From positions 103,754 to 167,753 of the forward strand of contig NZ_LT828543.1 of the NCBI RefSeq assembly GCF_900170035.1: a stretch of 64,000 nucleotides of DNA, in the 5' to 3' direction. Positions 1 through 64,000 of the stretch are shown here, one piece after another; position 1 is the stretch's first letter, and each line of letters starts with the position of its first letter. This DNA comes from Desulfamplus magnetovallimortis (lineage in GTDB: Bacteria > Desulfobacterota > Desulfobacteria > Desulfobacterales > Desulfobacteraceae). Below the pieces are notes generated by a model, which saw only the letters and a program-made list of their open reading frames with translations, did no database searches and was not told where the DNA came from. Both the position numbers and the translations under genes were made by a program.

Positions 1-1
1 G

Positions 2-562
2 CCGGACTGGTTCTGCATAGAAGATAGTGCATCAGACACATCCGACTCAGGCAGCTCCTGCTCAGGGACATCCACATCAGGCTCATCTGACGAGAACCGT
101 ATAAGCAGCACCATGATTCGCAAACTTGTCATGGAAGGCAGGGTTGATGAGGCTCCAAAATATCTTGGAAGATATTACCAGATAAGGGGGAAGGTTATAA
201 AAGGTCGAGAAAGGGGAGGCAGCCAGCTTGGATTTCCAACTGCAAATATAAAACTCCACGATGAGCTTTGTCCTAAAATGGGGGTTTATGCAGTTACTGT
301 AGAGACGGTTAACGGAAATTTTACAGGAGTTGCCAATATTGGCTACAGCCCGACTTTTGAGGATCATATTTTTACCATAGAAGTCCATGTGCTTGATTTT
401 TCCGGCGACATATATGGCACAAGAATCAGGGTCAATATGATCAAGCGTTTACGGGATGAGAAAAAGTTTTCTGGAATAAAAGAGCTGGCAACCCAGATCA
501 ACTCTGATATTAAGACTGCAAGAACACTGTTTGAAGATCTCTCCAACAAAACCAGATTATAA
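2..562 (+). CDS. ribF: Riboflavin kinase/FAD synthetase, C-terminal part (runs off left edge)
   Basis: Makes FMN from riboflavin and FAD from FMN in the cytoplasm; only the end of the adenylyltransferase domain and the riboflavin-kinase domain are in the window. The frame is open from base 2. It reads the family motif [10 protein letters not shown] at about bases 95-125, then the flavokinase barrel with GFPTANI, GVYAV and IEVHVLDF. The ATG at 113 is internal to ISST-M-IR and is not the start. Just before ISST there is a Ser/Thr/Gly/Asp-rich stretch (bases about 29-85) that normal RibF linkers lack. Followed after 11 bp by def. Identification is firm. Confidence 0.93.
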
Positions 563-573
563 GGTATATTTAT

Positions 574-1200
574 ATGGCTTTATTAAAAATTCTTGAATAC
601 CCGGATCCTTTTCTGCTTCGCAAGGCTGTTCCTGTTGAAAATATTGATAAAGAGACACTGCTACTGATTGAAGACATGATAGATACCATGTTTGACGCAC
701 CCGGGGTTGGCCTTGCCGCTCCCCAGATCGGCAGTGATAAAAGAATTATTGTTTACAACACAGTTGCAGGAGTTGACTCTTCTACTGAAGATTGTGAAAA
801 ACAGAAAAATGAGAAAGAGCTTCAGGAAGCAGATCATAAAAATGAGACAACCCAGGAACAAGAGAACACTTCTAAGGACAATGTACCCTTTAACAGAAAT
901 GACGCAAGAGCCATCATAAATCCTGAAATAGTATCAGCATCAGGCAGCCTTGTTTCAGAGAGTGAAGCCTGTTTGAGTGTTCCTGATTTCAATGCAAATG
1001 TAAAGCGTTTCAGCAGGATTACTGTAAAGGGACTAAATATTGACGGCAAGAAAATTCAGTTTGATGCCGAAGATATTCAGGCTGTGATCCTTCAGCACGA
1101 AATTGATCATCTTAATGGAATTCTCTACATCGACCATATAAGTGTCCTGAAAAGAAACATGTACAAGAAAAAGATCATGAAAAGGCTCAAAAGCAAATGA
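574..1200 (+). CDS. def: Peptide deformylase
   Basis: Removes the N-formyl group from nascent proteins, using a metal ion. All three family motifs are present: [10 protein letters not shown] (residues 44-53), EACLSVP (131-137, metal ligand Cys133, with Ala where EGCLS is usual) and QHEIDHLNG (174-182, metal ligands His175 and His179). A hydrophilic Glu/Lys/Asn/Gln-rich insert of about 45 residues (66-110) separates motif 1 from the INPEI strand, which makes the protein longer (208 aa) than the usual 165-190. An AAGG sequence lies about 11 bases before the ATG. Overlaps fmt by 4 bp, so the two are probably translationally coupled. Confidence 0.95.
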
Positions 1201-2144
1201 GAAAACGCCAGAAAATAATCTTCATGGGAACACCGGAGTTTTCAGTCCCTCCCCTTAAAGCACTTGCAGCGGCACATGATATTTCTCTTGTTATAACCCA
1301 GCCTGACAGACCAAAAGGGCGAGGAAGAAAACTTTCTCCTCCTCCTGTTAAAGAGGCTGCTCTTGAACTTGGCATTGAGGTGTTTCAACCTAAAAAAATC
1401 TCCGGAAAGGATGAAGATGCAATTCTTGAAAAATTAAAAGCCCTTGAGCCAGATTTTTTTGTTGTTGTTGCATACGGACACAAGTTAAGCAGAAAAATGC
1501 TTGATATCCCAACCATTTATCCCATAAATATCCATGCATCCCTCTTGCCGGCATACAGAGGCTCTTCCCCAATCCAGGCTGCCATAATGAACATGGATAA
1601 AGAATCCGGTGTTACCACCATGATCATGGATACAGATCTTGATACAGGAGATATGCTCCTCAAGGCCGTAACTCAACTTACAGAAGATGAAACTGCCCAG
1701 ACCCTCCATGACCGCCTCTCCATAATGGGTGCAGAGCTTATAATAAAAACCCTTGAAGGTATTGCAGATAACACCATAACTCCAGAACCACAGGATCACT
1801 CAAAAGCAACATTTGCTCCGATGCTGAAAAAAGAGGATGGCAGGATAGACTGGTGCATGGAACCTGAAGAGATATCAGCCCAGGTAAGGGCAATGACACC
1901 ATGGCCCGGGGCATTCACCTTTATCAATGACAAGAGAATAAGAGTCATGAAGGTAAGGTGCATGGATATAAAATCTGATGAGCCTCCAGGAACTGTTATT
2001 AACTGCACATGTGACGAGATTCATGTAAGGGCGGGCTCTGGCGCCATTGCCATTCTTGAGCTTCAGGGAGCATCTGGCAAGTGTCTATGTTCTGAAGAGT
2101 ATTTAAGGGGAAACAGACTTGGCACAGGTGAATGCTTTCTTTAG
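1197..2144 (+). CDS. fmt: Methionyl-tRNA formyltransferase
   Basis: Formylates initiator Met-tRNA with 10-formyl-tetrahydrofolate; partner of def in the formylation/deformylation cycle. The N-terminal Rossmann-like domain starts with [14 protein letters not shown]; the formyl-transferase signature [17 protein letters not shown] carries the catalytic Asn/His, and the Asp lies in [13 protein letters not shown]. The C-terminal tRNA-binding domain begins near [13 protein letters not shown]. 315 aa is the normal length. The start ATG lies inside the def stop (ATGA overlap). Confidence 0.96.
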
Positions 2145-2243
2145 AACCTAAAAGATACCGATGAGAGGATTAAATATTCTCTCTAAATGACTATAAGAAT
2201 TCCTGATACTTATGAAATTTCGCTTTAGGAGCAAACAACTATT

Positions 2244-3614
2244 TTGGACACATCCTGTGACCCCCGCCAGACTGCCATTGCAGTTTTAATTGAAAACAGC
2301 AGAACCCGTCGCCCCCTTGATGCTGTTATTGAACAGTTTTCATCTCTTATGGATACCCTCTCCCGCAGGGACAGATCCCTTGCAAATGCTTTGATCTACG
2401 GAACACTTCGTTGGCAGAACTACCTTGACTGGCTGATTCAGCCATTTTCGGACAGAGATATTACAACCCTGAAGCCAGATATAATTTACATTATGCGTAT
2501 GGCCATGTTCCAGGTGGTTTTCATGGATAGAATACCTGTATCAGCCGCTGTCAACACGGCTGTGGATGCGGCAAAAAGGCAATCACACAAGGGAACAGCA
2601 GGCTTTGTCAATGCAGTCCTTAGAAAGGCAACTGAGCAATATAATACAGTTGCTCTTCCAGATCAGGAAAAGAAGCCTGAACTTTATCTTTCAATATCAG
2701 CTTCCATGCCAATTACCCTTGTACGTAAATGGATCTCCCGTTTTGGATTTGATAAAACAGATCTGCTCTGCCGAACCATAAACGAGATTCCTCCCATCAC
2801 CATTCGAACCAATACACTTAAGATTAACAGAGAAGAACTGATTTACAATTTTTCAAATGATGTGGAGCACATTGCACCAACCAGTTTTTCAAGTGTTGGA
2901 ATATCATTTACAAGACCTGCTAAGGCTATACATGAGACAGATTCTTTCAAATCAGGATTTTTTCAGGTACAGGATGAAGCAGCCCAGCTTGTAACAGAGA
3001 TTCTTTCTCCCCAGCCAGGTGAGAGGATTCTTGATGCCTGTGCAGGGCTTGGTGGTAAGACAGGCCATACAGCACAGCTTATGCAGAATAGAGGCACAGT
3101 GATCGCAGCAGATACAGATGCTGCAAAACTTGAGCGCCTTGCACAGGAAATGGATCGCCTTGGTATAACAATAGTTAAAACCTGTAACATTGACCTTTTA
3201 AAAGCACTACCTGCTGATTTTCAGGGAGAGCTTTTTGACAGGGTACTTGTGGATGCACCATGTTCGGGACTTGGAGTGTTGAGAAAAAACCCTGATTCAA
3301 AATGGAAACTTACCAAAAAAGATATGGCACGCCTTGCCATACGTCAGCAAAAAATGCTTTTAAGCGCTGCCAACCTTGTAAAGCCTTCCGGCCTGCTTCT
3401 TTATGCCGTATGTTCATGCGAGGTTAGAGAAAACGAAGATGTTGTGGAGTGGTTTCTTGATCAAAGGAGAGATTTCAGGGTTAAAAATCATTTTCCTACA
3501 CTTGATGCAGCATTGAAAAACAAGAGTGTCTCGGACAGAGGATTTTTCAGAACATATCCTGACAATCTTGATATGGACGGTTTTTTTGCAGTGCTTTTTG
3601 AAAATTTTTCCTGA
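2244..3614 (+). CDS. rsmB: 16S rRNA (cytosine-967-C5)-methyltransferase
   Basis: SAM-dependent 5-methylcytosine methyltransferase of the Sun/RsmB family. An N-terminal NusB-like helical domain (about residues 1-140, with AVNTAVDAAK) is followed by the catalytic domain: SAM loop DACAGLGGKTGH, motif IV VDAPCSGLGVLRKNPD and the second Cys motif YAVCSCEVRENE, giving the two-cysteine arrangement of m5C RNA methyltransferases. Length 456 aa is usual. The start is a TTG at 2244 preceded by AGGAG at 2227-2231; the next in-frame ATG would cut into the NusB domain. It sits about 100 bp after fmt, in the usual housekeeping order. Confidence 0.93.
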   Translation: MDTSCDPRQTAIAVLIENSRTRRPLDAVIEQFSSLMDTLSRRDRSLANALIYGTLRWQNYLDWLIQPFSDRDITTLKPDIIYIMRMAMFQVVFMDRIPVSAAVNTAVDAAKRQSHKGTAGFVNAVLRKATEQYNTVALPDQEKKPELYLSISASMPITLVRKWISRFGFDKTDLLCRTINEIPPITIRTNTLKINREELIYNFSNDVEHIAPTSFSSVGISFTRPAKAIHETDSFKSGFFQVQDEAAQLVTEILSPQPGERILDACAGLGGKTGHTAQLMQNRGTVIAADTDAAKLERLAQEMDRLGITIVKTCNIDLLKALPADFQGELFDRVLVDAPCSGLGVLRKNPDSKWKLTKKDMARLAIRQQKMLLSAANLVKPSGLLLYAVCSCEVRENEDVVEWFLDQRRDFRVKNHFPTLDAALKNKSVSDRGFFRTYPDNLDMDGFFAVLFENFS

Positions 3615-3635
3615 ATCCAGAGGAGTTGTTTTCCG

Positions 3636-5234
3636 TTGAATTACAAGTTAAAACTTCGCTTTAAAGATCGAATGGGCATTGTTGCTGATATCTCAACAAC
3701 CCTTGCCGGTTCAGGTTTTAACATTATCTCCATGGATGTTGACCGCAAAGAGGATGAAGCACATGTATATACGGAAATTGAAAATATTACAAAAAAAATA
3801 GATAAAGAGGCTCTTTCCCATATCTTTGATGAGATTCAAAGTTTTATGGAGTTTCAGTTTATTGACATTCTTCCACAGGAGGAGAAAGCAAACCGTTTCA
3901 GGGTGGTACTTGACAACATGAGTGACGGTGTTGTCTCCATTGACAAAGATGGCAATATTACCACCATAAACCAGGTTGCAAGCGCCATTTTTATGCAGAC
4001 ACCAGAATCACTTGTGGGAAAGCATATAAAAAGCCTTGATTTATCCCATTATGAGATCCTGGAATCTCTTAAAGGCAAAAAGGTCAATAATGCAAAGCAA
4101 AACCTTATCACCGACAGTGGCAGATATCAGTATATTTCAACTTGCAAGCCAATACGGGATTCATCAGGCCGGATTATAGGCGCAGTTGAAATTGCAAGGG
4201 AGATGCATGAGATCAGAAAACTTGCACGATCAATCTCACAGGAGATGGAAGGTATAAGTTTTGGCGACATTATCGGTAACACCGAGGCCATTAAAGAGGC
4301 CATAGCATTTGCCCAGAAGATTGCAGCCACAGATGTCACTGTTGCCATTCATGGTGCAAGCGGTACCGGAAAAGAGCTTTTTGCAAGCGCGATCCACACG
4401 GAGAGCAACAGAAAAGGCCCCTATATTCCTATAAACTGCGCAGCCCTTCCGGAGCAGCTCCTTGAAAGCGAACTTTTCGGTTATGTTGGAGGGGCATTTA
4501 CCGGAGGCAAAAAAGAGGGAAAGGCAGGGCTTTTTGAAACTGCAAACCAGGGAACCGTTTTTCTGGATGAAATTGCAGAGATGCCAATGGGTTCCCAGGC
4601 CAAACTGTTAAGGCTTTTGCAGGAAAAGGCTGTAAGAAGAATTGGAGGAACAAGGGAGATTCCTGTAAATGCAAGAATTATTACTGCAACCAATAAAAAC
4701 CTTGATCAACTGGTAAAGCAGAATAAGTTCCGTGAGGATCTTTACTACAGAATAAATGTGCTGCCCATACATATCCCCCCTTTGAAACACAGAAAAGAGG
4801 ATATTCCCCTTTTGCTGGAACACTTCTTTTTCCGGCTTTTCATGCGTCTTGGCAAGAAAGTTCCGCCCCTTACTCCTTATGCCCTGGAAAAACTTGTTCA
4901 ACATGACTGGCCAGGTAATGTTCGAGAGTTAAAAAATGTAATTGAAAGAGCTGCATTTATATCCAGGGGGACTACCATTGATAAGGATGCAATTCTTTTC
5001 AGTCACGAACTTAGCAACCATCATGAAAATATTGTCCATTCCCAAAATAGGACAATTGAACCCATTAAAGAACAAGTGGCAGAGCTTGAAAAAAGGATTA
5101 TTGTGGATGCATTGAAAAATCTTAAGACAGTACGCAAGTCAGCCCTTGCTCTTGGCATATCTCACCCTGCCCTTTTAAAGAAAATGAAGAAGTATGATAT
5201 TAAGATGGATGTTTTAATTACCACTGGAAACTAA
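3636..5234 (+). CDS. ACT-PAS-AAA+-Fis transcriptional regulator (TyrR-like layout)
   Basis: Predicted amino-acid-sensing activator. Domains in order: ACT (residues about 1-75, LKLRFKDRMGIVADIST), PAS (about 85-190, RVVLDNMSDGVVSIDKDGN), AAA+ (about 210-440, Walker A GASGTGKE, Walker B TVFLDEIAEM, arginine-finger region [11 protein letters not shown]) and a Fis-type HTH at the end (LKTVRKSALALGISHPALL). The loop that contacts sigma-54, normally GAFTGA, reads GAFTGG here; most of it is kept, so sigma-54 activation is possible but not certain. The start is TTG at 3636 with AGAGGAG just upstream. It lies upstream of ald in the same direction, with a sigma-54-like promoter between, so ald is the likely target. 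This is inference. Confidence 0.88.
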   Translation: MNYKLKLRFKDRMGIVADISTTLAGSGFNIISMDVDRKEDEAHVYTEIENITKKIDKEALSHIFDEIQSFMEFQFIDILPQEEKANRFRVVLDNMSDGVVSIDKDGNITTINQVASAIFMQTPESLVGKHIKSLDLSHYEILESLKGKKVNNAKQNLITDSGRYQYISTCKPIRDSSGRIIGAVEIAREMHEIRKLARSISQEMEGISFGDIIGNTEAIKEAIAFAQKIAATDVTVAIHGASGTGKELFASAIHTESNRKGPYIPINCAALPEQLLESELFGYVGGAFTGGKKEGKAGLFETANQGTVFLDEIAEMPMGSQAKLLRLLQEKAVRRIGGTREIPVNARIITATNKNLDQLVKQNKFREDLYYRINVLPIHIPPLKHRKEDIPLLLEHFFFRLFMRLGKKVPPLTPYALEKLVQHDWPGNVRELKNVIERAAFISRGTTIDKDAILFSHELSNHHENIVHSQNRTIEPIKEQVAELEKRIIVDALKNLKTVRKSALALGISHPALLKKMKKYDIKMDVLITTGN

Positions 5235-5494
5235 AAGCATATAAACATTTAAGTTTAATTAATTCAGATAGATAATGAATTAAATTTTTAATAATGGTAT
5301 TTTTTATTACCACATCTCATTATATTATGGCATATTTCGTTGTATATTCTATTGTTTTATGCAAAATACTTCTTTTCAAAACCTTCCAGAAAATAGATAG
5401 AGAGGAGTAAACGGGGTCAATAAAAAAAATGAGCATATTTTAATGATAAATTTCAGTATATTAACTTTTTTTATCATTTTCTATAGTCAATTGA

Positions 5495-5510
5495 TGGCAT
5501 TTGTTTTGCT
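5495..5510 (+). promoter_or_regulatory. Candidate sigma-54 (-24/-12) promoter for ald
   Basis: TGGCAT-N5-TTGCT, with GG at 5496-5497 and GC at 5508-5509 separated by exactly 10 bases. It is the only such match I found in this gap. It lies 260 bp before ald and downstream of an AAA+ regulator gene. Predicted transcription start is near 5521, so the transcript would include the 89-bp inverted-repeat element at 5547-5635. Confidence 0.5.
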
Positions 5511-5546
5511 ATACAGATTTTCAACACATTAACAGAACAAATAACA

Positions 5547-5635
5547 GGTAGTGTCCCAAACCTGTGGACGACTCTCTGGAAATACTTATCAATAGAGTCG
5601 TTTCCTTATTAGATCAACGGATTTGGGACACCACC
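5547..5635. mobile_element. 89-bp MITE (class H) with 8-bp target duplication, in the ald leader
   Basis: Terminal inverted repeats GGTAGTGTCCCAAA and TTTGGGACACCACC (one mismatch), with a second inner inverted repeat (GACGACTCT / AGAGTCGT). The 8 bases AAATAACA occur immediately before (5539-5546) and after (5636-5643). A longer surrounding phrase, AACAGAACAAATAACA, is also repeated on both sides. No coding capacity. Confidence 0.8.
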
Positions 5636-5769
5636 AAATAACAAAATTAACAGAACAAATAACAAAATCGGGGATGACTCTCTTAACCCCTCAATGACTG
5701 AATTAGAAAGTTCAATTAATCTGGAAAATAGTATCAATATTTTTTTGAAAATTAAAAAGGAGACAGGAC

Positions 5770-6882
5770 ATGATTGTTGGAATTCTCAAAGAGATCAAAG
5801 TAGCTGAAAAACGTGTATGCATGACCCCCGCAGGTGTTTCTGTAATGGTGGCTAACGGTCACACAATTCTTGTGGAAAAAGATGCTGGAAAAGGAAGCGG
5901 TTATGAAGACTCTGCATATGTTGAAGCAGGTGCCACAATCATAGGGACTCCGGCAGAAATATATGAAAAATCCGACATGGTAATGCATGTAAAAGAGCCA
6001 CAGCCCTCAGAGTACGATCTCATCAGAAAAGACCAAATTGTTTTTACCTATCTCCATCTTGCTGCTGACGAAGCCCAGACAAAAGCACTTATTAAAAGTG
6101 AAGCTGTCTGCATAGCCTATGAAACCATTGAAAAACCAGATGGTTCTCTGCCCCTGCTTGTACCAATGAGTGAGGTTGCCGGTCGCATGGCTGCCCAGGA
6201 AGGAGCTAAATACCTTGAGATGCCCCAGGGTGGAAGAGGTGTGCTTCTTGGTGGAGTAACAGGTGTTGAACCTGCCACAGTTGTTGTTATAGGCGGTGGT
6301 GTTGTTGGAATCAATGCCGCAAAAATGGCCTGCGGACTTGGAGCAAAAGTTTATATACTTGACACTAATCTTAACCGTTTGAGATATCTTGATGATGTTA
6401 TGCCTGCCAACTGTTTCCCTGTAATGTCAAACCCTGTTGTTTTAAGGGAGCTTGTCACAAAAGCTGATGTGGTAATAGGTGCTGTACTTGTAGCTGGCGC
6501 CAAGGCTCCAAAGCTTTTGACAAAGGATATGCTCAAAGATATGAAAGATGGTTCAGTGGTTGTTGATGTTGCCATTGATCAGGGTGGATGTTTTGAGACT
6601 TCAAAAGCCACCACACACACAGAGCCAACCTATGTAGTTGAAGGTGTTATTCATTACTGTGTTGCCAATATGCCAGGTGCTGTTGCCAGAACTTCCACAC
6701 AGGCTCTGACCAATGCTACTCTTCCATATGCCCTTCAGATTGCCAACAAAGGCTGGAAACAGGCTATTAAAGATAGCGAGGAGATCAAAAAAGGTGCCAA
6801 TGTTGTTAATGGTAAGGTAACATTCAAGGCTGTATCAGAAGCTTGGAACCTTGATTATACAAATATTGATGATCTTATTTAA
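5770..6882 (+). CDS. ald: Alanine dehydrogenase
   Basis: NAD-dependent oxidative deamination of L-alanine to pyruvate and ammonia (reversible); cytoplasmic. The N-terminal domain carries the family residues Arg15 (VAEKR), Lys75 (MHVKEPQ) and His96 (YLHLAAD). The NAD-binding Rossmann fold is at about 165-200 (VVVIGGGVVGINAAK, ending KVYILD). 370 aa is the standard length. Strong ribosome site AAAAAGGAGA before the ATG. Monocistronic between the leader element and a strong terminator; probably controlled by the ACT-PAS regulator upstream. Confidence 0.97.
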   Translation: MIVGILKEIKVAEKRVCMTPAGVSVMVANGHTILVEKDAGKGSGYEDSAYVEAGATIIGTPAEIYEKSDMVMHVKEPQPSEYDLIRKDQIVFTYLHLAADEAQTKALIKSEAVCIAYETIEKPDGSLPLLVPMSEVAGRMAAQEGAKYLEMPQGGRGVLLGGVTGVEPATVVVIGGGVVGINAAKMACGLGAKVYILDTNLNRLRYLDDVMPANCFPVMSNPVVLRELVTKADVVIGAVLVAGAKAPKLLTKDMLKDMKDGSVVVDVAIDQGGCFETSKATTHTEPTYVVEGVIHYCVANMPGAVARTSTQALTNATLPYALQIANKGWKQAIKDSEEIKKGANVVNGKVTFKAVSEAWNLDYTNIDDLI

Positions 6883-6951
6883 TGTCGTAAAGTGCATTGA
6901 CAGGCATAAAAAGATTCCCTGACAGGCATGAAAAAAACTGAATTGTATCAA

Positions 6952-6983
6952 GGGGCAGACACTTAAGTGTCTGTCCTTTTTTT
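6952..6983 (+). terminator. Rho-independent terminator after ald
   Basis: A near-perfect hairpin, GGGCAGACACTT / AAGTGTCTGTCC (6953-6976), is followed directly by seven T residues (6977-6983), 70 bp past the ald stop. Confidence 0.85.
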
Positions 6984-7053
6984 GTATATACTCTCATGAT
7001 TGCGAGGGCATACAAGGTGGCGACTTTGATTTAACATAAAGGGAAAATGAAAA

Positions 7054-7833
7054 ATGAAAATAGCATCAATTCAGATGGCTGTGATTGAGGACGATAAAAA
7101 TGCTGCAATTGAAAAAGCTCTTGCAAAAATTCGTTGTTGCAGGGGAGCAGACCTTGTTATTTTACCCGAGATATGGAATGTGGGATTCATGAGCTTTGAC
7201 AGCTATATTTCAACTTCAGAAGAGCGCAATGGCCCAACCATGACAATGCTTGTCAATGCTGCAAGGGAGATATCAGCTTACATTCACACCGGCAGTTTTG
7301 TTGAGTGTGAAAACGGCAAATACTACAACTCAAGTTATCTTGTATCACCTGAAGGTGAGCTTCTTGCCAACTATCGTAAAATCCATCTTTTTGGATACAA
7401 TTCTCTTGAAACACGGATTTTGACACCTGGCAATTCTGTTACTGTAGCAGACACCTCCCTTGGAAAGATTGGAATGGCTACCTGCTATGATCTCAGGTTC
7501 CCTGAGCTTTTCCGAAAAATGGTTGATCTGGGTGCGGAATTTTTTTTGATATGCTCTGCTTGGCCATATCCAAGGTTGGAAGCGTGGCAACTGTTTAACC
7601 GAACCAGGGCGTTGGAAAACCAGTGTTATCTTATCTCTGCTAATTCAGTGGATATGAATAGAAATACAAGGTTTGTTGGGCACAGCATGGTTGTTGATCC
7701 CTGGGGCACAGTTATTGCCGGAGCTGGTGACAAAGAGAGCATATTAAAGGTTGAAATAGACTCAAAAGAGATTCAAAGCGCAAGAGAAGAGTTTCCTGTT
7801 CTGAAGAGCCGAAGGGTAAATCTTATAACCTAA
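7054..7833 (+). CDS. Carbon-nitrogen hydrolase (nitrilase superfamily, omega-amidase-like)
   Basis: Cytosolic amide hydrolase of the nitrilase fold. The catalytic triad is visible: Glu39 (VILPEIWN), Lys109 (NYRKIHLF) and Cys144 (MATCYDLRFPELF). The CYDLRFPEL box resembles YafV/Nit2-type omega-amidases, which hydrolyse 2-oxoglutaramate or similar omega-amides, but the substrate cannot be settled from sequence. 259 aa is normal. Start ATG at 7054 after GGGAAAATGAAAA. It lies 170 bp after ald and has its own leader; both would act in amino-nitrogen metabolism. Confidence 0.88.
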   Translation: MKIASIQMAVIEDDKNAAIEKALAKIRCCRGADLVILPEIWNVGFMSFDSYISTSEERNGPTMTMLVNAAREISAYIHTGSFVECENGKYYNSSYLVSPEGELLANYRKIHLFGYNSLETRILTPGNSVTVADTSLGKIGMATCYDLRFPELFRKMVDLGAEFFLICSAWPYPRLEAWQLFNRTRALENQCYLISANSVDMNRNTRFVGHSMVVDPWGTVIAGAGDKESILKVEIDSKEIQSAREEFPVLKSRRVNLIT

Positions 7834-7838
7834 GGCAG

Positions 7839-7988
7839 TTACTGACCACGGTTCTGGGTTGTTGTTCCTCCGCCATCAGAACCTGTTGACCCCTCTCCTT
7901 TGCCTCCGTGATTCTGATCTCCTCCGGCATATGCAAAAGATGATAAAACAATCATTGCCAATGCAATAAATCCTATAATCTTTTTCAT
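7839..7988 (-). CDS. Small exported Gly-rich peptide (49 aa)
   Basis: Not recognised. The product starts with a clear Sec signal peptide (MKK, hydrophobic IIGFIALAMIVLSSF, cleavage after AYA at about residue 21). The mature part is about 28 residues, rich in Gly, Ser, Thr, Asn and Gln. The start at 7988 is supported by AGAGAGGTG just upstream; a longer reading from 8048 has no signal and enters the repeat. Convergent with the amidase gene, with only 5 bp between the two stop codons. Confidence 0.6.
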   Translation of the reverse strand: MKKIIGFIALAMIVLSSFAYAGGDQNHGGKGEGSTGSDGGGTTTQNRGQ

Positions 7989-8026
7989 GACACACCTCTC
8001 TTTTTTTACAGCTTTTTTTGTAAACA

Positions 8027-8150
8027 GGCATGATTGATTACGTATCAATCACCCCCAAATATAAAAATGATAGTCATTTTCACGGTAAACGGGCATGGCT
8101 GCCATCCAGCCACCCCCGAATATGGAAAATTGTATCCATTTCCACGTTAA
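8027..8150. repeat. Class B double-hairpin repeat, two units
   Basis: Two tandem units of about 62 bp. Each has a short palindrome around ATGATAGTCAT or ATTGTATCCAT and a second one around CATGATTGATTACGTATCAATCA or GGCATGGCTG/CAGCC, joined by ACCCCC and ending in CACGGTAAA. Similar units occur at 27531, 42843, 43842, 59514 and 61240. Directly followed by a class C remnant (about 8148-8235) that keeps only the right end ATGAAGGATACC. Confidence 0.7.
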
Positions 8151-8243
8151 AAGTACTTTACACTTTTTTTTATGGAGATGCCCGAAAGATAAGGTATGTT
8201 ATTCCAGAAAGTGTAAGCTGGGAAATGAAGGATACCACTTTTT

Positions 8244-8400
8244 GGCATCCTTCATATCAGCTCAAAAGTAGTTTACACTTTTCGAAAATTTTGAACCATG
8301 ATTAAAGGATTTAAGGATTAACATGATGAATAATCAAGAAAATCCCTTAATCATGAAAATCATGGTTCAGAAAAGTGTAAACCGATAAATGAAAGATACC
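8244..8400. mobile_element. Class C-variant MITE (157 bp) with 8-bp target duplication
   Basis: Ends GGCATCCTTCAT and ATGAAAGATACC; inside are paired TTTACACTTTTC / AAAAGTGTAAA and ACCATGATTAA / TTAATCATG segments. CACTTTTT is repeated on both sides (8236-8243 and 8401-8408). It sits against the older class C remnant. Bases 8409-8558 beyond it hold nothing I recognise. Confidence 0.75.
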
Positions 8401-8558
8401 CACTTTTTGAATCCTTATTTTCAGATTCGACAATACTCTTGAAATGAATGCTATTCATAAATTGAGTTTAATGTCAATATATTTCAAAAGCAACTCTATA
8501 CTAAACATAAATTTAACTTTCTCCTTATACCTCCCTAATTAATTCGTTTTATAATACT

Positions 8559-8690
8559 GTCTGAATCAGAATTCCCAAGATTAACAAAGATAAGGCAGAA
8601 TTATCTATCCTGAACATCTTTTTTATCCTGGCTATCCTGATTCAGACAAATTCAGTAAATGGAAAAAGCGATAAAATGTTGATTTTGAGC
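8559..8690. mobile_element. Class A MITE, left arm truncated
   Basis: Starts at GTCTGAATCAG and ends at the class A terminus GTTGATTTTGAG; the core reads as alternating ATCCTG/CAGGAT phrases. The outer left arm is missing. Confidence 0.65.
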
Positions 8691-8783
8691 ATATATCTGA
8701 GAATGATAAGTTGTTGAAATTATAAATCTAATGGCTTTTGTGCTCAAAAAATGTTGATTTTAAGCAATTCAAAGGAGTCCACT

Positions 8784-10811
8784 ATGGATGATAGTAATAT
8801 TTCTGCCTGTATGGATTCAGGGAGAGAATCTGTTCAATTTGAAGAAGAAACTGCAAATAACGAAATAATTACAGGGGGACACAAATCATTTTTGACCCTT
8901 GGTATGAAGCTTGTCGTTGTTGTTGGGCTGGTTTCCAGTTTATGCATTGGTCTCCTGGTTTTTGTCAACTGGAACGCAAATAGAGATATCAGTGTCAAAA
9001 TTGAAGGGGTAACAGCGCTGAGGGATGGCTTAAGCCAGCATTTAAGGAATGAAATTGTCAACCTTCAGGATAAATACCTTCAGATACCGCAATATTTTGA
9101 GGTTAACCCGACAAAGGATATTCTGACATGGATTGACAGCAATTATCCTGACAAGAGTGAGCAGTTCCTCAAAGGTCGCAGTCAATATGCTTCACTGTTT
9201 TCAAGGACACAAAAAAGGGATATTTCAAAGGGTAAATTTATCACTCATATCATGAATGACTCACTGATAGTTGTTCAGGGCTTGATGGACGAACATGACA
9301 ATTTCATGGATTCTGTAAAAATGATTCAACTTCCCTGTGCGGACCCTCAAAAAGAGCGCTCAAAGGTAAATGCTGAAATTGACAGACTTTCCAACTCCGA
9401 CAGCAAAGAGAATCTGACAAAAACCATCGCATCACTGACAGGGATGCTTGCAGATGAAGCAATTGAAGCTGAAAAAGTCCGCAACGAGATTGTTCAGTTT
9501 GTAAATAAAATTGTTACTGAAGATCTTGATATCAAAAAATTCAGGCAACAGAAAGAGCGATTAACTTTCTTTATTGCAATGACAACTATTATTGTCAATC
9601 TTATGGTTCTTTACCTTGTCACATGGTTTGTTATTGAAAAACCACTTCGCACTCTTGCCCAGGTAATTAGCAGAATACAGAAAGGCCAAAAGACCGAAAT
9701 TCCGTTTAAAAATCGTTTTGACAAAGTAGGAGTGCTGGCACGTACTGTCCAGGGATTTAAAGAAGCACTTGAAAACCTAAAAAATGAGGGAGATCGTAAA
9801 CATGAAGAGCAAAAGATGGTCAAAGGCCTCATTGCCCTTATGACCGAGATGATCCATTCCCTTGGTTCAAAATCAAAAAATATGGCTGAGGCAGCATCAA
9901 CTCTGCATGACCTGGCAATAAGCACCGAGTCCCAGTCATCACAGGTAAACGATTCCGCAAACCACACAGCAGCAAATACAGATGCAGTTTCAGAAGCAGC
10001 CGGTCGCCTCCAAATTTCTGTGGAAAATATTGGCAGCCAGATAAAAACACAAAATGATCTTGTGGAAAAAATGATCTCTGTAACAGAAGAGTCAATGACA
10101 GATATTGATGCTCTTGACAAGGCATCCACTGAAATTGCCTCAATTATTAAAATTGTCAGAGATATTTCAGGTCAGACAAAACTTCTTGCATTAAATGCCA
10201 ATATTGAAGCTGCGCGTTCAGATTCCGGAGGGAATGGCTTTTCTGTTGTGGCTTCTGAAATAAGAACTCTTTCAAATCAGACAGAGACGGCCACAGGAGA
10301 TATTTCGGAAAAGATTCTCGCCATACAGCAGGCAAGCCATAATATCATTGACAGTATAAAGAGTATGAAAGAGCGTATCTCTTCCCTGAGCCAGGCCGGA
10401 AAGCGCATCGAAATAACAATGTCTGAGCAGAAACAGGCCACAGCTGATATTGTCCGGAATGCAGATATGACAGCCTGCGAAACACAGGATGTTTCCGGTC
10501 GAATCCAGGAGGTAAAAAGCGCTGCAGAACAGACAAGGATATTGTCAGGCAGGGTTGAAGAAGAGAGCCGGAATCTTCTGGATGGTCTTGACGATCTTCT
10601 GGGCAATGCTATGCAAAAATTGTCGATTATCGGTATGGATAGTAACTCTCTTTTGTGCGTTCGCAGGAATTCCGGAAAAAATGATGCAATAAAAGAATCA
10701 AATAAACAGCAAAAAGGATTTGGTTCAAAAAAAGATACCTTACGAACCATGGGGACAAAAAGATGTGACAGCATCAATCCGGAAATTGCCACTGAAAAAA
10801 AGGCAGCATAA
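8784..10811 (+). CDS. Methyl-accepting chemotaxis-type receptor
   Basis: Transmembrane receptor that would signal to CheA/CheW. Topology: short cytoplasmic N-terminus, TM1 at about residues 40-62 (LVVVVGLVSSLCIGLLVFV), a periplasmic helical sensor of about 200 residues, TM2 at about 262-282 (FIAMTTIIVNLMVLYLVTW), HAMP, and a cytoplasmic helical hairpin with tip IVRDISGQTKLLALNANIEA. The tip is somewhat diverged from the canonical IAFQTNILALNAAVEAAR. No C-terminal methylesterase-tether pentapeptide. I start it at 8784 because AAAGGAG precedes this ATG; a start at 8751 has no ribosome site. No che genes are nearby, so it is an orphan receptor. Confidence 0.88.
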   Translation: MDDSNISACMDSGRESVQFEEETANNEIITGGHKSFLTLGMKLVVVVGLVSSLCIGLLVFVNWNANRDISVKIEGVTALRDGLSQHLRNEIVNLQDKYLQIPQYFEVNPTKDILTWIDSNYPDKSEQFLKGRSQYASLFSRTQKRDISKGKFITHIMNDSLIVVQGLMDEHDNFMDSVKMIQLPCADPQKERSKVNAEIDRLSNSDSKENLTKTIASLTGMLADEAIEAEKVRNEIVQFVNKIVTEDLDIKKFRQQKERLTFFIAMTTIIVNLMVLYLVTWFVIEKPLRTLAQVISRIQKGQKTEIPFKNRFDKVGVLARTVQGFKEALENLKNEGDRKHEEQKMVKGLIALMTEMIHSLGSKSKNMAEAASTLHDLAISTESQSSQVNDSANHTAANTDAVSEAAGRLQISVENIGSQIKTQNDLVEKMISVTEESMTDIDALDKASTEIASIIKIVRDISGQTKLLALNANIEAARSDSGGNGFSVVASEIRTLSNQTETATGDISEKILAIQQASHNIIDSIKSMKERISSLSQAGKRIEITMSEQKQATADIVRNADMTACETQDVSGRIQEVKSAAEQTRILSGRVEEESRNLLDGLDDLLGNAMQKLSIIGMDSNSLLCVRRNSGKNDAIKESNKQQKGFGSKKDTLRTMGTKRCDSINPEIATEKKAA

Positions 10812-11038
10812 GTTTTAACAGATGAGTGGACGCAATGATGATCAGAACCAAAAGTTCAGAGTACCTCTCAATTGTATGGAAAATCTACCCGATATTTTAA
10901 GGAATGAATACGAAATAATGTGTCCATTTAGAATTCTCAAAAGTACGGCTTAAAGTGGTCGCCTGTTTTGAAATTGGCAAATTATTTAAGACTCATTCCT
11001 AAACTTGAAGAGGCAGTAGAGATAAAAGGGAAAGAATA

Positions 11039-11767
11039 ATGATAGAACTTGCAGAAAAAAGGTGGAAATCCTGTATTGAAAAGATTGAATATGCATTCCA
11101 GCCCATTGTCAATATTCATACAGGAAATGCCTTTGCTTTTGAAGCCCTTCTAAGAAATTACAGAGAAGCAGGTTTTGAATCCATTGATGAGCTGTTTGAT
11201 CAGGCATGGCAGGAAGATGTGCTTCATCATGTGGATCTTGAATTGAGAAAAAAAGCCCTTGAAAAGTTTGCTGAGTACAAACAGGGCAGAAGAATCAAGC
11301 TTTTTTATAATCTTGACAACCGACTGCTTTGCTCAAGTGACTACGAACCTGGTCAAACGATTTATGCACTTGAAAAATTTGGTTACTGTCTTGAGGATCT
11401 CTGCTTTGAAATTTCTGAAAAGCATGACATATCCCTCACTTCCAGTTCAATTAAAACATTGTCAAATTACAGGTCCCAAGGCTTTAAAATTGCGGTTGAT
11501 GATTGCGGAACAGGTTTTTCAGGTTTTCAGACCCTATATTATGCCGAACCTGATTATATTAAGATTGATCGTTTTTTTATACAGAACATGGAAAATGATC
11601 CTAAAAAACGTCTTCTGGTTGCAACTATAGTTAATATGGCTCACTTCATGGGAAGCCTTGTTATGGCAGAGGGCGTGGAAACCGTTGATGAACTGACAAG
11701 CTGCAGAAACATTGGCTGTGATATGGTGCAGGGTTTTTTTTGTCCAGAGGCCAACTCTGAATATTAG
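11039..11767 (+). CDS. EAL domain (c-di-GMP phosphodiesterase), N-terminal part of a split gene
   Basis: Hydrolyses c-di-GMP if active. The EAL motif is at residues 35-37 (FEALLRN), with metal/substrate motifs FYNLDNR, FEISEKHD, DDCGTGFSG and AEGVET all intact. The domain breaks off a few residues after GCDMVQGFF because of a frame change at the T8 run 11734-11741. With one T fewer, the frame continues as FFVQRPTLNISEMQ into the CBS-GGDEF part starting in the overlapping frame, which gives the EAL-CBS-CBS-GGDEF layout known from many bacteria. Start ATG after AAGGGAAAG. Confidence 0.85.
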   Translation: MIELAEKRWKSCIEKIEYAFQPIVNIHTGNAFAFEALLRNYREAGFESIDELFDQAWQEDVLHHVDLELRKKALEKFAEYKQGRRIKLFYNLDNRLLCSSDYEPGQTIYALEKFGYCLEDLCFEISEKHDISLTSSSIKTLSNYRSQGFKIAVDDCGTGFSGFQTLYYAEPDYIKIDRFFIQNMENDPKKRLLVATIVNMAHFMGSLVMAEGVETVDELTSCRNIGCDMVQGFFCPEANSEY

Positions 11768-12956
11768 TGAAATGCAGCTTCAATACATGCATATTGAGAC
11801 CCTCACAAAACAGGATCAACGCCATGATTCCATCAAAGACAGGGATCTTATAAGGAATAAAATTGAGTACATTCCACCTGTCTCCTCAAGTTGCAATGCC
11901 ATGAGCCTTTTTGACAAGTTCCGGCAGGAAGATAAGCACACATTTTTCCCTGTGGTCAACAGATATGAAGAGCCCTTGGGTATCATTAAGGAGACTGCAT
12001 TTAAAAAATTTTTGTTTCATAAATTTGGAAGACAGCTTCTTGAAAATCCAGCTTTTGGAAAGGATCTCAATGGTTTTCTGACCAGAATCCCTGTTGCTGA
12101 CATTCACTCTTCAGTTGAAAAAATGCTTGAAGTTTATGCCCAATTCAATAGTAATGAAGGTATCCTTATTGTGGATAACCACAAATATGTTGGATTTATA
12201 AGACCCCAGTCCCTGTTGAAAATCATAAATGAAAAAAACTTGAGCTTTGCAAGAAACCAGAACCCACTTACCAAGTTGCCAGGTAACACCATGATTCATG
12301 AGTATTTTTCAAGAGCTCTTGTTGATACAAGCTCAAGCTACCTGCTTGTTTACTTTGACTTTGACAACTTCAAACCCTTTAATGACACCTATGGATTCAG
12401 AAATGGCGATCGGCTTATTCTGATGTTCTCGGAGCTTCTAAAAGATGCTGAAATTTATGAAAACAGGTTTGCAGGCCATATAGGAGGAGATGATTTTTTT
12501 CTGGGAATAAAAGGCGGCAATATCAAACATGTCTGCATAGAAATGAAACAAATGACTGAAAAATTCAGGCTGGGAGCAGAGAGCTTCTATGATACAGAGG
12601 CTATAAAAAACGGCTATATCCTTGCAAATAACAGGGATGGGAAAAAACAAAAAATTCCGCTTGTAAGCATCAGTACAGCCATTCTGGAATTACCCTCCCA
12701 GGTGGATCGATTCTGTTCCATTGAGGAAGCTGCCAACATAATCGCTAAGCTGAAGAAAAAAGCAAAAAATTCCAGTAGCGGCTTTTGTGTTGAAAACATC
12801 ATGAAATATATTACAAATAACCATTGCTCTTTATTAGACTCCATAACAAACGATCTTGCAAAACCTTCATGGTCTAATCCAAAGGGTAGGAGCCATGATC
12901 ACAAAAACAATTTGGGGTATTTTCACGGTAAAAATGAAATTTTAAGCATTGGTTAG
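11712..12956 (+). CDS. CBS-pair plus GGDEF domain, C-terminal part of the split EAL-CBS-GGDEF gene
   Basis: The real protein sequence probably begins as a continuation of the EAL gene at about 11742; the ATG at 11712 lies inside the EAL domain in the wrong frame and has no ribosome site. Residues about 55-185 form two CBS-like repeats (HTFFPVVNRYEEPLGIIKE; EGILIVDNHKYVGFIR). The GGDEF domain follows (NPLTKLPGN, YFDFDNFKPFND) with signature GHIGGDDFFLG, a GGDDF variant common in this architecture. It would make c-di-GMP or bind GTP to control the EAL domain. The last 20 or so codons (from GRSHDHKN) read through a class B repeat remnant. Confidence 0.75.
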   Translation: MAVIWCRVFFVQRPTLNISEMQLQYMHIETLTKQDQRHDSIKDRDLIRNKIEYIPPVSSSCNAMSLFDKFRQEDKHTFFPVVNRYEEPLGIIKETAFKKFLFHKFGRQLLENPAFGKDLNGFLTRIPVADIHSSVEKMLEVYAQFNSNEGILIVDNHKYVGFIRPQSLLKIINEKNLSFARNQNPLTKLPGNTMIHEYFSRALVDTSSSYLLVYFDFDNFKPFNDTYGFRNGDRLILMFSELLKDAEIYENRFAGHIGGDDFFLGIKGGNIKHVCIEMKQMTEKFRLGAESFYDTEAIKNGYILANNRDGKKQKIPLVSISTAILELPSQVDRFCSIEEAANIIAKLKKKAKNSSSGFCVENIMKYITNNHCSLLDSITNDLAKPSWSNPKGRSHDHKNNLGYFHGKNEILSIG

Positions 12957-13011
12957 AATCGCCCTATAACATTCTTTATTGGTTATTTCTACTTTGTTAT
13001 CTTCTTAAATT

Positions 13012-13102
13012 GTCTGAATCAGGATAGTCAGGATTCACAGGATAAAAGGTAATTTTGCAAATCTTGTTAATCCTGAACATCCTGGGCATCCTGATTCAGA
13101 CA
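13012..13102. mobile_element. Class A MITE core
   Basis: GTCTGAATCAGGAT at the left and ATCCTGATTCAGACA at the right enclose alternating CAGGAT/ATCCTG phrases. Further out, CTACTTTGTTATCTT and its inverse AACAAAGTAG form flanking arms that differ from the usual class A arms. No target duplication is evident. The rest of the gap (13103-13427) holds an imperfect GTAGGGAC/CCCCTAC hairpin at about 13279-13338 and nothing else I recognise. Confidence 0.55.
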
Positions 13103-13427
13103 CCAAAAATAGGAAGCAAAGATAAGCTAACAAAGTAGAATTATAATCGCCTTATAAAATTTTTTGACGCTTGGAACAGGCAAAATCCGTTGCTGATTCA
13201 TCACTGGTTATGCTAATCTAAAAATTGACCCTGAAAGGGAAAATATGAGGTTTTGATTCTATTTTTGCCATTTTTTGTAGGGACAATCCCCTGTGGTTGC
13301 CCTTGTAAAGGGCAGGTATTGGAGGGACTCCCCCTACACTGGCAGACATTAGAACCAACCCCACATATGAGATTCATAAATCAGAAGATGAACATTACGC
13401 AAAGAAAATGCCTATGGAGCCAAGCTT

Positions 13428-16400
13428 ATGAAGAAAGGGCACACTATTGTGGAGACAAGTTTATCTTTGTCTCTATCCAGTTTTACAGACAGCACAACAG
13501 ACACTTTTAGAGACACCGCAATAGACACATTTATGCAGATACCTGTTTTGTGTAAGCCTGTGGTATCTCTTGCACTCCCGATAGTATTCCTTTTGATCAT
13601 ATCATTCCCGATTTCAGAGATGAATGCCATGCAGCATTCGGAAAAAATACTTGTTCTGCATTCATACCATTCAAATCTTTCGTGGGTTAATTCAATTGAA
13701 GCCGGCATTGAATCTGTTTTTAAAGATAGTGATGTTAATATCTGGTATGACTATATGGATACCAAGAGAATTAACAGAGCTGATTTTTACAAATCTCTTT
13801 TTGATTTTTATAAAATCAAATATCAGGATACAAGATTTGATATCATTATCTGCTCTGACAATAATGCACTTGATTTTTTAATAAAGTATCGCCACGCTCT
13901 TTTTCCTGATACACCCATTGTTTTTTGCGGAATCAATAATTTTTCGCCTGAAAGTATGTCAGGCCAAAGAGATTTTATTACCGGAACTGTTGAGGAGGTT
14001 GATTTAAAATCAACCATTGACATTGCCATAAAACTCCATCCTGATATACGTTATGTTGTCTTTTATGGTGATGACTCTCCAACCTGCCGCCACAACAAGG
14101 CACTTCTGGACAAACTTATTCCTGAATATGAAAAAATTCTTACATTTGAATATAAAATCAATTTTAATCAGACCCAGATGCTTGATGATGTCAAAAAACT
14201 CAAAGCAGATCGCATGATACTGCTTGCAACGACTGTACGTACAGAAACAGGAACTCTTCTTTCATTTGAAGAGTCCGCTAAGGAGATTGAAAAAGTAAGC
14301 CATGTACCAATATATGGCTGCTGGGATTTTTTTATGGGACATGGTGTTGTTGGGGGAATGGTTGTCAACGGCTTCAGACAGGGTGAAACTGCCGCACAGA
14401 TGGCCATGGAGATCCTTGATGGAAAAACTCCACAAGAGATTCCAATAGTAATGAAAAGCCCCAACCGCTATATGTTTGACAACAGACAGCTTGAAAAATT
14501 CAATATCAAAAAATCCAGTTTGCCCGAAAGTGCCATTGTCATAAACGCAAAGCCATCTTTTTATAAGTCTCACAGGCAGATTATTATTACAGGCTCCACA
14601 ATTTTTCTTTTCTTAGTAATTGTAATTATTGTTTTGGGTTATAACTTTAATATAAGAAGAAGGGCAGAAAAAAAGCTGAAAAAGAGCGAAGGTCACCTTC
14701 GCTCCCTTATTAATACCATTCCTGATCTCATATGGCTTAAAGATGAAGATGGAGTTTATATCTCATGTAACTCCAGATTTGAACGATTTTTCGGGGCAAA
14801 GGAAGCTGATATAAAAGGAAAAACAGATTATGACTTTCTTGACCGAAAAGTTGCAGATTCCTTCAGGGAAAAGGATCTTGCTGCAATACGTTCTGGAAAA
14901 CCCCAGATCAATGAAGAGGAGATCGTATATGCAGATGACGGCCACAGGGAACTGTTGGAAAAAATCAAAACCCCCATGTATGACTCGGCATCACAACTTA
15001 TTGGTGTCCTGGGTGTTGCAAGGGATATAACAGCCCGTAAAAGTGCTGAAGAGTCCCTTAAACAAAGTGAAGCCCGCTTCAGAAAGATGATTGAAAAATC
15101 TCCGTTTGCCATGATGATTGTTGACGATAATGACAATATCATTTTTGTCAACGACAAGTTTGTCAATATACTGGGATATGAAAAAAAAGATATTCCTGAT
15201 ATGGAGAGTTGGTGGCAGAAAGCTGTAACAGACATTGACAGCAAAAAAAGATTACATGATATCTGGAAATGTGTTGTTGATGGATCTGTAACTATTTGCA
15301 TGGATAGTTCCGAAAAAACCAACGGCACTGAAGAAAAAATGGCAATTAGATCAAACAAAGGGAGAAGCATATCTGATGATGCATCAGAAAATGTTGTGAT
15401 GCAGGAGTGTGACCTTGCAACAAAAAACGGCACCAAACGAAGGTGCGAATTTTACATGACATCCCTTGGAGATATAGCACTTGTTATACTTAAAGATGTA
15501 ACTGAACATCGCCTGATCGAAGAACGTCTCCAGCAGGCACAGAAGATGGAGGCCATAGGTACACTTGCAGGCGGCATTGCCCATGATTTTAATAATATTC
15601 TTTTTCCGCTCATGGGCTTTACTGAGATGCTTCAGGATGATTTTCCAAAAAACAGCCCTCAGCAGCAGTACATATCAGAGATACTTCAGGCAGCCTTTCG
15701 GGCAAGGGATCTTGTAAAACAGATTCTGACATTCAGCCGCCAGAGTGATAAACTTGTAATGCCTGTAAGTATTCAACTGATACTGAAAGAGGCCCTGAAA
15801 CTTCTCACGGCCTCCATCCCCAAAACAATTGACATACAGTCTGATATTGACCCTGACTGCGGTATGGTGGTAGCAGATCCCACCCAGATTCACCAAATTA
15901 TCATGAATCTTGCCACCAATGCATATCATGCCATGCAGGAGACAGGGGGGCAGTTGAAGATAAGCCTTCGGCAGACAACAATAAAACCTGGATTTATAGA
16001 TACTATCTCTCCCTGGAACTTTTTTTCATCTGAAATGTCAGAGGATGATGCTGTGCCTTCCGGAGATTACGCTCTTTTGACAGTTGCAGATACAGGATCG
16101 GGGATTGACAGGGATATCCTTGATAAGATTTTTGACCCCTATTTTACGACAAAGGATATAGGCAGGGGAACCGGTCTTGGACTTTCGGTTGTTCAGGGAA
16201 TAGTAAAAAGGTGTAAGGGCGGCATAAGGGTTGAGAGTCAGGTGGGCCTGGGAACAAGAATTCATATTTGCATTCCAATAAACAGAGATGCAGTGGATGA
16301 TATTAAGGATGCCCAAAATAGTAAGGATATTAAGAAAGGGAGTGAGCGAATACTTGTTGTTGATGATGATGAGACCATTTTAAAAATGGAGACAATGTTT

Positions 16401-16730
16401 CTGGAGAGGATAGGTTATAATGTCACAAATATCGTTGGGAGTGTTCGTGCTTTGGAAACATTCAGACAAAATCCCGACAATTTTGATCTTTTAATTACAG
16501 ACATGACAATGCCTGGTATGACAGGAGTGGAGCTTGCTTCTGAAATCAAAAAAACAAGACCTGATCTTCCCATTGTAATATGCACAGGTTACAGCGACCT
16601 TATAGATATGGAGAAAAGCATTGAACTTGGTTTTGAAGGATATCTTCAGAAACCTGTTTCAGGATATGAAATCTCATCAACAGTCAGAAAAATTCTGGAT
16701 GGCCATAAGCAAAAAAGCAGCAATACATAA
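13428..16730 (+). CDS. Hybrid sensor histidine kinase with fused ABC substrate-binding domain
   Basis: Membrane sensor kinase of 1100 aa. Order: signal anchor (about 43-62, VVSLALPIVFLLIISF), periplasmic ABC-substrate-binding domain (about 70-360, PF04392 type, beginning KILVLHSYHSNLSWVN), TM (about 385-405), PAS (about 420-550), PAS (about 555-690), HisKA with phospho-His in GGIAHDFNNIL, HATPase with DTGSGI and GRGTGLGLS, and a C-terminal receiver with intact Asp (LITDMTMPGMTG) and Lys (YLQKPV). The fused binding domain means ligand sensing is direct, with no transporter. Start ATG at 13428 after GGAG. No separate output partner adjoins it; nhaR is convergent downstream. Confidence 0.9.
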   Translation: MKKGHTIVETSLSLSLSSFTDSTTDTFRDTAIDTFMQIPVLCKPVVSLALPIVFLLIISFPISEMNAMQHSEKILVLHSYHSNLSWVNSIEAGIESVFKDSDVNIWYDYMDTKRINRADFYKSLFDFYKIKYQDTRFDIIICSDNNALDFLIKYRHALFPDTPIVFCGINNFSPESMSGQRDFITGTVEEVDLKSTIDIAIKLHPDIRYVVFYGDDSPTCRHNKALLDKLIPEYEKILTFEYKINFNQTQMLDDVKKLKADRMILLATTVRTETGTLLSFEESAKEIEKVSHVPIYGCWDFFMGHGVVGGMVVNGFRQGETAAQMAMEILDGKTPQEIPIVMKSPNRYMFDNRQLEKFNIKKSSLPESAIVINAKPSFYKSHRQIIITGSTIFLFLVIVIIVLGYNFNIRRRAEKKLKKSEGHLRSLINTIPDLIWLKDEDGVYISCNSRFERFFGAKEADIKGKTDYDFLDRKVADSFREKDLAAIRSGKPQINEEEIVYADDGHRELLEKIKTPMYDSASQLIGVLGVARDITARKSAEESLKQSEARFRKMIEKSPFAMMIVDDNDNIIFVNDKFVNILGYEKKDIPDMESWWQKAVTDIDSKKRLHDIWKCVVDGSVTICMDSSEKTNGTEEKMAIRSNKGRSISDDASENVVMQECDLATKNGTKRRCEFYMTSLGDIALVILKDVTEHRLIEERLQQAQKMEAIGTLAGGIAHDFNNILFPLMGFTEMLQDDFPKNSPQQQYISEILQAAFRARDLVKQILTFSRQSDKLVMPVSIQLILKEALKLLTASIPKTIDIQSDIDPDCGMVVADPTQIHQIIMNLATNAYHAMQETGGQLKISLRQTTIKPGFIDTISPWNFFSSEMSEDDAVPSGDYALLTVADTGSGIDRDILDKIFDPYFTTKDIGRGTGLGLSVVQGIVKRCKGGIRVESQVGLGTRIHICIPINRDAVDDIKDAQNSKDIKKGSERILVVDDDETILKMETMFLERIGYNVTNIVGSVRALETFRQNPDNFDLLITDMTMPGMTGVELASEIKKTRPDLPIVICTGYSDLIDMEKSIELGFEGYLQKPVSGYEISSTVRKILDGHKQKSSNT

Positions 16731-16797
16731 TTGTTCAAAAATTGACATTTTATTACTTTTCCAACAGTAGTTGCATTTGTTTAAAAATACCTTAATT

Positions 16798-16897
16798 GAT
16801 GCCCCTGTAAAAAACAAGAGTCTCCAAAATCACTATTAATGATTTCAACATGTTACAGCCTGAAAAATGCTGAAATCGGACTTTTTACGAGTTCATC
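16798..16897. mobile_element. Class G MITE, 100 bp, with 6-bp target duplication at the nhaR stop
   Basis: Ends GATGCCCCTGTAAAAAA and TTTTTACGAGTTCATC. TTAATT flanks both sides (16792-16797 and 16898-16903). The right duplication contains the nhaR stop codon, so the insertion abuts the gene end without changing it. Same length and ends as the copy at 22028-22127. Confidence 0.75.
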
Positions 16898-17854
16898 TTA
16901 ATTACTTTGTCGAAATTCAGCCAAAGTATTCAAAACCCTGCTGGAACCAGTCTCGTCTTTAAGCATCGAAGTGGTCGCAGCTTTCTGGATGGCGGCTACA
17001 GCGGGATGCTTGATAATCCGTTCCACAGAGATAACGTAGAATTGTTCTTTGACCTTATGGGAGCGGCCGATCACTGACAGATCGTACTGCTTCTGGATTT
17101 CTTGTTCAATGACCGATGGTGCAGCGAAAACCCCGTCTCCTGCCTGGCCAAAAATCTTGAGAAGTGCCTGATCATCGAACTCTCCGACAACCATCGGATG
17201 GATATTGAGTGAGTCAAACCAGCGATCCAGAGAGCCCCGCAGGGCTGACATGGACCCTGGAAGCAGCATGGGAATACCGTCCAGTGATTTTGGGAAATTG
17301 GCAGTCAGGTTGGTTGCCATAGAATTGACTGCAAAGAAGGTTACACCGCACTCGCCCAAGAGGTGGCTGAAAGCCTTGACACTAAGCCCTGGTTTTACCG
17401 GCGTATCGGTCAGAACCATATCTAAAGCATGAATAGAGAGTTCGGCCAGAAGATGCTCTTCTTTGCCTTCACGGCATACAAGGTGGATCTGCTCGGGAAG
17501 CGAGAAGGCAGGTTCGAGGAGCTTCCTGACAACAAGCTTAGGAAGGGCATCCACGACCCCGACGTTAAGCCTAAGAGGACCAGACACAGGTCTTCCCCTT
17601 ACCGTGTCCACGAGTTCCCGGCCAAGGGAAAAAATTTCGTCTGCATACCGGAAAACCAGCCGCCCCATGTCTGTTAACTCCAGGTTACGGCCTGTTTTTC
17701 GGAAGAGCTTGCCTTCCAGCATCTCCTCAAGCTTCCCTATCTGCGCACTTATGGTTGAAGGTGCAAGCCGCAGCCGTTCACTGGCCCTGGTGATATTTTC
17801 TTCCCTTGCTGTTTCCCAGAAATAGTAAAGATGATGATAGTTAAGCCATTCCAT
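16898..17854 (-). CDS. nhaR: LysR-family transcriptional regulator, NhaR type
   Basis: DNA-binding regulator that in other bacteria responds to Na+ and activates the nhaA antiporter and stress genes. The N-terminal winged HTH reads NYHHLYYFWETAREENITRAS then APSTISAQIGKLEE; the effector domain keeps NhaR hallmarks (GVVDALPKLVV, GECGVTFFAVN, VGEFDDQALLKIFG, PAVAAIQ). The start at 17854 (MEWLNYHH) is chosen because AGGAGA lies 7 bases upstream and it matches the family N-terminus; a longer reading to 17956 has no such site. No nhaA is in the window; the divergent neighbour is a Na+-coupled phosphate transporter homologue. Its promoter and first codons are duplicated at 27598-27818. Confidence 0.88.
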   Translation of the reverse strand: MEWLNYHHLYYFWETAREENITRASERLRLAPSTISAQIGKLEEMLEGKLFRKTGRNLELTDMGRLVFRYADEIFSLGRELVDTVRGRPVSGPLRLNVGVVDALPKLVVRKLLEPAFSLPEQIHLVCREGKEEHLLAELSIHALDMVLTDTPVKPGLSVKAFSHLLGECGVTFFAVNSMATNLTANFPKSLDGIPMLLPGSMSALRGSLDRWFDSLNIHPMVVGEFDDQALLKIFGQAGDGVFAAPSVIEQEIQKQYDLSVIGRSHKVKEQFYVISVERIIKHPAVAAIQKAATTSMLKDETGSSRVLNTLAEFRQSN

Positions 17855-18021
17855 GGCCAATCTCCTGTGAATCTTTAGTTTATTTCGAATGAAAATACTA
17901 TATTTTTCTAATTGTCGCAATGGTTGTTTCAGCATATAGCAAAAACCAGGACGCATATTTTCGGCCTATCCAGAGATTAATTCAAAGCCGAAATACACAC
18001 TCCTTTTTGTGACAAAAGTAA

Positions 18022-18208
18022 CTAACGGCGAACTTGCTTGTGTGCTTTCAAACAATTATTTTCAAATGCTTCAGCAAGCGATTTCTTAATTGAATCACTT
18101 ATCGGAGTAACAAAATCCTCTAATTGGGTAAAATATTCTATTAAGCGGAAAAAATTACTCAACACTTTTGCGTTCGAATCTGATTTTTGTTATCTTGAGC
18201 CTTAAACT
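18022..18208 (-). pseudogene. Possible C-terminal remnant of an unrecognised gene
   Basis: On the - strand an open frame of about 60 codons runs from a TAA near 18208 to a TAG at 18022-18024. Its sequence looks protein-like (NFFRLIEYFTQLEDFV, SIKKSLAEAFENN). The only plausible start is a GTG at 18175 without a ribosome site. It could be the tail of a gene truncated when the class A element at 18215 arrived. I do not recognise the family. Confidence 0.3.
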
Positions 18209-18214
18209 TATATT

Positions 18215-18388
18215 CTCAAAATCGACATCTTATTGCTTTTTCAGAAGTTATTGCAGTTGTCTGAACCAGGATAACCAGGATGGATAGGATGCTCAGGATA
18301 GATAATCCTGCCTTATCCTGTTAATCTTGGGAATCCTGATTCAGACAGTGTTGACAAGGCTTACAAGATCATAGGTGTCGACTTTGAG
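18215..18388. mobile_element. Class A MITE, full length (174 bp), 6-bp target duplication
   Basis: Complete copy: outer ends CTCAAAATCGACATC and GTCGACTTTGAG, inner arms GTCTGAACCAGGAT and ATCCTGATTCAGAC. TATATT is repeated exactly at 18209-18214 and 18389-18394. Confidence 0.8.
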
Positions 18389-18425
18389 TATATTCTGATG
18401 CCTTCATAATTACCTCCAAAATTTC

Positions 18426-18530
18426 GGCATCCTTCATTTGACCCCAAAAGTACTTTACACTTTTTGTGAGAGATTCCCGCAACTCAGAGTTTTCTATCTG
18501 GAAAGTGTAAACTGGGAAATGAAGCTTGCC
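18426..18530. mobile_element. Class C MITE (105 bp), 8-bp target duplication
   Basis: Ends GGCATCCTTCATTTG and AAATGAAGCTTGCC; inner pair TTTACACTTT / AAAGTGTAAA. AAAATTTC is duplicated at 18418-18425 and 18531-18538. Confidence 0.8.
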
Positions 18531-18637
18531 AAAATTTCAGTTCATTTCAATCTTAATTTGGAGCTAATAATCATTTATTTCAAAATATTAAGACAGGTCA
18601 ACACGTTTAGACCTATCCGAAAGGATGTGAGCTTTTC

Positions 18638-20320
18638 ATGTACGAATTTGACTATTGGAAATTATTTGCAGGACTGGGAATTTTCCTTTTCGGTATGCAG
18701 ATTCTGGAGCATGCCATCAAAGATCTATCCGGAAAGGCCTTTAGACGGGTGGTGAGAGATTATACTGACACAAGATTGAAAGCCATTGCCAATGGTGTGT
18801 TTGTCACTGCCATATTGCAAAGTAGCTCGGCAGTATCATTGATGGTACTTGCCTTTGTCGGTGCCGGCATCATGAACATGGAAAATGCCATCGGCGTCAT
18901 TCTTGGGTCAAATATCGGCACGACACTGACTGCCTGGATTGTCGCCACACTGGGATTTAAAATCAAAATTGAGACCTTTCCACTCCCCTTTATCGGTGTT
19001 GCGGCGGCAGGGCTGGTTCTCTTTAAACCGGGGACTCGCTTTTATCATCTCAACAGATTGATCATTGGGTTCGGCTTTTTGTTCCTTGGGCTGGATTATA
19101 TGAAGACCAGTGTCGAAGGATTTTCCCAGCACTTTAATCCGGAGCAATTTGCCGATCTTTCTTTGTGGATGTACCTGATTATCGGAACGGTCATGACGGC
19201 ACTCATGCAAGCAAGTGCGGCAACCCTTGCAATTGCACTGACCGCATTAAACAGTCAGTTGATGTCCTTTGAAATGGCGGCGGCAATGGTGATCGGTGCC
19301 AACATCGGCACAACGGTTACCGTATTGATCGGAGCCATCGGGGGGACGCCTCCCAAAAAAATTGTTGCTGCAAGCCACATGTTGTTTAACCTTGTAACCG
19401 GAATCGTTGCGTTTTTAAGTTTGCCGGTATTGGTCACGATCGTAAAATATTTTATTGATATTTCCAAAAGCGGGCCAATGGGCCTGGCGTTGTTTCATAC
19501 CATATTCAATATCACGGGAGTTTTGATTTTTATTCCCCTCGTCTCTTTGATGGCAAAAGGGTTAATCAGATTCTTTCCTGAACGTAAAACCGAATTGAGT
19601 GTCTATATTGCCAATACACCGGCAGAGGAAATTGATGCTGCAATCATGTCACTCAAAAATGAGATCATCCATCTGTTTCATGAATGTCAGCTCTATACCA
19701 TGAGAATATTACAAATAGATCGAGAACTTGTATTTGATGAACCATTGCCCTTTGAAAAAAATCTAAAGAATCGAAAGAAAAGAATATCAACTCAGGATCT
19801 CTATGATGACATTAAACGCCTCCATTCATCGATTATTGCTTACTACTCCCGCATCCAATCTCAAAAACTGGATGATGCAGGCATTTATGATATTGAAAAG
19901 GCTATTTTGGCATCGAGAAATATCATTAATGTTGCTAAAAATTTCAAAGGCATTCAATCCGATTTGGATGAGTTTGAATCATCGGACTCGGCATTTCTCA
20001 ACCAGCAGTATAATCGGTTCAAAAAACGGTTAGTTTCACTATACCATGAGATGAACTCCGTGTTGACCTTAACGGATATGGATGCGCAGTATGATGCCAT
20101 CATAAGAATTTTTCGTAAGGTAGAACAGCTGGACGAGGACTTTATCAAAAACACGGTTCAAACCTCCTGTATTGACGCACAGATGGAGCGGGATTTGTCT
20201 ACACTTTTTCTTGTGAACAGACTGTTCACCCAGGCATGCCGAATGATGATATTCAGTGTGAAAGATATGTCGCTTACGAGAGAGAGAACAGATGCTTTTG
20301 ATAAAGAGATAGAAAGATAG
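18638..20320 (+). CDS. Na/Pi-cotransporter family protein with PhoU-like C-terminus
   Basis: Inner-membrane protein of the NptA/YjbB type. Two inverted Na_Pi_cotrans repeats carry the diagnostic LQSSSAVSLM (about residue 61) and MQASAATLAI motifs, each followed by a GANIGTT-type loop (GSNIGTTLTA; GANIGTTVTV). About nine membrane segments end near residue 310; the remaining 250 residues are charged and helical, like PhoU. Family members move phosphate with Na+, some outward. 560 aa is normal. Start ATG with AAAGGATG upstream. The gene 26 bp downstream is probably co-transcribed. Confidence 0.9.
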   Translation: MYEFDYWKLFAGLGIFLFGMQILEHAIKDLSGKAFRRVVRDYTDTRLKAIANGVFVTAILQSSSAVSLMVLAFVGAGIMNMENAIGVILGSNIGTTLTAWIVATLGFKIKIETFPLPFIGVAAAGLVLFKPGTRFYHLNRLIIGFGFLFLGLDYMKTSVEGFSQHFNPEQFADLSLWMYLIIGTVMTALMQASAATLAIALTALNSQLMSFEMAAAMVIGANIGTTVTVLIGAIGGTPPKKIVAASHMLFNLVTGIVAFLSLPVLVTIVKYFIDISKSGPMGLALFHTIFNITGVLIFIPLVSLMAKGLIRFFPERKTELSVYIANTPAEEIDAAIMSLKNEIIHLFHECQLYTMRILQIDRELVFDEPLPFEKNLKNRKKRISTQDLYDDIKRLHSSIIAYYSRIQSQKLDDAGIYDIEKAILASRNIINVAKNFKGIQSDLDEFESSDSAFLNQQYNRFKKRLVSLYHEMNSVLTLTDMDAQYDAIIRIFRKVEQLDEDFIKNTVQTSCIDAQMERDLSTLFLVNRLFTQACRMMIFSVKDMSLTRERTDAFDKEIER

Positions 20321-20346
20321 AAGAGAAGAGAGATAGAGAATATATA

Positions 20347-21153
20347 ATGGAAAATTTAGACGATTATAACCACATCATAAAAAAATTCATTAGCCATGAC
20401 ATTGCCACAGCATCTTACATCATTGAAAGTCTGAGCGAAAAGGAAGCCTCCATGGTTCTCCAGGTGTTGCCGTCTGAACTTACCATTCAAATCATTAAAA
20501 ATCTGCAAATCAGCTTTGTAGCGACGTTGTTGGAAAACTTTGATGATGCCACGCTGAATAAGATATTGCCTCGTCTTGAGCCCCAGATATTGACGACGCT
20601 TTTGATGCACGTGTCCAAAGAGTTCCGTGAGCGGATAAAACACTACATCAGCGGTACCCTCAAAGTGCAGATTCGAGAGTTGCTGGAGTATCCTGAAAGT
20701 AGTGTGGGGCGTTTCATGACAACCGATTTTCTCTCGTTTGATAGAAATCTCACTGCACGGGAGGTCATCAGTAAAATTAGGTCGCTATCAAAAAAAAGAC
20801 TTCCGGCCTCATACGCATATGTCGTTGATGCTGAAAAGCATCTCATAGGTGTGATCAACATGCGTGATCTCATGATTGCACTGCCCAACCAAACCCTGGA
20901 ATCGGTCATGCTGAAAAATGTCTTCTCACTTGATTCTTTCCTCGATGTCCAGGATGCGGCAAAAGAGTTGTCAAAAAGGAAATACTTTGCCGCACCGGTT
21001 GTTGATTCCGAGAATCGAATCATGGGGATCATCAAAGCGGAAAGACTCATCAAGGGAGTACAAGAAGATTCGATCCAGGATATTCAGCGGATGTTTGGTG
21101 TGGGGAGGGATGAAAAACCATTCTCAAGTATTTTTTCCTCAATGAAACATTGA
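20347..21153 (+). CDS. MgtE-like N-domain plus CBS pair, without membrane channel
   Basis: 268 aa, soluble. Residues about 5-120 resemble the MgtE N-terminal helical superhelix (SEKEASMVLQVLPSEL, LEPQILTTLLMHVS, YPESSVGRFMTTDF); about 125-240 are two CBS motifs (AYVVDAEKHLIGVINMRDL; FAAPVVDSENRIMGIIKAE). It ends just after the segment that in MgtE Mg2+ channels leads into the first membrane helix (DIQRMFGVGRDEKPFSS), so the pore is missing. It may now regulate the adjacent Na/Pi protein by sensing Mg2+ or nucleotide. Alternatively it is a truncated channel gene: a different gene fragment begins at its end. Confidence 0.75.
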   Translation: MENLDDYNHIIKKFISHDIATASYIIESLSEKEASMVLQVLPSELTIQIIKNLQISFVATLLENFDDATLNKILPRLEPQILTTLLMHVSKEFRERIKHYISGTLKVQIRELLEYPESSVGRFMTTDFLSFDRNLTAREVISKIRSLSKKRLPASYAYVVDAEKHLIGVINMRDLMIALPNQTLESVMLKNVFSLDSFLDVQDAAKELSKRKYFAAPVVDSENRIMGIIKAERLIKGVQEDSIQDIQRMFGVGRDEKPFSSIFSSMKH

Positions 21154-21320
21154 GTATTCTTGTCATACAGGTTGTCATGACCTATGCCGGAGGAGTGATT
21201 TTGAGGACCCATGGACTTTTGTTCAACGAGTGGCTTCTGATACTGTCTCTGGCATTTTTGATTATTCCTCTGAATCTTTTGAGAAAAGTCATACGTCGCT
21301 CTCTTGTTGATAAACGTTAA
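21114..21320 (+). pseudogene. C-terminal remnant of a P-type (Ca2+-ATPase-like) pump
   Basis: A frame open from 21114 to the TAA at 21318-21320 reads a typical last-membrane-helices segment of PMCA-like P-type ATPases (VIQVVMTYAGG, then LLFNEWLLILSLAFLIIPLNLL and a basic tail). It overlaps the end of the MgtE-like gene in another frame. No ribosome site or start suits it, and the rest of the pump is absent. I read it as the residue of a deletion that joined the two genes near 21114-21150. Confidence 0.5.
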
Positions 21321-21442
21321 AGAGGAAAGAACCAAAAAATAAAGAGGGCCTTCTTTAATGTGCAGACAGCATGTTTTTGACATTCTCAATCATGTGGATT
21401 AATATAGCTATAGTAGTCCACATTTAATACTGGGAGGATCAA

Positions 21443-21676
21443 ATGAGAACAATACAAATGACACTGGATGATGACCTTGTTGATACTGTAGATTCTATCG
21501 TAAAATCCCTTAAGACAAGTCGTTCAGCATTTACCAGAGAGGCGCTTCGTGATGCTATAGAAAAGTATGATGTCAATCGTATGGAGGAAAAACATCGGAA
21601 AGGCTATCAACGTTTTCCTGTGGGTGTAGATGAATTTTCAGGCTGGGAAGATGAACAGGTTTGGGGTGATGCATGA
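21443..21676 (+). CDS. Ribbon-helix-helix antitoxin
   Basis: 77 aa. The N-terminal ribbon-helix-helix (RTIQMTLDDDLVDTVDSIV, then SRSAFTREALRDAI) binds DNA; the acidic C-terminal tail (VGVDEFSGWEDEQVWGDA) would wrap and block the toxin. Good site GGGAGGATCAA before the ATG. Overlaps the toxin gene by 4 bp, the usual order for autoregulated pairs. Confidence 0.88.
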   Translation: MRTIQMTLDDDLVDTVDSIVKSLKTSRSAFTREALRDAIEKYDVNRMEEKHRKGYQRFPVGVDEFSGWEDEQVWGDA

Positions 21677-21984
21677 AACGTGGAGAGATCAGATGGTACA
21701 AATTCACAAAGCCGGATAAGAAAAGACCAGTTTTAATTTTAACACGAAATTCAATTATCGAGTATCTTGGAGAAGTAACAGTAGCACCAATTACAAGCAC
21801 GATACGTGATATTCCATCTGAAGTATTTCTTTCTACCGATGATGGTATGCTGAATGACTGTGCAGTGAATTGTGATCATATACAGACCGTTTCTAAGGGA
21901 AAAATAGATGGTTTGATTACGACTCTACCAACAAAAAAAATGACCCAGGTGGGAAACGCTATCAAATTTGCTTTGCATATTTGA
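21673..21984 (+). CDS. MazF/PemK-family toxin
   Basis: 103 aa endoribonuclease toxin. Family features: MKRGEIRWYKF start, KKRPVLILTRN, APITSTIRDIPSEVFL (Thr/Ser/Arg site) and NCDHIQTVSKGKI. Length and order match MazEF-type modules. It would cut mRNA when the antitoxin is lost. The pair sits between the ATPase remnant and two nested MITEs, a typical accessory position. Confidence 0.9.
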   Translation: MKRGEIRWYKFTKPDKKRPVLILTRNSIIEYLGEVTVAPITSTIRDIPSEVFLSTDDGMLNDCAVNCDHIQTVSKGKIDGLITTLPTKKMTQVGNAIKFALHI

Positions 21985-22002
21985 TGAACGGGCCAAAGTT
22001 GA

Positions 22003-22238
22003 TAGTGCTTTGTCAAAGCTAAACATTGATACCCCTGTAAAAAATCGAAATCAGCAAATTCGCTATTAATAAACTCAGTATGTTATAGCTGAAAAAATGC
22101 TGAAACCGGACTTTTTACGAGCCCATCAACATTAGGCTGCGGCTACTTTTAGAGACAAGGCATGCCTTGTCTCTACGTCATGTTTTCTGCTCATGGTGTT
22201 CTCTGGCAACCCTAAAATTAAGTGCTGACAATGCACTA
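22003..22238. mobile_element. Class F inverted-repeat element, with class G nested inside
   Basis: Outer arms TAGTGCTTTGTCAAAGCTAAA and AGTGCTGACAATGCACTA, with GAGACAAGGCATGCCTTGTCTC as a perfect inner palindrome (about 22155-22176). An intact 100-bp class G copy lies inside. A second, uninterrupted class F copy is at 62383-62491. The right arm ends 23 bp before the receiver start I prefer. Confidence 0.6.
22028..22127. mobile_element. Class G MITE, 100 bp, 6-bp target duplication
   Basis: Ends GATACCCCTGTAAAAAA and TTTTTACGAGCCCATC; AACATT occurs at 22022-22027 and 22128-22133. Removing the element and one AACATT restores the left arm of the class F element, so G came later than F. Confidence 0.8.
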
Positions 22239-22260
22239 TAGTAGAATGGAATATCCCGAT

Positions 22261-22815
22261 ATGACGATTCTATTGGTTGATGAGAATACAACCTTTCAAA
22301 ATAAACTGACTGAGTTTCTTCAAGGAAAAGGATACTCTATTGTTCACGCTTCCAGTGGTTTTGAGGCTCTTGAACGTCTTCAGCAGTATCCCATAGGTAT
22401 AATCATTGCAACCTGGGAGATGTCAGACATGGATGGAATAGAGCTGTGTCGCACCATCCGAGGTTTGCCAAAGGACTCATATATCTATTTGATAATGTTG
22501 GCAAAAAAGTTGCCAAAAGAGAAAAAACTGGAAGGTTTCAGGGAGGGAATTGACTCATATCTGACCGAGCCCATTGATTTTGACGAACTGGAAGCACTGG
22601 TTCAAGTGGGAAAACGGATTGGAGGATTTAATACCCTGAAGGCGGAAGGGACTGGCCTTGATGCACTCCCTGGGCAACCTGAATCTCCAGGAGATATCTG
22701 GAAAAGGAGTGAAAAAGAGAGTAAAAAAGAGGCACAAGGGGAGAGTAAAAAGGGAACAGATAACGATTTTTCGCAAAAACATATTGCATCAGAAGATAAA
22801 AAGAAAGTCGTATGA
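22261..22815 (+). CDS. Degenerate receiver (pseudo-receiver) paired with DUF342 protein
   Basis: CheY-like fold of about 120 residues (TILLVDENTTFQNK; HASSGFEALERL) plus a charged, probably disordered Lys/Glu/Ser tail of 60 residues. The phospho-acceptor Asp is replaced by Thr (IIIATWEMSDMDG) and the conserved Lys before Pro by Glu (YLTEPID), so normal phosphorylation is not expected. Upstream GTG/ATG codons at 22222-22231 lie in the MITE arm; I choose ATG 22261 at the first receiver strand (22246 is possible). The stop overlaps the DUF342 start by 4 bp, so the two are coupled. Confidence 0.82.
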   Translation: MTILLVDENTTFQNKLTEFLQGKGYSIVHASSGFEALERLQQYPIGIIIATWEMSDMDGIELCRTIRGLPKDSYIYLIMLAKKLPKEKKLEGFREGIDSYLTEPIDFDELEALVQVGKRIGGFNTLKAEGTGLDALPGQPESPGDIWKRSEKESKKEAQGESKKGTDNDFSQKHIASEDKKKVV

Positions 22816-24680
22816 TAACAGAGAATATCAACGAGTATGATATTCTTCTTGCCAGAATTGCCCTGGGGCAGAACCTTGTGACAAAGAAACTGTTAGCAAG
22901 GGCATTTTCATTCCAACAAAGAGAAGCCACGGCAGGAAAGAAGATTCCCCTTGGGGAAATATTCCTGGAAAAAGGGGTGATCTCTCCCGAGAAACTGGAC
23001 GATCTTCATAGCGCCTTAACCCAGCGTCTCACCAAAAAGTCCGGTTTTTCAGACCAACAACTCCACTCAGGTAAATTAGACTATGCCAGTGATACAGAGC
23101 ACCAAAGGAGCCCAACCGAAGCCCCCTTTCATCTGATGGTCACTCCGGACAAACTGGAAGCCCGCATCCAGCTCAAAAAGGGTTTTTCCGAAAAAATAAC
23201 CCCGGATGATATCATTGATTTTCTACACCACAACGGCATAACATATGGTATTGCAGACATTGAAGAGATATCGCAATATTTAGAAACATTAAATAAAACC
23301 CGTTTGATTACGATTGCAAGAGGAAAATCACCATTACCGGGATGTGATGCATCCATGGTTTATCATTTTGATGTTGACCACTTAAAAGCTGGAACCGTCA
23401 GTGAAAATGGAGCAATTGATTACAGAGAACGGGGAAGCGCTCCACGGGTACAAACCGGAGATCTTCTGGCAACCAAACTTCCCATGCAAAATAGCGAGCC
23501 CGGAATTGATGTCTATGGCAAATCAATCCCTGCTCCTGAGGTAACGGATATCCCTTTCAAGTGCGGGGAAGGCACCCGTTTGTCAGAAGATGGTTTGATG
23601 CTTTATGCAACCCTTGATGGTCAGCCCAATCTTGCTGTTGGAGGGATGATTTCCGTCTATGCTGAACTTGTCATTAACGGGGATGTGAATTTCAATACCG
23701 GGAATATAAAGTTTGATGGCAATGTGATTGTAAATGGCTCCATTATGAATGGATTTGCCGTAACGTGCGGGAATCTGACCGCAAAAGAGATCATGGGAGG
23801 CAAAATCGTTGCATTGGGGGATGTGACTATTCCAGGTGGCATCATCAGTGCGGATGTCAAATCGGAAGGAAATATAACTGCAAAATTTATCACAGGATCA
23901 AATATAAAGTCCTTTGGCAACGTGATTGTGGAGAAAGAGGTGATCAATTCCAAAATACGTTCCAGCGGAATATTCAAAACAGATCGGGGCAAGATCATAT
24001 CCTCTTTTATTTCAGCCAAAATGGGCTTTGAATCAAAGGAAGTGGGGACAGATGTTTCCCCACCCTGCAGAATACATGTTGGCATGGATGAAAATGTCAA
24101 AAAGCGGATTCAGGCCTTTAATTATGCCATTGATGACAAGAAAAAAGTGCTGGAAAAGACCCAGAAACGATATGAAAAGCAGGCCGCAGCCCAGGTGGCC
24201 ATTCACCAGAAAATATCTGAATTGGCCCAGCGCCAGGATCGGATGATGTCGGAAAGACGATCTTTGGAACAGAAACTTGCCGAGTTAAAAAGAGACGGTG
24301 TGATGGATGGGAGAGGCAGAATTGGGGTAAAACTTCTGGAGCTTAAAACCAGAAACGAGACGACTGAACAAGAAAAGAACAACTGTTTTAAAAATCAAGA
24401 GCTGTTGGATGAAAAGATTGCCCAGGATCTAATAACTATCGAAACATTAGTAAAAGAGATAGAAAAAATCAGTGAAGAAAAAGATGCCATCATTAAATGG
24501 TCAATTGAGGAAAAAGGAGTCCCTGTCATTAAAGTAAAATGCCCAATTTGGCAAGGGACAAATCTGTTTGGGATTCATTCATCTCTGATGCTTACAGAAA
24601 CGGTTCGTAATGTGACGATAAAGGAAGTTAAATCAAATGATGCTGAATTGTGGAGATTGACAATTTTGGAATCAAAATAG
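22812..24680 (+). CDS. DUF342 / FapA-family protein
   Basis: 622 aa, cytosolic. An N-terminal helical region (LVTKKLLARAFSFQQRE; PLGEIFLEKGVISPEKLDDL) resembles the adaptor domain found in front of GspE/PilB ATPases. Then comes the DUF342 core with PLPGCD and a right-handed beta-helix of short repeats (LVINGDVNFNTGNIKFDGNV, NGSIMNGFAV, AKEIMGGKI, AKFITGSNI), then a long coiled coil (about 440-560) and a small C-terminal domain. In Vibrio, FapA helps polar flagellar assembly; here no flagellar gene is near. A paralogue with the same kind of receiver partner is at 33538-35574. Confidence 0.85.
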   Translation: MITENINEYDILLARIALGQNLVTKKLLARAFSFQQREATAGKKIPLGEIFLEKGVISPEKLDDLHSALTQRLTKKSGFSDQQLHSGKLDYASDTEHQRSPTEAPFHLMVTPDKLEARIQLKKGFSEKITPDDIIDFLHHNGITYGIADIEEISQYLETLNKTRLITIARGKSPLPGCDASMVYHFDVDHLKAGTVSENGAIDYRERGSAPRVQTGDLLATKLPMQNSEPGIDVYGKSIPAPEVTDIPFKCGEGTRLSEDGLMLYATLDGQPNLAVGGMISVYAELVINGDVNFNTGNIKFDGNVIVNGSIMNGFAVTCGNLTAKEIMGGKIVALGDVTIPGGIISADVKSEGNITAKFITGSNIKSFGNVIVEKEVINSKIRSSGIFKTDRGKIISSFISAKMGFESKEVGTDVSPPCRIHVGMDENVKKRIQAFNYAIDDKKKVLEKTQKRYEKQAAAQVAIHQKISELAQRQDRMMSERRSLEQKLAELKRDGVMDGRGRIGVKLLELKTRNETTEQEKNNCFKNQELLDEKIAQDLITIETLVKEIEKISEEKDAIIKWSIEEKGVPVIKVKCPIWQGTNLFGIHSSLMLTETVRNVTIKEVKSNDAELWRLTILESK

Positions 24681-24711
24681 GGCTTTTTCCCAGGAACGAC
24701 CCCATCTTTTT

Positions 24712-24872
24712 TTATATGAAAGTCTCAGTAAGTGCCTGTTTTTAAAACAACTTTCATTTTTTCGATTGTGGCGTGAATCCGCCATGTACGTTATATGAGA
24801 GTCTCCGTAACAGCCTGTTTTAAAAACGACTTTCATCCCTTAGATTGTGGCGGTAATCCGCCATATACGTTA
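24712..24872. repeat. Class E repeat, two tandem units
   Basis: Two units of about 80 bp containing ATATGAAAGTC ... GACTTTCAT and a second hairpin TGGCGG-TAATC-CGCCA, ending TACGTTAT. Further units at 26724, 30241-30399, 33180-33400 and 46985-47107. No target duplication found. It separates the two convergent genes and may end transcription by its hairpins. Confidence 0.55.
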
Positions 24873-24934
24873 TTGCATTTGCAATCCGCAACTTTCAACA
24901 CACATTTCACATATGTCAAACTAACAAAGACCCA

Positions 24935-26626
24935 TCATGAATAAATAGTCAAAAGACGTTTTTCCGCATCGCTGGTTCCGATGAGGACCATTTCATCCCC
25001 ATTCTCAAGCAGAATAGAAGGCTCAGGGTTGATTTTTAACTTGTTTTTCCGGCGTATGGCGATAACGCTGCAGCCTGTCTCTTTCCGGATTTGGCTGTCG
25101 GCAAGGGATTGACCCTCCAGAGCCTGTACCACAGGCATCCTGAAAATATTCAACCCTTCTGCAACCATCAGAATTTTATTGGGTTTTAGCAGATTTATGA
25201 TCGTATTGGCACCCATAGATGCATGGGACATGACGAGGTCGGCTCCCGCATTGTGCAGCTTGGATATATTACTGTCCATATTGGCCCGGCTGACGATCTG
25301 GATGTCGGCTCGAAGCTTGCGGCAATAGATCGCCAAGTAAACATTCATGGAATCATCATGGGTGGTAATAATCACGGATGATGCCTGTTGTATCCCTGCC
25401 AAATTCAATGTTTCAAGATCTGCGGCATTTCCATGTATATACTTGCTATTTTGAATCAACTTTCTATTTTTTTCAACAACAGTATAAGAAATGTGCCTTT
25501 CTTCCAGGGCTTTTGCCGCAGCCTGCCCTACCCGCCCACCGCCCAGGATCAAAACCGGGGTGCCTTTGGTGTGATATTCGCGGTATGTGGAAAAAATCTC
25601 ATCATATTTTTTTAGCTGTGCGGCCGACCCAGCCAATAACAGCACAGTTGTGGCATTGATGCGTGTCTGTGGCCGAGGATTTTCAAATAATCCCCGTTCC
25701 CAGAGTCCGACAACGGTTATTCCGGTTTTTTCCCGTAAATTGCTTTGAAGAAGTGTTTTTCCCTCAAGCAGTGTCCGCATGGCAGGTGCTTCAGCAATGA
25801 GAAGTTGATCAAATGTTCCGATAACATTCGTCCCCATACTCATCCCCAATGTTCTTCGGGCCAGGGATTCTCCGAGCATCTTCATGAACTGAAATACATA
25901 GGTACTGCCGGCAAGCTGCATAATATCAATGGAATGGTCGGCATCGGCATTGGTTACAATGGGTGTTTTTTCAGATATTTCTCTGGCCGTAAATGAGATA
26001 TCTGTGTTGGTCATATCGTCATTGTTGGCGATGAGCATAGCGGCATTTGCGAAACGGAGCAGCTTATAGGTTTCTGGATCACCCAGATCCCCCCGGACGA
26101 CCTTAAAATTTAAATCATATAATTCCAGGGCATGCTGCATGTCAGGAGCAAGGATCACATACGGGTATTTATACTTCTCCAGTTTTCCGATCAGATTGAT
26201 TGTCAACGGATCAAAGTTAGTCAATATCACGTGCCCATGCGTATTCTCAGGTAATTCCCGTGGTGTTTTTGCCCGGGACTGGGCTTCAAGCCACGGGCCG
26301 TAAAAAAACTGGATAAAAGTAAAGGGAAGCATGACAAGAAGAAACAAAATACCAGATATTAGGACGAGCATGGTGAATGCCTTGCCCAAGTCACTGGCAA
26401 AGGTTATATCCCCGAAACCAAGCGTTGACATGACCGTCAGTGTCCAGTAAAAACCGGTCATCCAGCTAAACTCTTTGTTTTCAAACAGCATAATAAAATG
26501 GAACAGGACACTGTATATAACCACCAGCATGGTCAACACTAAAAGAAAGCGGAACAACAACCTGAAGTTCCGTTTAGTGGTTCTGCTTCGAGTAAAGTAT
26601 AAAATCTGAGAAGAAATGAATTTCAT
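24935..26626 (-). CDS. Potassium channel with two RCK/TrkA domains
   Basis: Inner-membrane ion channel. Two membrane helices flank a pore loop with selectivity filter TLGFGD (residues about 78-83; TVGYGD in classical K+ channels). They are followed by two tandem TrkA-N (RCK) Rossmann domains (HVILTNFDPLTINLIGKL; PVLILGGGRVGQAAAKALEE) and TrkA-C-like regions. The second Rossmann has the GxGxxG glycines; the first does not. I start at 26626 (MKFISSQ) because AAAGG lies upstream; an in-frame start at 26665 is possible. Probably gates K+ with NAD(H) or nucleotide. Confidence 0.88.
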   Translation of the reverse strand: MKFISSQILYFTRSRTTKRNFRLLFRFLLVLTMLVVIYSVLFHFIMLFENKEFSWMTGFYWTLTVMSTLGFGDITFASDLGKAFTMLVLISGILFLLVMLPFTFIQFFYGPWLEAQSRAKTPRELPENTHGHVILTNFDPLTINLIGKLEKYKYPYVILAPDMQHALELYDLNFKVVRGDLGDPETYKLLRFANAAMLIANNDDMTNTDISFTAREISEKTPIVTNADADHSIDIMQLAGSTYVFQFMKMLGESLARRTLGMSMGTNVIGTFDQLLIAEAPAMRTLLEGKTLLQSNLREKTGITVVGLWERGLFENPRPQTRINATTVLLLAGSAAQLKKYDEIFSTYREYHTKGTPVLILGGGRVGQAAAKALEERHISYTVVEKNRKLIQNSKYIHGNAADLETLNLAGIQQASSVIITTHDDSMNVYLAIYCRKLRADIQIVSRANMDSNISKLHNAGADLVMSHASMGANTIINLLKPNKILMVAEGLNIFRMPVVQALEGQSLADSQIRKETGCSVIAIRRKNKLKINPEPSILLENGDEMVLIGTSDAEKRLLTIYS

Positions 26627-26723
26627 GGTGACAAACCTTTTTTTGCAGTTTTTATCCAACCCCAATTATGATGTCAGCATCTGATCCGGGCTGATTATAC
26701 AAGACAATCAAACGCAGGCTGAT

Positions 26724-26808
26724 TTATATGAAAATATCGGTAACAGCCTGTTTTTAAATCGACTTTCATCTCTTCGATTGTGGCGGTCATCAGCCATGTA
26801 CGTTATAT
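26724..26808. repeat. Class E repeat, one unit
   Basis: One unit in the same orientation as 24712-24872: ATATGAAAATATC ... GACTTTCAT, then GTGGCGGTCATCAGCCATG and TACGTTATAT. It lies between two - strand genes. Confidence 0.5.
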
Positions 26809-26833
26809 AGAATTTGAACCAAATGATGTAAAT

Positions 26834-27469
26834 TTACCAGAGGAAATGTTTTGATCTATAGGTTTTTTCAAACAAAGTTTTCTGCCAAAACCTGCGGGTC
26901 AGGATAATCTGAGGGTTTGAACGGAGAAAGTCGGGCAAAATGTGATACCACCGGTAGCCCATTTGTTCATAATGGCTGGATAGTTCCCGGAGCAACCCAA
27001 GGTCATTTGCTGCAATTTTGATGGCGTCCCTCTGGCAGCGGGAGGCGGCATACAGGTTAGCGATCCGGGGCCTAAATCCGTTCTCATGAAATAGATCCTT
27101 GGCTTTTTTGTAATTCTGGTAGCGGCTGAAAATATCCAGTTGTGAAAAAACGGGCAAAACGGCACCATAGATTGCAAGAAGTCCATGCCCCAAAAAATTG
27201 AGCCATTGATGCTGTTGAAATGCTGCCAGGGCAGTATAGCTGAATTCTACAAACAAAAACAAGCTCAACAAAGTTGTCATATGAAGCAACAAACCTATTT
27301 TTATGAACCTGACCAGCCGCTTAAAATAAACGATAAATAGATGAATATCTTTTGATACAGGGATTTTAAACGCTTTTTTTTCCATGATAATGCTATTAAG
27401 TGCCCTCATGTGCAGAGCTCTGACTATAGTTCTCACCTGATGGCCGTCCAACCTATTGAAAATCCACAC
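26834..27469 (-). CDS. Hypothetical two-helix membrane protein
   Basis: Not recognised. About 211 aa, basic. Two hydrophobic stretches (KIGLLLHMTTLLSLFLFVEF and WLNFLGHGLLAIYGAVLPVF, about residues 57-110) precede a cytosolic helical domain rich in Arg, Tyr and Trp. The start is unclear: 27469 has no clear ribosome site and an internal ATG at 27385 (MEKKAFKIP) also fits. Same strand as the K+ channel, about 200 bp upstream of it, with a class E repeat between; they may share a transcript. Confidence 0.5.
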   Translation of the reverse strand: MWIFNRLDGHQVRTIVRALHMRALNSIIMEKKAFKIPVSKDIHLFIVYFKRLVRFIKIGLLLHMTTLLSLFLFVEFSYTALAAFQQHQWLNFLGHGLLAIYGAVLPVFSQLDIFSRYQNYKKAKDLFHENGFRPRIANLYAASRCQRDAIKIAANDLGLLRELSSHYEQMGYRWYHILPDFLRSNPQIILTRRFWQKTLFEKTYRSKHFLW

Positions 27470-27530
27470 CTATAACCTCTTGCCTTGTCTTTTGAGACTC
27501 TATAAAGCATGCCGCTGTTTCCCAGTATAG

Positions 27531-27597
27531 TAAACGGGCATGATTGATTACGTATCAATCACCCCCAAATATAAAAATGATAGTCATTTTCACGGTA
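27531..27597. repeat. Class B repeat, one unit
   Basis: Almost identical to the first unit at 8027 (TGATTGATTACGTATCAATC, ACCCCC, ATGATAGTCAT, CACGGTAAA). Directly followed by the duplicated nhaR start region. Confidence 0.65.
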
Positions 27598-27818
27598 AAA
27601 TAGTAAAGATGATTACATAGTATTCCAGATAATTAAAATGACAATGAAAAAGTCTAACTATCTGTTATCTTAACATTTTTTTAATAAAAAAAATAAAATT
27701 CTTCTCTGGAAAGCTATAGTTAAGCCATTCCATGGCCAATCTCCTGTAAATCTTTAGTTTATTTCGAATGATAATACTATATTTTTCTAATTGTCGCAAT
27801 GGTTGTTTAAGCTTATAG
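27598..27818 (-). pseudogene. Duplicated nhaR 5' end and upstream region, split by a class D MITE
   Basis: On the - strand this repeats the nhaR ribosome site, first codons (MEWLN and the following HHLYYF region) and about 90 bp upstream, with few changes from 17821-17945. Between AGATGAT (27607-27613) and AGTTAAGCC (27718 on) a 99-bp class D element (27618-27716) is inserted. There is no coding capacity beyond the first codons. It now lies upstream of ccsB and may carry a relic NhaR-type promoter. Confidence 0.7.
27618..27716. mobile_element. Class D MITE, 99 bp (diverged copy)
   Basis: Ends TAGTATTCCAGATAATTAAA and TCTGGAAAGCTA, followed by TA on the right; the left TA has become CA. Exactly 99 bp like the other four copies, although the middle has diverged and become AT-rich. 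Confidence 0.6.
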
Positions 27819-27926
27819 TAAACTGATAGAGATGGACAGAAAAATTCATCACACAGCAGAGCAACTGTTCGGGGTTTCTCTGAACCTTGGGCACATACTG
27901 GAGAACGCTAAAAGAAAGGATGTTTC

Positions 27927-28766
27927 ATGAGCAGCTCACACCTTCTCGGTATAACTACATTTGCCTATCTACTGGCATCAATTCTCTATATCGGAATGTT
28001 CATATTCAGGGCAAAACGGATCGGCTTTGCCGCTACTGCTGCAACAGTCATTGCTGTTGCTGCCAATACAGCCGGCATAGGACTTCGATGGGCTGAGTCT
28101 CACTGGATGGGGTTCGGCTATGCCCCTCTGTCGAATATGTACGAATCCCTGGTCTTTTTTGCCTTGTCCATCAGCAGTGTTTTCCTGTGGTTTGAATACA
28201 GGTATGGGAATCGATTTCTCGGAGCTTTTGTTGTACCATTTTCAGCCGTTGCCATGGGCCTTGCCGGACTCAAGAATCCAGCGATAACCCCTCTGATTCC
28301 GGCTTTGAAAAGCAACTGGTTGATAGCCCATGTGGTTACTTGTTTCATTGGTTATGCCGCATTTGCGATCTCCTGCGGCTTAGGCTCTGTCTATCTGCTA
28401 ATGCTGAAATCAAATAGCTCGTCAGCAGGCAGGTTGAGCAGGCTTATGTCACAACTACCAAGCTTAGATACCATTGATGACATTATCCAGAAAACCCTTG
28501 TATTCGGCTTTTTTTGGTTCACTGCCGGCATCATCACAGGAGCTGTCTGGGCGAATTCAGCTTGGGGAACTTACTGGAGCTGGGACCCCAAAGAAACCTG
28601 GTCTCTGATTACATGGTTCCTTTATGCCGCAGCTTTGCATTTCCGATATATTATGGGATGGGGCGGTAAAAGGATAGCCTGGTTCTCGATCATCGGATTT
28701 GCTTCGGTGATGTTCACTTACTACGGGGTTAACTATCTTCTGTCAGGGCTTCATAGCTATGGGTAA
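27927..28766 (+). CDS. ccsB: Cytochrome c biogenesis protein (CcsB/CcsA WWD-domain type, system II)
   Basis: Inner-membrane haem-handling protein that delivers haem for attachment to apocytochromes c. About eight membrane helices. The WWD signature WGTYWSWDPKETWSLITW is present, with flanking conserved His residues (NWLIAHVV, ALHFRYIMG) as expected for haem ligation. 279 aa is normal. Start ATG after AAAGGATG. The usual ResB/Ccs1 partner is not adjacent. A duplicated nhaR promoter lies 110 bp upstream. Confidence 0.88.
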   Translation: MSSSHLLGITTFAYLLASILYIGMFIFRAKRIGFAATAATVIAVAANTAGIGLRWAESHWMGFGYAPLSNMYESLVFFALSISSVFLWFEYRYGNRFLGAFVVPFSAVAMGLAGLKNPAITPLIPALKSNWLIAHVVTCFIGYAAFAISCGLGSVYLLMLKSNSSSAGRLSRLMSQLPSLDTIDDIIQKTLVFGFFWFTAGIITGAVWANSAWGTYWSWDPKETWSLITWFLYAAALHFRYIMGWGGKRIAWFSIIGFASVMFTYYGVNYLLSGLHSYG

Positions 28767-28815
28767 ATTTTTCCGCAACCTGAAACAATATGTTGAATGA
28801 AGGAGTTATGGTGTT

Positions 28816-30240
28816 ATGAATAATGAACTTGAAAAACTATACACTCGCATTATCCAGCGAACCACAATTAACTTGAGAGAGTTAGAATTTGACGTAAAGC
28901 CATATGTATGGGACCTGATTCCACCGGGTCAGATGGAAAAATTCTATGCGTTTTATGGCATAACCGACAATCATCCAATAAGTTTTTATTTCAAACATTC
29001 CGGGCTTGCCGGGAGTTATTTTCTGGGAAAAAGCCAGGTGATCAACTCCTTACTTTATAAGTCCGATATCCGAGGCGATGAACTGAAAAAAAAGGGAGAT
29101 GTGCTACAGTTTAAGAACTTTGAAATTGAGCTGTCCAAAGATGAAGAAATATACATCGAGGATAGTGCATTGATCAAAACAATGGTTCATAACTATTCCC
29201 ATGACCCTGAATCATTGGAACAATTCTTCATCAAAAACACCGTAGCCACACATTATTCCAATATCCATGGCGCTCCGTGTGATGGTTGTTTTATAGAACC
29301 TTTTGCAACTGTTGACCTAACAACGGTTCACGACTGTGTAATTGGAGCATTTTCATATATTCAGGCCGGAGAAATCAACCACCTGAAGATTATGCCGGGA
29401 ACTATTTGGGTCCGGAGTCCCGATAACTTTGATTTTGCATATCGACATCCCCGGAATCGGCTGAAAAAGTACATTGACTTCACAGCAGAGAGCCAGCCCC
29501 AGGGGATTTTTATCAATTTTATGGAAGAACGGAAAGAAGCTTTTGAAAGAATATTCAATGCTATGAACCTTGAATCTCCAGAACCTCTTCCGGATACTTC
29601 TTCACTGGATAGATATGCTGTTGTAGATCTTCAGACCCAAATCGGTGAGAATGTGCTTGTGGCTCAAAGGGCTTTTCTAAAAAATGCCTGGTTAGGTAAG
29701 GGTGCAAATGTACAAGAAAACTGTTTTGTTATAAATTCGCGTTTAGAAGGGTTAAATATTACAGCTCATGGTGCAAAAATCATAGAAGCTGATTTGGGTC
29801 GGAATGTTTTTGTCGGGTTTAACAGTTTTCTGCAAGGCAAAGCCAATAGCAGGCTTACTGTGGGCAAAGAGTGTGTCATTATGCCCCATACGATAATCGA
29901 TATTAATGAGCCGCTCGTAATACCGGAACGTTATGTGGTGTGGGGGTTGATAAACGATGAAAAGGATCTTGCAAACAATAGTTTGCCCATCGACGATTTT
30001 TTGGCCATTGAGAACAAACTTGAAAAGGGGCCTATGACTTTCGAGGGCAGTGGCAAGAGTTTTATTACAGCCTTTCAAAAGAGAATTCATCATATACTGG
30101 AAGTAAACGGTGCATTTTTTGATGGTAAGGATAACAGAGGTCATGCCCAAAAGAATCAGGATATTTCATTTAATACAATTCAGCCTTATCCAAAGGGCAC
30201 TTTAAAAGGCTTGTATCCGACTATCTCGATTCAACCTTAA
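28816..30240 (+). CDS. Left-handed beta-helix protein of unknown function
   Basis: 474 aa, soluble, no signal peptide. Not assigned to a named family. The middle and C-terminal parts contain irregular hexapeptide-like rungs (CFIEPFATVDLTTVHDCVIG; GENVLVAQRAFLKNAWLGKG; VQENCFVINSRLEG; VGKECVIMPHTIID), as in acyl- or nucleotidyl-transferases and gamma-carbonic anhydrases. An N-terminal alpha/beta region (about 1-130) precedes them. Starts 49 bp after ccsB with AAGGAG, so probably the same operon. Confidence 0.6.
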   Translation: MNNELEKLYTRIIQRTTINLRELEFDVKPYVWDLIPPGQMEKFYAFYGITDNHPISFYFKHSGLAGSYFLGKSQVINSLLYKSDIRGDELKKKGDVLQFKNFEIELSKDEEIYIEDSALIKTMVHNYSHDPESLEQFFIKNTVATHYSNIHGAPCDGCFIEPFATVDLTTVHDCVIGAFSYIQAGEINHLKIMPGTIWVRSPDNFDFAYRHPRNRLKKYIDFTAESQPQGIFINFMEERKEAFERIFNAMNLESPEPLPDTSSLDRYAVVDLQTQIGENVLVAQRAFLKNAWLGKGANVQENCFVINSRLEGLNITAHGAKIIEADLGRNVFVGFNSFLQGKANSRLTVGKECVIMPHTIIDINEPLVIPERYVVWGLINDEKDLANNSLPIDDFLAIENKLEKGPMTFEGSGKSFITAFQKRIHHILEVNGAFFDGKDNRGHAQKNQDISFNTIQPYPKGTLKGLYPTISIQP

Positions 30241-30399
30241 TAACAGCCATGCCAGGCCATCACCCACAACAAAGCATGAAAGCCCCGCGCAACCAAAAAC
30301 GGCGGGAACTTTCATATAACTTACATGGCTGATGACCGCCACAATCGAAAAGATGAAAGTCGTTTTAAAAACAGGATGTTACAGAAAATTTCATATAAA
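30241..30399. repeat. Class E repeats, two variant units, inverse orientation
   Basis: Unit 1 has GCATGAAAGCCCCGCGC / GGCGGGAACTTTCATATAA; unit 2 has CATGGCTGATGACCGCCACAATC and GATGAAAGTCG ... TTTCATATAA. The first hairpin begins about 30 bp after the beta-helix gene and may act as its terminator, although no T-run follows. Confidence 0.5.
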
Positions 30400-30572
30400 C
30401 TCAAAATCGACATCTTGTTGGCTTTTTTGGCATTTATTGCATTTGTCTGAATCAGGATAACCAGGATTTACAGGATGCTCAAGATTTTTATCCTGTAAAT
30501 CCTGATTATCCTGGGCATCCTGATTCAGAGAGTATTAACAAGGCTCATAAGGTCATAGGTGTCGTTTTTGAG
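30400..30572. mobile_element. Class A MITE, full length, 6-bp target duplication
   Basis: CTCAAAATCGACATC ... GTCGTTTTTGAG, inner arms GTCTGAATCAGG and CCTGATTCAGAG. TATAAA occurs at 30394-30399 and 30573-30578. Confidence 0.78.
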
Positions 30573-30638
30573 TATAAAAGGAGTTCCCATGATATTCTTG
30601 AAACCGTGTATCAAAGTGACTTAGTAAAACCTATGTTG

Positions 30639-30913
30639 CTCAACATCCACATCTTATTACTTTTTCAGATTTTATTGCAGTTGTCTGAACCAGGATAAAC
30701 AGGATGGATATAGACTTCCAGAAAAATATTTTTCCATCTCAACTTTGAAGGGCAACCACATAAGGTTGCCCCTAAGTTGTGCTTGCAAATTTAATTATCT
30801 GGAAAACTATAGGATGCTCAGGATAGATAGTCATGCCTTATCCTGTTAATTTTGGGAATCCTGACTCAGACACTATTAACAAGGCTCACAAGATCATAGG
30901 TGTCAACTTTGAG
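30639..30913. mobile_element. Class A MITE interrupted by a class D MITE
   Basis: Left part 30639-30708, right part 30812-30913, ends CTCAACATCC and GTCAACTTTGAG. The break falls between GGATGGA and GGATGCTC; the intact class A copy at 18215 reads GGATGGATAGGATGCTC at this point. No clear outer target duplication survives. Confidence 0.7.
30711..30809. mobile_element. Class D MITE, 99 bp, TA target, nested in class A
   Basis: Ends TAGACTTCCAGA and TCTGGAAAACTA; centre GGGCAACC-ACATAA-GGTTGCCC hairpin. TA at 30709-30710 and 30810-30811. The empty site can be read from the class A copy at 18215-18388, proving insertion with TA duplication, the habit of IS630/Tc1-mariner transposases. Confidence 0.88.
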
Positions 30914-30960
30914 TTTATTTCTTGTACTGCCTTTCATGCCATATCATAAATCCTTTAATC

Positions 30961-31092
30961 TGGGGTGTCTAAATCTGCCATTTTCGGTTGATCATCCAAT
31001 GGCGAAAATAACCGAACGGTAGAGACGCAATGCATTGCGTCTCTACATAATCACGTTTTGTGCATCAAATTAATTGGTTTTTGGACACCCCA
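30961..31092. mobile_element. 132-bp MITE (class H) with 9-bp target duplication
   Basis: Ends TGGGGTGTCTAAA and TTTGGACACCCCA; contains the perfect palindrome GAGACGCAATGCATTGCGTCTC. CCTTTAATC lies immediately on both sides (30952-30960 and 31093-31101). The GTGTC core of the ends recalls the element at 5547. Confidence 0.75.
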
Positions 31093-31225
31093 CCTTTAAT
31101 CCAGTTTCGGCATTTATATTTAATAATTCTATATCTTTTGACATCATTTATAACATGGTCTATTCTTATTTTTGAAATACTGCGATTTATAAATTATAGA
31201 AATTTTTCAATAAAAAAGGAACATA

Positions 31226-32584
31226 ATGTACCATAGGAATCCGGATAAATTTTCACTGCTTTTTGTTGATGATCAAAAACAGATTCTCTCTTCAATGAAA
31301 AGGATATTTTTTGATGAGGATTACAGTCTATATACTGCTTCTGATGCTGAAAATGCCCTTGATCTGCTTGAAAAAAATGAAATACATGCTGCATTAATTG
31401 ATCTTAAAATGCCAGGAATGGATGGACAGGAACTTTTGAAAAGGATGATGTCAGATTATCCTCAAATAATGGTTGTTATGGTCACAGGGCATGGTAACAT
31501 AAGGGATGCTGTTGAAGCCATTAAAAATGGCGCAGTTGATTTTATTGAAAAACCCTTTATGCCGGAGAACCTTATTGCAAGGGTTAATCAATTGTATAGA
31601 CTTTGGAAATTAGATCGGGAAAACAATCTTCTTAAAAGCGAAATTGCATGCCATTTCAACTATGAAAAATTCATAGGAATATCCACTGTTGCAATGGAGC
31701 TTAAAAAGTTTATAACAAAGGTGGGCAGGTGCGATGAGACTGTATTGATTCAGGGAGAAACCGGAACGGGAAAAGAGGTTGTGGCCAAGGCAATTCATCA
31801 TCACAGCGCAAGGTCAGATAATCGTTTTGCTGTTGTGGACTGTACAACCATCAATGAGAATATGCTTGAAAGCGAGCTTTTCGGACATCTTAAAGGTTCG
31901 TTTACAGGAGCATATGCTTCAAGCAGGGGGGTTGTGATGGCAGCAGACAGAGGAACTCTTTTTCTGGATGAGATCGGGGAGATGCCCATGTCAATTCAGG
32001 CCAAGATGCTTCGTTTGATTCAGGAAAAAGAGATACGCCCTGTTGGTTCAGATACTCCTTGCAAGGTTGATGTAAGAATCCTTGCGGCCACCAACAGAGA
32101 CCTTGGCAAAGAGATAAAAGAGAAGCGATTTCGTGAGGATCTCTACTACAGGCTTTCTGCTGTCACCATCAATGTTCCGCCATTGAGAAAAAGAGTGGAG
32201 GATATTCATCCTCTTACTGAACATTTTATAAAAAAACATCAGACTGATTTTTCAAAACCTGACTCAATATCAAGGGAGTCTTTAAGAGTCATGGAAAAGT
32301 ATCCCTGGCCCGGAAATATCAGGGAGCTTGAAAACGTGATACGAAGAATCATGGCATTAAGTTCGGGCAAGGTTATAGAACCATATGATTTTCCGGAACC
32401 AATCTATCAACCTGCCTCTTCTGCAAATATGGCTCCCCTTGAGGATTCACTGGAGGCATATGAAAAAGCAGCGATTGTCAATGCCCTTGCAAAAACGAAT
32501 AACAACCGCAAAGAGGCATCCAAAATACTCAATATAGGAGAAGCTACTCTTTACAGGAAATTGAAAAAATACTTGCTAACCTGA
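31226..32584 (+). CDS. NtrC-family sigma-54 response regulator
   Basis: Receiver (residues 10-125; phospho-Asp in [13 protein letters not shown], Lys in FIEKPF), AAA+ (about 150-385; Walker A GETGTGKE, sigma-54 loop GSFTGA, Walker [23 protein letters not shown]) and C-terminal Fis HTH ([21 protein letters not shown]). All key residues are intact, so it should activate sigma-54 promoters after phosphorylation. No kinase is directly beside it on the same strand, but the kinase-rich island follows and sigma-54-like promoters lie at 51630 and 52268. Start ATG after AAAAAGGAA. Confidence 0.92.
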
Positions 32585-33136
32585 ATTTCTCAAATTTGAT
32601 ATCTCATTCATTAACATCTCCCTGCATTTATCGCACATTCCATGAGTAAGAGCAGGAAGGCAAATACTCCCAAATAAATCTAATTCTCGTATGGCATTTT
32701 CAACTTCTAACCAGGAATCATTAACATAAACCTTTTTACACCAGCTACACATCCGCAATAAAGTATCATTTCTTGGAATAGTAATGTCAAGAAGGTCAAT
32801 TTTTGTGCGTTTTTCTTCCTTAATCAGACAGCCTTGAAAACGCACCATGGTCTCATTTAATCTTTTTATATGCAGTTTCATAAACCTTCGAATAGTGGGA
32901 CTGTCACATCTGAAAGGGATAGAGATTTCTCTTTTTTCACTTCTGACACGTTCAATTAAAAGACGATAAAGCTCTTTAGTCTCTTTGCCGCCTATAAAGC
33001 TGCATAGTGATTGTCCAATAATGGAATTTTCGACTAACTCTTGAGCCTCATTATTATGTGCGAAAAAATAAAAATTTTGGGAAGTGGTGATAATGATATT
33101 TTCCTGGTTGATTATATATTCATAGATATATTTCAA
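32576..33136 (-). CDS. PAS-like sensory protein with C-terminal double CxxC motif
   Basis: 186 aa, soluble. Residues about 5-110 look like a PAS fold (NIIITTSQNFYFFAHNNEAQ; GQSLCSFIGG). The C-terminal part has CSWCKKV, then W..VE, and LTHGMCDKC: the paired CxxC block often found after PAS domains in deltaproteobacterial sensors, with possible metal or haem binding. No kinase or output domain follows. The start appears to be TTG at 33136 after GGGAG. It overlaps the convergent NtrC-type gene by 9 bp, so it may be a redox or ligand sensor for it. Confidence 0.6.
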   Translation of the reverse strand: MKYIYEYIINQENIIITTSQNFYFFAHNNEAQELVENSIIGQSLCSFIGGKETKELYRLLIERVRSEKREISIPFRCDSPTIRRFMKLHIKRLNETMVRFQGCLIKEEKRTKIDLLDITIPRNDTLLRMCSWCKKVYVNDSWLEVENAIRELDLFGSICLPALTHGMCDKCREMLMNEISNLRNSG

Positions 33137-33179
33137 ATGATCGACTCCCGGTGCATCTCGCGTTTTGGCATTTTTTAGA

Positions 33180-33400
33180 ATTTTCCCATAACATGCTGAT
33201 ATACAACGACTTTCATGTTTAGTTGTGATGCGTCAGCAAACATGAGGGTTTTATATGAAAGTCCCCGCCGTTTTTGGTTGCGCGGGGCTTTCATGCTTCG
33301 TTGAGGCAGAAGGTTCTGCCATGGCCGTTATTAGAAAGTTTCCGTAATACACTGATATACAAAAATTTTCATGTTTCGTTGTAATGCGTCAGCAAACATG
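33180..33400. repeat. Class E repeats, variant units
   Basis: At least three units with GACTTTCATG, TATATGAAAGTCCCCGCC / GCGCGGGGCTTTCATG, and TGGCCGTTATTAGAAAG ... TTTTCATG. The CGTTG-TAATGCGTCAGCAAACATG phrase occurs twice. No coding sequence. Confidence 0.5.
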
Positions 33401-33411
33401 GAGGTTTATTA

Positions 33412-33510
33412 TAGTTGTCCAGATAATTAAATTTGCAAGCACAACGTAGGGGCAACCCTATGTGGTTGCCCTTCAAAGTTGAGATGGAAAAATATTTTTC
33501 TGGAAGTCTA
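33412..33510. mobile_element. Class D MITE, 99 bp, TA target
   Basis: Ends TAGTTGTCCAGA and TCTGGAAGTCTA; GGGGCAACCC-TATGTG-GTTGCCC centre. TA at 33410-33411 and 33511-33512. Inverted relative to 30711. Confidence 0.8.
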
Positions 33511-33537
33511 TAGAAAAAATCGCGACTTTGGTGGGAA

Positions 33538-35574
33538 TCAGATACCTTTGATCTCCATTTCAAAAAAATGCGGGTTATCCTCATCCTTTGCCATCTCTCT
33601 TATAATACACCTTGAGTAATCCTTTTCAAGAACAATCGAGCTTCCAGGGCCTATAATTTTGGAGCCTTGAAGAATGGTTCCGTTAACCTTTACAGTTGGG
33701 TTGGGTTCCATCATTCTTATTGACTGGCCTATTATCCTTTTCTCCTTTAACAGCACCATGTTTTTTTTCTCCTGCTGTTCAATTCCAAGTGATAGTTTAT
33801 CCCTTTTGGCTGTAAGAACACCCTGTTTTTCAAAAAGTGAATTTATGAGATCTTCTGCACTGTGTGCTCTTTCTTTCAGGGTTTTTATTTTTTCCGCAAC
33901 TTTTTTAAGCTCATTGTTATCGTTTGACTCTCTGTGGCGTACAAGCTGTTTTTTTAGCTCCTCTATTTCAAAAAGTGCCCTGTCCTGAATATGAGCAGAT
34001 TCTGTAATTTGTGTAAACAGTGCTTCATCTTCTCCATTAAGAAGATTCATGGCTTTTCTGATTTTATCTATGGTAATTCGCCCCTCTTCCAGAAGTTCGT
34101 CAATTTTTTTCTCCATCAGATCAGCAATGTCATCTGTTCCAACAACAAGATTCGAAGGTTTTGAGGCGATTGTTCCCACCTGTTTTGTCTCAATTCCTTT
34201 TCTGGCATTTAGGGTGGATGCCATAACCGTCCCCCTGAGAACATTGCAGGAGCCACTTAAAATAAGATTTGAATCAACAATCTCCTTTTCAACAGTGAAA
34301 TCTCCAAAACCGGTTATTTGGGAAGAATTTACAAATTTTGTATGAATATTGCCGACAGCTTTAACAGTTGTATGTGATATTCCGTTTGCAACATTTAAAT
34401 CGCCTTTTAGGTCAATGGTTGCACCTTCAATCTCCTTTGCTGTTAGGTTAATTCCTTTAACGGTCATTCCCTCTTTAATAATGCCATTTACCACAATATT
34501 TCCCTTGAAAATGACATTGCCAGTTTTAAGATCCACATCTCCTTTTATGACAAGTTCATCATTTACAGTTATGTTTCCCATGATATCCACATGGGGCTGT
34601 CCATTGGCAGCAGATGTTATTTGTAGTTTATCCTCTGAAATTATGGTACCGTTCCCTGAAGTAAATGGGGGATCAAAAGGCTCTTGTGGCATTATTTTTA
34701 TGCCAAAAACATCAACTCCTGAAATTCCTTCCTTAAATGGCGTTTTGATTGCCAGTAAAGTATCTTTGTTGACATATGGCATATCTCCTTTGTCACGAAA
34801 ATCTATGGAACCATCTTTCATGATTTTTCCAGGATTTGTATAGTCTGTCCTGAAAAGATAGTTGACAGAACCATCCTGACCGGCAATCGGCTTTACGCCT
34901 CTGGCTATTACAAATGGTTTTTCATCAGCTTCAGGTGTACTCTCCATAAGCCATTTTTCGATCTCCTCATCTGATATAATGCCATATGTTATTCTCTTTT
35001 TTTTCAAAAAATAGAGAAGTGACGATAGATTTACAATCTCAGATTTCAGCTCCTTTTTTTTGCGAATAAATGCCTCAATTTTATCATTAGAAACAGTCAG
35101 TTCAAGGTATTGATCAAGCAGTTTTTCTTCTCCTTCATACCGAACAATTCCTCCTTTACGCTCTATTATTGTGACATCTGTACTGAGAGTTGAAATATAA
35201 AGGCATCTTTTTACCTTTTCAATAAGGGGGGCATTTCCAGATTTTTTTTGCTCTTCTGCAGCAAATTCATTTTCTTCTGTATCGCTGGATTCTGCTTCAT
35301 TGCGGGTTTCTGTTTCATCATCAATTTCTGACTGTATATTCAGATCATAATTTCTGGTTTCTCCATTTATAATTGTATAAACCTCCGCGGGTCTCCATTC
35401 AAGTACATGGTTTGAGGCAACCTTGCCAAGCATATTTTTTAATGATTCATCAATGAGCAGAAACTCCCTGAAAAGATTCACAGGCTGGATCTCCACTTTT
35501 TTATGATCAAGAACGCCGGCAAGGGATATGCGTGTGGATAGAGCATCTTCCTTGTTTTTATTCAAAAGCCTCAA
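33538..35574 (-). CDS. DUF342 / FapA-family protein (second copy)
   Basis: 678 aa paralogue of the protein at 22812-24680. The N-terminal region (about 1-150) is different, with an acidic low-complexity stretch (about 80-115). The DUF342 core (PIAGQDGSVNYLFRTD; GISGVDVFG), the beta-helix repeats (LVIKGDVDLKTGNVIFKGNI, NGIIKEGMTV, AKEIEGATI, TKFVNSSQI), the coiled coil and the small C-terminal domain all align in order. The start seems to be TTG at 35574 with only a weak ribosome site, 11 bp after the pseudo-receiver stop, so it probably depends on translational coupling. Confidence 0.83.
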   Translation of the reverse strand: MRLLNKNKEDALSTRISLAGVLDHKKVEIQPVNLFREFLLIDESLKNMLGKVASNHVLEWRPAEVYTIINGETRNYDLNIQSEIDDETETRNEAESSDTEENEFAAEEQKKSGNAPLIEKVKRCLYISTLSTDVTIIERKGGIVRYEGEEKLLDQYLELTVSNDKIEAFIRKKKELKSEIVNLSSLLYFLKKKRITYGIISDEEIEKWLMESTPEADEKPFVIARGVKPIAGQDGSVNYLFRTDYTNPGKIMKDGSIDFRDKGDMPYVNKDTLLAIKTPFKEGISGVDVFGIKIMPQEPFDPPFTSGNGTIISEDKLQITSAANGQPHVDIMGNITVNDELVIKGDVDLKTGNVIFKGNIVVNGIIKEGMTVKGINLTAKEIEGATIDLKGDLNVANGISHTTVKAVGNIHTKFVNSSQITGFGDFTVEKEIVDSNLILSGSCNVLRGTVMASTLNARKGIETKQVGTIASKPSNLVVGTDDIADLMEKKIDELLEEGRITIDKIRKAMNLLNGEDEALFTQITESAHIQDRALFEIEELKKQLVRHRESNDNNELKKVAEKIKTLKERAHSAEDLINSLFEKQGVLTAKRDKLSLGIEQQEKKNMVLLKEKRIIGQSIRMMEPNPTVKVNGTILQGSKIIGPGSSIVLEKDYSRCIIREMAKDEDNPHFFEMEIKGI

Positions 35575-35585
35575 TTTCAGCTTGA

Positions 35586-36110
35586 CTACTTTTTTTTCCT
35601 TGTTTTCAACTGCTCTGCAAGTTTTTCTTCCTTGTGTTTAAGGCTTTTGGATTTAAGAAAGAGTTCCTGATTCTGGCGTTTTACAAGGCGTTTGTATATC
35701 TCTTTCTTTTTGATGCTCGTGAATTCATAAAGAGCATTTTCAGCCTTGCTGACAAGATCACTTTTATCAAAAGGAGTGGTCATGCATGCATGTATGTCTG
35801 TTGAGTTGATGGCCTCTATAAGTGCCTTGTTTTCACTGCGGGGCAGAACAAGCATTCTGCGGGTCAGAGGGGATATAGCTTCTGCCTTTGCAAGAAAATC
35901 GCTCCCATTTATTCCATTAAGGTTCACACCGCACACAATAAGGACAAAAGGGGACGATCTCCTTTTGTCAAGGAGTTCAAGTGCATCTGAAGGTGAGTCA
36001 TGCGAGACTGCCTCCCAATCAATGGAGACAAATATCTGTTTCATCATCTCTCTTTGTGACGGATCAGAATCAACAATCATGACTGTCGGTTTTTTTGTCT
36101 CATTCAGCAT
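35586..36110 (-). CDS. Degenerate receiver (pseudo-receiver) paired with second DUF342 protein
   Basis: 174 aa: a CheY-like fold (TVMIVDSDPSQREMM) followed by a basic coiled-coil tail (SIKKKEIYKRLVKRQNQELF). The phospho-acceptor Asp is replaced by Gly (LIVCGVNLNGINGSD) and the conserved Lys by Thr (ACMTTPFD), so it should not be phosphorylated in the usual way. Same partner logic as 22261-22815, yet the replacement residues differ. The ATG at 36110 follows the innermost of four tandem 27-bp copies that each hold an AGGAGA or AGAAGA site. Confidence 0.82.
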   Translation of the reverse strand: MLNETKKPTVMIVDSDPSQREMMKQIFVSIDWEAVSHDSPSDALELLDKRRSSPFVLIVCGVNLNGINGSDFLAKAEAISPLTRRMLVLPRSENKALIEAINSTDIHACMTTPFDKSDLVSKAENALYEFTSIKKKEIYKRLVKRQNQELFLKSKSLKHKEEKLAEQLKTRKKK

Positions 36111-36218
36111 TTTTATAATCTCTCCTGTGAAAGCAGATTTTATAACTTCTCCTGTAAAAGGAATTTTTATAACTTCTTCTGTGAAGGCGGGTATTACAAT
36201 TTCTCCTGTGAAGGCAGA
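36111..36218 (-). promoter_or_regulatory. Four tandem 27-bp repeats carrying ribosome-binding sites
   Basis: Units 36111-36137, 36138-36164, 36165-36191 and 36192-36218. On the - strand each reads close to yCTGCyTTCACAGGAGAA-GTTATAAAA, so a Shine-Dalgarno sequence is repeated every 27 bases directly before the ATG at 36110. The repeat is also open in frame with that ATG (SAFTGEIIK units) but has no start codon of its own. Confidence 0.7.
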
Positions 36219-36354
36219 GGCATTTCAATGCCGTTACGCTGTGCAATTTCATCAAATTCATCAAAAACAATCTCAATGCAACAGGAATAAAAATCATCAA
36301 GTAGTTCAGTTTTTTATTTTGCATCTCTATAGAATTCGTTGACTTCGCCTCCAT
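36194..36354 (-). pseudogene. Possible small frameshifted gene between the receivers
   Basis: From an ATG at 36354 the frame reads MEAKSTNSIEMQN. At the A6 run near 36313-36318 a one-base shift is needed to continue into an acidic, protein-like frame (TELLDDFYSCCIEIVFDEFD, then EIAQRNGIEMPLPSQEKL) that ends at TAA 36194-36196, inside the 27-bp repeat array. The unshifted frame quickly turns into the basic translation of the repeats. The product would be about 53 aa; family unknown. Confidence 0.35.
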
Positions 36355-36374
36355 TTTGTTCTCTTCTGCTTTCT

Positions 36375-37076
36375 TTACTTCTTCTTTTTTTCATCTTCTG
36401 TCTTTTTCTCTTTAACAACCTTTTCTTTGTTGACCATCTCTTTATTTATGGAATTATCAATAAAGCTGTTCAACTCATCAATAAGCTGATCAGGGTGGCA
36501 GGATGCATTTGAAAGGTCATCTTTAAGCTGTGCCTGGATATGCTCTATCTCCCTGTCCCGTTTTCTGATTTCTCTGTACTGCCTGCTTGTTATCTCCATC
36601 AATGCCTGTTCCATCTGTAATAATTTTTTATGCTGTGTTTTTGCAGTTACAAGAAGTCTTTCGTTTTCAATAATTTTTTCATACTGCAAAAAAGCAGAGT
36701 TCAGGGTTTCCATCAATATATCGTCATCCCATGGCTTCAAAAGGTATCTGTGAACAGAACCTTTGTTTATGGAGGCTGTAACAGTGTCAATATCCGAGTA
36801 CGCAGTTAAAAGAAAACGAATGGTATCAGGATGTATCTTTTTAGCCTGCTCAAGAAACTCGGCTCCGCTCATTTCGGGCATTTGCTGGTCAGACAAAATA
36901 ACGGAAAATGGCTTTTCAGCAGAGCGCATCTCGTCCATAGCTTTGTGGCCGCTCTCTGCATAGACAAAGGAAATATCATTTAATGTGAGAAGTCGCCCTA
37001 TGGATTTTCCAATCTTCTTTTCATCATCCACAATCAGGACAGTATGTGAAAATTTTCCGGTTGTTATTTTATCCAT
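36375..37076 (-). CDS. Response regulator with coiled-coil tail
   Basis: 233 aa from the ATG at 37076 (MDKITTGKF), which has AAGGCG upstream; a start at 37106 lacks a site. The receiver (residues about 12-130) has intact Asp (VILSDQQMPEMSG) and Lys (RYLLKPWDDD), in the style of receivers that precede HD-GYP or GGDEF domains. Here it is followed only by a coiled coil (IENERLLVTAKTQHKKLLQM) and a Lys/Glu-rich tail. It lies 145 bp downstream of the LHNIGNA kinase at 37222-39393 and is probably its partner. Confidence 0.85.
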   Translation of the reverse strand: MDKITTGKFSHTVLIVDDEKKIGKSIGRLLTLNDISFVYAESGHKAMDEMRSAEKPFSVILSDQQMPEMSGAEFLEQAKKIHPDTIRFLLTAYSDIDTVTASINKGSVHRYLLKPWDDDILMETLNSAFLQYEKIIENERLLVTAKTQHKKLLQMEQALMEITSRQYREIRKRDREIEHIQAQLKDDLSNASCHPDQLIDELNSFIDNSINKEMVNKEKVVKEKKTEDEKKKK

Positions 37077-37221
37077 TGTTTTCGCCTTAATACTTTTTTT
37101 ACTCATGAGTCATATGTTCTCGATTTTATAACTACATATAGTGCTTCATTAAACTAAAACGGCGAATATATGGTATGCCAAAAGAGAACTTACAACTCTT
37201 GAGTTTTTTTATTGCTATTTA

Positions 37222-39393
37222 TTATCCGAAATTGTCAAGTTCAAATTCCAGTATTACAGCAGCACCTTTCCCCTTTCCTTCACTGAAGATTTCAAGGGTT
37301 CCATTGTTGGCTTCCACAAAACTTTTACAATAATAAAGCCCAAATCCAGAGGAGCCTTTGCTGGATACGCCAAATTCAAAGATCCTTGACTGCTGATTAG
37401 TTTCAACTCCGCACCCTGTGTCTGAGATCCTTATCCCTATATGTCCTGAAGAGCAAACAATTCTCTCATTTAAAGAAGAATCATCATTTCTCACCTTGGA
37501 ATGAGATGCATCATTGTTCTCCTTGAAATAAGATTGGTCATTTTCCTTTTGCAAATAAGAGTTATCCTTTCCCTCCCTGTAATAGGTGGAGACCTCAATT
37601 TTGTGTGGTGCAAAATCGGGATTTTCGTCAATGGCATCGCAACTGTTCTTGATAAAATTTACAATTACCTGCATGAACTTATTTTTTTCCATTGAAAAGA
37701 GAGGAAGTCCGGATGCAAGATTTTTTTCAAGAATTATTCCCCTTTTGGAAAGAGATGTCTCCTGAATTCTCAGAGCATCTTCCACAAGATGATTTATCCT
37801 GATATTTTCCTTCATCTCATCTGTGCCCGGCGCATATGCTCTCTGAAGGCTCAACACTTGACTTACATAATCTATTGCAGCCGATGCCTTTTCTATCAGT
37901 GAATCGTTTTTCTGGCGTTCCATTTCAATATCTTTTATAAGTTCTCCCATATATCGGGCAATCTGAGTTCCTCTGGGATCTCTGGTTACATATTCCGTCA
38001 GGGTCTCCTTGTGTTCAGCAAGCTCCTGGTAGCACTGGACAAGATACTCAATCATGGGTTTGATATTGCCCTGTTTGAGTTTTTCCATGGTAACACCCAC
38101 CGGAGTTATTGCATTGCCAATGTTATGGAGTACCATTGCAGAAAGCTGTGCCCTTCCGGCCTCCACTGCCTTGTTGATAAGCTCTTTCTGGGTTTTTTCA
38201 AGTTCTCTTGTACGTTCCTTTACAAGTTGAACAAGATTTTTACGATGATTTTCAAGCTCTGCCTCAATCTTTTTGCGATGGGTTATGTCAATGTGGGTAC
38301 CAAGGCACCGTACAGGTTTGCCTTTGCTGTTTCTCTCCACCACTTTGCCGGTATCCAGAATCCATTTCCAGCTATTGTCTTTGCAGAGGAGACGCTGCTC
38401 GGTTTGATAAAGATGTTTTTTCCCTGACATATGGGCTTCAAGCTCCTTCATTACACGTTCCTTATCTTCAGGATGAAGCAGTTTTTCCCAGGATGAGACA
38501 TGGTGGGTTATATCATCCATCCCATATCCAAGCATTGTTGCCCATCTTTCGTTCCATATTACTTCGCCTGTCTCTACATTCCAGTCCCACAGGCCTGCTT
38601 CGCTTGCTTCAAGGGCAAGGTCAAGCCTCTCCCTGCTCCTTGCAAGCTCTTCGGTTCGGCTTGCAATCATTGTAACCATATGGTTGAAGTGGTTCATAAA
38701 AATACCCAGTTCATCCTTTCTTTTTACATTGATGCTCTGCCGGTACTCTCCTCCCATTGCAATCTTCTCCATTGTCAGGATAAGGCGGTTCAGAGGCTTC
38801 ATCATTATAAAATGGATAAGCCCTATACCGAGAAGCACAATTACAGCAAAAATTATCACAATGAGAAGGATCATGGAGCCTTTGAGGCTTGAAAGAATCT
38901 GATTTTGTGTGTCTGTTTTCAGTAGAAGATAAAGAACGTGTGTAATATCACTTTCAGATCCCGGATCATATGACCTTGTCCTGACAGGATAGGCAGTGGC
39001 ATAAAATTCATCTGTGCTGTCAACCATCTTTAATAGATTTTTTTCAAATATCTTTTTTACAATGGGAAGGTTCCGGTGTTCCCCAATGGTGAAAATATCG
39101 CTGGATGCCACTATATTGTCATTTCTGTCAATAAGAAAAATGGCTTTTATAAATCTATAAGCACCTGTTGTTTCAATGAGTTGCTGTATTTCAGTATAGT
39201 TCCGGCCATCAATGAGTGGAGCAAGGGCGCGTTCGGTGATATAAGCCGTAAAATCAGCATTTTCCTCAAGCTGGGCCTGGAGACGATCCCTTATCTGAAA
39301 AGATATTCCAAATCCTGAAATTGCAGCAGCACCGCCCATTATGCAAAGAAGGGCAATCCCTGCCTTTGTGTAGAGTGAATGAATAATTTTCAT
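37222..39393 (-). CDS. Sensor histidine kinase with LHNIGNA box (HAMP-PAS)
   Basis: 723 aa membrane kinase: TM1 (about 11-31), periplasmic sensor of about 135 residues, TM2 (about 172-197), HAMP, PAS (about 255-375, ASEAGLWDWNVETGEVIWNE), coiled coil, then phospho-acceptor helix AQLSAMVLHNIGNAITP and HATPase (NFIKNSCDAI, DTGCGV, GFGLYYCKSFVEANNG). The H-box HNIGN differs from the usual HEIRTPL. Inside the ATPase domain a 36-residue stretch (DNA 37460-37567) is four 9-residue repeats from tandem 27-bp DNA. ATG with AAAAGGAG upstream. It lies downstream of a lone substrate-binding protein. Confidence 0.9.
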   Translation of the reverse strand: MKIIHSLYTKAGIALLCIMGGAAAISGFGISFQIRDRLQAQLEENADFTAYITERALAPLIDGRNYTEIQQLIETTGAYRFIKAIFLIDRNDNIVASSDIFTIGEHRNLPIVKKIFEKNLLKMVDSTDEFYATAYPVRTRSYDPGSESDITHVLYLLLKTDTQNQILSSLKGSMILLIVIIFAVIVLLGIGLIHFIMMKPLNRLILTMEKIAMGGEYRQSINVKRKDELGIFMNHFNHMVTMIASRTEELARSRERLDLALEASEAGLWDWNVETGEVIWNERWATMLGYGMDDITHHVSSWEKLLHPEDKERVMKELEAHMSGKKHLYQTEQRLLCKDNSWKWILDTGKVVERNSKGKPVRCLGTHIDITHRKKIEAELENHRKNLVQLVKERTRELEKTQKELINKAVEAGRAQLSAMVLHNIGNAITPVGVTMEKLKQGNIKPMIEYLVQCYQELAEHKETLTEYVTRDPRGTQIARYMGELIKDIEMERQKNDSLIEKASAAIDYVSQVLSLQRAYAPGTDEMKENIRINHLVEDALRIQETSLSKRGIILEKNLASGLPLFSMEKNKFMQVIVNFIKNSCDAIDENPDFAPHKIEVSTYYREGKDNSYLQKENDQSYFKENNDASHSKVRNDDSSLNERIVCSSGHIGIRISDTGCGVETNQQSRIFEFGVSSKGSSGFGLYYCKSFVEANNGTLEIFSEGKGKGAAVILEFELDNFG
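37460..37567. repeat. Four tandem 27-bp repeats inside the kinase ATPase domain
   Basis: Units 37460-37486, 37487-37513, 37514-37540 and 37541-37567; + strand consensus near TTCTCCTTGAAATAAGATTG-kTCA. In frame they give DNSYLQKEN, DQSYFKENN, DASHSKVRN and DDSSLNERI. They lie between the KIEVSTYY strand and the GHIGIRISDTG strand. Confidence 0.75.
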
Positions 39394-39459
39394 TTTTATA
39401 CTCCTTTTCAGGTTTGTACCGGATTTTTAAAAAAGGATTTACTTAAAAGGTTTAAAGAG

Positions 39460-40446
39460 TCAGTAAACAGCGTCAATGATTGTTGTGTCAACCAGTGTGT
39501 GAACATCCACAGCATCTTTCAGAAATTTTTTAGAAAGAAGAAATGAGTTTATCTCATTGAGCTTTGAAAAAAAAGTATCTGATTTCATATATTCCCTGTT
39601 CTCATTAATGGAATAAAAGGTGAAGTAGGAGTAGAATTTGCCAAACTCTTCCATTGTCATATTTTCGTTTTGTGCCATTCGTGTAAATGCCTTTTCAGGA
39701 TTCTTATCAACATACTCCATTGCCCTGTACCAGGCTTCAATTATATTTTGAAGATCCTTTCGCCGCTTCTCAATGGATTTATTTCCAGCTACAAGTACAT
39801 CAATCATGTATCCTGGGTACTCTTTTGTTGTTGATACTATCCGACCATCCCCTTTTGCAGCAGCTTCACTCATAAAGGGTTCATAAAGAAAAGAGCCTTC
39901 CACCTCATTATTAATGAATTTTATGGAAGCTTCAGCAGTTGGAACAGATACAATGGTTATATCTTCAGTTGAAATGTCAAGAAGCTCAAGTGATTTGTGA
40001 AGAAGAAAATGTTCATCAGTACCTGTTTCCACAGCAATGCTTTTGTTATAAAGAGTTTTTATATCTTTTATGGATTTTTTAATAATCAGACCATCTCCAC
40101 CTTCAATTGTCTCTGTTCTGAGGATTATTTTACCTTTTTCACCTTTATCAGAATAATAGAGAGCATTAAAGTAGGATGCATGTGTAATATCAAGATGTCC
40201 CTTGTAAAATGAGAGCATGTTATCACGCCATGAAGAGAATCTTACCAGTTCAACCTTTGTATCTCCAAAAAAGCCCTGTTCATCTGCGATGTACCACAGC
40301 TCGCACGGAGGCCAGGAATTGACGCCAATGCGAATAGGAAGTTTTTCAGGGCTGGAACAGGCGATCTGCAACAGGCTGACTCCTGCAAGGGCTGTCACTA
40401 TGCAGAATCCCATGAAAATGATATGATTTATTTGCTTTTTATCCAT
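39460..40446 (-). CDS. Periplasmic substrate-binding protein, NMT1/SsuA/ThiY-like (no permease nearby)
   Basis: Type-2 periplasmic binding fold. The N-terminus (MDKKQINHIIFMGF ... LLQIACSS) is a signal sequence with a possible but weak lipobox at Cys. The mature part begins IRIGVNSWPPCELWYIADEQ and has the NMT1-like ETGTDEHFLL, SFLYEPFMSEAA and PGYMIDVLVAG segments. Family members bind sulfonates, nitrate, bicarbonate or pyrimidine precursors; the ligand is unknown. Start at 40446 has AAGGAGG upstream. It lies 66 bp before the LHNIGNA kinase with no ABC permease or ATPase, so I infer a sensory role. Confidence 0.85.
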   Translation of the reverse strand: MDKKQINHIIFMGFCIVTALAGVSLLQIACSSPEKLPIRIGVNSWPPCELWYIADEQGFFGDTKVELVRFSSWRDNMLSFYKGHLDITHASYFNALYYSDKGEKGKIILRTETIEGGDGLIIKKSIKDIKTLYNKSIAVETGTDEHFLLHKSLELLDISTEDITIVSVPTAEASIKFINNEVEGSFLYEPFMSEAAAKGDGRIVSTTKEYPGYMIDVLVAGNKSIEKRRKDLQNIIEAWYRAMEYVDKNPEKAFTRMAQNENMTMEEFGKFYSYFTFYSINENREYMKSDTFFSKLNEINSFLLSKKFLKDAVDVHTLVDTTIIDAVY

Positions 40447-40495
40447 TTGCGCCTCCTTCACTTTTTCACTACAGTCATGATTCGCTTGTTTTTTT

Positions 40496-40600
40496 GGCAT
40501 CCTTCATTTCCCAGTTTACACTTTCCGGATAGAAAACTCTGAATTGCGGGAATCTCACACAAAAAGTGTAAAGAACTTTTGGTGTCAAATGAAGGATACC
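40496..40600. mobile_element. Class C MITE, degenerate flanks
   Basis: Ends GGCATCCTTCATTTCCC and CAAATGAAGGATACC; inner TTTACACTTT / AAAGTGTAAA. Flanking bases GTTTTTTT and CTTTTTCA match only partly. At about 40650-40683 there is also a GTAGAGACAAAG / CTTTGTCTC hairpin of the class F core type. Confidence 0.6.
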
Positions 40601-40723
40601 CTTTTTCATAGCTAAACTTTCATGGCCAACTATAATCACTAAACAGTCATGACAGTAGAGACAAAGATTACTTTGTCTCTCTACGCCACCCCCGATTATG
40701 AAAAAAATGTCGATTTTGAGTTG

Positions 40724-42613
40724 TTAAGACTGCTTGTCATGCCTGAAGCTCATCATTACAGTGGCTCCTCTGTTTTTACCGCTGCTTTCAAGTGTAAGGG
40801 TTCCATTGTTTGCCTCAACAAAGCTTTTGCAGTAGTAGAGACCAAAACCAGAAGAGCCTTTTGTGGATATACCGAACTCAAAAATATCGTTAAGTTTTTC
40901 AGGTTCAACACCGCAGCCTGTATCGGTTATTGTGAGTACAAGGTTTTTGTCGTCACAGACTGTTTTTATGGAAATAGTGTGGTTTTCTATCTCCGTGTTT
41001 TCGTCAATGGCATCGCAACTGTTTTTTATGAAGTTTACCACAACCTGCATAAGCTTATTTTTTTCTATTGATATACGTGGCAGGTCACTCATCAGCTCTT
41101 TTTCAATCTCTATGTTTCTTTTTGATATGGTGGCCTCCTGAATTTTAAGAGCATCTTCCACCACAAAATTCATAAGAACGCTCTCTTTCATTTCTTTGCC
41201 TGAAGGCGCATAGCTTCGCTGAAGGCTCAAAACCTGACTTACATACTCTATTGCAGCAGTTGCATTGTTAAGAAGCTTGGCTGCTTTTTTTCTCTCCTTT
41301 TCAATATCATCAAGCAGTGCTCCCATATATTGAATTATCTGTACTCCACGAGAATCTTTCGTAACATATTCAGTGAGGTTTTCCTGATGTGCTGTAAGAT
41401 CTTTGTAGCACTGGTTAAGATAGTAAATCATAGCCTTGATTTTGCTTTTTTTAAGCTTCTCCATGTTTACCCCAACAGGGGTAACTGCATTGCCAATATT
41501 ATGAAGAACCATTGCCGCAAGCTGTGCTCTGCCTGCATCAACGGCCTTTGATAGAAGCTCCTTTTGAGTCTGCTTCAGCTCAAGAGTCCTCTCCTGCACA
41601 ACCTTTTCAACTGCTTTTTTTCGCATGCTCTCTTCCCTAAGACGTGCTGTGAGAACAAGCTCCCTTGCGTCCATTCTCCATAGCAAAAGTGCTGCTCCTG
41701 TGACAAAAAGTGCCAATACGATCATTGCTATCAAAAGATGCATCGGAGTTGCATGACCCACCATTTCACCAGCAGGCATTGCCATTACCAGAAAAAATGG
41801 AGTTCCTGCAATGGCGGCCTTTGCTCCGGCATAATGAATCTTTTTGCCGTCACTTCCTGAAAGATCAAAAAAGAGAGTTTGTAATGGTGCTGTTTTCCTT
41901 ATCATGGTTAAAAGATGGATGTCACTTCCAGCACAAAATGAAGCATCATTTAAATATTTTTCATAAATCCCAAAGTCTATATAAAGATGAAGAGCGTCAA
42001 TGGTGCCTCCTTTTTTTGAAAGCATATTATTAACTGCCCCGCAGTTGAGCCATGCAATGATTTGCCCCTTGTAGTGATTTTTAAAATAATATGGGATACT
42101 TATAATAATATCCATATGATTGCTGACAAAAAAAGCCATTATAGCAGGTTCCGGATTTTCCGGTGTTAAAAAAGTGTACCAATCAATGGATTCTTTATGG
42201 TTTTTTTGGATTTCTCTTCTTCTGTCAGATAGCAGGCCGCCTGACTCATCAACAAATACAATCCTTGCATATATAGGGTCTTCGCCCATCTTTTTCTCTT
42301 CCATTAGGCGATCAAACCTTTTGTCGATTTGCACAAGACTTGCCCTGAGTCCATAGGCCATGGACATTCCAAGAGCCTTGTTTTCAAAGAAGATATTGCC
42401 TTCCCTTGCTCCGGCAAGGTTTTTCATGTCAATAATTCTCTCCGAAAAAAAGTAGCTGATAGCTCCTGCCTGCTTGTCAAGATTCTGCACAAACTGGGTA
42501 AGAGCGCTCTCCTGAAGGCGAATAAGGGATCTGTAGTTGACAATCAGCAAAAAAGAGAGAAAAAGTACAAGTATCCCCCCTGCTAAAACGGCGGCGGTTC
42601 TTTTTCTAAACAT
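40724..42613 (-). CDS. Sensor histidine kinase with LHNIGNA box (large periplasmic sensor)
   Basis: 629 aa. TM1 near residues 6-24 (AAVLAGGILVLFLSFLLIV), a periplasmic domain of about 270 residues (CACHE-like, AGAISYFFSERIIDMKNLAG), TM2 (LLIAMIVLALFVTGAALLLW), a short coiled coil, the phospho-acceptor helix AQLAAMVLHNIGNAVTPVGV and HATPase (NFIKNSCDAIDEN, DTGCGVEP, GFGLYYCKSFVEANNG). I start at 42613 because AGGAGGG precedes it. It follows the PBP2 binding-protein gene at 42908-43819 in the same direction and precedes the NMT1-like binding protein. Confidence 0.9.
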   Translation of the reverse strand: MFRKRTAAVLAGGILVLFLSFLLIVNYRSLIRLQESALTQFVQNLDKQAGAISYFFSERIIDMKNLAGAREGNIFFENKALGMSMAYGLRASLVQIDKRFDRLMEEKKMGEDPIYARIVFVDESGGLLSDRRREIQKNHKESIDWYTFLTPENPEPAIMAFFVSNHMDIIISIPYYFKNHYKGQIIAWLNCGAVNNMLSKKGGTIDALHLYIDFGIYEKYLNDASFCAGSDIHLLTMIRKTAPLQTLFFDLSGSDGKKIHYAGAKAAIAGTPFFLVMAMPAGEMVGHATPMHLLIAMIVLALFVTGAALLLWRMDARELVLTARLREESMRKKAVEKVVQERTLELKQTQKELLSKAVDAGRAQLAAMVLHNIGNAVTPVGVNMEKLKKSKIKAMIYYLNQCYKDLTAHQENLTEYVTKDSRGVQIIQYMGALLDDIEKERKKAAKLLNNATAAIEYVSQVLSLQRSYAPSGKEMKESVLMNFVVEDALKIQEATISKRNIEIEKELMSDLPRISIEKNKLMQVVVNFIKNSCDAIDENTEIENHTISIKTVCDDKNLVLTITDTGCGVEPEKLNDIFEFGISTKGSSGFGLYYCKSFVEANNGTLTLESSGKNRGATVMMSFRHDKQS

Positions 42614-42659
42614 TTTGTTATAGCTCCCTCCTGCTTTCAGGTCAGACATTCTTTAAATA

Positions 42660-42826
42660 CTCAACTGCGACATCTATGATCCTTGTCAACAATGTCTGAA
42701 TCAGGATTCCCAAGATTAACAAAGATAAGGCAGGATTATCTATTCTGAGCATCCTATCCATCCTGGTTATCCTGTTTCAGACAACTGCAATAACTTATGA
42801 AAAAGCAATAAAATGTGGATTTTGAG
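42660..42826. mobile_element. Class A MITE, full length
   Basis: CTCAACTGCGACATC ... GTGGATTTTGAG with GTCTGAATCAGG and CCTGTTTCAGAC inside. The flanks (TAAATA and TAATTT) match only partly. Confidence 0.65.
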
Positions 42827-42842
42827 TAATTTTAAATAAATA

Positions 42843-42907
42843 ACTTTACCGTGGAAATAGATACAAATTTCCATATTCGGGGGTGGTTAAATGCCGGCCA
42901 TGACCGT
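42843..42907. repeat. Class B repeat, one unit
   Basis: TTTACCGTGGAAATAG, then GGGGGTGGTTAAATGCCGGCC and ATGACCG. It runs up to and slightly into the stop of the binding-protein gene. Confidence 0.6.
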
Positions 42908-43819
42908 TTACTCGAAAAATTCAGGATAATAGTCAAATACAGCAGGATAGTATTTTTTGACCAGATTTACATATATACCATTTGACTTTACCTCTGAAAG
43001 ATAGGCGTTAAATGCTTTTAGAAGTTCCGGAGCATCCTTGGGAAAAGCTACTGCCATCTCCTGCTTGCCGGAAACAGGGCCTATCACCTTGACTTTTCCT
43101 GGCCACTTGTCAAGGGCTATAAGTGCATCCGGTACATCAAGAAGGGTGGCATCGGCCTCTCTGTTGATAACTGCCGGTGCCATTTCGTTGAGTTTTGCAT
43201 GAAAGAGCTTTACGGTTGCCCCTGTTCCTTTTATGTCATAAAGTTTTGGATCAAGGCATGTATTTGCCAGACCCAGAACTGTGAGGCCGGAAAGGCGGGA
43301 TTTTACACTATCAATATCCTGTTCAATGGTTTTTCCAGGTATGACAGGTTGCAAGCTACTATCGGCAGTTGCTATCATCCACACCTGGGTCGGGAATGTG
43401 GGATTTGAATAGTTTACAATTTTCTTACGCCATTCAAGCACAGTAAAACCGTTGGCGATAAGATCGCCTTTAACAGGTACTTCACCGATTATTGTAATAT
43501 CGTCACCTGTTGCCTTGACTTTTTTCCCCGTCAGATCTCCTGTAACATCTCCCCAAGATGTCTCAACATATTGGTATCTAACCCCAAGGTGTTCTGCAAA
43601 ACCCTGAATAAGTTCAACATCCATGCCATCGCCACTGCCTGTGATAAAGTTTGCATAAGGAACTCCAAGATGACGGATAACTTTGTTTTTCATTATTTCG
43701 TCAAGATCTCCTGAAAATGATTTTGCAGGCAAGATCAGACAGAGCCAGAGGCAAAGGGTTGTAAAAAATATTAACGGAAAGTTATATTTATTTTTTTTGT
43801 AAATTTGATAATATTTCAT
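42908..43819 (-). CDS. Periplasmic substrate-binding protein, SBP_bac_3 type (no permease nearby)
   Basis: 303 aa with signal peptide (FPLIFFTTLCLWLCLILPAKSFS). Class-3 solute-binding fold of the amino-acid type: HLGVPYANFITGSGDGMDVE, ELIQGFAEHLGVRYQYVE, DLIANGFTVLEWRKKIVNYS and EADATLLDVPDALIALDKW. Family members bind polar amino acids or related compounds; some act as sensors. Start ATG after AGGAGAAA. No ABC partner; the LHNIGNA kinase at 40724 follows, across a MITE-filled gap of 294 bp. The last codons are next to a class B unit. Confidence 0.85.
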   Translation of the reverse strand: MKYYQIYKKNKYNFPLIFFTTLCLWLCLILPAKSFSGDLDEIMKNKVIRHLGVPYANFITGSGDGMDVELIQGFAEHLGVRYQYVETSWGDVTGDLTGKKVKATGDDITIIGEVPVKGDLIANGFTVLEWRKKIVNYSNPTFPTQVWMIATADSSLQPVIPGKTIEQDIDSVKSRLSGLTVLGLANTCLDPKLYDIKGTGATVKLFHAKLNEMAPAVINREADATLLDVPDALIALDKWPGKVKVIGPVSGKQEMAVAFPKDAPELLKAFNAYLSEVKSNGIYVNLVKKYYPAVFDYYPEFFE

Positions 43820-43841
43820 AATTTTCTCCTGTTTTTGAAAG

Positions 43842-43987
43842 GATAGTCATTTTCACGGTAAACCTTCATGGCTGGAGTCCGGCCACCCCCGATCATGAAA
43901 ATAATGTATCTATTTCAACGGTAAACGGTCATGACCGGCATTAAGTCACCCCCGAATATGGAAATTTGTATCTATTTCCACGGTAAA
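43842..43987. repeat. Class B repeat, two units
   Basis: ATAGTCATTTTCACGGTAAAC, then GGAGTCCGGCCACCCCC and GACCGGCATTAAGTCACCCCC, ending TTTCCACGGTAAA. Lies between the stop of the REC-kinase gene and the upstream binding-protein gene. Confidence 0.65.
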
Positions 43988-43992
43988 AAAAG

Positions 43993-45429
43993 CTATCTGT
44001 TTTCAGCGTTGACAGGCAGAAGTATAGTAAAACAACTTCCCTTTCCAACTTCGCTTTCAACTTCGATTGTTCCATGATGGGCCTTTATAATTTCATAGAC
44101 AATACTGAGCCCAAGTCCTGTTCCCTTTCCCACAGGCTTTGTGGTGAAAAAAGGATCAAAAAGTTTTTGAAGATTCACTTCAGGTATGCCGCATCCCGTA
44201 TCTTTTATTACTATTTCTACGAAATGGTCGGTTTTTCTTTTGCCTTTTTTCACAGAGCGTGTGGTTATTTCAATGGTGCCGTTCTCTTCAATTGACTGGG
44301 CTGCATTGACAAAAAGATTCATGAAAATCTGGCTTATTTTCTGGGGATAGCAGAGAATGTGAGGGATATCGCCGTAATTTTTCTTAACAACAGCCTTGTA
44401 TTTTATTTCGCTTTTGACCATCTTAAAAGTGGTGTCAATGGCGCTGTTGATGTCAAGCATCTTGTATTCAGACTCATCAACCCTTGAAAAGGTTCGGAGA
44501 TCCTGGACAATATCCCTTATTCTGTCAATTCCCTCAATTGATTCATTGGCAAGATCCTCAAGATCAGCCATTATAATATCAATCCTGTTTTTCTTTTTAT
44601 GTTGAGAAATATCATGTAACAGCGTTGCAGCATCAGGAGAACCTGACCCCATAAGCCACTTTTCAAGTGTTGCATATTTTTCATAAAGATCAACAATACG
44701 CTCAAAATATTTTTTGATGGCCGAAAGATTCGAGCGGACAAAGGCCACAGGATTGTTGATCTCATGGGCAACACCTGCTGCAAGAAGACCTATGGAAGCC
44801 ATTTTTTCAGCCTGTACAATCATGGATGCCTGTTTTTGCACCTTATCTTTGAGATTTTGATTCATCTCCTCAAGTTGTTCGTTGGCATTTCTGAGGCTCT
44901 CCTGGAGCTGGTTTTTTTTATGTTCGAGATTCCATGTATTGCTCAATGCCCTTGCAAATTGAAGTATCTCTTCATGGTTAAATGGTTTTCTTAAGTAAAA
45001 TATATCATCCCTTCCGGTCACAGCAATGATATCTTCAGGAGAGTATTCGCTGTAAGCCGTTACAATCACAATTTTTATAAAGGGATCAATTTCCCAGATT
45101 CTTCCTGATGTTTCACCTCCGTTGAGACCCGGCATTTTCATGTCAATAAATGCAACTGAAAATGGGCGGTTTTCTCCAAGGGATTTTTTTACCTCTTCAA
45201 TACCAATGGTTCCGTTTTCAGCCATAACAACTTCATAGCATTTATCCGGAGATGTTTTTAAAGTTTCACCAGGCAAAAAGCCGGATTCAGACCCTTTGGG
45301 CATGTCAAAAAGTGCCCTTCCCATTGATATGGTTTCAGACTCATCTGCCTCGGGAAGCAGTATGCTCTGATATGTTTCACGAATTCCAACATCGTCGTCA
45401 ATCACCAGGATTCTTCTGTTTTCTTCCAT
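43993..45429 (-). CDS. Receiver-histidine kinase (REC-HisKA-HATPase)
   Basis: 478 aa, soluble. N-terminal receiver with Asp in AFIDMKMPGLNG and Lys in YLRKPF, but with about 40 extra residues between helix 1 and strand 2 (MGRALFDMPKGSESGFLPGE region). A coiled coil leads to HisKA ([18 protein letters not shown]) and HATPase ([28 protein letters not shown]). A cytosolic kinase that is itself a phosphorelay target. Start ATG after GAGAGG. Co-directional with the related REC-kinase at 45524 (94 bp between). Confidence 0.9.
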   Translation of the reverse strand: MEENRRILVIDDDVGIRETYQSILLPEADESETISMGRALFDMPKGSESGFLPGETLKTSPDKCYEVVMAENGTIGIEEVKKSLGENRPFSVAFIDMKMPGLNGGETSGRIWEIDPFIKIVIVTAYSEYSPEDIIAVTGRDDIFYLRKPFNHEEILQFARALSNTWNLEHKKNQLQESLRNANEQLEEMNQNLKDKVQKQASMIVQAEKMASIGLLAAGVAHEINNPVAFVRSNLSAIKKYFERIVDLYEKYATLEKWLMGSGSPDAATLLHDISQHKKKNRIDIIMADLEDLANESIEGIDRIRDIVQDLRTFSRVDESEYKMLDINSAIDTTFKMVKSEIKYKAVVKKNYGDIPHILCYPQKISQIFMNLFVNAAQSIEENGTIEITTRSVKKGKRKTDHFVEIVIKDTGCGIPEVNLQKLFDPFFTTKPVGKGTGLGLSIVYEIIKAHHGTIEVESEVGKGSCFTILLPVNAENR

Positions 45430-45523
45430 GATAAGCCTCTCTTGTTTCAGGTTTTTATTTCTGATTTTTGTGTTATTTGGGCAATAAAATCAAAAAACCT
45501 TTTTTGTTTCTGTATTCTCTAAG

Positions 45524-46885
45524 TCAGGTTACAGGAATATCAACGTAAAAACATGTTTCACCATCTTCAGCTTCGCTTCTGACATTCAGATTCCATCCGT
45601 GAAGCTCCGTTATAATCCTTGCCTTGGGAAGGTTTAGTCCAAATCCCATACCGTTGTGCCGAGTATCTTCAAGATTTGCAAAGGGATCGAAAATGCTCTC
45701 CATTTTTGCCTTCTTGATACTGCTTCCCTGATTTGCAACTTCAATTCGCAGCATATTATCATTTTTCAACGCTTCTACAGATATCGTTCCACCCTCCCTT
45801 GAAAATTTTACTGAGTTGTCAACAAGGCTATTCAACATCTGGCTAAAAAGTTCTGCATCTGCATCAATTGAAAGCTGTTGTGGTACATTTTTATTTACAG
45901 TGAGCTTTTTCAATTTGATATCTTCAGCCTTCTGTTCAAGAACAGAGTCAACTATATGTTTTAAAGATAAATTTTCCTTTGTTATGGTGGCTTCGGGATT
46001 TGCAAGATCAAAATATGAAACCATCTCTTCCATGAACTTTGACAGCCTTTCTCCGCCAAGGGATATATAAGAGAGCATCTCTTTGTCATCAATTTCAAGA
46101 TTGTTCGGATCAATGTTTTCAACTGCTCCTATCCAGTTTAAAGGGGTATTGATTTCATGGCAGAGGTAGTGGATCATGGCATTTTTCTCAATATATCTTT
46201 TTTTGAATTTCCGGTTAAGCTCTCTCAGTTCAGCAGTTTGCATTTTTACAGTTTGCTCAAGTATTTTTTTCTGGTTCCGGCGATTTTGTTCAAGATTCCA
46301 TGTGTGGGTAAGGGTTCTGGCAAGCTGTTGAATCTCTTCATTGAAAAATGGTTTTCGCAGAAACAGAATATCATCCCTGCCTATGATTTTTATGATCTTT
46401 TCAAGTGTGTACTCACTGTATGCTGTTACAATAACTATCTTTATGTCTGGATCAATTTCCCATATTCTTCTTGATGTTTCAGCTCCGTTGATTCCCGGCA
46501 TCTTCATGTCTATAAAAGCAAGGGCAAAGGGACTCTCTTCTTCCAGTGCAGCCTTTACTTTTTCAATGGCTTTTGTTCCATTTTCTGCAAGTGTAAGATC
46601 ATAACTTGGCTTTAAATTAATGTTTTTATGCTCATCATAACTATTTGTAATTTTGTCTTTATCCTTGTGAACAATCTCCCCTTTGTTGTTAAAATCTGTA
46701 TTTTCAGAACTTTTTTTGTCAAAAAGATGCTCAGGTGTACCAAAAAGCGATTTGCCAGTTGAAATAAGAGCGGAATCTTTCTCTTCAGAGAGTATGGTCA
46801 TATAGGCATCCCGAATTCCCTTGTCATCATCAACTAAAAGTATCTTTCTGTTTTCCTGAAACGGATAATTAATTGTATTATTCAT
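45524..46885 (-). CDS. Receiver-histidine kinase with long receiver insert
   Basis: 453 aa from ATG 46885 (MNNTINYPF) preceded by AAAAAGGAA; a longer frame to 47020 reads through a class E repeat and is not real. Receiver with AFIDMKMPGING and FLRKPF, carrying an insert of about 55 residues rich in Asn, Lys and Asp between helix 1 and strand 2, longer than in the neighbour. Coiled coil, then HisKA with MIHYLCHEINTPLNWIG and HATPase (NSLVDNSVKF, MGFGLNLPKA). Paralogue of the 43993 gene; likely same phosphorelay. Confidence 0.88.
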   Translation of the reverse strand: MNNTINYPFQENRKILLVDDDKGIRDAYMTILSEEKDSALISTGKSLFGTPEHLFDKKSSENTDFNNKGEIVHKDKDKITNSYDEHKNINLKPSYDLTLAENGTKAIEKVKAALEEESPFALAFIDMKMPGINGAETSRRIWEIDPDIKIVIVTAYSEYTLEKIIKIIGRDDILFLRKPFFNEEIQQLARTLTHTWNLEQNRRNQKKILEQTVKMQTAELRELNRKFKKRYIEKNAMIHYLCHEINTPLNWIGAVENIDPNNLEIDDKEMLSYISLGGERLSKFMEEMVSYFDLANPEATITKENLSLKHIVDSVLEQKAEDIKLKKLTVNKNVPQQLSIDADAELFSQMLNSLVDNSVKFSREGGTISVEALKNDNMLRIEVANQGSSIKKAKMESIFDPFANLEDTRHNGMGFGLNLPKARIITELHGWNLNVRSEAEDGETCFYVDIPVT

Positions 46886-46984
46886 GTTGTATTTGTTCCT
46901 TTTTAATGTCTTACCCACCCCTCCCTTCCAGCAATGGGCTGGGGGTGAGGTGAATGGACAATTTATTTTTATTTGAATGACCTT

Positions 46985-47107
46985 GAACGCATCTTTTCGA
47001 TTGTGGCGGTCATCAGCCATGTACGTTTATAAGAAAGTCCCCGTGATTCAAGGCTTCTCAGGACTTTCATGCTTCGTTGTGGCAGGTTTGTCTGCCATGG
47101 CCGTTAT
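46985..47107. repeat. Class E repeat, variant unit pair
   Basis: CTTTTCGATTGTGGCGGTCATCAGCCATG, TATAAGAAAGTCC ... GGACTTTCATG and GTGGCAGG-TTTGTC-TGCCATGG, ending CGTTATAT at the stop of the next kinase gene. Confidence 0.5.
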
Positions 47108-49068
47108 ATTGCTTTTGGGAAGAGAATTGTTATCACTGCTCCTTTTCCCAATCCCTGGCTTGTCATCTCTATTGTTCCGTTATTTACCTCAACAAACATT
47201 TTGCAATAATAGAGCCCCATTCCTGATGAACCTTTATCTGATGCTCCAAATTCAAAAAGGCTCTCCAGAGATGGAAGATTTATCCCGATACCACTATCTT
47301 TAACCGTAAATCCTATCTTATTTCTATCTATCAATGTTGTGATTTTAATATTTTTTTGAATGTTACTATCTTTTACTATTTGTATGTTATTCTCTTTTTT
47401 TAAATTATCTTGACTATCATGATATTTTATTGATTCTATTTCAAGTTGCTCTATGGCTTCACAACTGTTTTTCAGTATGTTGATTACAACCTGAAGCAGC
47501 CGGCTTTTATCAATAAAAAGCTTAGGCATATCTGGCTGGAGATCCATCTGAAGGTTGATCCCTGATTTTTCAAGGGCAGATCTGTTAATTTTCCAGGCTG
47601 TCTCCATGATGCTGTTAATGCTTACAAGCTCACGGATCTCTTTTCCAGTTGCAGCATAATGATGTTGAAGTGAGAGTATTTCAGAAATATAGGAGACTGC
47701 TCCGGAAGCAGATTCAATTTTTTCTTTCTGTCGTTCACCTGCCTCTTTTAAAGTTACAATAAGTTCTTCAAGATATTCAAAAACCTGTCTCCCCCTTGGG
47801 TCAGTTTGAACATATTCTGACAAATTGTTCATATTATTTTCAAGATCCATGTAACACTTCTGAAGGTATTCCTGTATTGTACTTATCTCTTTTATATCCA
47901 TTCGGTTTATCTGGATGTTAAGGGGGGTTACAGCATTACCGATGTTGTGGAGAACCATGGCTGAAAGCTGCGCCCTGCCTGCTTCAATTGCGGTGTTCAT
48001 GGATTCTGCCCTGGCCTTTTCAAGCTCCATGATAAGTGAGTTGAATGCAGATGCAAGGGATCTGATTTCATGGGGACCGGTTTCCGGAAGATCGGCCATA
48101 TATTTCCTGGATTGCCTTGCGCTGTCTATGAGCTTTACAAAAACACTTAAAGGTTTTCCGGTGAGCCTGGAACTCATATAAATTCCAAGGATAAGGGCTG
48201 CAAGATCCAGCATCATGGCAGCTACAAGAAACCTGTCCATCCTTGAATATTCTCCACGATGGGAATCTTTTTTCATGCCGCATATTATATGAAGATTTTC
48301 ATACCCAGGTACATTTACCCTGTTTTTCAGCCACTCTTCATCTTCACCATTGTCTGATTTCTGTTTTTGCCTACTCTTTGTTATATTCTGATTTTGTATA
48401 GTTTCTGGTAGATTTGTTATTTCTTTATAAAAAAGAGTTTCGCTTGCATAAATAAGACCATTTGGCTCAAGGATAATTGCATATTCAACGGTTGTATCCA
48501 AGGTTAACATGCTGAAAAGTTTTGAAAAATCTGAATTAGTAACAGATAGGACTATCATGCCTTCTGGTAAATCAATATAAAAAACAGGCATGGCCACATC
48601 AATTATATTTTCCTTTATCCTGAAAACATTATTTCCAGCCATCACTTCACTTTGGATGTCACTATCTTGAAAGTCACGATAGTCACTGGAATTTGATATA
48701 ATGTAACGCCCCCTGTAGTCTGAAAGAGAGACATTGGCATTATCAACACCTGGAACCTCAAGGGATTGAAAAAAAGCCGGAAGATAATTTTCTCTTGCTG
48801 TCTGGTCTATGAGACTATTAATAATAAGGTCATTTGACGACAGAAAATGTGTATATCTTCTAAGATCATCAAGTTTTTCACCAACTGCACTGGCAACCAT
48901 TTCACTTCTTGCGGCAAGTGTACTCTGGAATTTTTTTTCAAGGGAGCCCAAGGAGAGATAACGAATCCCGAGCCATATGAGAATCAACAAAAGTGCTGCT
49001 GCGGGAACCACCCGCACCATTACAGTAAACACAATTGTTTTTTGGCTGCTATCCTCTCTGATATTCAT
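47104..49068 (-). CDS. Sensor histidine kinase with LHNIGNA box (CACHE-HAMP)
   Basis: 654 aa from ATG 49068 (MNIREDSS) with AAAGGAGA upstream; the longer frame to 49131 runs into a repeat. TM1 about 15-32, periplasmic CACHE-like sensor (about 33-250), TM2 (FLVAAMMLDLAALILGIYMS), HAMP, then AQLSAMVLHNIGNAVTP and HATPase (NILKNSCEAI, DSGIGINLPS, GMGLYYCKMFVEVNNG). Between strands of the ATPase domain is a Lys/Asn/Asp-rich insert of about 35 residues. It is preceded in the same direction by the branched-chain-type binding protein at 49210-50448, which completes a third binding-protein/kinase module. Confidence 0.9.
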   Translation of the reverse strand: MNIREDSSQKTIVFTVMVRVVPAAALLLILIWLGIRYLSLGSLEKKFQSTLAARSEMVASAVGEKLDDLRRYTHFLSSNDLIINSLIDQTARENYLPAFFQSLEVPGVDNANVSLSDYRGRYIISNSSDYRDFQDSDIQSEVMAGNNVFRIKENIIDVAMPVFYIDLPEGMIVLSVTNSDFSKLFSMLTLDTTVEYAIILEPNGLIYASETLFYKEITNLPETIQNQNITKSRQKQKSDNGEDEEWLKNRVNVPGYENLHIICGMKKDSHRGEYSRMDRFLVAAMMLDLAALILGIYMSSRLTGKPLSVFVKLIDSARQSRKYMADLPETGPHEIRSLASAFNSLIMELEKARAESMNTAIEAGRAQLSAMVLHNIGNAVTPLNIQINRMDIKEISTIQEYLQKCYMDLENNMNNLSEYVQTDPRGRQVFEYLEELIVTLKEAGERQKEKIESASGAVSYISEILSLQHHYAATGKEIRELVSINSIMETAWKINRSALEKSGINLQMDLQPDMPKLFIDKSRLLQVVINILKNSCEAIEQLEIESIKYHDSQDNLKKENNIQIVKDSNIQKNIKITTLIDRNKIGFTVKDSGIGINLPSLESLFEFGASDKGSSGMGLYYCKMFVEVNNGTIEMTSQGLGKGAVITILFPKAI

Positions 49069-49082
49069 AACTATCTCCTTTT

Positions 49083-49250
49083 GGCATCTTTCATTCATCG
49101 GTTTACACTTTTTCTGAAGCATGCTTTTCATGATTAAGGGATTATCCTGATTTTATGAAGCATGCTTTTCATGATTAAGGGATTATCCTGATTTTTCATC
49201 ATGTTAATCCTAAAACTTTGAATCATGGTTCAAAATTTTCCGAAAAATGT
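49083..49250. mobile_element. Class C-variant MITE, right end lost, with internal 41-bp duplication
   Basis: It matches the inverse of the element at 8244-8400: GGCATCTTTCATTCATCGGTT, ACACTTTTTCTGAA, ATGATTAAGGGATT, CATCATGTTAATCC, AATCATGGTTCAAAATTTTC. A 41-bp segment is tandemly duplicated (49115-49155 and 49156-49195). The right end forms the 3' end of the binding-protein gene. Confidence 0.65.
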
Positions 49251-50448
49251 AAGGAACAATAACTCCTGCATCATTATATTTTGCCAGTATGAAATCATCT
49301 TCATTCAGTGCATCATGCATATCTTCCCTGAATGGATATACATAGTTTTTTAAAAGCCCCTCGTGAAAGGGAATTTTTTCCAGGGCATCCCGTACAGAAG
49401 ATCGGTCTGTTGTTCCTGCAATTTCCAGAGCCTTTTTAAGAAGATGAACAAGATCATAGGCGTGTGCTGTTCCTGCTGGCGAAAAAATATTGTCAGCAGA
49501 TAAGGTTTCAGGATATTTTTTCTGGTACATCCGGATTAACCTGTCGTTTCTTTCAGAAAAAACAGGTTTAAGAAAAGAGTATGTCTGGAGAAAATAGAAA
49601 TTTATCTCTGAGAGTGGAACAGCGAACTCTTTTGTCATTTCAAAAAAATTTCCTCCAGTAATCCCCCAATGTGATACAATGGGAATCCTTTCAGTTTCAG
49701 GCAGAAGAGACATTGATTTTACAGCAACAACACCCTCAGGGCAGTTGGCCACAAGAAGAAGCACATCCGCACCTGCATTTTTCGCAGCATGGATCTGTTC
49801 TCCGAGATCATTTACACCCCAGTTGAACCAGTATATGCCGGCGGATGTTAATCCATTTCTGTTCATTGCTGATGTCATTGATGTTTTATTTGAACGCCCC
49901 CAACCCGTCTGTTCCAGCAACAGTGCAGGGTTCCTGTAACCGGCTTCAATAATTTTTTTTATCAAAAACCCACCTGCATATTCATCCCTGACAGATACCC
50001 TGAATGCATAGTTTGGCTTGTAGCTGTTTTCAATCACAGGTGTTCCGGCAGCCCATGGAACAAGGAATATCATGTTGTGTTTGTGGATAGTATCAAGTTC
50101 ACTCATGGCAACAGGCGTATGGAGGCCTCCAAGGACAGCCACAACACTATCCATTCCGGCAAATTGGTTCATATTGTCAACGCCCCTTGCAGGGTTGCCT
50201 CTGTGATCTTTTACTTTCAGTTCAAGTTGACGACCAAGAACTCCGCCGGCAAGGTTTATTTCGTCAATTGCAATCATAGCCCCTCTTTCAATGGCAATGC
50301 CAGCCCTTGCAGAACCTGATGACATATCAGCATCAAGCCCGATTAGTATGGGGGACTCTGACGCATTTACAGTAGTGAAATGAATAAAAAGAATCAAAAT
50401 CATATATATAATATTTGAAAGTTTAATATCTGATTGAAAAATATTCAT
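49210..50448 (-). CDS. Periplasmic binding protein, branched-chain amino-acid type (Peripla_BP_6), no permease nearby
   Basis: 412 aa with signal peptide (IIYMILILFIHFTTVNASES). LivJ-like type-1 fold: ILIGLDADMSSGSARAG, AIDEINLAGGVLGRQLEL, VVAVLGGLHTPVAMSE, AYDLVHLLKKALEIAG. Similar proteins often pair with kinases or regulators in deltaproteobacteria. Ligand unknown. Start ATG after AAAGGATA. The last residues (RKILNHDSKF) are encoded by the class C-variant element. Followed 141 bp later by the CACHE kinase at 47104. Confidence 0.86.
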   Translation of the reverse strand: MNIFQSDIKLSNIIYMILILFIHFTTVNASESPILIGLDADMSSGSARAGIAIERGAMIAIDEINLAGGVLGRQLELKVKDHRGNPARGVDNMNQFAGMDSVVAVLGGLHTPVAMSELDTIHKHNMIFLVPWAAGTPVIENSYKPNYAFRVSVRDEYAGGFLIKKIIEAGYRNPALLLEQTGWGRSNKTSMTSAMNRNGLTSAGIYWFNWGVNDLGEQIHAAKNAGADVLLLVANCPEGVVAVKSMSLLPETERIPIVSHWGITGGNFFEMTKEFAVPLSEINFYFLQTYSFLKPVFSERNDRLIRMYQKKYPETLSADNIFSPAGTAHAYDLVHLLKKALEIAGTTDRSSVRDALEKIPFHEGLLKNYVYPFREDMHDALNEDDFILAKYNDAGVIVPYIFRKILNHDSKF

Positions 50449-50552
50449 TTTATATCCTTTTATTTAGCAAGGTTTATTAGCAAAAGTGTCTAACTACTCA
50501 AAATCGAAACCTTATTTGTTTTTCTTGATTCTCTTGGCCGGCACCAAGCAGC

Positions 50553-50786
50553 TTAATCCGGAGATTCTGATTTTTTGACCTTTTCCAGAAATTCTGTTCC
50601 TGTCATGCCAGGCATTTTTTGATCAGCGATTACAACAGCCGGATTGATATTCTCAATGGCATTCAAAGCCTCAAAAGGAGATAAAAACAGAATGCATTTA
50701 CAGGTGTTGCGTAAAAGAAGGCTTTGGCGCATTTTTAATATACCATCTTCATCGTCAACAATAACTATTTTGTCATTCATGTTCAC
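50553..50786 (-). pseudogene. Truncated receiver domain (77 aa)
   Basis: Begins as a normal receiver (DKIVIVDDEDGILKMRQSLL) with Asp in VVIADQKMPGMTG, but stops after FLEKVKKSESPD at a TAA, before strands 4-5 and the conserved Lys. In the neighbouring frame the sequence continues RIKLLGAGQENQEKQ, which is receiver-like for only a few residues. Ribosome site AGGA before ATG 50786. It could be a decayed gene or a short phosphate-binding fragment; decay is more likely. Confidence 0.6.
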
Positions 50787-50808
50787 ATCCTGTTTTTCCC
50801 GTAATGAT

Positions 50809-51576
50809 TTATTCTATGCTGTCAATACATCTTACGATTTCACCGATTATCTGGCGACCGGAAAAAGGCTTTATCATGTAACCCTGTATGCCAAGATTCA
50901 TGCAACTTTTTACATCATCTGCATCGTTTCTGGATGTGGCAACAATGATTGGTGTATCCTTGTCTTCAAGTTCCAGGCGAATTTTTTTCAATACAGAATA
51001 CCCGCTCAAATCCGGAAGCCCCAAATCCATGATTAATATATCCGGTTTCCATGACTGATAAATTTCAAATCCGTTTTTTCCGCTTATAGCAATCTTAAGT
51101 TCAAATCGTTTTGGTTTGATCCAGTTTTCATATAAAAAGCGTGTCATTCTATCATCTTCCATGACAAGAACCTTTATAGGTACATTTTTAGCGGCTTCAT
51201 TGTTTTCACCATTTTTTGATGAGAGGAAGGAACGGATTTTTTCTAAAAGAGTATCTTCATCCCAGGGCTTTGTGATTATGCTTGAGATGGTTTTATCCTC
51301 AAATGCCTTTAAAACAAGTTTTCTGTCTGTGTATGCTGTCAGAAGAATTACAGGAATATTTTTATATTTTTCCTTGATGATTGATGCCAGTTCCATTCCG
51401 TCCATCAAGGGCATTCTGTAATCAGTGATAACAAGATCAATTTGAGATTCTTCAAGAAGTTCAAGTGCTTTTATGCCATCCGGAACATGTACGACCTCCC
51501 ACCCCTCAAAAAGAATCAGGCGTTTCATGGCACTCAGAACTTTTATTTCGTCATCAACAAGCAGTATCTTGCTCAT
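50809..51576 (-). CDS. Tandem double-receiver protein
   Basis: 255 aa: REC1 (residues 2-120; Asp in LVITDYRMPLMDG, Lys in IITKPW) and REC2 (about 132-252; Asp in LIMDLGLPDLSG, Lys in YMIKPF). No output domain, so it probably relays phosphate between the kinases of this island. Strong AAAGGAG site before ATG 51576. First gene of the leftward set; a sigma-54-like promoter lies 54 bp upstream. Confidence 0.9.
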   Translation of the reverse strand: MSKILLVDDEIKVLSAMKRLILFEGWEVVHVPDGIKALELLEESQIDLVITDYRMPLMDGMELASIIKEKYKNIPVILLTAYTDRKLVLKAFEDKTISSIITKPWDEDTLLEKIRSFLSSKNGENNEAAKNVPIKVLVMEDDRMTRFLYENWIKPKRFELKIAISGKNGFEIYQSWKPDILIMDLGLPDLSGYSVLKKIRLELEDKDTPIIVATSRNDADDVKSCMNLGIQGYMIKPFSGRQIIGEIVRCIDSIE

Positions 51577-51629
51577 AATGATTCTCCTTTGTGAAAATTA
51601 AACAAAAGAATTCATATGAAAGATTACTA

Positions 51630-51645
51630 AGCAAGGTAGATGCCA
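51630..51645 (-). promoter_or_regulatory. Candidate sigma-54 promoter for the leftward signalling genes
   Basis: On the - strand: TGGCAT-N5-TTGCT with exactly 10 bases between GG and GC. Predicted start of transcription near 51619, giving a leader of about 43 bases before the double-receiver gene. Confidence 0.55.
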
Positions 51646-51726
51646 TTTGTAAAAAATAGTATAACCTACTGTTTTAAAAACAAATATCATAAATTGAATG
51701 ACTCTGCGGGCTTTGCTGACATTCTA

Positions 51727-51763
51727 TCATATTGATAGACCAACATCATTTCTATCAATATGA
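51727..51763. promoter_or_regulatory. 13-bp perfect inverted repeat
   Basis: TCATATTGATAGA (51727-51739) and TCTATCAATATGA (51751-51763), 11 bases apart. About 85 bp upstream of the sigma-54-like promoter at 51630, the position of an enhancer-type activator site. No T-run, so not a terminator. Confidence 0.4.
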
Positions 51764-51821
51764 CAGATCAATAGCAAATATCAGACAATCAACTATGGAG
51801 AGCGGGTGGAGTACCAATCTT

Positions 51822-52000
51822 TAACCTGGTTATCCGGCATCCTTCATTTGCCAGTTTACACTTTTTGGAGCCACATTCCCATTTTTAGGGAATTATCTCA
51901 AAAAAAGTGTCAACTACTTTTGATGGATTCTGAAGGATGCCGGTTATCCTTATTCAGACAGTATTGGTAAAGCTCAAAACTCATAGGTGTTGACTTTGAG
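51822..52000. mobile_element. Class A MITE remnant, interrupted by class C
   Basis: The right part reads GGTTATCCTTATTCAGACAG and ends GTTGACTTTGAG at 52000; a short left part (CTGGTTATCC) lies before the class C insertion at 51836. Confidence 0.55.
51836..51941. mobile_element. Class C MITE (106 bp), 8-bp target duplication, nested in class A
   Basis: Ends GGCATCCTTCATTTGCC and CTGAAGGATGCC. GGTTATCC at 51828-51835 and 51942-51949. Confidence 0.82.
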
Positions 52001-52016
52001 TTTTTATGCTATCTGC

Positions 52017-52122
52017 GGCATGCTTCATTTCCCAGTTTACACTTTCCTGAGAGAAAACCCTAAGCGGAGGGAATCTCTTACAAAAAAGTGTAAAGTACTT
52101 TTGGAGTCAGATGAAGGATGCC
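52017..52122. mobile_element. Class C MITE (106 bp), 8-bp target duplication
   Basis: Ends GGCATGCTTCATTTCCC and AGATGAAGGATGCC. CTATCTGC at 52009-52016 and 52123-52130. Same length as the copies at 51836 and 54683. Confidence 0.82.
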
Positions 52123-52267
52123 CTATCTGCTTGAATAAACTATTTACAGGTTGGAAAAAAACCTGACACCCTGTCTGCTTCCTGTCTGCCCCCTCCCTAT
52201 TATCTCTATTCACAAAAATCTTATAATTTCAGTTTGTTATCTTTATTTTAATGCTGATAAACATAAC

Positions 52268-52283
52268 GGCATCATAGTTGCTC
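52268..52283 (+). promoter_or_regulatory. Candidate sigma-54 promoter for the rightward cluster
   Basis: CGGCAT-N5-TTGCT with 10 bases between GG (52269-52270) and GC (52281-52282). Predicted start near 52294, about 120 bp before the AcuB-like gene. Confidence 0.5.
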
Positions 52284-52340
52284 ATATGTTTTTTCAAGTT
52301 TGAAAATAACAACAAAATAAGTACCTGAGCTGAAATAATT

Positions 52341-52358
52341 CGTTAAAATTTCTTAACG
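52341..52358. promoter_or_regulatory. Operator-like palindrome
   Basis: CGTTAA-AATTTC-TTAACG, a perfect 6-bp inverted repeat with a 6-bp spacer, downstream of the predicted transcription start and 56 bp before the AcuB-like gene. The regulator cannot be named. Confidence 0.35.
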
Positions 52359-52414
52359 GACATTATTGAAATCAATATGCTTCGTTACTTAAAGGCAAAA
52401 ATCGGAGGACAGGT

Positions 52415-53092
52415 ATGCTGATAAACGAATGGATGAGCAGAGGCGTCATTACAATAAAAAATAGTGACTCACTGAATGATGCAATGAGGATTTTTCAGAA
52501 AAAGATGATTTCCATGCTTCCTGTTCTCTCAAGGGGAAGTCTGGTGGGTATTGTGACAGACGGCGATATTAAAAAAGCAATGCCTTCTGATGCCACCACA
52601 CTTGATAAATATGAAATCAGGTCATTGATGGATTCTGTAAAAATCGAATCGGTAATGTCAAAGCCTGTTATTACAATCGGAAAAAATCATACAGTTGATG
52701 AAGCTGCTGTTATCATGTTGTCAAAAGGTATTTCAGGTATGCCTGTAGTCAACGGTATGGATGACATTGAAGGAATTATAACCAAAAGCGATGTTTTCAG
52801 GTGTCTGGTCTCTTTTACCGGTGCAGCCCATGCAGGTCAGATTTTTGCCTTCAGGATTAAGGATATGCCTGGAATAATAAAAACAATTACAGATGTCATT
52901 CGTATGGGCGGAGGTCGTTTGAGCAGCATCCTGACATCCTATGACGACGTGGAAGATGGCTTCAGAAAGGTGTTTATCCACTCCTTTGATATACCGGAAG
53001 CAAACTTTGACAACGTGGTCGAGCAGCTTCGCGAATCAGCCCAGATGCTCTACCTTGCAGATCAAACACGAAACATCAGAAAACTGTTCTGA
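52415..53092 (+). CDS. CBS-pair protein with ACT-like C-terminus (AcuB-like)
   Basis: 225 aa, cytosolic. Two CBS motifs ([40 protein letters not shown]) with nucleotide-binding [11 protein letters not shown] and [12 protein letters not shown] ends; residues about 145-205 resemble an ACT domain ([18 protein letters not shown]). Such proteins sense adenine nucleotides and amino acids. Good site GGAGGA before ATG. First gene of the rightward cluster; the Usp genes follow closely, so an energy-state sensor for the cluster is plausible. Confidence 0.85.
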
Positions 53093-53132
53093 AAATAAGT
53101 TTTATCCAATTTCTAATCAAGGAGGAGTCATC

Positions 53133-53612
53133 ATGAAAAAAATCAGCAAAATAATGGTATGCGTAGATCTATCTGAATATTCCGCAAACAACCTTGAATA
53201 TGCTGTTGCCGTTGCCGGTAACACCAATGCCGAAATCATGATTTTTAATGTCCTGAACCAAAGCGATATCAATGCTGTGAAGATGGTGAGTAGTTACTAT
53301 CCTGATAAAATCAACCTTCAGGACTATATAAAGGAGAGCATTGAGGAGAGGCGCCAGGAGATCAAAAATATCATAAGGGAAAAGTTCTTTGAGCAAAAAT
53401 CCATCATGAGCATTCATATGGGCATGGGTGTTCCCTTTGAGGAGATCCTGAAAAAAGCAGAAGAGGAGAAGGTTGATCTTATTGTGATGGGCAGCAAGGG
53501 AAGGGGAAATCTTGCAAGAACACTTTTCGGCTCACAGGCTGAAAAGGTTTTCAGGCACTCTCCCATACCGGTTTTAAGCATCAGGAAAACACCCCATAAA
53601 AGAGATGCATAA
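53133..53612 (+). CDS. Universal stress protein (single Usp domain)
   Basis: 159 aa from ATG 53133 with AAGGAGGAG upstream (a longer frame from 52941 overlaps the CBS gene and is rejected). Usp alpha/beta fold: [40 protein letters not shown] and the ATP-binding loop [15 protein letters not shown]. Usually binds ATP and acts on transporters or kinases. Starts 40 bp after the AcuB-like gene. Confidence 0.9.
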
Positions 53613-53725
53613 TGATTCAGACAATATTGACAAGGTTTAAAAGTGCATAAGTGTCATCCTTGATAATAATAATTATCTAAATATCCAAATATCATAATAT
53701 TTATATATTTTATAGGAGAAATAAA

Positions 53726-54658
53726 ATGAGTAAATATGGAAATACAATACTTGTGGCTCTTGATGGTTCGGAACGGGCAATGAAAACCGTTGAATATCTT
53801 TGCGATTTTAAACCTTTTCACAAAAAGGATCTGGTTCTTCTCAATATTTTCAGTGGCGTGCCTGACTGCTACTGGGATTTGGGGCGTGAATCCTTCAGCC
53901 GCAGCACAATGGCCCAGGCAATGGGATGGGAACACCAACGCAGGACAGAGATGGAGGAGTTCATGGCCCGTGCAAAAAGCATGCTTGTTTCAGCCGGATA
54001 CCCTTCCAAATCTGTTTATGTTCGTATCCAGAATCGCAAAAAAGGCGTAACCCGTGACATTATAGAAGAGGCAGAAAAAGGATATTTTGCACTTCTGTCA
54101 AGAAGACGCGGCGCAGGGGCGCTTTCATATGTGGTTATGGGCAGCACTACCTCAAAGCTTGTCCAGAGCTTATCGTCTGTGCCTCTAATGCTTGCTGGGA
54201 TTGAAAGGGTTAATAACTCCATCTGTGTTGCGGTTGACGGTTCCGAAAACTCAAGGAGAGCAGTTGATTTTACAGCAGGTGTGGTTGAAGGCTCTGATTG
54301 CAGGATTGTGCTTTGCAGTGTTTTGAGAAATTTCAACCTCTTTAACGGAAAAAGTGCCCTAGAGGTGACAGAGGACAGCAATATCAGCTCGCTTTCCGAG
54401 ATTATTGATGCTGCCCTGGAGGATGCCGCACAGAAGTTCAAATCTGTGGGAATTCCCGTGGATAAAATAGATCGTAAAAAGATTGTGGGAGTCAGCAGCC
54501 GTGCAGCAGCAATATCACAGGCAGCCCAGGATGCAAAATGCGATACAGTTGTACTTGGCAGAAGGGGACAGTCAAATCTTGCAAAATTCAGCATGGGACG
54601 CGTTCCTTCAAAGGTTATACATATTGCAAGGACAATGACTGTCTGGATTATCTCCTGA
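53726..54658 (+). CDS. Tandem universal stress protein
   Basis: 310 aa, two Usp domains (about 1-150 and 165-310). The first begins NTILVALDGSERAMKTVEYL and ends with a changed loop (GSTTSKLVQSLSSVPLML). The second begins SICVAVDGSENSRRAVDF and keeps a loop close to consensus (GRRGQSNLAKFSMGRVPSKV). Ribosome site AGGAGAA. Separated from the first Usp gene by 113 bp that includes a short class A right-end fragment (TGATTCAGACAATATTGAC). Confidence 0.88.
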   Translation: MSKYGNTILVALDGSERAMKTVEYLCDFKPFHKKDLVLLNIFSGVPDCYWDLGRESFSRSTMAQAMGWEHQRRTEMEEFMARAKSMLVSAGYPSKSVYVRIQNRKKGVTRDIIEEAEKGYFALLSRRRGAGALSYVVMGSTTSKLVQSLSSVPLMLAGIERVNNSICVAVDGSENSRRAVDFTAGVVEGSDCRIVLCSVLRNFNLFNGKSALEVTEDSNISSLSEIIDAALEDAAQKFKSVGIPVDKIDRKKIVGVSSRAAAISQAAQDAKCDTVVLGRRGQSNLAKFSMGRVPSKVIHIARTMTVWIIS

Positions 54659-54682
54659 GCCAAATGAAAAAATGAAATAATT

Positions 54683-54788
54683 GGCATCCTTCATATGACT
54701 CCAAAGATACTTTACACTTTTTTGTGAGAGATTCCCGCTACCCAGAGTTTTCTCTCCGGAAAGTGTAAACTGGGAAATGAAGCATGCC
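54683..54788. mobile_element. Class C MITE (106 bp), 8-bp target duplication
   Basis: Ends GGCATCCTTCATATG and AAATGAAGCATGCC; AAATAATT at 54675-54682 and 54789-54796. The best-preserved copy. Just after it, about 54813-54850, is a CTTCCCCCCTC / GGGGGGAGGAAG hairpin without a T-run. Confidence 0.85.
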
Positions 54789-54922
54789 AAATAATTCTGT
54801 TTTTTTCATTCTTCTTCCCCCCTCTCCATTAATTGGGGGGAGGAAGGGGAACTTTACTTTCAACTATTAACCCAAGTCAGTTAAGACAAATGTATCAAAT
54901 TTAACAATAAAATGAGGCTTCA

Positions 54923-56680
54923 ATGAAACAGTCAGTTACAGAGCGCACAGCGTTTTACCAAATTCTTACAAGAAAAATAACGGTGTTGATACTGATGGTC
55001 TCATTTTTTCCCATGATATTGACCACAGGTATCCTTTTTTACCGTTTTAATGGAGCATACAAGGAAAAGATAAATGCCCATATTTCAGAACTTGTACAGA
55101 AACATACCCAGAACATTGATTCATTTCTCTCTGAAAAACTTGGCAACATCCGCTATCTTGCCCGCTTGTTCGATAATAACCAGCAGACACCCAGGATTTT
55201 TCTGCAACAGCAGATGACACTTTTACGAAATCAATATGGCGATGTCTTCACAGATCTTGGGCTTGTGGATTCAAACGGCATTCAGTTTGCCTATGAGGGG
55301 CCATTTAAACTTGAAAATGCCGATTATTCAAATGCCAAATGGTTCATTGCAGCAAAGGAAAAGGCTTTTTACATAAGCGATGTCTTTGCAGGGTTAAGGG
55401 GGCATCCCCATTTTATTGTTACCGTAAAAGTTTCATTCAACGGCTCTAACTCACTTTTGCGGTCAACCATCAATTTTGGCGCATTTAATTCCCTTGTCGA
55501 AAATATACAGATAGGTAGGACAGGTATTGCCTTTATTATCAATACAAAGGGAGAACTTCAGACCAAAATGGATGTTCGTCTCAAAGATTCTGCGATAATG
55601 AGCATTCTTGATCCTGATGGTCACAAAAAAAATGAAACCATTTTTTCTGAAAAACAGGATGCGTCCGGAAAACGCTATCTTTGTGTTACTTCAATGCTGA
55701 ACAATATCGACTGGATCATGGTATTTCGCCAGGATATTGGAGATGCCTTCAGGGAGTTGCGAAAAACCCAGATTCTTGCACTTGTACTTTTTCTTTTAGG
55801 CTGCGGAGCCATTATATCAGTGGCATTTACCCTTCCGAGAAATATCGTAAAACTAATCGCCAGTGCTGATAAAAAGAGTGAAGTGATGAACAGGCAGGTG
55901 ATTGAAAGCGGTAAACTTGCCACAATTGGAGAGCTTGCCGCAGGCATTGCCCATGAGATCAATAACCCTGTTGCAATCATGGTTGAGGAGGCAGGATGGA
56001 TAGAGGATCTCCTTGAAGAGGAGGAACTTAAAAATACCAAAAATTTTGAAGAGTTCAAACGGGCACTTGTCCAGATCAATACCCAGGGAAAAAGATGCAA
56101 GGAGATAACCCATAAACTTTTAAGTTTTGCCAGAAAAACCGACTCCACCATAAACGACGTCCAGATAAATGATGCTGTACGTGAAATTGTCTCTCTTACA
56201 GCGCAGATGGCAAGGTATAACAATGTAATCATTGAAACAGAGCTTCATGAAGGAATTCCATTTATAAGGATCTCTCCGTCAGAACTTCAGCAGGTGATTC
56301 TGAACCTTATCAATAACGCCATAGACGCCATGCATAAGGGTGGAGGTACAATAAAGATTGAGACAAAAATCAGCAAGCTCGAAAAGAACCATGTGGTCAT
56401 TGCAGTTGAAGATAACGGCCCTGGTATCCCCAAAGATAATCTTGAGAGAATTTTTGATCCTTTTTTCACAACAAAACCTGTGGGAAAGGGGACAGGTCTT
56501 GGTCTTTCAATATGTTACGGCATTGTACAGAAGATGGGGGGTAAAATTGATGTTTACAGTGAAGTGGGTATGGGCACCCGTTTCAGGATATGGATACCGT
56601 TTCAGGAACCTTTGTCAGAAAAGCCTTTAAACGAAATCAATGTGGCAGAACCTGTTTCTGCTACGTTGGCAGATAAATAG
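54923..56680 (+). CDS. Sensor histidine kinase, dCACHE type
   Basis: 585 aa. TM1 (about 18-40, [20 protein letters not shown]), double-CACHE periplasmic sensor (about 41-288; [29 protein letters not shown]), TM2 ([19 protein letters not shown]), then HisKA ([20 protein letters not shown]) and HATPase ([30 protein letters not shown]). No HAMP. Likely partner of the receiver genes directly downstream (56789, 57308) and regulator of the transporters in this cluster. ATG after GAGGC. Confidence 0.92.
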
Positions 56681-56788
56681 TTTAAGTAGGGCATTAAAAT
56701 CACGAATCAAGTGCCCCAAAAAGTGTAACCTTATAAACAAAAGTGCTTGAAAAAATTGAGTTATTTTTTTTAAAAAGGAGATTTTAAA

Positions 56789-57220
56789 ATGAAAAACATA
56801 AAAATGCTGCTTGTGGATGATGAAAAGGGATTCATTGATACCCTGAGCAAACGCCTTGAAAAACGAGAACTTTCTGTCAGTGCTGTTTACAACGGAGAGG
56901 ACGCTATCTCTAAGCTTAAAGAGAATTCAGATATTGAGGTTGTTATCCTTGATGTAAAGATGCCGGGTATGGATGGCATTGAGACATTGACCGAGATTAA
57001 AAGAGTCTATCCCCTTGTGGAGGTTATCATGCTTACAGGTCATGCAACTGTTGAGACAGCCATTGATGGCATGAAGGTTGGGGCATTTGATTACCTCATG
57101 AAACCCTGTGACATAGAACTGTTGGTTGACAAGGTTAAGGGTGCAGCAAAACGAAAAAGAGATCATGAACAGAAAATTACAGATGCACGTATAAAAGAGA
57201 TCACAGAGAGGATGGCCTGA
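56789..57220 (+). CDS. Stand-alone response regulator (receiver only)
   Basis: 143 aa. IKMLLVDDEKGFIDTLSKRL; phospho-Asp in VVILDVKMPGMDG; Thr/Ser in MLTGHATVETAIDG; Lys in YLMKPCDI. It ends with a short basic helix. One of four close paralogues in this cluster (57308, 59738, 61359). Strong AAAAAGGAGA site. Follows the dCACHE kinase by 108 bp and has no DNA-binding output, so it probably acts by protein contact or relay. Confidence 0.92.
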   Translation: MKNIKMLLVDDEKGFIDTLSKRLEKRELSVSAVYNGEDAISKLKENSDIEVVILDVKMPGMDGIETLTEIKRVYPLVEVIMLTGHATVETAIDGMKVGAFDYLMKPCDIELLVDKVKGAAKRKRDHEQKITDARIKEITERMA

Positions 57221-57307
57221 TTAAAATTTTCAGTCGTTATGTAAATTAAGTTACAATGAAATAGGATAAATGGGCTGGGATACAGAATCTGCCTGGGGGA
57301 GAGGAAT

Positions 57308-57712
57308 ATGAACAGTAAAAATAAAGAGACAAATATCATAAGGGTTCTTCTGGTGGATGATGAGCAGGGGTATCTAAATGTCCTCTCCAACAGGATGGCC
57401 CGCCGATCCATTCAGGCTACAAAAGCCTTCAGCGGAACAGAAGCCATACAGATTCTTCGTAAAAACGATTTTGATGTGGTGGTTCTGGATCTGAAGATGG
57501 AGGATATGGACGGCATTGAAGTTTTGAAAGTTATCAAGCGTATGGTGCCGGAGCTTCCTGTGATCATACTGACAGGGCACGGCTCGCAAACCGCTGCCGA
57601 GGAAGGCATCTCTTTTGGTGCATTTGATTACCTTAGCAAACCATGCGAGCTTAGCGAGCTTCTGGAGAAGATCCGCGAAGCATATCAACATCAACCAAAC
57701 TCTGACAGTTGA
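57308..57712 (+). CDS. Stand-alone response regulator
   Basis: 134 aa receiver. Asp in VVVLDLKMEDMDG (Glu-Asp instead of the usual Pro-Gly), ILTGHGSQTAAEEG, Lys in YLSKPCEL. AGAGG site before ATG. Its stop lies 17 bp before the DASS permease start, so it is cotranscribed with the permease. Confidence 0.9.
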   Translation: MNSKNKETNIIRVLLVDDEQGYLNVLSNRMARRSIQATKAFSGTEAIQILRKNDFDVVVLDLKMEDMDGIEVLKVIKRMVPELPVIILTGHGSQTAAEEGISFGAFDYLSKPCELSELLEKIREAYQHQPNSDS

Positions 57713-57729
57713 TCTGTCAAGGAGAAAAT

Positions 57730-59322
57730 ATGTTTTATAAAACTAATGGATTTAAACTCTGTGCGGCATTGCTGATAGGTATTATAGTCTTTATTCTGCC
57801 AAGGCCGGAGGGGACACAATTCAAGATAACAGGCGATTCAGCTAAAATCCTGATACAAAATGTGGGAGAGCATTTCACCCTTATTCCTGATGGAGAGATT
57901 GAGGCTAAAAAGAAAACCGGAGCCTATATCCTCAAGGCAAAGGTTCCAGGTTCTTCCGAGGGAAGCGCTGATTTTCTGGTCAAAAAGGCAAAGGAGCTTG
58001 ACCTTGAGAAAGTTCAGGTGGATTATGTTGATGGATTATCACCCAAGGCCAAACGGTTCCTTGCAATTCTTGCTGTTCTTATAATACTTTTTGTATTTGA
58101 GCCTATTCCACTTGAAATAACAGCCGTTCTTATAGGTGTTTCTCTGGTGATCATGCAGATTACCGATGTAAAAAATGCATGGGCACCTTATATGCATCCG
58201 GTTGTCATATTTATAATGTGCTGCCTTATATTTGCAATTGCCCTTGAAAAGGCAGGTCTGACAAAGCGACTTGGATACTTTATTATCAAAAAAGCAGGGA
58301 ACAGCGTAACCCGATTTACCTTTATCATTGCCATTGGCCTGGGGCTTGCATCATCATTCATGCATGATGCTGCGGCCTGTGCCATAGGCATTGTAACCAT
58401 GCTGCCGCTTATGCGGGCTGTTGGTATCGAACCCCATACCAGCACCGCCAAATTTATGATGCTATCACTTCCATTTGCCTGCTCAAGCGGTGGCATGGGC
58501 TCCCTTATCGGAGGGGGGCGATGTATGGTTTCCGCAGCGTTTTTAAAGGAGTTCACAGGGCTTGAAATCACATTTTTCGACTGGATTCTTTACGCAATGC
58601 CGGCTGCAATTATAACTGTTCCTGCTGCTGTGTTTATTGTTTACATGGTTTACAAACCAGACCCGCAATTCAAGCTGCCTGATTTTGATGAAAGCATGGG
58701 TGCAATGACATCCCTTGAGAAAAAGACCCTTGCAATTATTGCATTCTCATTTGTTCTGTGGCTTACCAAAGGGCTTCATGGCATTGATTATTCCATCACA
58801 GGAATGCTTGGGGTTACAGCCCTTGTTCTCTTCAAGGTTCTTACATGGAGAGATATAAATGACAACCTTGAGTGGGGTACATCGCTTTTCATCTTTGGCG
58901 GCGGTATTTCACTTGGTCTTGCCATGGGGTATTCAGGAGCCGCTGATTACTTTGCAAATCTCTTTTTCCCGCTTATCCAGGGCAAAGGCTGGCTTGTTCT
59001 ATTTGTCGGAGTGGGTGTTTTCGGTGCCCTTGTCACCAATGCAATGGCCAATGTGGCAGCCGCTGCATTGATTCTTCCCATTGTAATTCCCATGGCACAG
59101 CTTGAGGGTGTGAATCCCACCATTCTTGCGCTGTGCCTTGGCATGGCAACATCCTTTGCCATGCTGCTTGTAATAGGATGTCCGCCCAATGCCATTGCAT
59201 ACAGTTATCGCTATTTCAAGTCATCTGATCTTACAAAGGCAGGGCTTGTGGCAACGCCGATTCTGCTTTCGCTTCTGGTTCTGGTTGCTGCTGTCTGGTG
59301 GAGAATTCTGGGATTAATCTGA
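57730..59322 (+). CDS. DASS/SLC13-family anion permease
   Basis: 530 aa from ATG 57730 with AAGGAGAAAA upstream. TM1 (LCAALLIGIIVFILP), an external region of about 80 residues, then 11 or so helices with divalent-anion symporter hallmarks (PLEITAVLIGVSLVIMQI; SSFMHDAAACAIGIVTMLPL; LPFACSSGGMGSLIGGG; ATSFAMLLVIGCPPNAIAYS). Substrates of the family are sulfate, dicarboxylates or citrate with Na+ or H+; in a sulfate reducer sulfate is plausible but not proven. The external domain after TM1 is an unusual addition. Confidence 0.9.
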   Translation: MFYKTNGFKLCAALLIGIIVFILPRPEGTQFKITGDSAKILIQNVGEHFTLIPDGEIEAKKKTGAYILKAKVPGSSEGSADFLVKKAKELDLEKVQVDYVDGLSPKAKRFLAILAVLIILFVFEPIPLEITAVLIGVSLVIMQITDVKNAWAPYMHPVVIFIMCCLIFAIALEKAGLTKRLGYFIIKKAGNSVTRFTFIIAIGLGLASSFMHDAAACAIGIVTMLPLMRAVGIEPHTSTAKFMMLSLPFACSSGGMGSLIGGGRCMVSAAFLKEFTGLEITFFDWILYAMPAAIITVPAAVFIVYMVYKPDPQFKLPDFDESMGAMTSLEKKTLAIIAFSFVLWLTKGLHGIDYSITGMLGVTALVLFKVLTWRDINDNLEWGTSLFIFGGGISLGLAMGYSGAADYFANLFFPLIQGKGWLVLFVGVGVFGALVTNAMANVAAAALILPIVIPMAQLEGVNPTILALCLGMATSFAMLLVIGCPPNAIAYSYRYFKSSDLTKAGLVATPILLSLLVLVAAVWWRILGLI

Positions 59323-59334
59323 TGAAAAATGGTA

Positions 59335-59433
59335 TAGATTTCCAGAAAAATATTTTGGCATTCTCAATTCTGAAGGGCAACCACAAGGGATTGCCCCCTA
59401 CAGTGCTCGCCAATTTAATTATCTGGCACAGTA
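59335..59433. mobile_element. Class D MITE, 99 bp, TA target
   Basis: Ends TAGATTTCCAGA and ATCTGGCACAGTA; GGGCAACC-ACAAGG-GATTGCCC centre. TA at 59333-59334 and 59434-59435. Starts 12 bp after the permease stop. Confidence 0.8.
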
Positions 59434-59513
59434 TAGAAGCGGATCCTGAATCTGCCTGCAACTGTTGAATCGCCCACAGCAGTTGTTCAGGAAGGCAGGT
59501 TCAGGAGAAGCTT

Positions 59514-59700
59514 TTTACCGTAAAAATGACTATCATTTTTATGTTTGGGGGTGATTGATACGTAATCATGCCCGTTTACCGTGAAAATGGATACAAATTT
59601 TCATGTTCGGGGGTGGCTGAATCACAGCCATGTCCGTTTACCGTGAAAATATCCCAAGTTATTTTAATGATCAGGGATGGCCAAAATTCGGCCATGACGG
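59514..59700. repeat. Class B repeat, three tandem units
   Basis: Units 59514-59574, 59575-59636 and 59637-59700 (61, 62 and 64 bp). Each begins TTTACCGTRAAAAT and ends near CATGNCCG, with two short hairpins joined by GGGGGTG. The longest class B array in the window, 37 bp before a receiver gene. Confidence 0.7.
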
Positions 59701-59737
59701 TTTAGCTTAATCCATAAATCTGAAAGGGATACAGAGC

Positions 59738-60238
59738 ATGGAGAAAATGAACAGTGAAAAAATCAGGGTTCTTCTTGTTGACGATGAAGAGGGATTCAGA
59801 TCGGCAATTGCAAGAAGGCTTGGAAAGAGAGGAATTTTTCCCATGCAGGCCGGAAGCGGGGAGGAGTGCCTTGAGATTCTTGGAGTGGAGCCAGTGGATG
59901 TTGTTGTTCTGGATGTTAAGATGCCCGGTATCGGCGGCATTGAGACCCTGAAAATCATCAGAACGAGCCATGCAAATGTTCAGGTTATTCTGCTCACCGG
60001 AAATGTTGCAGTTTCAGACGGTGTTGAAGGAATCAAGTCCGGAGCATTTGATTATCTGACAAAACCTGTTGAAATTGATCATCTTCATACCAAGATCATG
60101 CAGGCCTTTGATATTAGAAAACTTCAGCAGGAGCAGGAAAAGGAGCGTGAATACAGGGCAAAACTGGAAAAAAAATGGTTGAAACAGAGCGCCTTGTGGC
60201 CATTGGAACCATGTCCACCGGTATTGCACATGAAATAA
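59738..60238 (+). CDS. Receiver part of a split receiver-kinase gene
   Basis: Receiver (KIRVLLVDDEEGFRSAIARR; Asp in VVVLDVKMPGIGG; Lys in YLTKPVEI) followed by a coiled coil (KLQQEQEKEREYRAKLEKK). At the A8 run 60168-60175 this frame departs into WLKQSALWPLEP and stops at 60238. Shifting by -1 there continues KKMVETERLVAIGTMSTGIA, the normal start of the kinase core. ATG follows GGGATACAGAG. Confidence 0.85.
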   Translation: MEKMNSEKIRVLLVDDEEGFRSAIARRLGKRGIFPMQAGSGEECLEILGVEPVDVVVLDVKMPGIGGIETLKIIRTSHANVQVILLTGNVAVSDGVEGIKSGAFDYLTKPVEIDHLHTKIMQAFDIRKLQQEQEKEREYRAKLEKKWLKQSALWPLEPCPPVLHMK

Positions 60239-60966
60239 ACAACCCTTTGGCCATTATCAATGAGTCTGCCGGATTTATGAAAGAGGTGATAGAAACGCCT
60301 GAAATGTCTGCTTTTTCAAGAAAAGGCGATCTTCTGCTTGGTATCGAAAAGATTGAAAAAAGTGTGAAAAGGGCACGCAGGATTACACATCAGCTTCTCG
60401 GGCATGTGAAAAAACAGGATTCCGCTTTTTCAGAAGTCAATCTGGAGATGCTGACAAAAGAGACCCTGGATCTTTTGAAAAAGGATATCGAGGATAAAGA
60501 GATCTCAGTTGAGCTTAAAATGGAGAGCAATGCAAAGCTATTATGGAGTGACCCATATCAGATCCGGCAGGTTTTGATTAACCTTTTGAGCAATGCCATA
60601 CATGCATTGAGCAAAAAGGGCACAATTACAATATTGACAACAATACCGGATAAATTTTCTGAAATAGACGGATTGAACAGATTGCATAAAAATGGTGAAT
60701 CAAGTGCTTGTTTAGAGTGGTCTGAAGAGAGTTTTTTGAGCCTCGAAATCAGGGATAACGGCATTGGAATACCCAAAGAGAATCTTGGGAAAATATTTGA
60801 CCCGTTTTTCACGACCAAATCCTTTGACCAGGGAACCGGACTTGGACTTTTTGTTGTTCATAAAATCATTTCAGGGCTTGGCGGCCAGATAGAGGTGGAA
60901 AGCACTGTGGGCAAGGGAACTTCTTTTTTTATAAAATTGCCCAGACATTTGGAAAACAAGACATGA
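60175..60966 (+). CDS. Histidine kinase core, second part of the split receiver-kinase gene
   Basis: 263 aa. HisKA ([20 protein letters not shown]) and HATPase (NLLSNAIHAL, DNGIGIPKEN, DQGTGLGLFVVHKI) complete and intact. It has no sensor of its own. Its ATG overlaps the A8 run and only a weak GGA precedes it, so it may be made by re-initiation, by -1 frameshifting on A-AAA-AAA, or not at all. Related full-length REC-kinases occur at 43993 and 45524. Confidence 0.85.
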   Translation: MVETERLVAIGTMSTGIAHEINNPLAIINESAGFMKEVIETPEMSAFSRKGDLLLGIEKIEKSVKRARRITHQLLGHVKKQDSAFSEVNLEMLTKETLDLLKKDIEDKEISVELKMESNAKLLWSDPYQIRQVLINLLSNAIHALSKKGTITILTTIPDKFSEIDGLNRLHKNGESSACLEWSEESFLSLEIRDNGIGIPKENLGKIFDPFFTTKSFDQGTGLGLFVVHKIISGLGGQIEVESTVGKGTSFFIKLPRHLENKT

Positions 60967-60985
60967 AAAAATGTCAATAATAATA

Positions 60986-61158
60986 CTCAAAATCGACACC
61001 TATAATCTCTTGAGCCTTGTCAATATTGTCTGAATCAGGATTCCCAAGATTAACAGGATAAGGCAGGATTATCTATCCTGAACATCTTGTTTATCCTGGT
61101 TATCCTGATTCAGACAAATTCAGTAAATGGAAAAAAGCAATAAGATGTCGATTTTGAG
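60986..61158. mobile_element. Class A MITE, full length (173 bp), 7-bp target duplication
   Basis: CTCAAAATCGACACC ... GTCGATTTTGAG; inner GTCTGAATCAGG / CCTGATTCAGAC. AATAATA at 60979-60985 and 61159-61165. A second class A fragment (right inner arm only) follows at about 61180-61226. Confidence 0.75.
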
Positions 61159-61239
61159 AATAATAAAGAGCAACAAGGATATATATCCTGAGTATCCTGT
61201 TAATCCTGGTTATCCTATTCAGACAAGTACAATAAATAA

Positions 61240-61333
61240 ACGGTCATGGCCGGCATTCAGCCACCCCCGAATATGGAAATTTGTATCTATTTCCACGGTA
61301 AAAATAAAAATTTATATCCATTTTTACGTTAAT
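61240..61333. repeat. Class B repeat, one and a half units
   Basis: AACGGTCATGGCCGGCATTCAGCC, ACCCCCGAATATGG, TTTCCACGGTAAAA, then a partial second ATATCCATTTTTACGTTAA. Ends 26 bp before the next receiver gene. Confidence 0.6.
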
Positions 61334-61358
61334 ACAACAATTCAAGGAGTAAAAAGCA

Positions 61359-61799
61359 ATGATAAAAATACCTGCAAGAGTCCTTATAGTTGATGATGAA
61401 AAAGATTTTGTGGAGATGTTTTCCCTGCGGCTTCAATCCCAGGGAGAAAAGGTCTTAAGTGCCTTCAACGGTATTGATGCTCTTGATGTGCTGGAGCAAA
61501 ATATTGTTGATGTTGTAATCCTTGATATCAGAATGCCCGGCATGGACGGAATTGAAACCCTGAAGCGGATCAAGGCTCTATATCCCATTGTAGAGGTCAT
61601 CATGCTCACCGGTCATGGCTCTGCTGAAACTGCTGTTGAGGGGATGAAGCTTGGGGCTTTTGATTATCTTATGAAACCTGCGGATTTTGGAGATATTTCC
61701 CTGAAACTTGAGGCTGCCAGAAAGCGAAAGGATGAGCATGAAGAGAGAATCCGGAAGGCTGAGGCAAGGCTTTTGATAAGAAGAAGCGGAGATATATAA
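61359..61799 (+). CDS. Stand-alone response regulator
   Basis: 146 aa receiver. ARVLIVDDEKDFVEMFSLRL; Asp in VVILDIRMPGMDG; MLTGHGSAETAVEG; Lys in YLMKPADF; basic helical tail. Very close to 56789 and clearly paralogous to 57308 and 59738. Good site CAAGGAGTA before ATG. Confidence 0.92.
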   Translation: MIKIPARVLIVDDEKDFVEMFSLRLQSQGEKVLSAFNGIDALDVLEQNIVDVVILDIRMPGMDGIETLKRIKALYPIVEVIMLTGHGSAETAVEGMKLGAFDYLMKPADFGDISLKLEAARKRKDEHEERIRKAEARLLIRRSGDI

Positions 61800-61892
61800 C
61801 AGACATGGTTGTTATACATGCAAATTTATTTAACTATGTTGAATGGATGGCTTTATTACCATATAGTGTTTCCTGACTTGTAAAAACAGGTT

Positions 61893-62238
61893 CTCAAAAT
61901 AGACACTTTACTGCTTTTTTTGCATTTACTGAATTTATCTGAACCAAGATAAAAAGGATGTTCAGGATAGATACTTCTGCCTTATACTGTTAACTTAAAA
62001 TCGACATCTTATTGCTTTTTCAGAAGTTATTGCATTTGTCTGAATCAGGATAACCAGGATGGATAGGATGTTCAGGATAGTTAATCCTGACTTATCTTTG
62101 TTAATCTTGGGAATCCTGATTCAGACACTGTTGACAAGGCTTACAAGATCATAGGTGTTGACTTTGAGTGTTAATCTGGGACATCCTGATTCAGATACTG
62201 TTGACAAGGATCAAGTGGTTATATGTGTTGATTTTGAG
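61893..62238. mobile_element. Class A MITE containing a second class A MITE
   Basis: Outer copy left part 61893-61993 (CTCAAAATAGACACT ... CTTATACTGTTAA) and right part from 62175 to 62238 (ATTCAGATACTGTTGAC ... GTTGATTTTGAG). The inner copy occupies 61994-62168. Confidence 0.78.
61994..62168. mobile_element. Inner class A MITE (175 bp), 6-bp target duplication TGTTAA
   Basis: Ends CTTAAAATCGACATC and GTTGACTTTGAG. TGTTAA at 61988-61993 and 62169-62174; removing the element and one TGTTAA restores the outer copy, so this repeat family has moved as a unit. Confidence 0.85.
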
Positions 62239-62256
62239 CAGGTTAGAATTGATTTA

Positions 62257-62355
62257 TAGTTTTCCAGATAATTAAATTGGCAAGCACAACGTAGGGGCAA
62301 CCCTATGTGGTTGCCCTTCAAAGTTGAGATGGAAAAATATTTTTCTGGAAGTCTA
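62257..62355. mobile_element. Class D MITE, 99 bp, TA target
   Basis: Ends TAGTTTTCCAGATAATTAAA and TCTGGAAGTCTA; TA at 62255-62256 and 62356-62357. Nearly identical to 33412-33510. Confidence 0.82.
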
Positions 62356-62382
62356 TATGATTAATTAAAGTCAATGTACAAT

Positions 62383-62491
62383 GTAGTGCATTGTCAAAGC
62401 TAAAAATTAGGGTTCGGTTAACTGTAGAGACAAGGCATGCCTTGTCTCTACGTTGCAGATAACCCTAAAATTAAGTGCTAACAGTGCAGTA
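62383..62491. mobile_element. Class F inverted-repeat element, intact
   Basis: TAGTGCATTGTCAAAGC and ATTAGGGTT on the left; AACCCTAAAATTAAG and GCTAACAGTGCAGTA on the right; GTAGAGACAAGGCATG / CATGCCTTGTCTCTAC palindrome in the middle. Uninterrupted counterpart of 22003-22238. 33 bp before the transporter start, so it is in its leader. Confidence 0.65.
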
Positions 62492-62524
62492 GAGCAAATC
62501 TGTAAAAGGGAAAAAAGGGGAAAT

Positions 62525-63727
62525 ATGAAAACAGTAAGGTTTGCATTCAACAGAATGGAATTTGCAGGTTCCCTCGGGGATCTTGGAACACTTTTGCCCA
62601 TTGCCATGGGAATGATCTTTATAAATGGTATGGAGCCTGTGGGGATCTTTTTTTCAGCCGGACTTTTTTATATTTTTTCGGGCTTCTATTTCAAGGTCAC
62701 GGTACCTGTGCAACCCATGAAAGTTGTTGGAGCATATGCCATTGCAACGGGCATGAGCGCAAGCCAGATATCGGCATCCGCCATGCTGCTTGGCATTGTA
62801 CTTCTGGTGCTTGGGGGGACAAATGCCATCTCTTTTGTGGGGCGTCTTATTCCAAAACCTGTGATACGCGGGGTTCAGTTGTCAACCGGTGTACTGCTCA
62901 TGGCCGAAGGTATCCGGTTTATGACAGGAAGTTCAAAATACCAGCTTATGCAGAACGCGGTGGAGCCTGCTTTGTCAATCCAGTCAATAGGAGGCATTCC
63001 CATTGGCATCTTCATAGGCTTTGCAGGCGCTATTTTAACCCTTTTTCTGCTTGATAACAAAAAGTATCCGGCAGGTATTGTGATTATAATACTGGGGGGA
63101 GTTACAGGATTGTTATTCGGGAAAAGCGGCATTTTAGGTGCTGTCATTCCATCCTTTCATCTTCCAGGATTTCTTCCCCATGGTCTCCCTTCCAAAGCTG
63201 ATTTTACATTTGTTCTTCTGGCACTGGTTATTCCACAGATTCCCATGACCATTGGAAATGCCATAGTTGCCTATGCTGATCTCTCTAAAGAGTATTTCAA
63301 TGATGCATCTGACAAGGTGACTTACCGTGCTTCCACCATTTCCATGTCTCTTGCCAATTTTGTCGCATTTTTTATTGGAGGAATGCCAATGTGTCACGGG
63401 GCAGGCGGTCTTGCTGCACATTATCGCTTTGGTGCAGTCACAGCCGGCTCCAACATCATCATTGGCAGCATCTTTTTATTGTCTGCGGTGATTTTTGGAC
63501 AGGAGATTTCATCAATATTGACTCTTGTGCCCATGTCCATTTTAGGGATTCTTCTTGTTTTTGCAGGAAGCCAGTTAGCATTGACAATACTTGACCTCAC
63601 AGTGAGAAAAGAGATGTTCTGCGCATTGATAATACTTGGCATTACCATTGCGTCAAATCTTGCAGCAGGATTCATGGCCGGAATTGCTGTGGCATATATT
63701 TTAAAATGGGACAAACTTGCAATATGA
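62525..63727 (+). CDS. MOT1-type sulfate/molybdate transporter
   Basis: 400 aa inner-membrane protein. Start ATG 62525 with AAGGGGAAAT upstream; a longer frame from 62453 begins inside the class F element. Two copies of the family motif: MEFAGSLGDLGTLLPIAMGM near the N-terminus and GGMPMCHGAGGLAAHYRFGA in the second half, with PVQPMKVVGAYA; about 10-11 helices. Related to SulP; known members carry molybdate, others are annotated as sulfate carriers. With the DASS permease it makes this an oxyanion-uptake cluster. Its stop overlaps the next gene by 4 bp. Confidence 0.88.
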   Translation: MKTVRFAFNRMEFAGSLGDLGTLLPIAMGMIFINGMEPVGIFFSAGLFYIFSGFYFKVTVPVQPMKVVGAYAIATGMSASQISASAMLLGIVLLVLGGTNAISFVGRLIPKPVIRGVQLSTGVLLMAEGIRFMTGSSKYQLMQNAVEPALSIQSIGGIPIGIFIGFAGAILTLFLLDNKKYPAGIVIIILGGVTGLLFGKSGILGAVIPSFHLPGFLPHGLPSKADFTFVLLALVIPQIPMTIGNAIVAYADLSKEYFNDASDKVTYRASTISMSLANFVAFFIGGMPMCHGAGGLAAHYRFGAVTAGSNIIIGSIFLLSAVIFGQEISSILTLVPMSILGILLVFAGSQLALTILDLTVRKEMFCALIILGITIASNLAAGFMAGIAVAYILKWDKLAI

Positions 63728-64000
63728 GCATTTTTTCAGGTCATATGAGCCTTAAAGAGAGAGTATATCTTGTAAATGCAATTCTTCTCTGCATCACTTT
63801 AACCGGCGCTGTTCTAATGGTCTGGTACACCTACAAGATAGAGGCAATATTTAAAAATGTAATAAGCAGGAATGTGGTAATATTTCAGTCTGCCGAGGCT
63901 TTGAGCATATCCCTTGTGAATCAGAAAGGTTTTGTCTCTTACTATCTTCTTGATAATAACCCTGACTGGATTGTCCAGTTAAAGACATACCGTAACCGTT
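63724..64000 (+). CDS. N-terminus of a membrane sensor protein (runs off right edge)
   Basis: Frame open from ATG 63724 (ATGA overlap with the transporter stop) to the end of the window, 92 codons. Short cytoplasmic lead, TM1 (LVNAILLCITLTGAVLMVWY, about residues 17-36), then a periplasmic helical region (FQSAEALSISLVNQKGFVSY, then YLLDNNPDW) of the kind found in sensor kinases and chemoreceptors. Coupling to the transporter suggests a kinase that monitors uptake, but the catalytic part is outside the window. Confidence 0.7.
   Translation, partial: MSIFSGHMSLKERVYLVNAILLCITLTGAVLMVWYTYKIEAIFKNVISRNVVIFQSAEALSISLVNQKGFVSYYLLDNNPDWIVQLKTYRNR

Follow-up and report, generated by a model that had tools for sequence, protein, structure and literature searches.

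Two receiver domains encoded in a 64,000-nucleotide stretch of Desulfamplus magnetovallimortis DNA (the window) belong to the receiver family yet are missing both of its catalytic residues, Asp and Lys; purifying selection acts on their relatives. Each is encoded together with a DUF342/FapA protein. As proposed by the first-pass annotation, these pseudo-receivers have very probably been retained as phosphorylation-independent modules: neither of the two lineages to which they belong contains a domain with both residues (0/61 and 0/8), dN/dS lies below 1, and lineage I has conserved residues of its own. The annotation knew of no earlier description of such a pair, and this holds within the literature searched, which reaches subscription journals only in small part and yielded no account of DUF342/FapA combined with a receiver. 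In a 2025 review of bacterial pseudo-receivers, which calls the mechanisms switching them on and off a mystery, FapA does not appear (PMC12632262).

The two receiver/FapA loci and their relatives

The features of both loci are as follows.

22261-22815, + strand: pseudo-receiver copy 1 (lineage II), PF00072 E 2e-18, with a K/E-rich C-terminal linker
22812-24680, + strand: FapA protein copy 1, PF20250 (FapA_N) E 3.4e-38, PF03961 E 2.1e-36
33538-35637, - strand: FapA copy 2, called ORF 33538-35574 with a TTG start, frame open to 35637
35586-35600, - strand: A8 run AGG AAA AAA AAG TAG with an A AAA AAG heptamer, at the copy 2 receiver stop
35586-36110, - strand: pseudo-receiver copy 2 (lineage I), PF00072 E 8.5e-10
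36111-36218, - strand: four tandem repeats of 27 bases, immediately upstream of the start of the copy 2 receiver
36375-37106, - strand: intact receiver with a coiled-coil-like tail, lineage I partner gene, PF00072 E 1.2e-18
37222-39393, - strand: histidine kinase-like protein upstream of the lineage I module, with HAMP, PAS and HATPase_c (Pfam)

The coordinates and replaced residues first given for the copy 1 receiver are correct. Mapping to the receiver profile gave D,E,T,A,E at its five active-site positions, in the order two acidic residues, phospho-Asp, Thr and Lys, so that Asp is replaced by Thr and Lys by Glu, and the conserved Thr is additionally replaced by Ala. The domain is above the PF00072 cut-off (67 versus 30.2 bits). 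The 4-base overlap that joins its gene to the DUF342 gene is present as ATGA at 22812-22815. The FapA protein consists of an MshE-like N-terminal stretch, FapA_N, a beta-solenoid and a C-terminal region. Its first 106 residues, scored as an isolated stretch, reached 31.2 bits against NF053729 (cut-off 38), and a c-di-GMP role suggested by this sub-cut-off score is only a lead. A sequence search at E 1 found no solved structure resembling copy 1 FapA.

For copy 2, the coordinates and the Gly and Thr replacements were confirmed as well (D,S,G,L,T in profile mapping; 39.2 versus 30.2 bits for PF00072), with the conserved Thr also changed. Both residues have been lost from both copies by different changes (Thr/Glu and Gly/Thr), as had been noticed. 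The FapA protein matches PF20250 (E 1.5e-37) and PF03961 (E 4.7e-26) in Pfam. That copy 2 is a gene pair is not clear. Across the A8 run the FapA reading frame stays open in the -1 frame, and this open frame aligns to the single-ORF relative L096 from L096 residue 167, beginning upstream of the called TTG start, so that the homology crosses the junction. Copy 2 thus has the look of a fused gene that a frame change in the run of eight A has broken. The slippery heptamer could support a programmed frameshift, but RNA folding around the run was no better than that of shuffles (z 0.17). This leaves three candidates of equal standing for the junction: slippage of the transcript, a true break in the gene, or a homopolymer error.

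The intact receiver at 36375-37106 retains Asp, Lys and Thr (DDDTK at the active sites) and falls in the upstream-receiver clade (98/97). The kinase-like protein at 37222-39393 is a possible candidate for its phosphodonor. The 27-base repeats carry an AGGAGA-like motif on the - strand.

Pairing of receiver and FapA is conserved across relatives. Six places in the source genome match FapA above the cut-off, a further piece of one of them being counted apart; of 58 related genomes, 45 show a match at E 0.001 and 41 one that exceeds the cut-off. From fetched neighbourhoods we obtained at least 152 FapA ORFs, both window proteins included, many of which have a receiver fused to their N-terminus. 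A second set of 76 loci, from one scan of genome contigs, covers Desulfamplus, Desulfobacula, Desulfotignum, Desulfobacter latus, D. vibrioformis, Desulfospira joergensenii and others; the two sets overlap in genomes, and exact duplicate receivers were removed before counting while near-copies were retained. When a lineage I profile was searched against 340 genomes of the class, with two candidates scored per genome so that the count is a lower bound, at least 42 genomes matched over nearly all 821 positions: 39 in the family of the window (69 such genomes searched), two in f14 and one in f52. One of these matches has an internal stop.

The coupled gene pair is not the typical arrangement; the usual form among relatives is a single fused pseudo-receiver/FapA protein. 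In lineage I members, FapA was matched in 36/36 and FapA_N in 34/36 at E 0.001, and PF00072 in 31/36 at the same threshold, five giving no match. Copy 1 is a two-gene split, and its six complete lineage II relatives are all fused; a further member, L176, is in pieces.

Phylogeny, residues and selection

A tree of 167 receiver domains placed copy 2 with 30 fused pseudo-receivers in one clade (support 100; lineage I) and copy 1 with L061, L080 and L176 in another (100; lineage II), to which the second set adds L238, L242, L243 and L246. In the FapA tree, copy 1 grouped with L061 and L080 (99) and copy 2 lay within the lineage I clade (99). A further tree of 66 rows, used for the AU test, was drawn from 270 distinct receiver domains with two L233 rows left out; it holds 16 rows of lineage I (100/98) and 8 of lineage II (100/99). 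Here a branch with support 95/93 has lineage I, the upstream receivers and the fused intact receivers on one side, and lineage II with the other receivers on the other. A single clade for both receiver lineages was rejected (p-AU 0.0093, 66 rows), the tested grouping having been named after the first tree had been seen. The second pair had been described as a diverged copy, but the separate, well-supported receiver and FapA clades and the AU test reject duplication of one receiver/FapA pair. Best NCBIfam scores, all below cut-off, were to PhoB and PleD-type models for copy 1 and to a NosR type for copy 2.

Residues were counted on tree-defined clades comprising 261 of the 270 distinct receiver domains, short pieces being omitted. 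The lineage I clade (SH-aLRT 99) has 61 rows, all scorable at Asp, Thr and Lys. None keeps both Asp and Lys; Asp occurs in three, all without Lys, and Lys in none. In lineage II (support 89, copy 1 included), both Asp and Lys are absent from all eight domains. The upstream receivers (59 rows, set apart by a weak branch with support 53) are 220-330 residues long and encoded directly before a FapA gene. They retain both residues in 52/59 cases and Lys in 59/59; Asp is gone from seven, and a partner able to accept phosphate is thus not present everywhere. Among other receivers encoded on the same DNA stretches, 98/106 have both residues. No scorable domain of either lineage retains the Asp/Lys pair. 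The finding that the first-pass annotation named as refuting, neighbours of DUF342 genes with intact residues, holds in part: other FapA proteins bear a fused receiver whose Asp and Lys are intact, but they lie outside both clades. These fused intact receivers, a label resting on residues and not on the tree, fall into at least two groups. In the 261-domain tree, L236, labelled lineage I, lies outside the lineage I clade and is perhaps a third case, while L233, labelled "other" and cut at a contig end, lies inside it.

The position of the lost Lys is mostly hydrophobic in lineage I (Leu 19, Tyr 13, Ile 11, Val 5, Phe 5; n=62). At the switch position K-3, Cys is found in 60 of 63 lineage I genes, a set whose label is partly defined by the lost residues. 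Tyr or Phe stands there in 58/59 upstream receivers, and Phe or Tyr in all eight lineage II domains, copy 1 included. One fused intact receiver likewise has Cys at K-3. Further lineage I Cys residues occupy profile columns 116 (75%) and 28 (51%).

All pairs with a usable dS gave dN/dS below 1. In lineage I, 13 of 14 pairs yielded 0.07-0.25 for the receiver part (one pair had no usable dS), and 13 of 14 yielded 0.09-0.23 for the FapA part, several dS values being high and hence imprecise. In lineage II, the receiver part gave 0.16-0.49 in 13/15 pairs (0.25-0.49 where dS was below 2) and the FapA part 0.12-0.18 in 15/15. Codon resampling of five lineage II pairs reached a ratio of at least 1 in 0, 4, 1, 6 and 0 of 2000 draws, with upper bounds of 0.55-0.81. 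Lineage II, the kind to which copy 1 belongs, is thus constrained, yet less than lineage I. The statement that the receivers are not simply decaying applies fully to lineage I, where dN/dS rejects plain decay; for lineage II, decay is less strongly excluded.

Gene neighbourhoods and structure models

In 53 of the same 63 lineage I genes, a co-oriented receiver gene lies upstream at a distance of at most 450 bases. Of the remaining ten, eight run into the end of the sequence; for L185 and L236 the sequence covered shows no upstream receiver. These 53 upstream genes encode 44 stand-alone receivers, 11 of which overlap the lineage I gene by four bases, and nine fused intact receiver/FapA proteins. 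The upstream receiver of L103 is short (133 residues). In L117, L123 and L126, the gene order is receiver-coil, intact receiver/FapA and pseudo-receiver/FapA. Immediately next to the lineage II modules, no receiver gene was found. Upstream of these stand a glycerol-3-phosphate dehydrogenase-like oxidoreductase in five loci and a CBS-domain gene in L238 and, by similar sequence, in L176.

A DUF3418 helicase gene stands before the receiver gene in the second module of the source genome (L010). The same-genus genomes G004, G005 and G007 encode a 356-residue solenoid of the lineage I FapA branch that has neither the receiver nor FapA_N. In G007 (L144), a helicase of the DUF3418 family is followed directly by this solenoid-only FapA; judged by sequence similarity, G005 (L127) is arranged alike. 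G004 (L140) also encodes the short FapA, and its listed ORFs include no helicase. The joint absence of receiver and FapA_N points weakly to a joint function, since it may reflect one deletion.

Among the gene clusters recurring in at least three of 70 neighbourhoods of 5 kb, whose representatives were partly scanned with profiles and otherwise judged by eye, no flagellar family was recognised. FliS and FlaG lie near the solenoid-only relative L144. Apart from receivers and kinases, the commonest neighbours encode a glycosyltransferase (21 loci), a carboxyl transferase (12 loci) and pyruvate:ferredoxin-type oxidoreductases (10-13 loci). With genes this diverse, the 70 neighbourhoods gave no functional hint.

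An AlphaFold model of the lineage I protein L201 from Desulfospira joergensenii (36 sequences) had a mean pLDDT of 82.5 and a pTM of 0.44. It contains a complete receiver fold whose last helix, 122-192, runs on for about 70 residues, followed by the solenoid and then long C-terminal helices. At this pTM the domain arrangement is unreliable and domain contacts are not readable. L201 scores under the PF00072 cut-off (21.9 versus 30.2 bits), and the fold search identified a receiver all the same, with 3kcn as the best match (Z 21.6 over 134 residues). Its best solved relatives are receivers, PleD included, with Z from 21.6 to 18.9 in the best 50 listed; 5u8m, a redox sensor of streptococcal origin that descends from a response regulator, ranks 22. 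Since receivers fill the matches listed, the FapA part is barely covered. By sequence, the best 60 of 191 matches of the lineage I profile to solved structures likewise lie in the receiver part. The model for lineage II, built on 8 sequences, is weak (pLDDT 61.4, helix 4 unformed); it matches receivers nonetheless.

Possible docking on a FapA scaffold, and alternatives

Combined, these results lead us to suggest that the pseudo-receiver may be a docking domain, itself unphosphorylated, that decides where or with whom the FapA scaffold of beta-solenoid and coiled coil works. In lineage I, a histidine kinase would phosphorylate the separate upstream intact receiver with its coiled-coil tail, and this receiver, which is of the same receiver subfamily, could then pair with the pseudo-receiver. 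The phospho-signal would thereby reach the lineage I FapA in trans, as it does in PleD within one chain. In lineage II, docking may be constitutive, since no receiver was found next door. We put the chance that this explanation is right as a whole at about even. Counting against it are the three lineage I domains that keep Asp and have no Lys, the upstream genes of lineage II, which differ between loci, and the lineage II receiver part, which mostly evolves faster than its FapA part. The seven upstream receivers lacking Asp, the loci L185, L236 and L103, the lack of a receiver gene beside lineage II, and the five lineage I members and L201 with their poor PF00072 scores weigh on the same side.

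Several known systems resemble parts of this scheme. According to PMC6877527, Vibrio FapA binds only dephospho-EIIAGlc, and titles referenced there link FapA to HubP and the flagellated pole; Borrelia BB0267 is called FapA in PMC11607428. Both window proteins share FapA_N and the beta-solenoid with this family, of which the Vibrio member is also under the control of a signalling partner. In contrast to Vibrio FapA and BB0267, the window modules have an extra N-terminal receiver-type domain, fused or adjoining, several FapA paralogues occur per genome, and no flagellar gene was recognised among the recurrent neighbours.

PleD consists of a receiver, a pseudo-receiver and a diguanylate cyclase, with the intact receiver working with the pseudo-receiver, and heterodimers have been reported for BldM/WhiI of Streptomyces and proposed for CmrT/CmrR of Clostridioides difficile; in BldM/WhiI and CmrRST, a pseudo- or atypical receiver is encoded or works with another response regulator (PMC12632262). 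The combination of an intact receiver and a pseudo-receiver, together with the place of PleD among the best structural matches of L201, makes PleD similar to lineage I. The differences are that the intact receiver of lineage I is encoded by a separate gene and that the output is a FapA scaffold instead of a cyclase. BldM/WhiI and CmrRST act on gene expression, while here the output is a scaffold protein. It can be suggested tentatively that Desulfobacterales have a signalling scaffold in which the phosphorylatable receiver reads the non-phosphorylatable one on the FapA beta-solenoid through a paired receiver/pseudo-receiver coiled coil, which would amount to a PleD-like switch divided between two proteins with a structural scaffold as output. 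With the second, separately derived lineage on another FapA branch, FapA would then have recruited dead receivers repeatedly.

The alternative that survives best, though we consider it rather unlikely, takes FrzS as the model: the pseudo-receiver would bind a polar landmark or another partner directly, and the upstream receiver would merely be co-expressed and act elsewhere. According to PMC1974792, FrzS of Myxococcus xanthus has a receiver without the phospho-Asp, a likeness to both window receivers, and combines this phosphorylation-independent function with control of polar localisation; PMC12632262 adds a predicted C-terminal coiled coil. The absence of a receiver gene beside lineage II and the seven upstream receivers without Asp fit this alternative. 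PMC1974792 also states that FrzS requires its switch Tyr, whereas K-3 is Cys in nearly all of lineage I (lineage II keeps Phe or Tyr). Also against it stands the tight linkage of upstream receivers to lineage I, with eight further loci cut and 11/44 genes overlapping. We take the switch Tyr of FrzS to be at the K-3 position, and we know of no FapA solenoid in FrzS.

An improbable alternative is that the fixed Cys makes the lineage I pseudo-receiver a redox or metal switch, with thiol chemistry in place of phosphorylation. The K-3 Cys, the further Cys at columns 116 and 28 and the match to the redox sensor 5u8m agree with such a switch. A buried Cys may, however, simply fill the space beside the residue that replaces Lys, and Cys also occurs in one fused intact receiver and is missing from lineage II. 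Least probable of all, and very doubtful, is that the receivers are functionless remnants carried along with FapA, as the faster evolution of the lineage II receiver and the receiver-less solenoids of G004, G005 and G007 might suggest, given that dN/dS is below 1 in all usable pairs, new residues have become fixed and the pseudo-receivers are spread across several genera.

The two clades provide two natural experiments on one type of scaffold: the first has about 60 distinct pseudo-receivers along with linked partner receivers, and the second is small and lacks such partners. The intact receiver/FapA fusions of related genomes serve as built-in controls, and pairing of receiver and pseudo-receiver thereby becomes a directly testable hypothesis. 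FapA, a little-studied scaffold, would gain a possible signalling input.

Sequence context of the two window copies

Four short tandem repeats lie immediately 5' of the start of the copy 2 (lineage I) pseudo-receiver gene, and a toxin gene is found a short distance upstream of copy 1 (lineage II).

36111-36218, - strand: four 27-base tandem repeats
21673-21984: PemK/MazF-type toxin gene

Because an AGGAGA-like motif is present within the repeats when read on the - strand, they may constitute repeated ribosome-binding sites.

Other receivers in the window and their relatives

Further receivers are encoded elsewhere in the window.

43993-45429: kinase-like protein with a receiver part
45524-47020: kinase-like protein with a receiver part
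56789-61799: four small stand-alone receivers of 134-166 residues each

In the receiver tree, the receiver parts of both kinase-like proteins fall into one group (clade label 100*) together with receivers from L045, L102, L105 and L110, FapA loci in genomes of the same genus. The genes of these receivers directly follow genes that encode an intact receiver fused to FapA. At these four loci and at L052, also from the same genus, FapA genes are paired in tandem, both carrying a fused intact receiver. The four stand-alone receivers form a single clade (98*) in the receiver tree and are apparently local duplicates.

A possible chemotaxis link, and flagellar genes near FapA relatives

A CheD-HDOD fusion protein (L133:3017-4360) is encoded immediately downstream of the lineage I gene at locus L133, which represents a possible link to chemotaxis. 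At L144:2615-3763, in a same-genus relative, FliS and FlaG genes occur in the vicinity of a solenoid-only FapA.

Atypical pseudo-receiver loci

Two additional lineage I genes are interrupted: that of L151 (genome G033) is in two pieces with approximately 2.9 kb between them, and that of L185 is split within FapA, with a 4-base overlap. At the Desulfobacula loci L183 and L194, the Asp is gone from the upstream receiver, while the fused pseudo-receiver possesses the Asp and lacks the Lys, the reverse of the usual residue pattern. The fused receiver/FapA protein L236:2428-5001 has lost both Asp and Lys (active-site positions NNNSY), and its receiver is positioned outside both lineages I and II in the large receiver tree. 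This protein is perhaps a third case.
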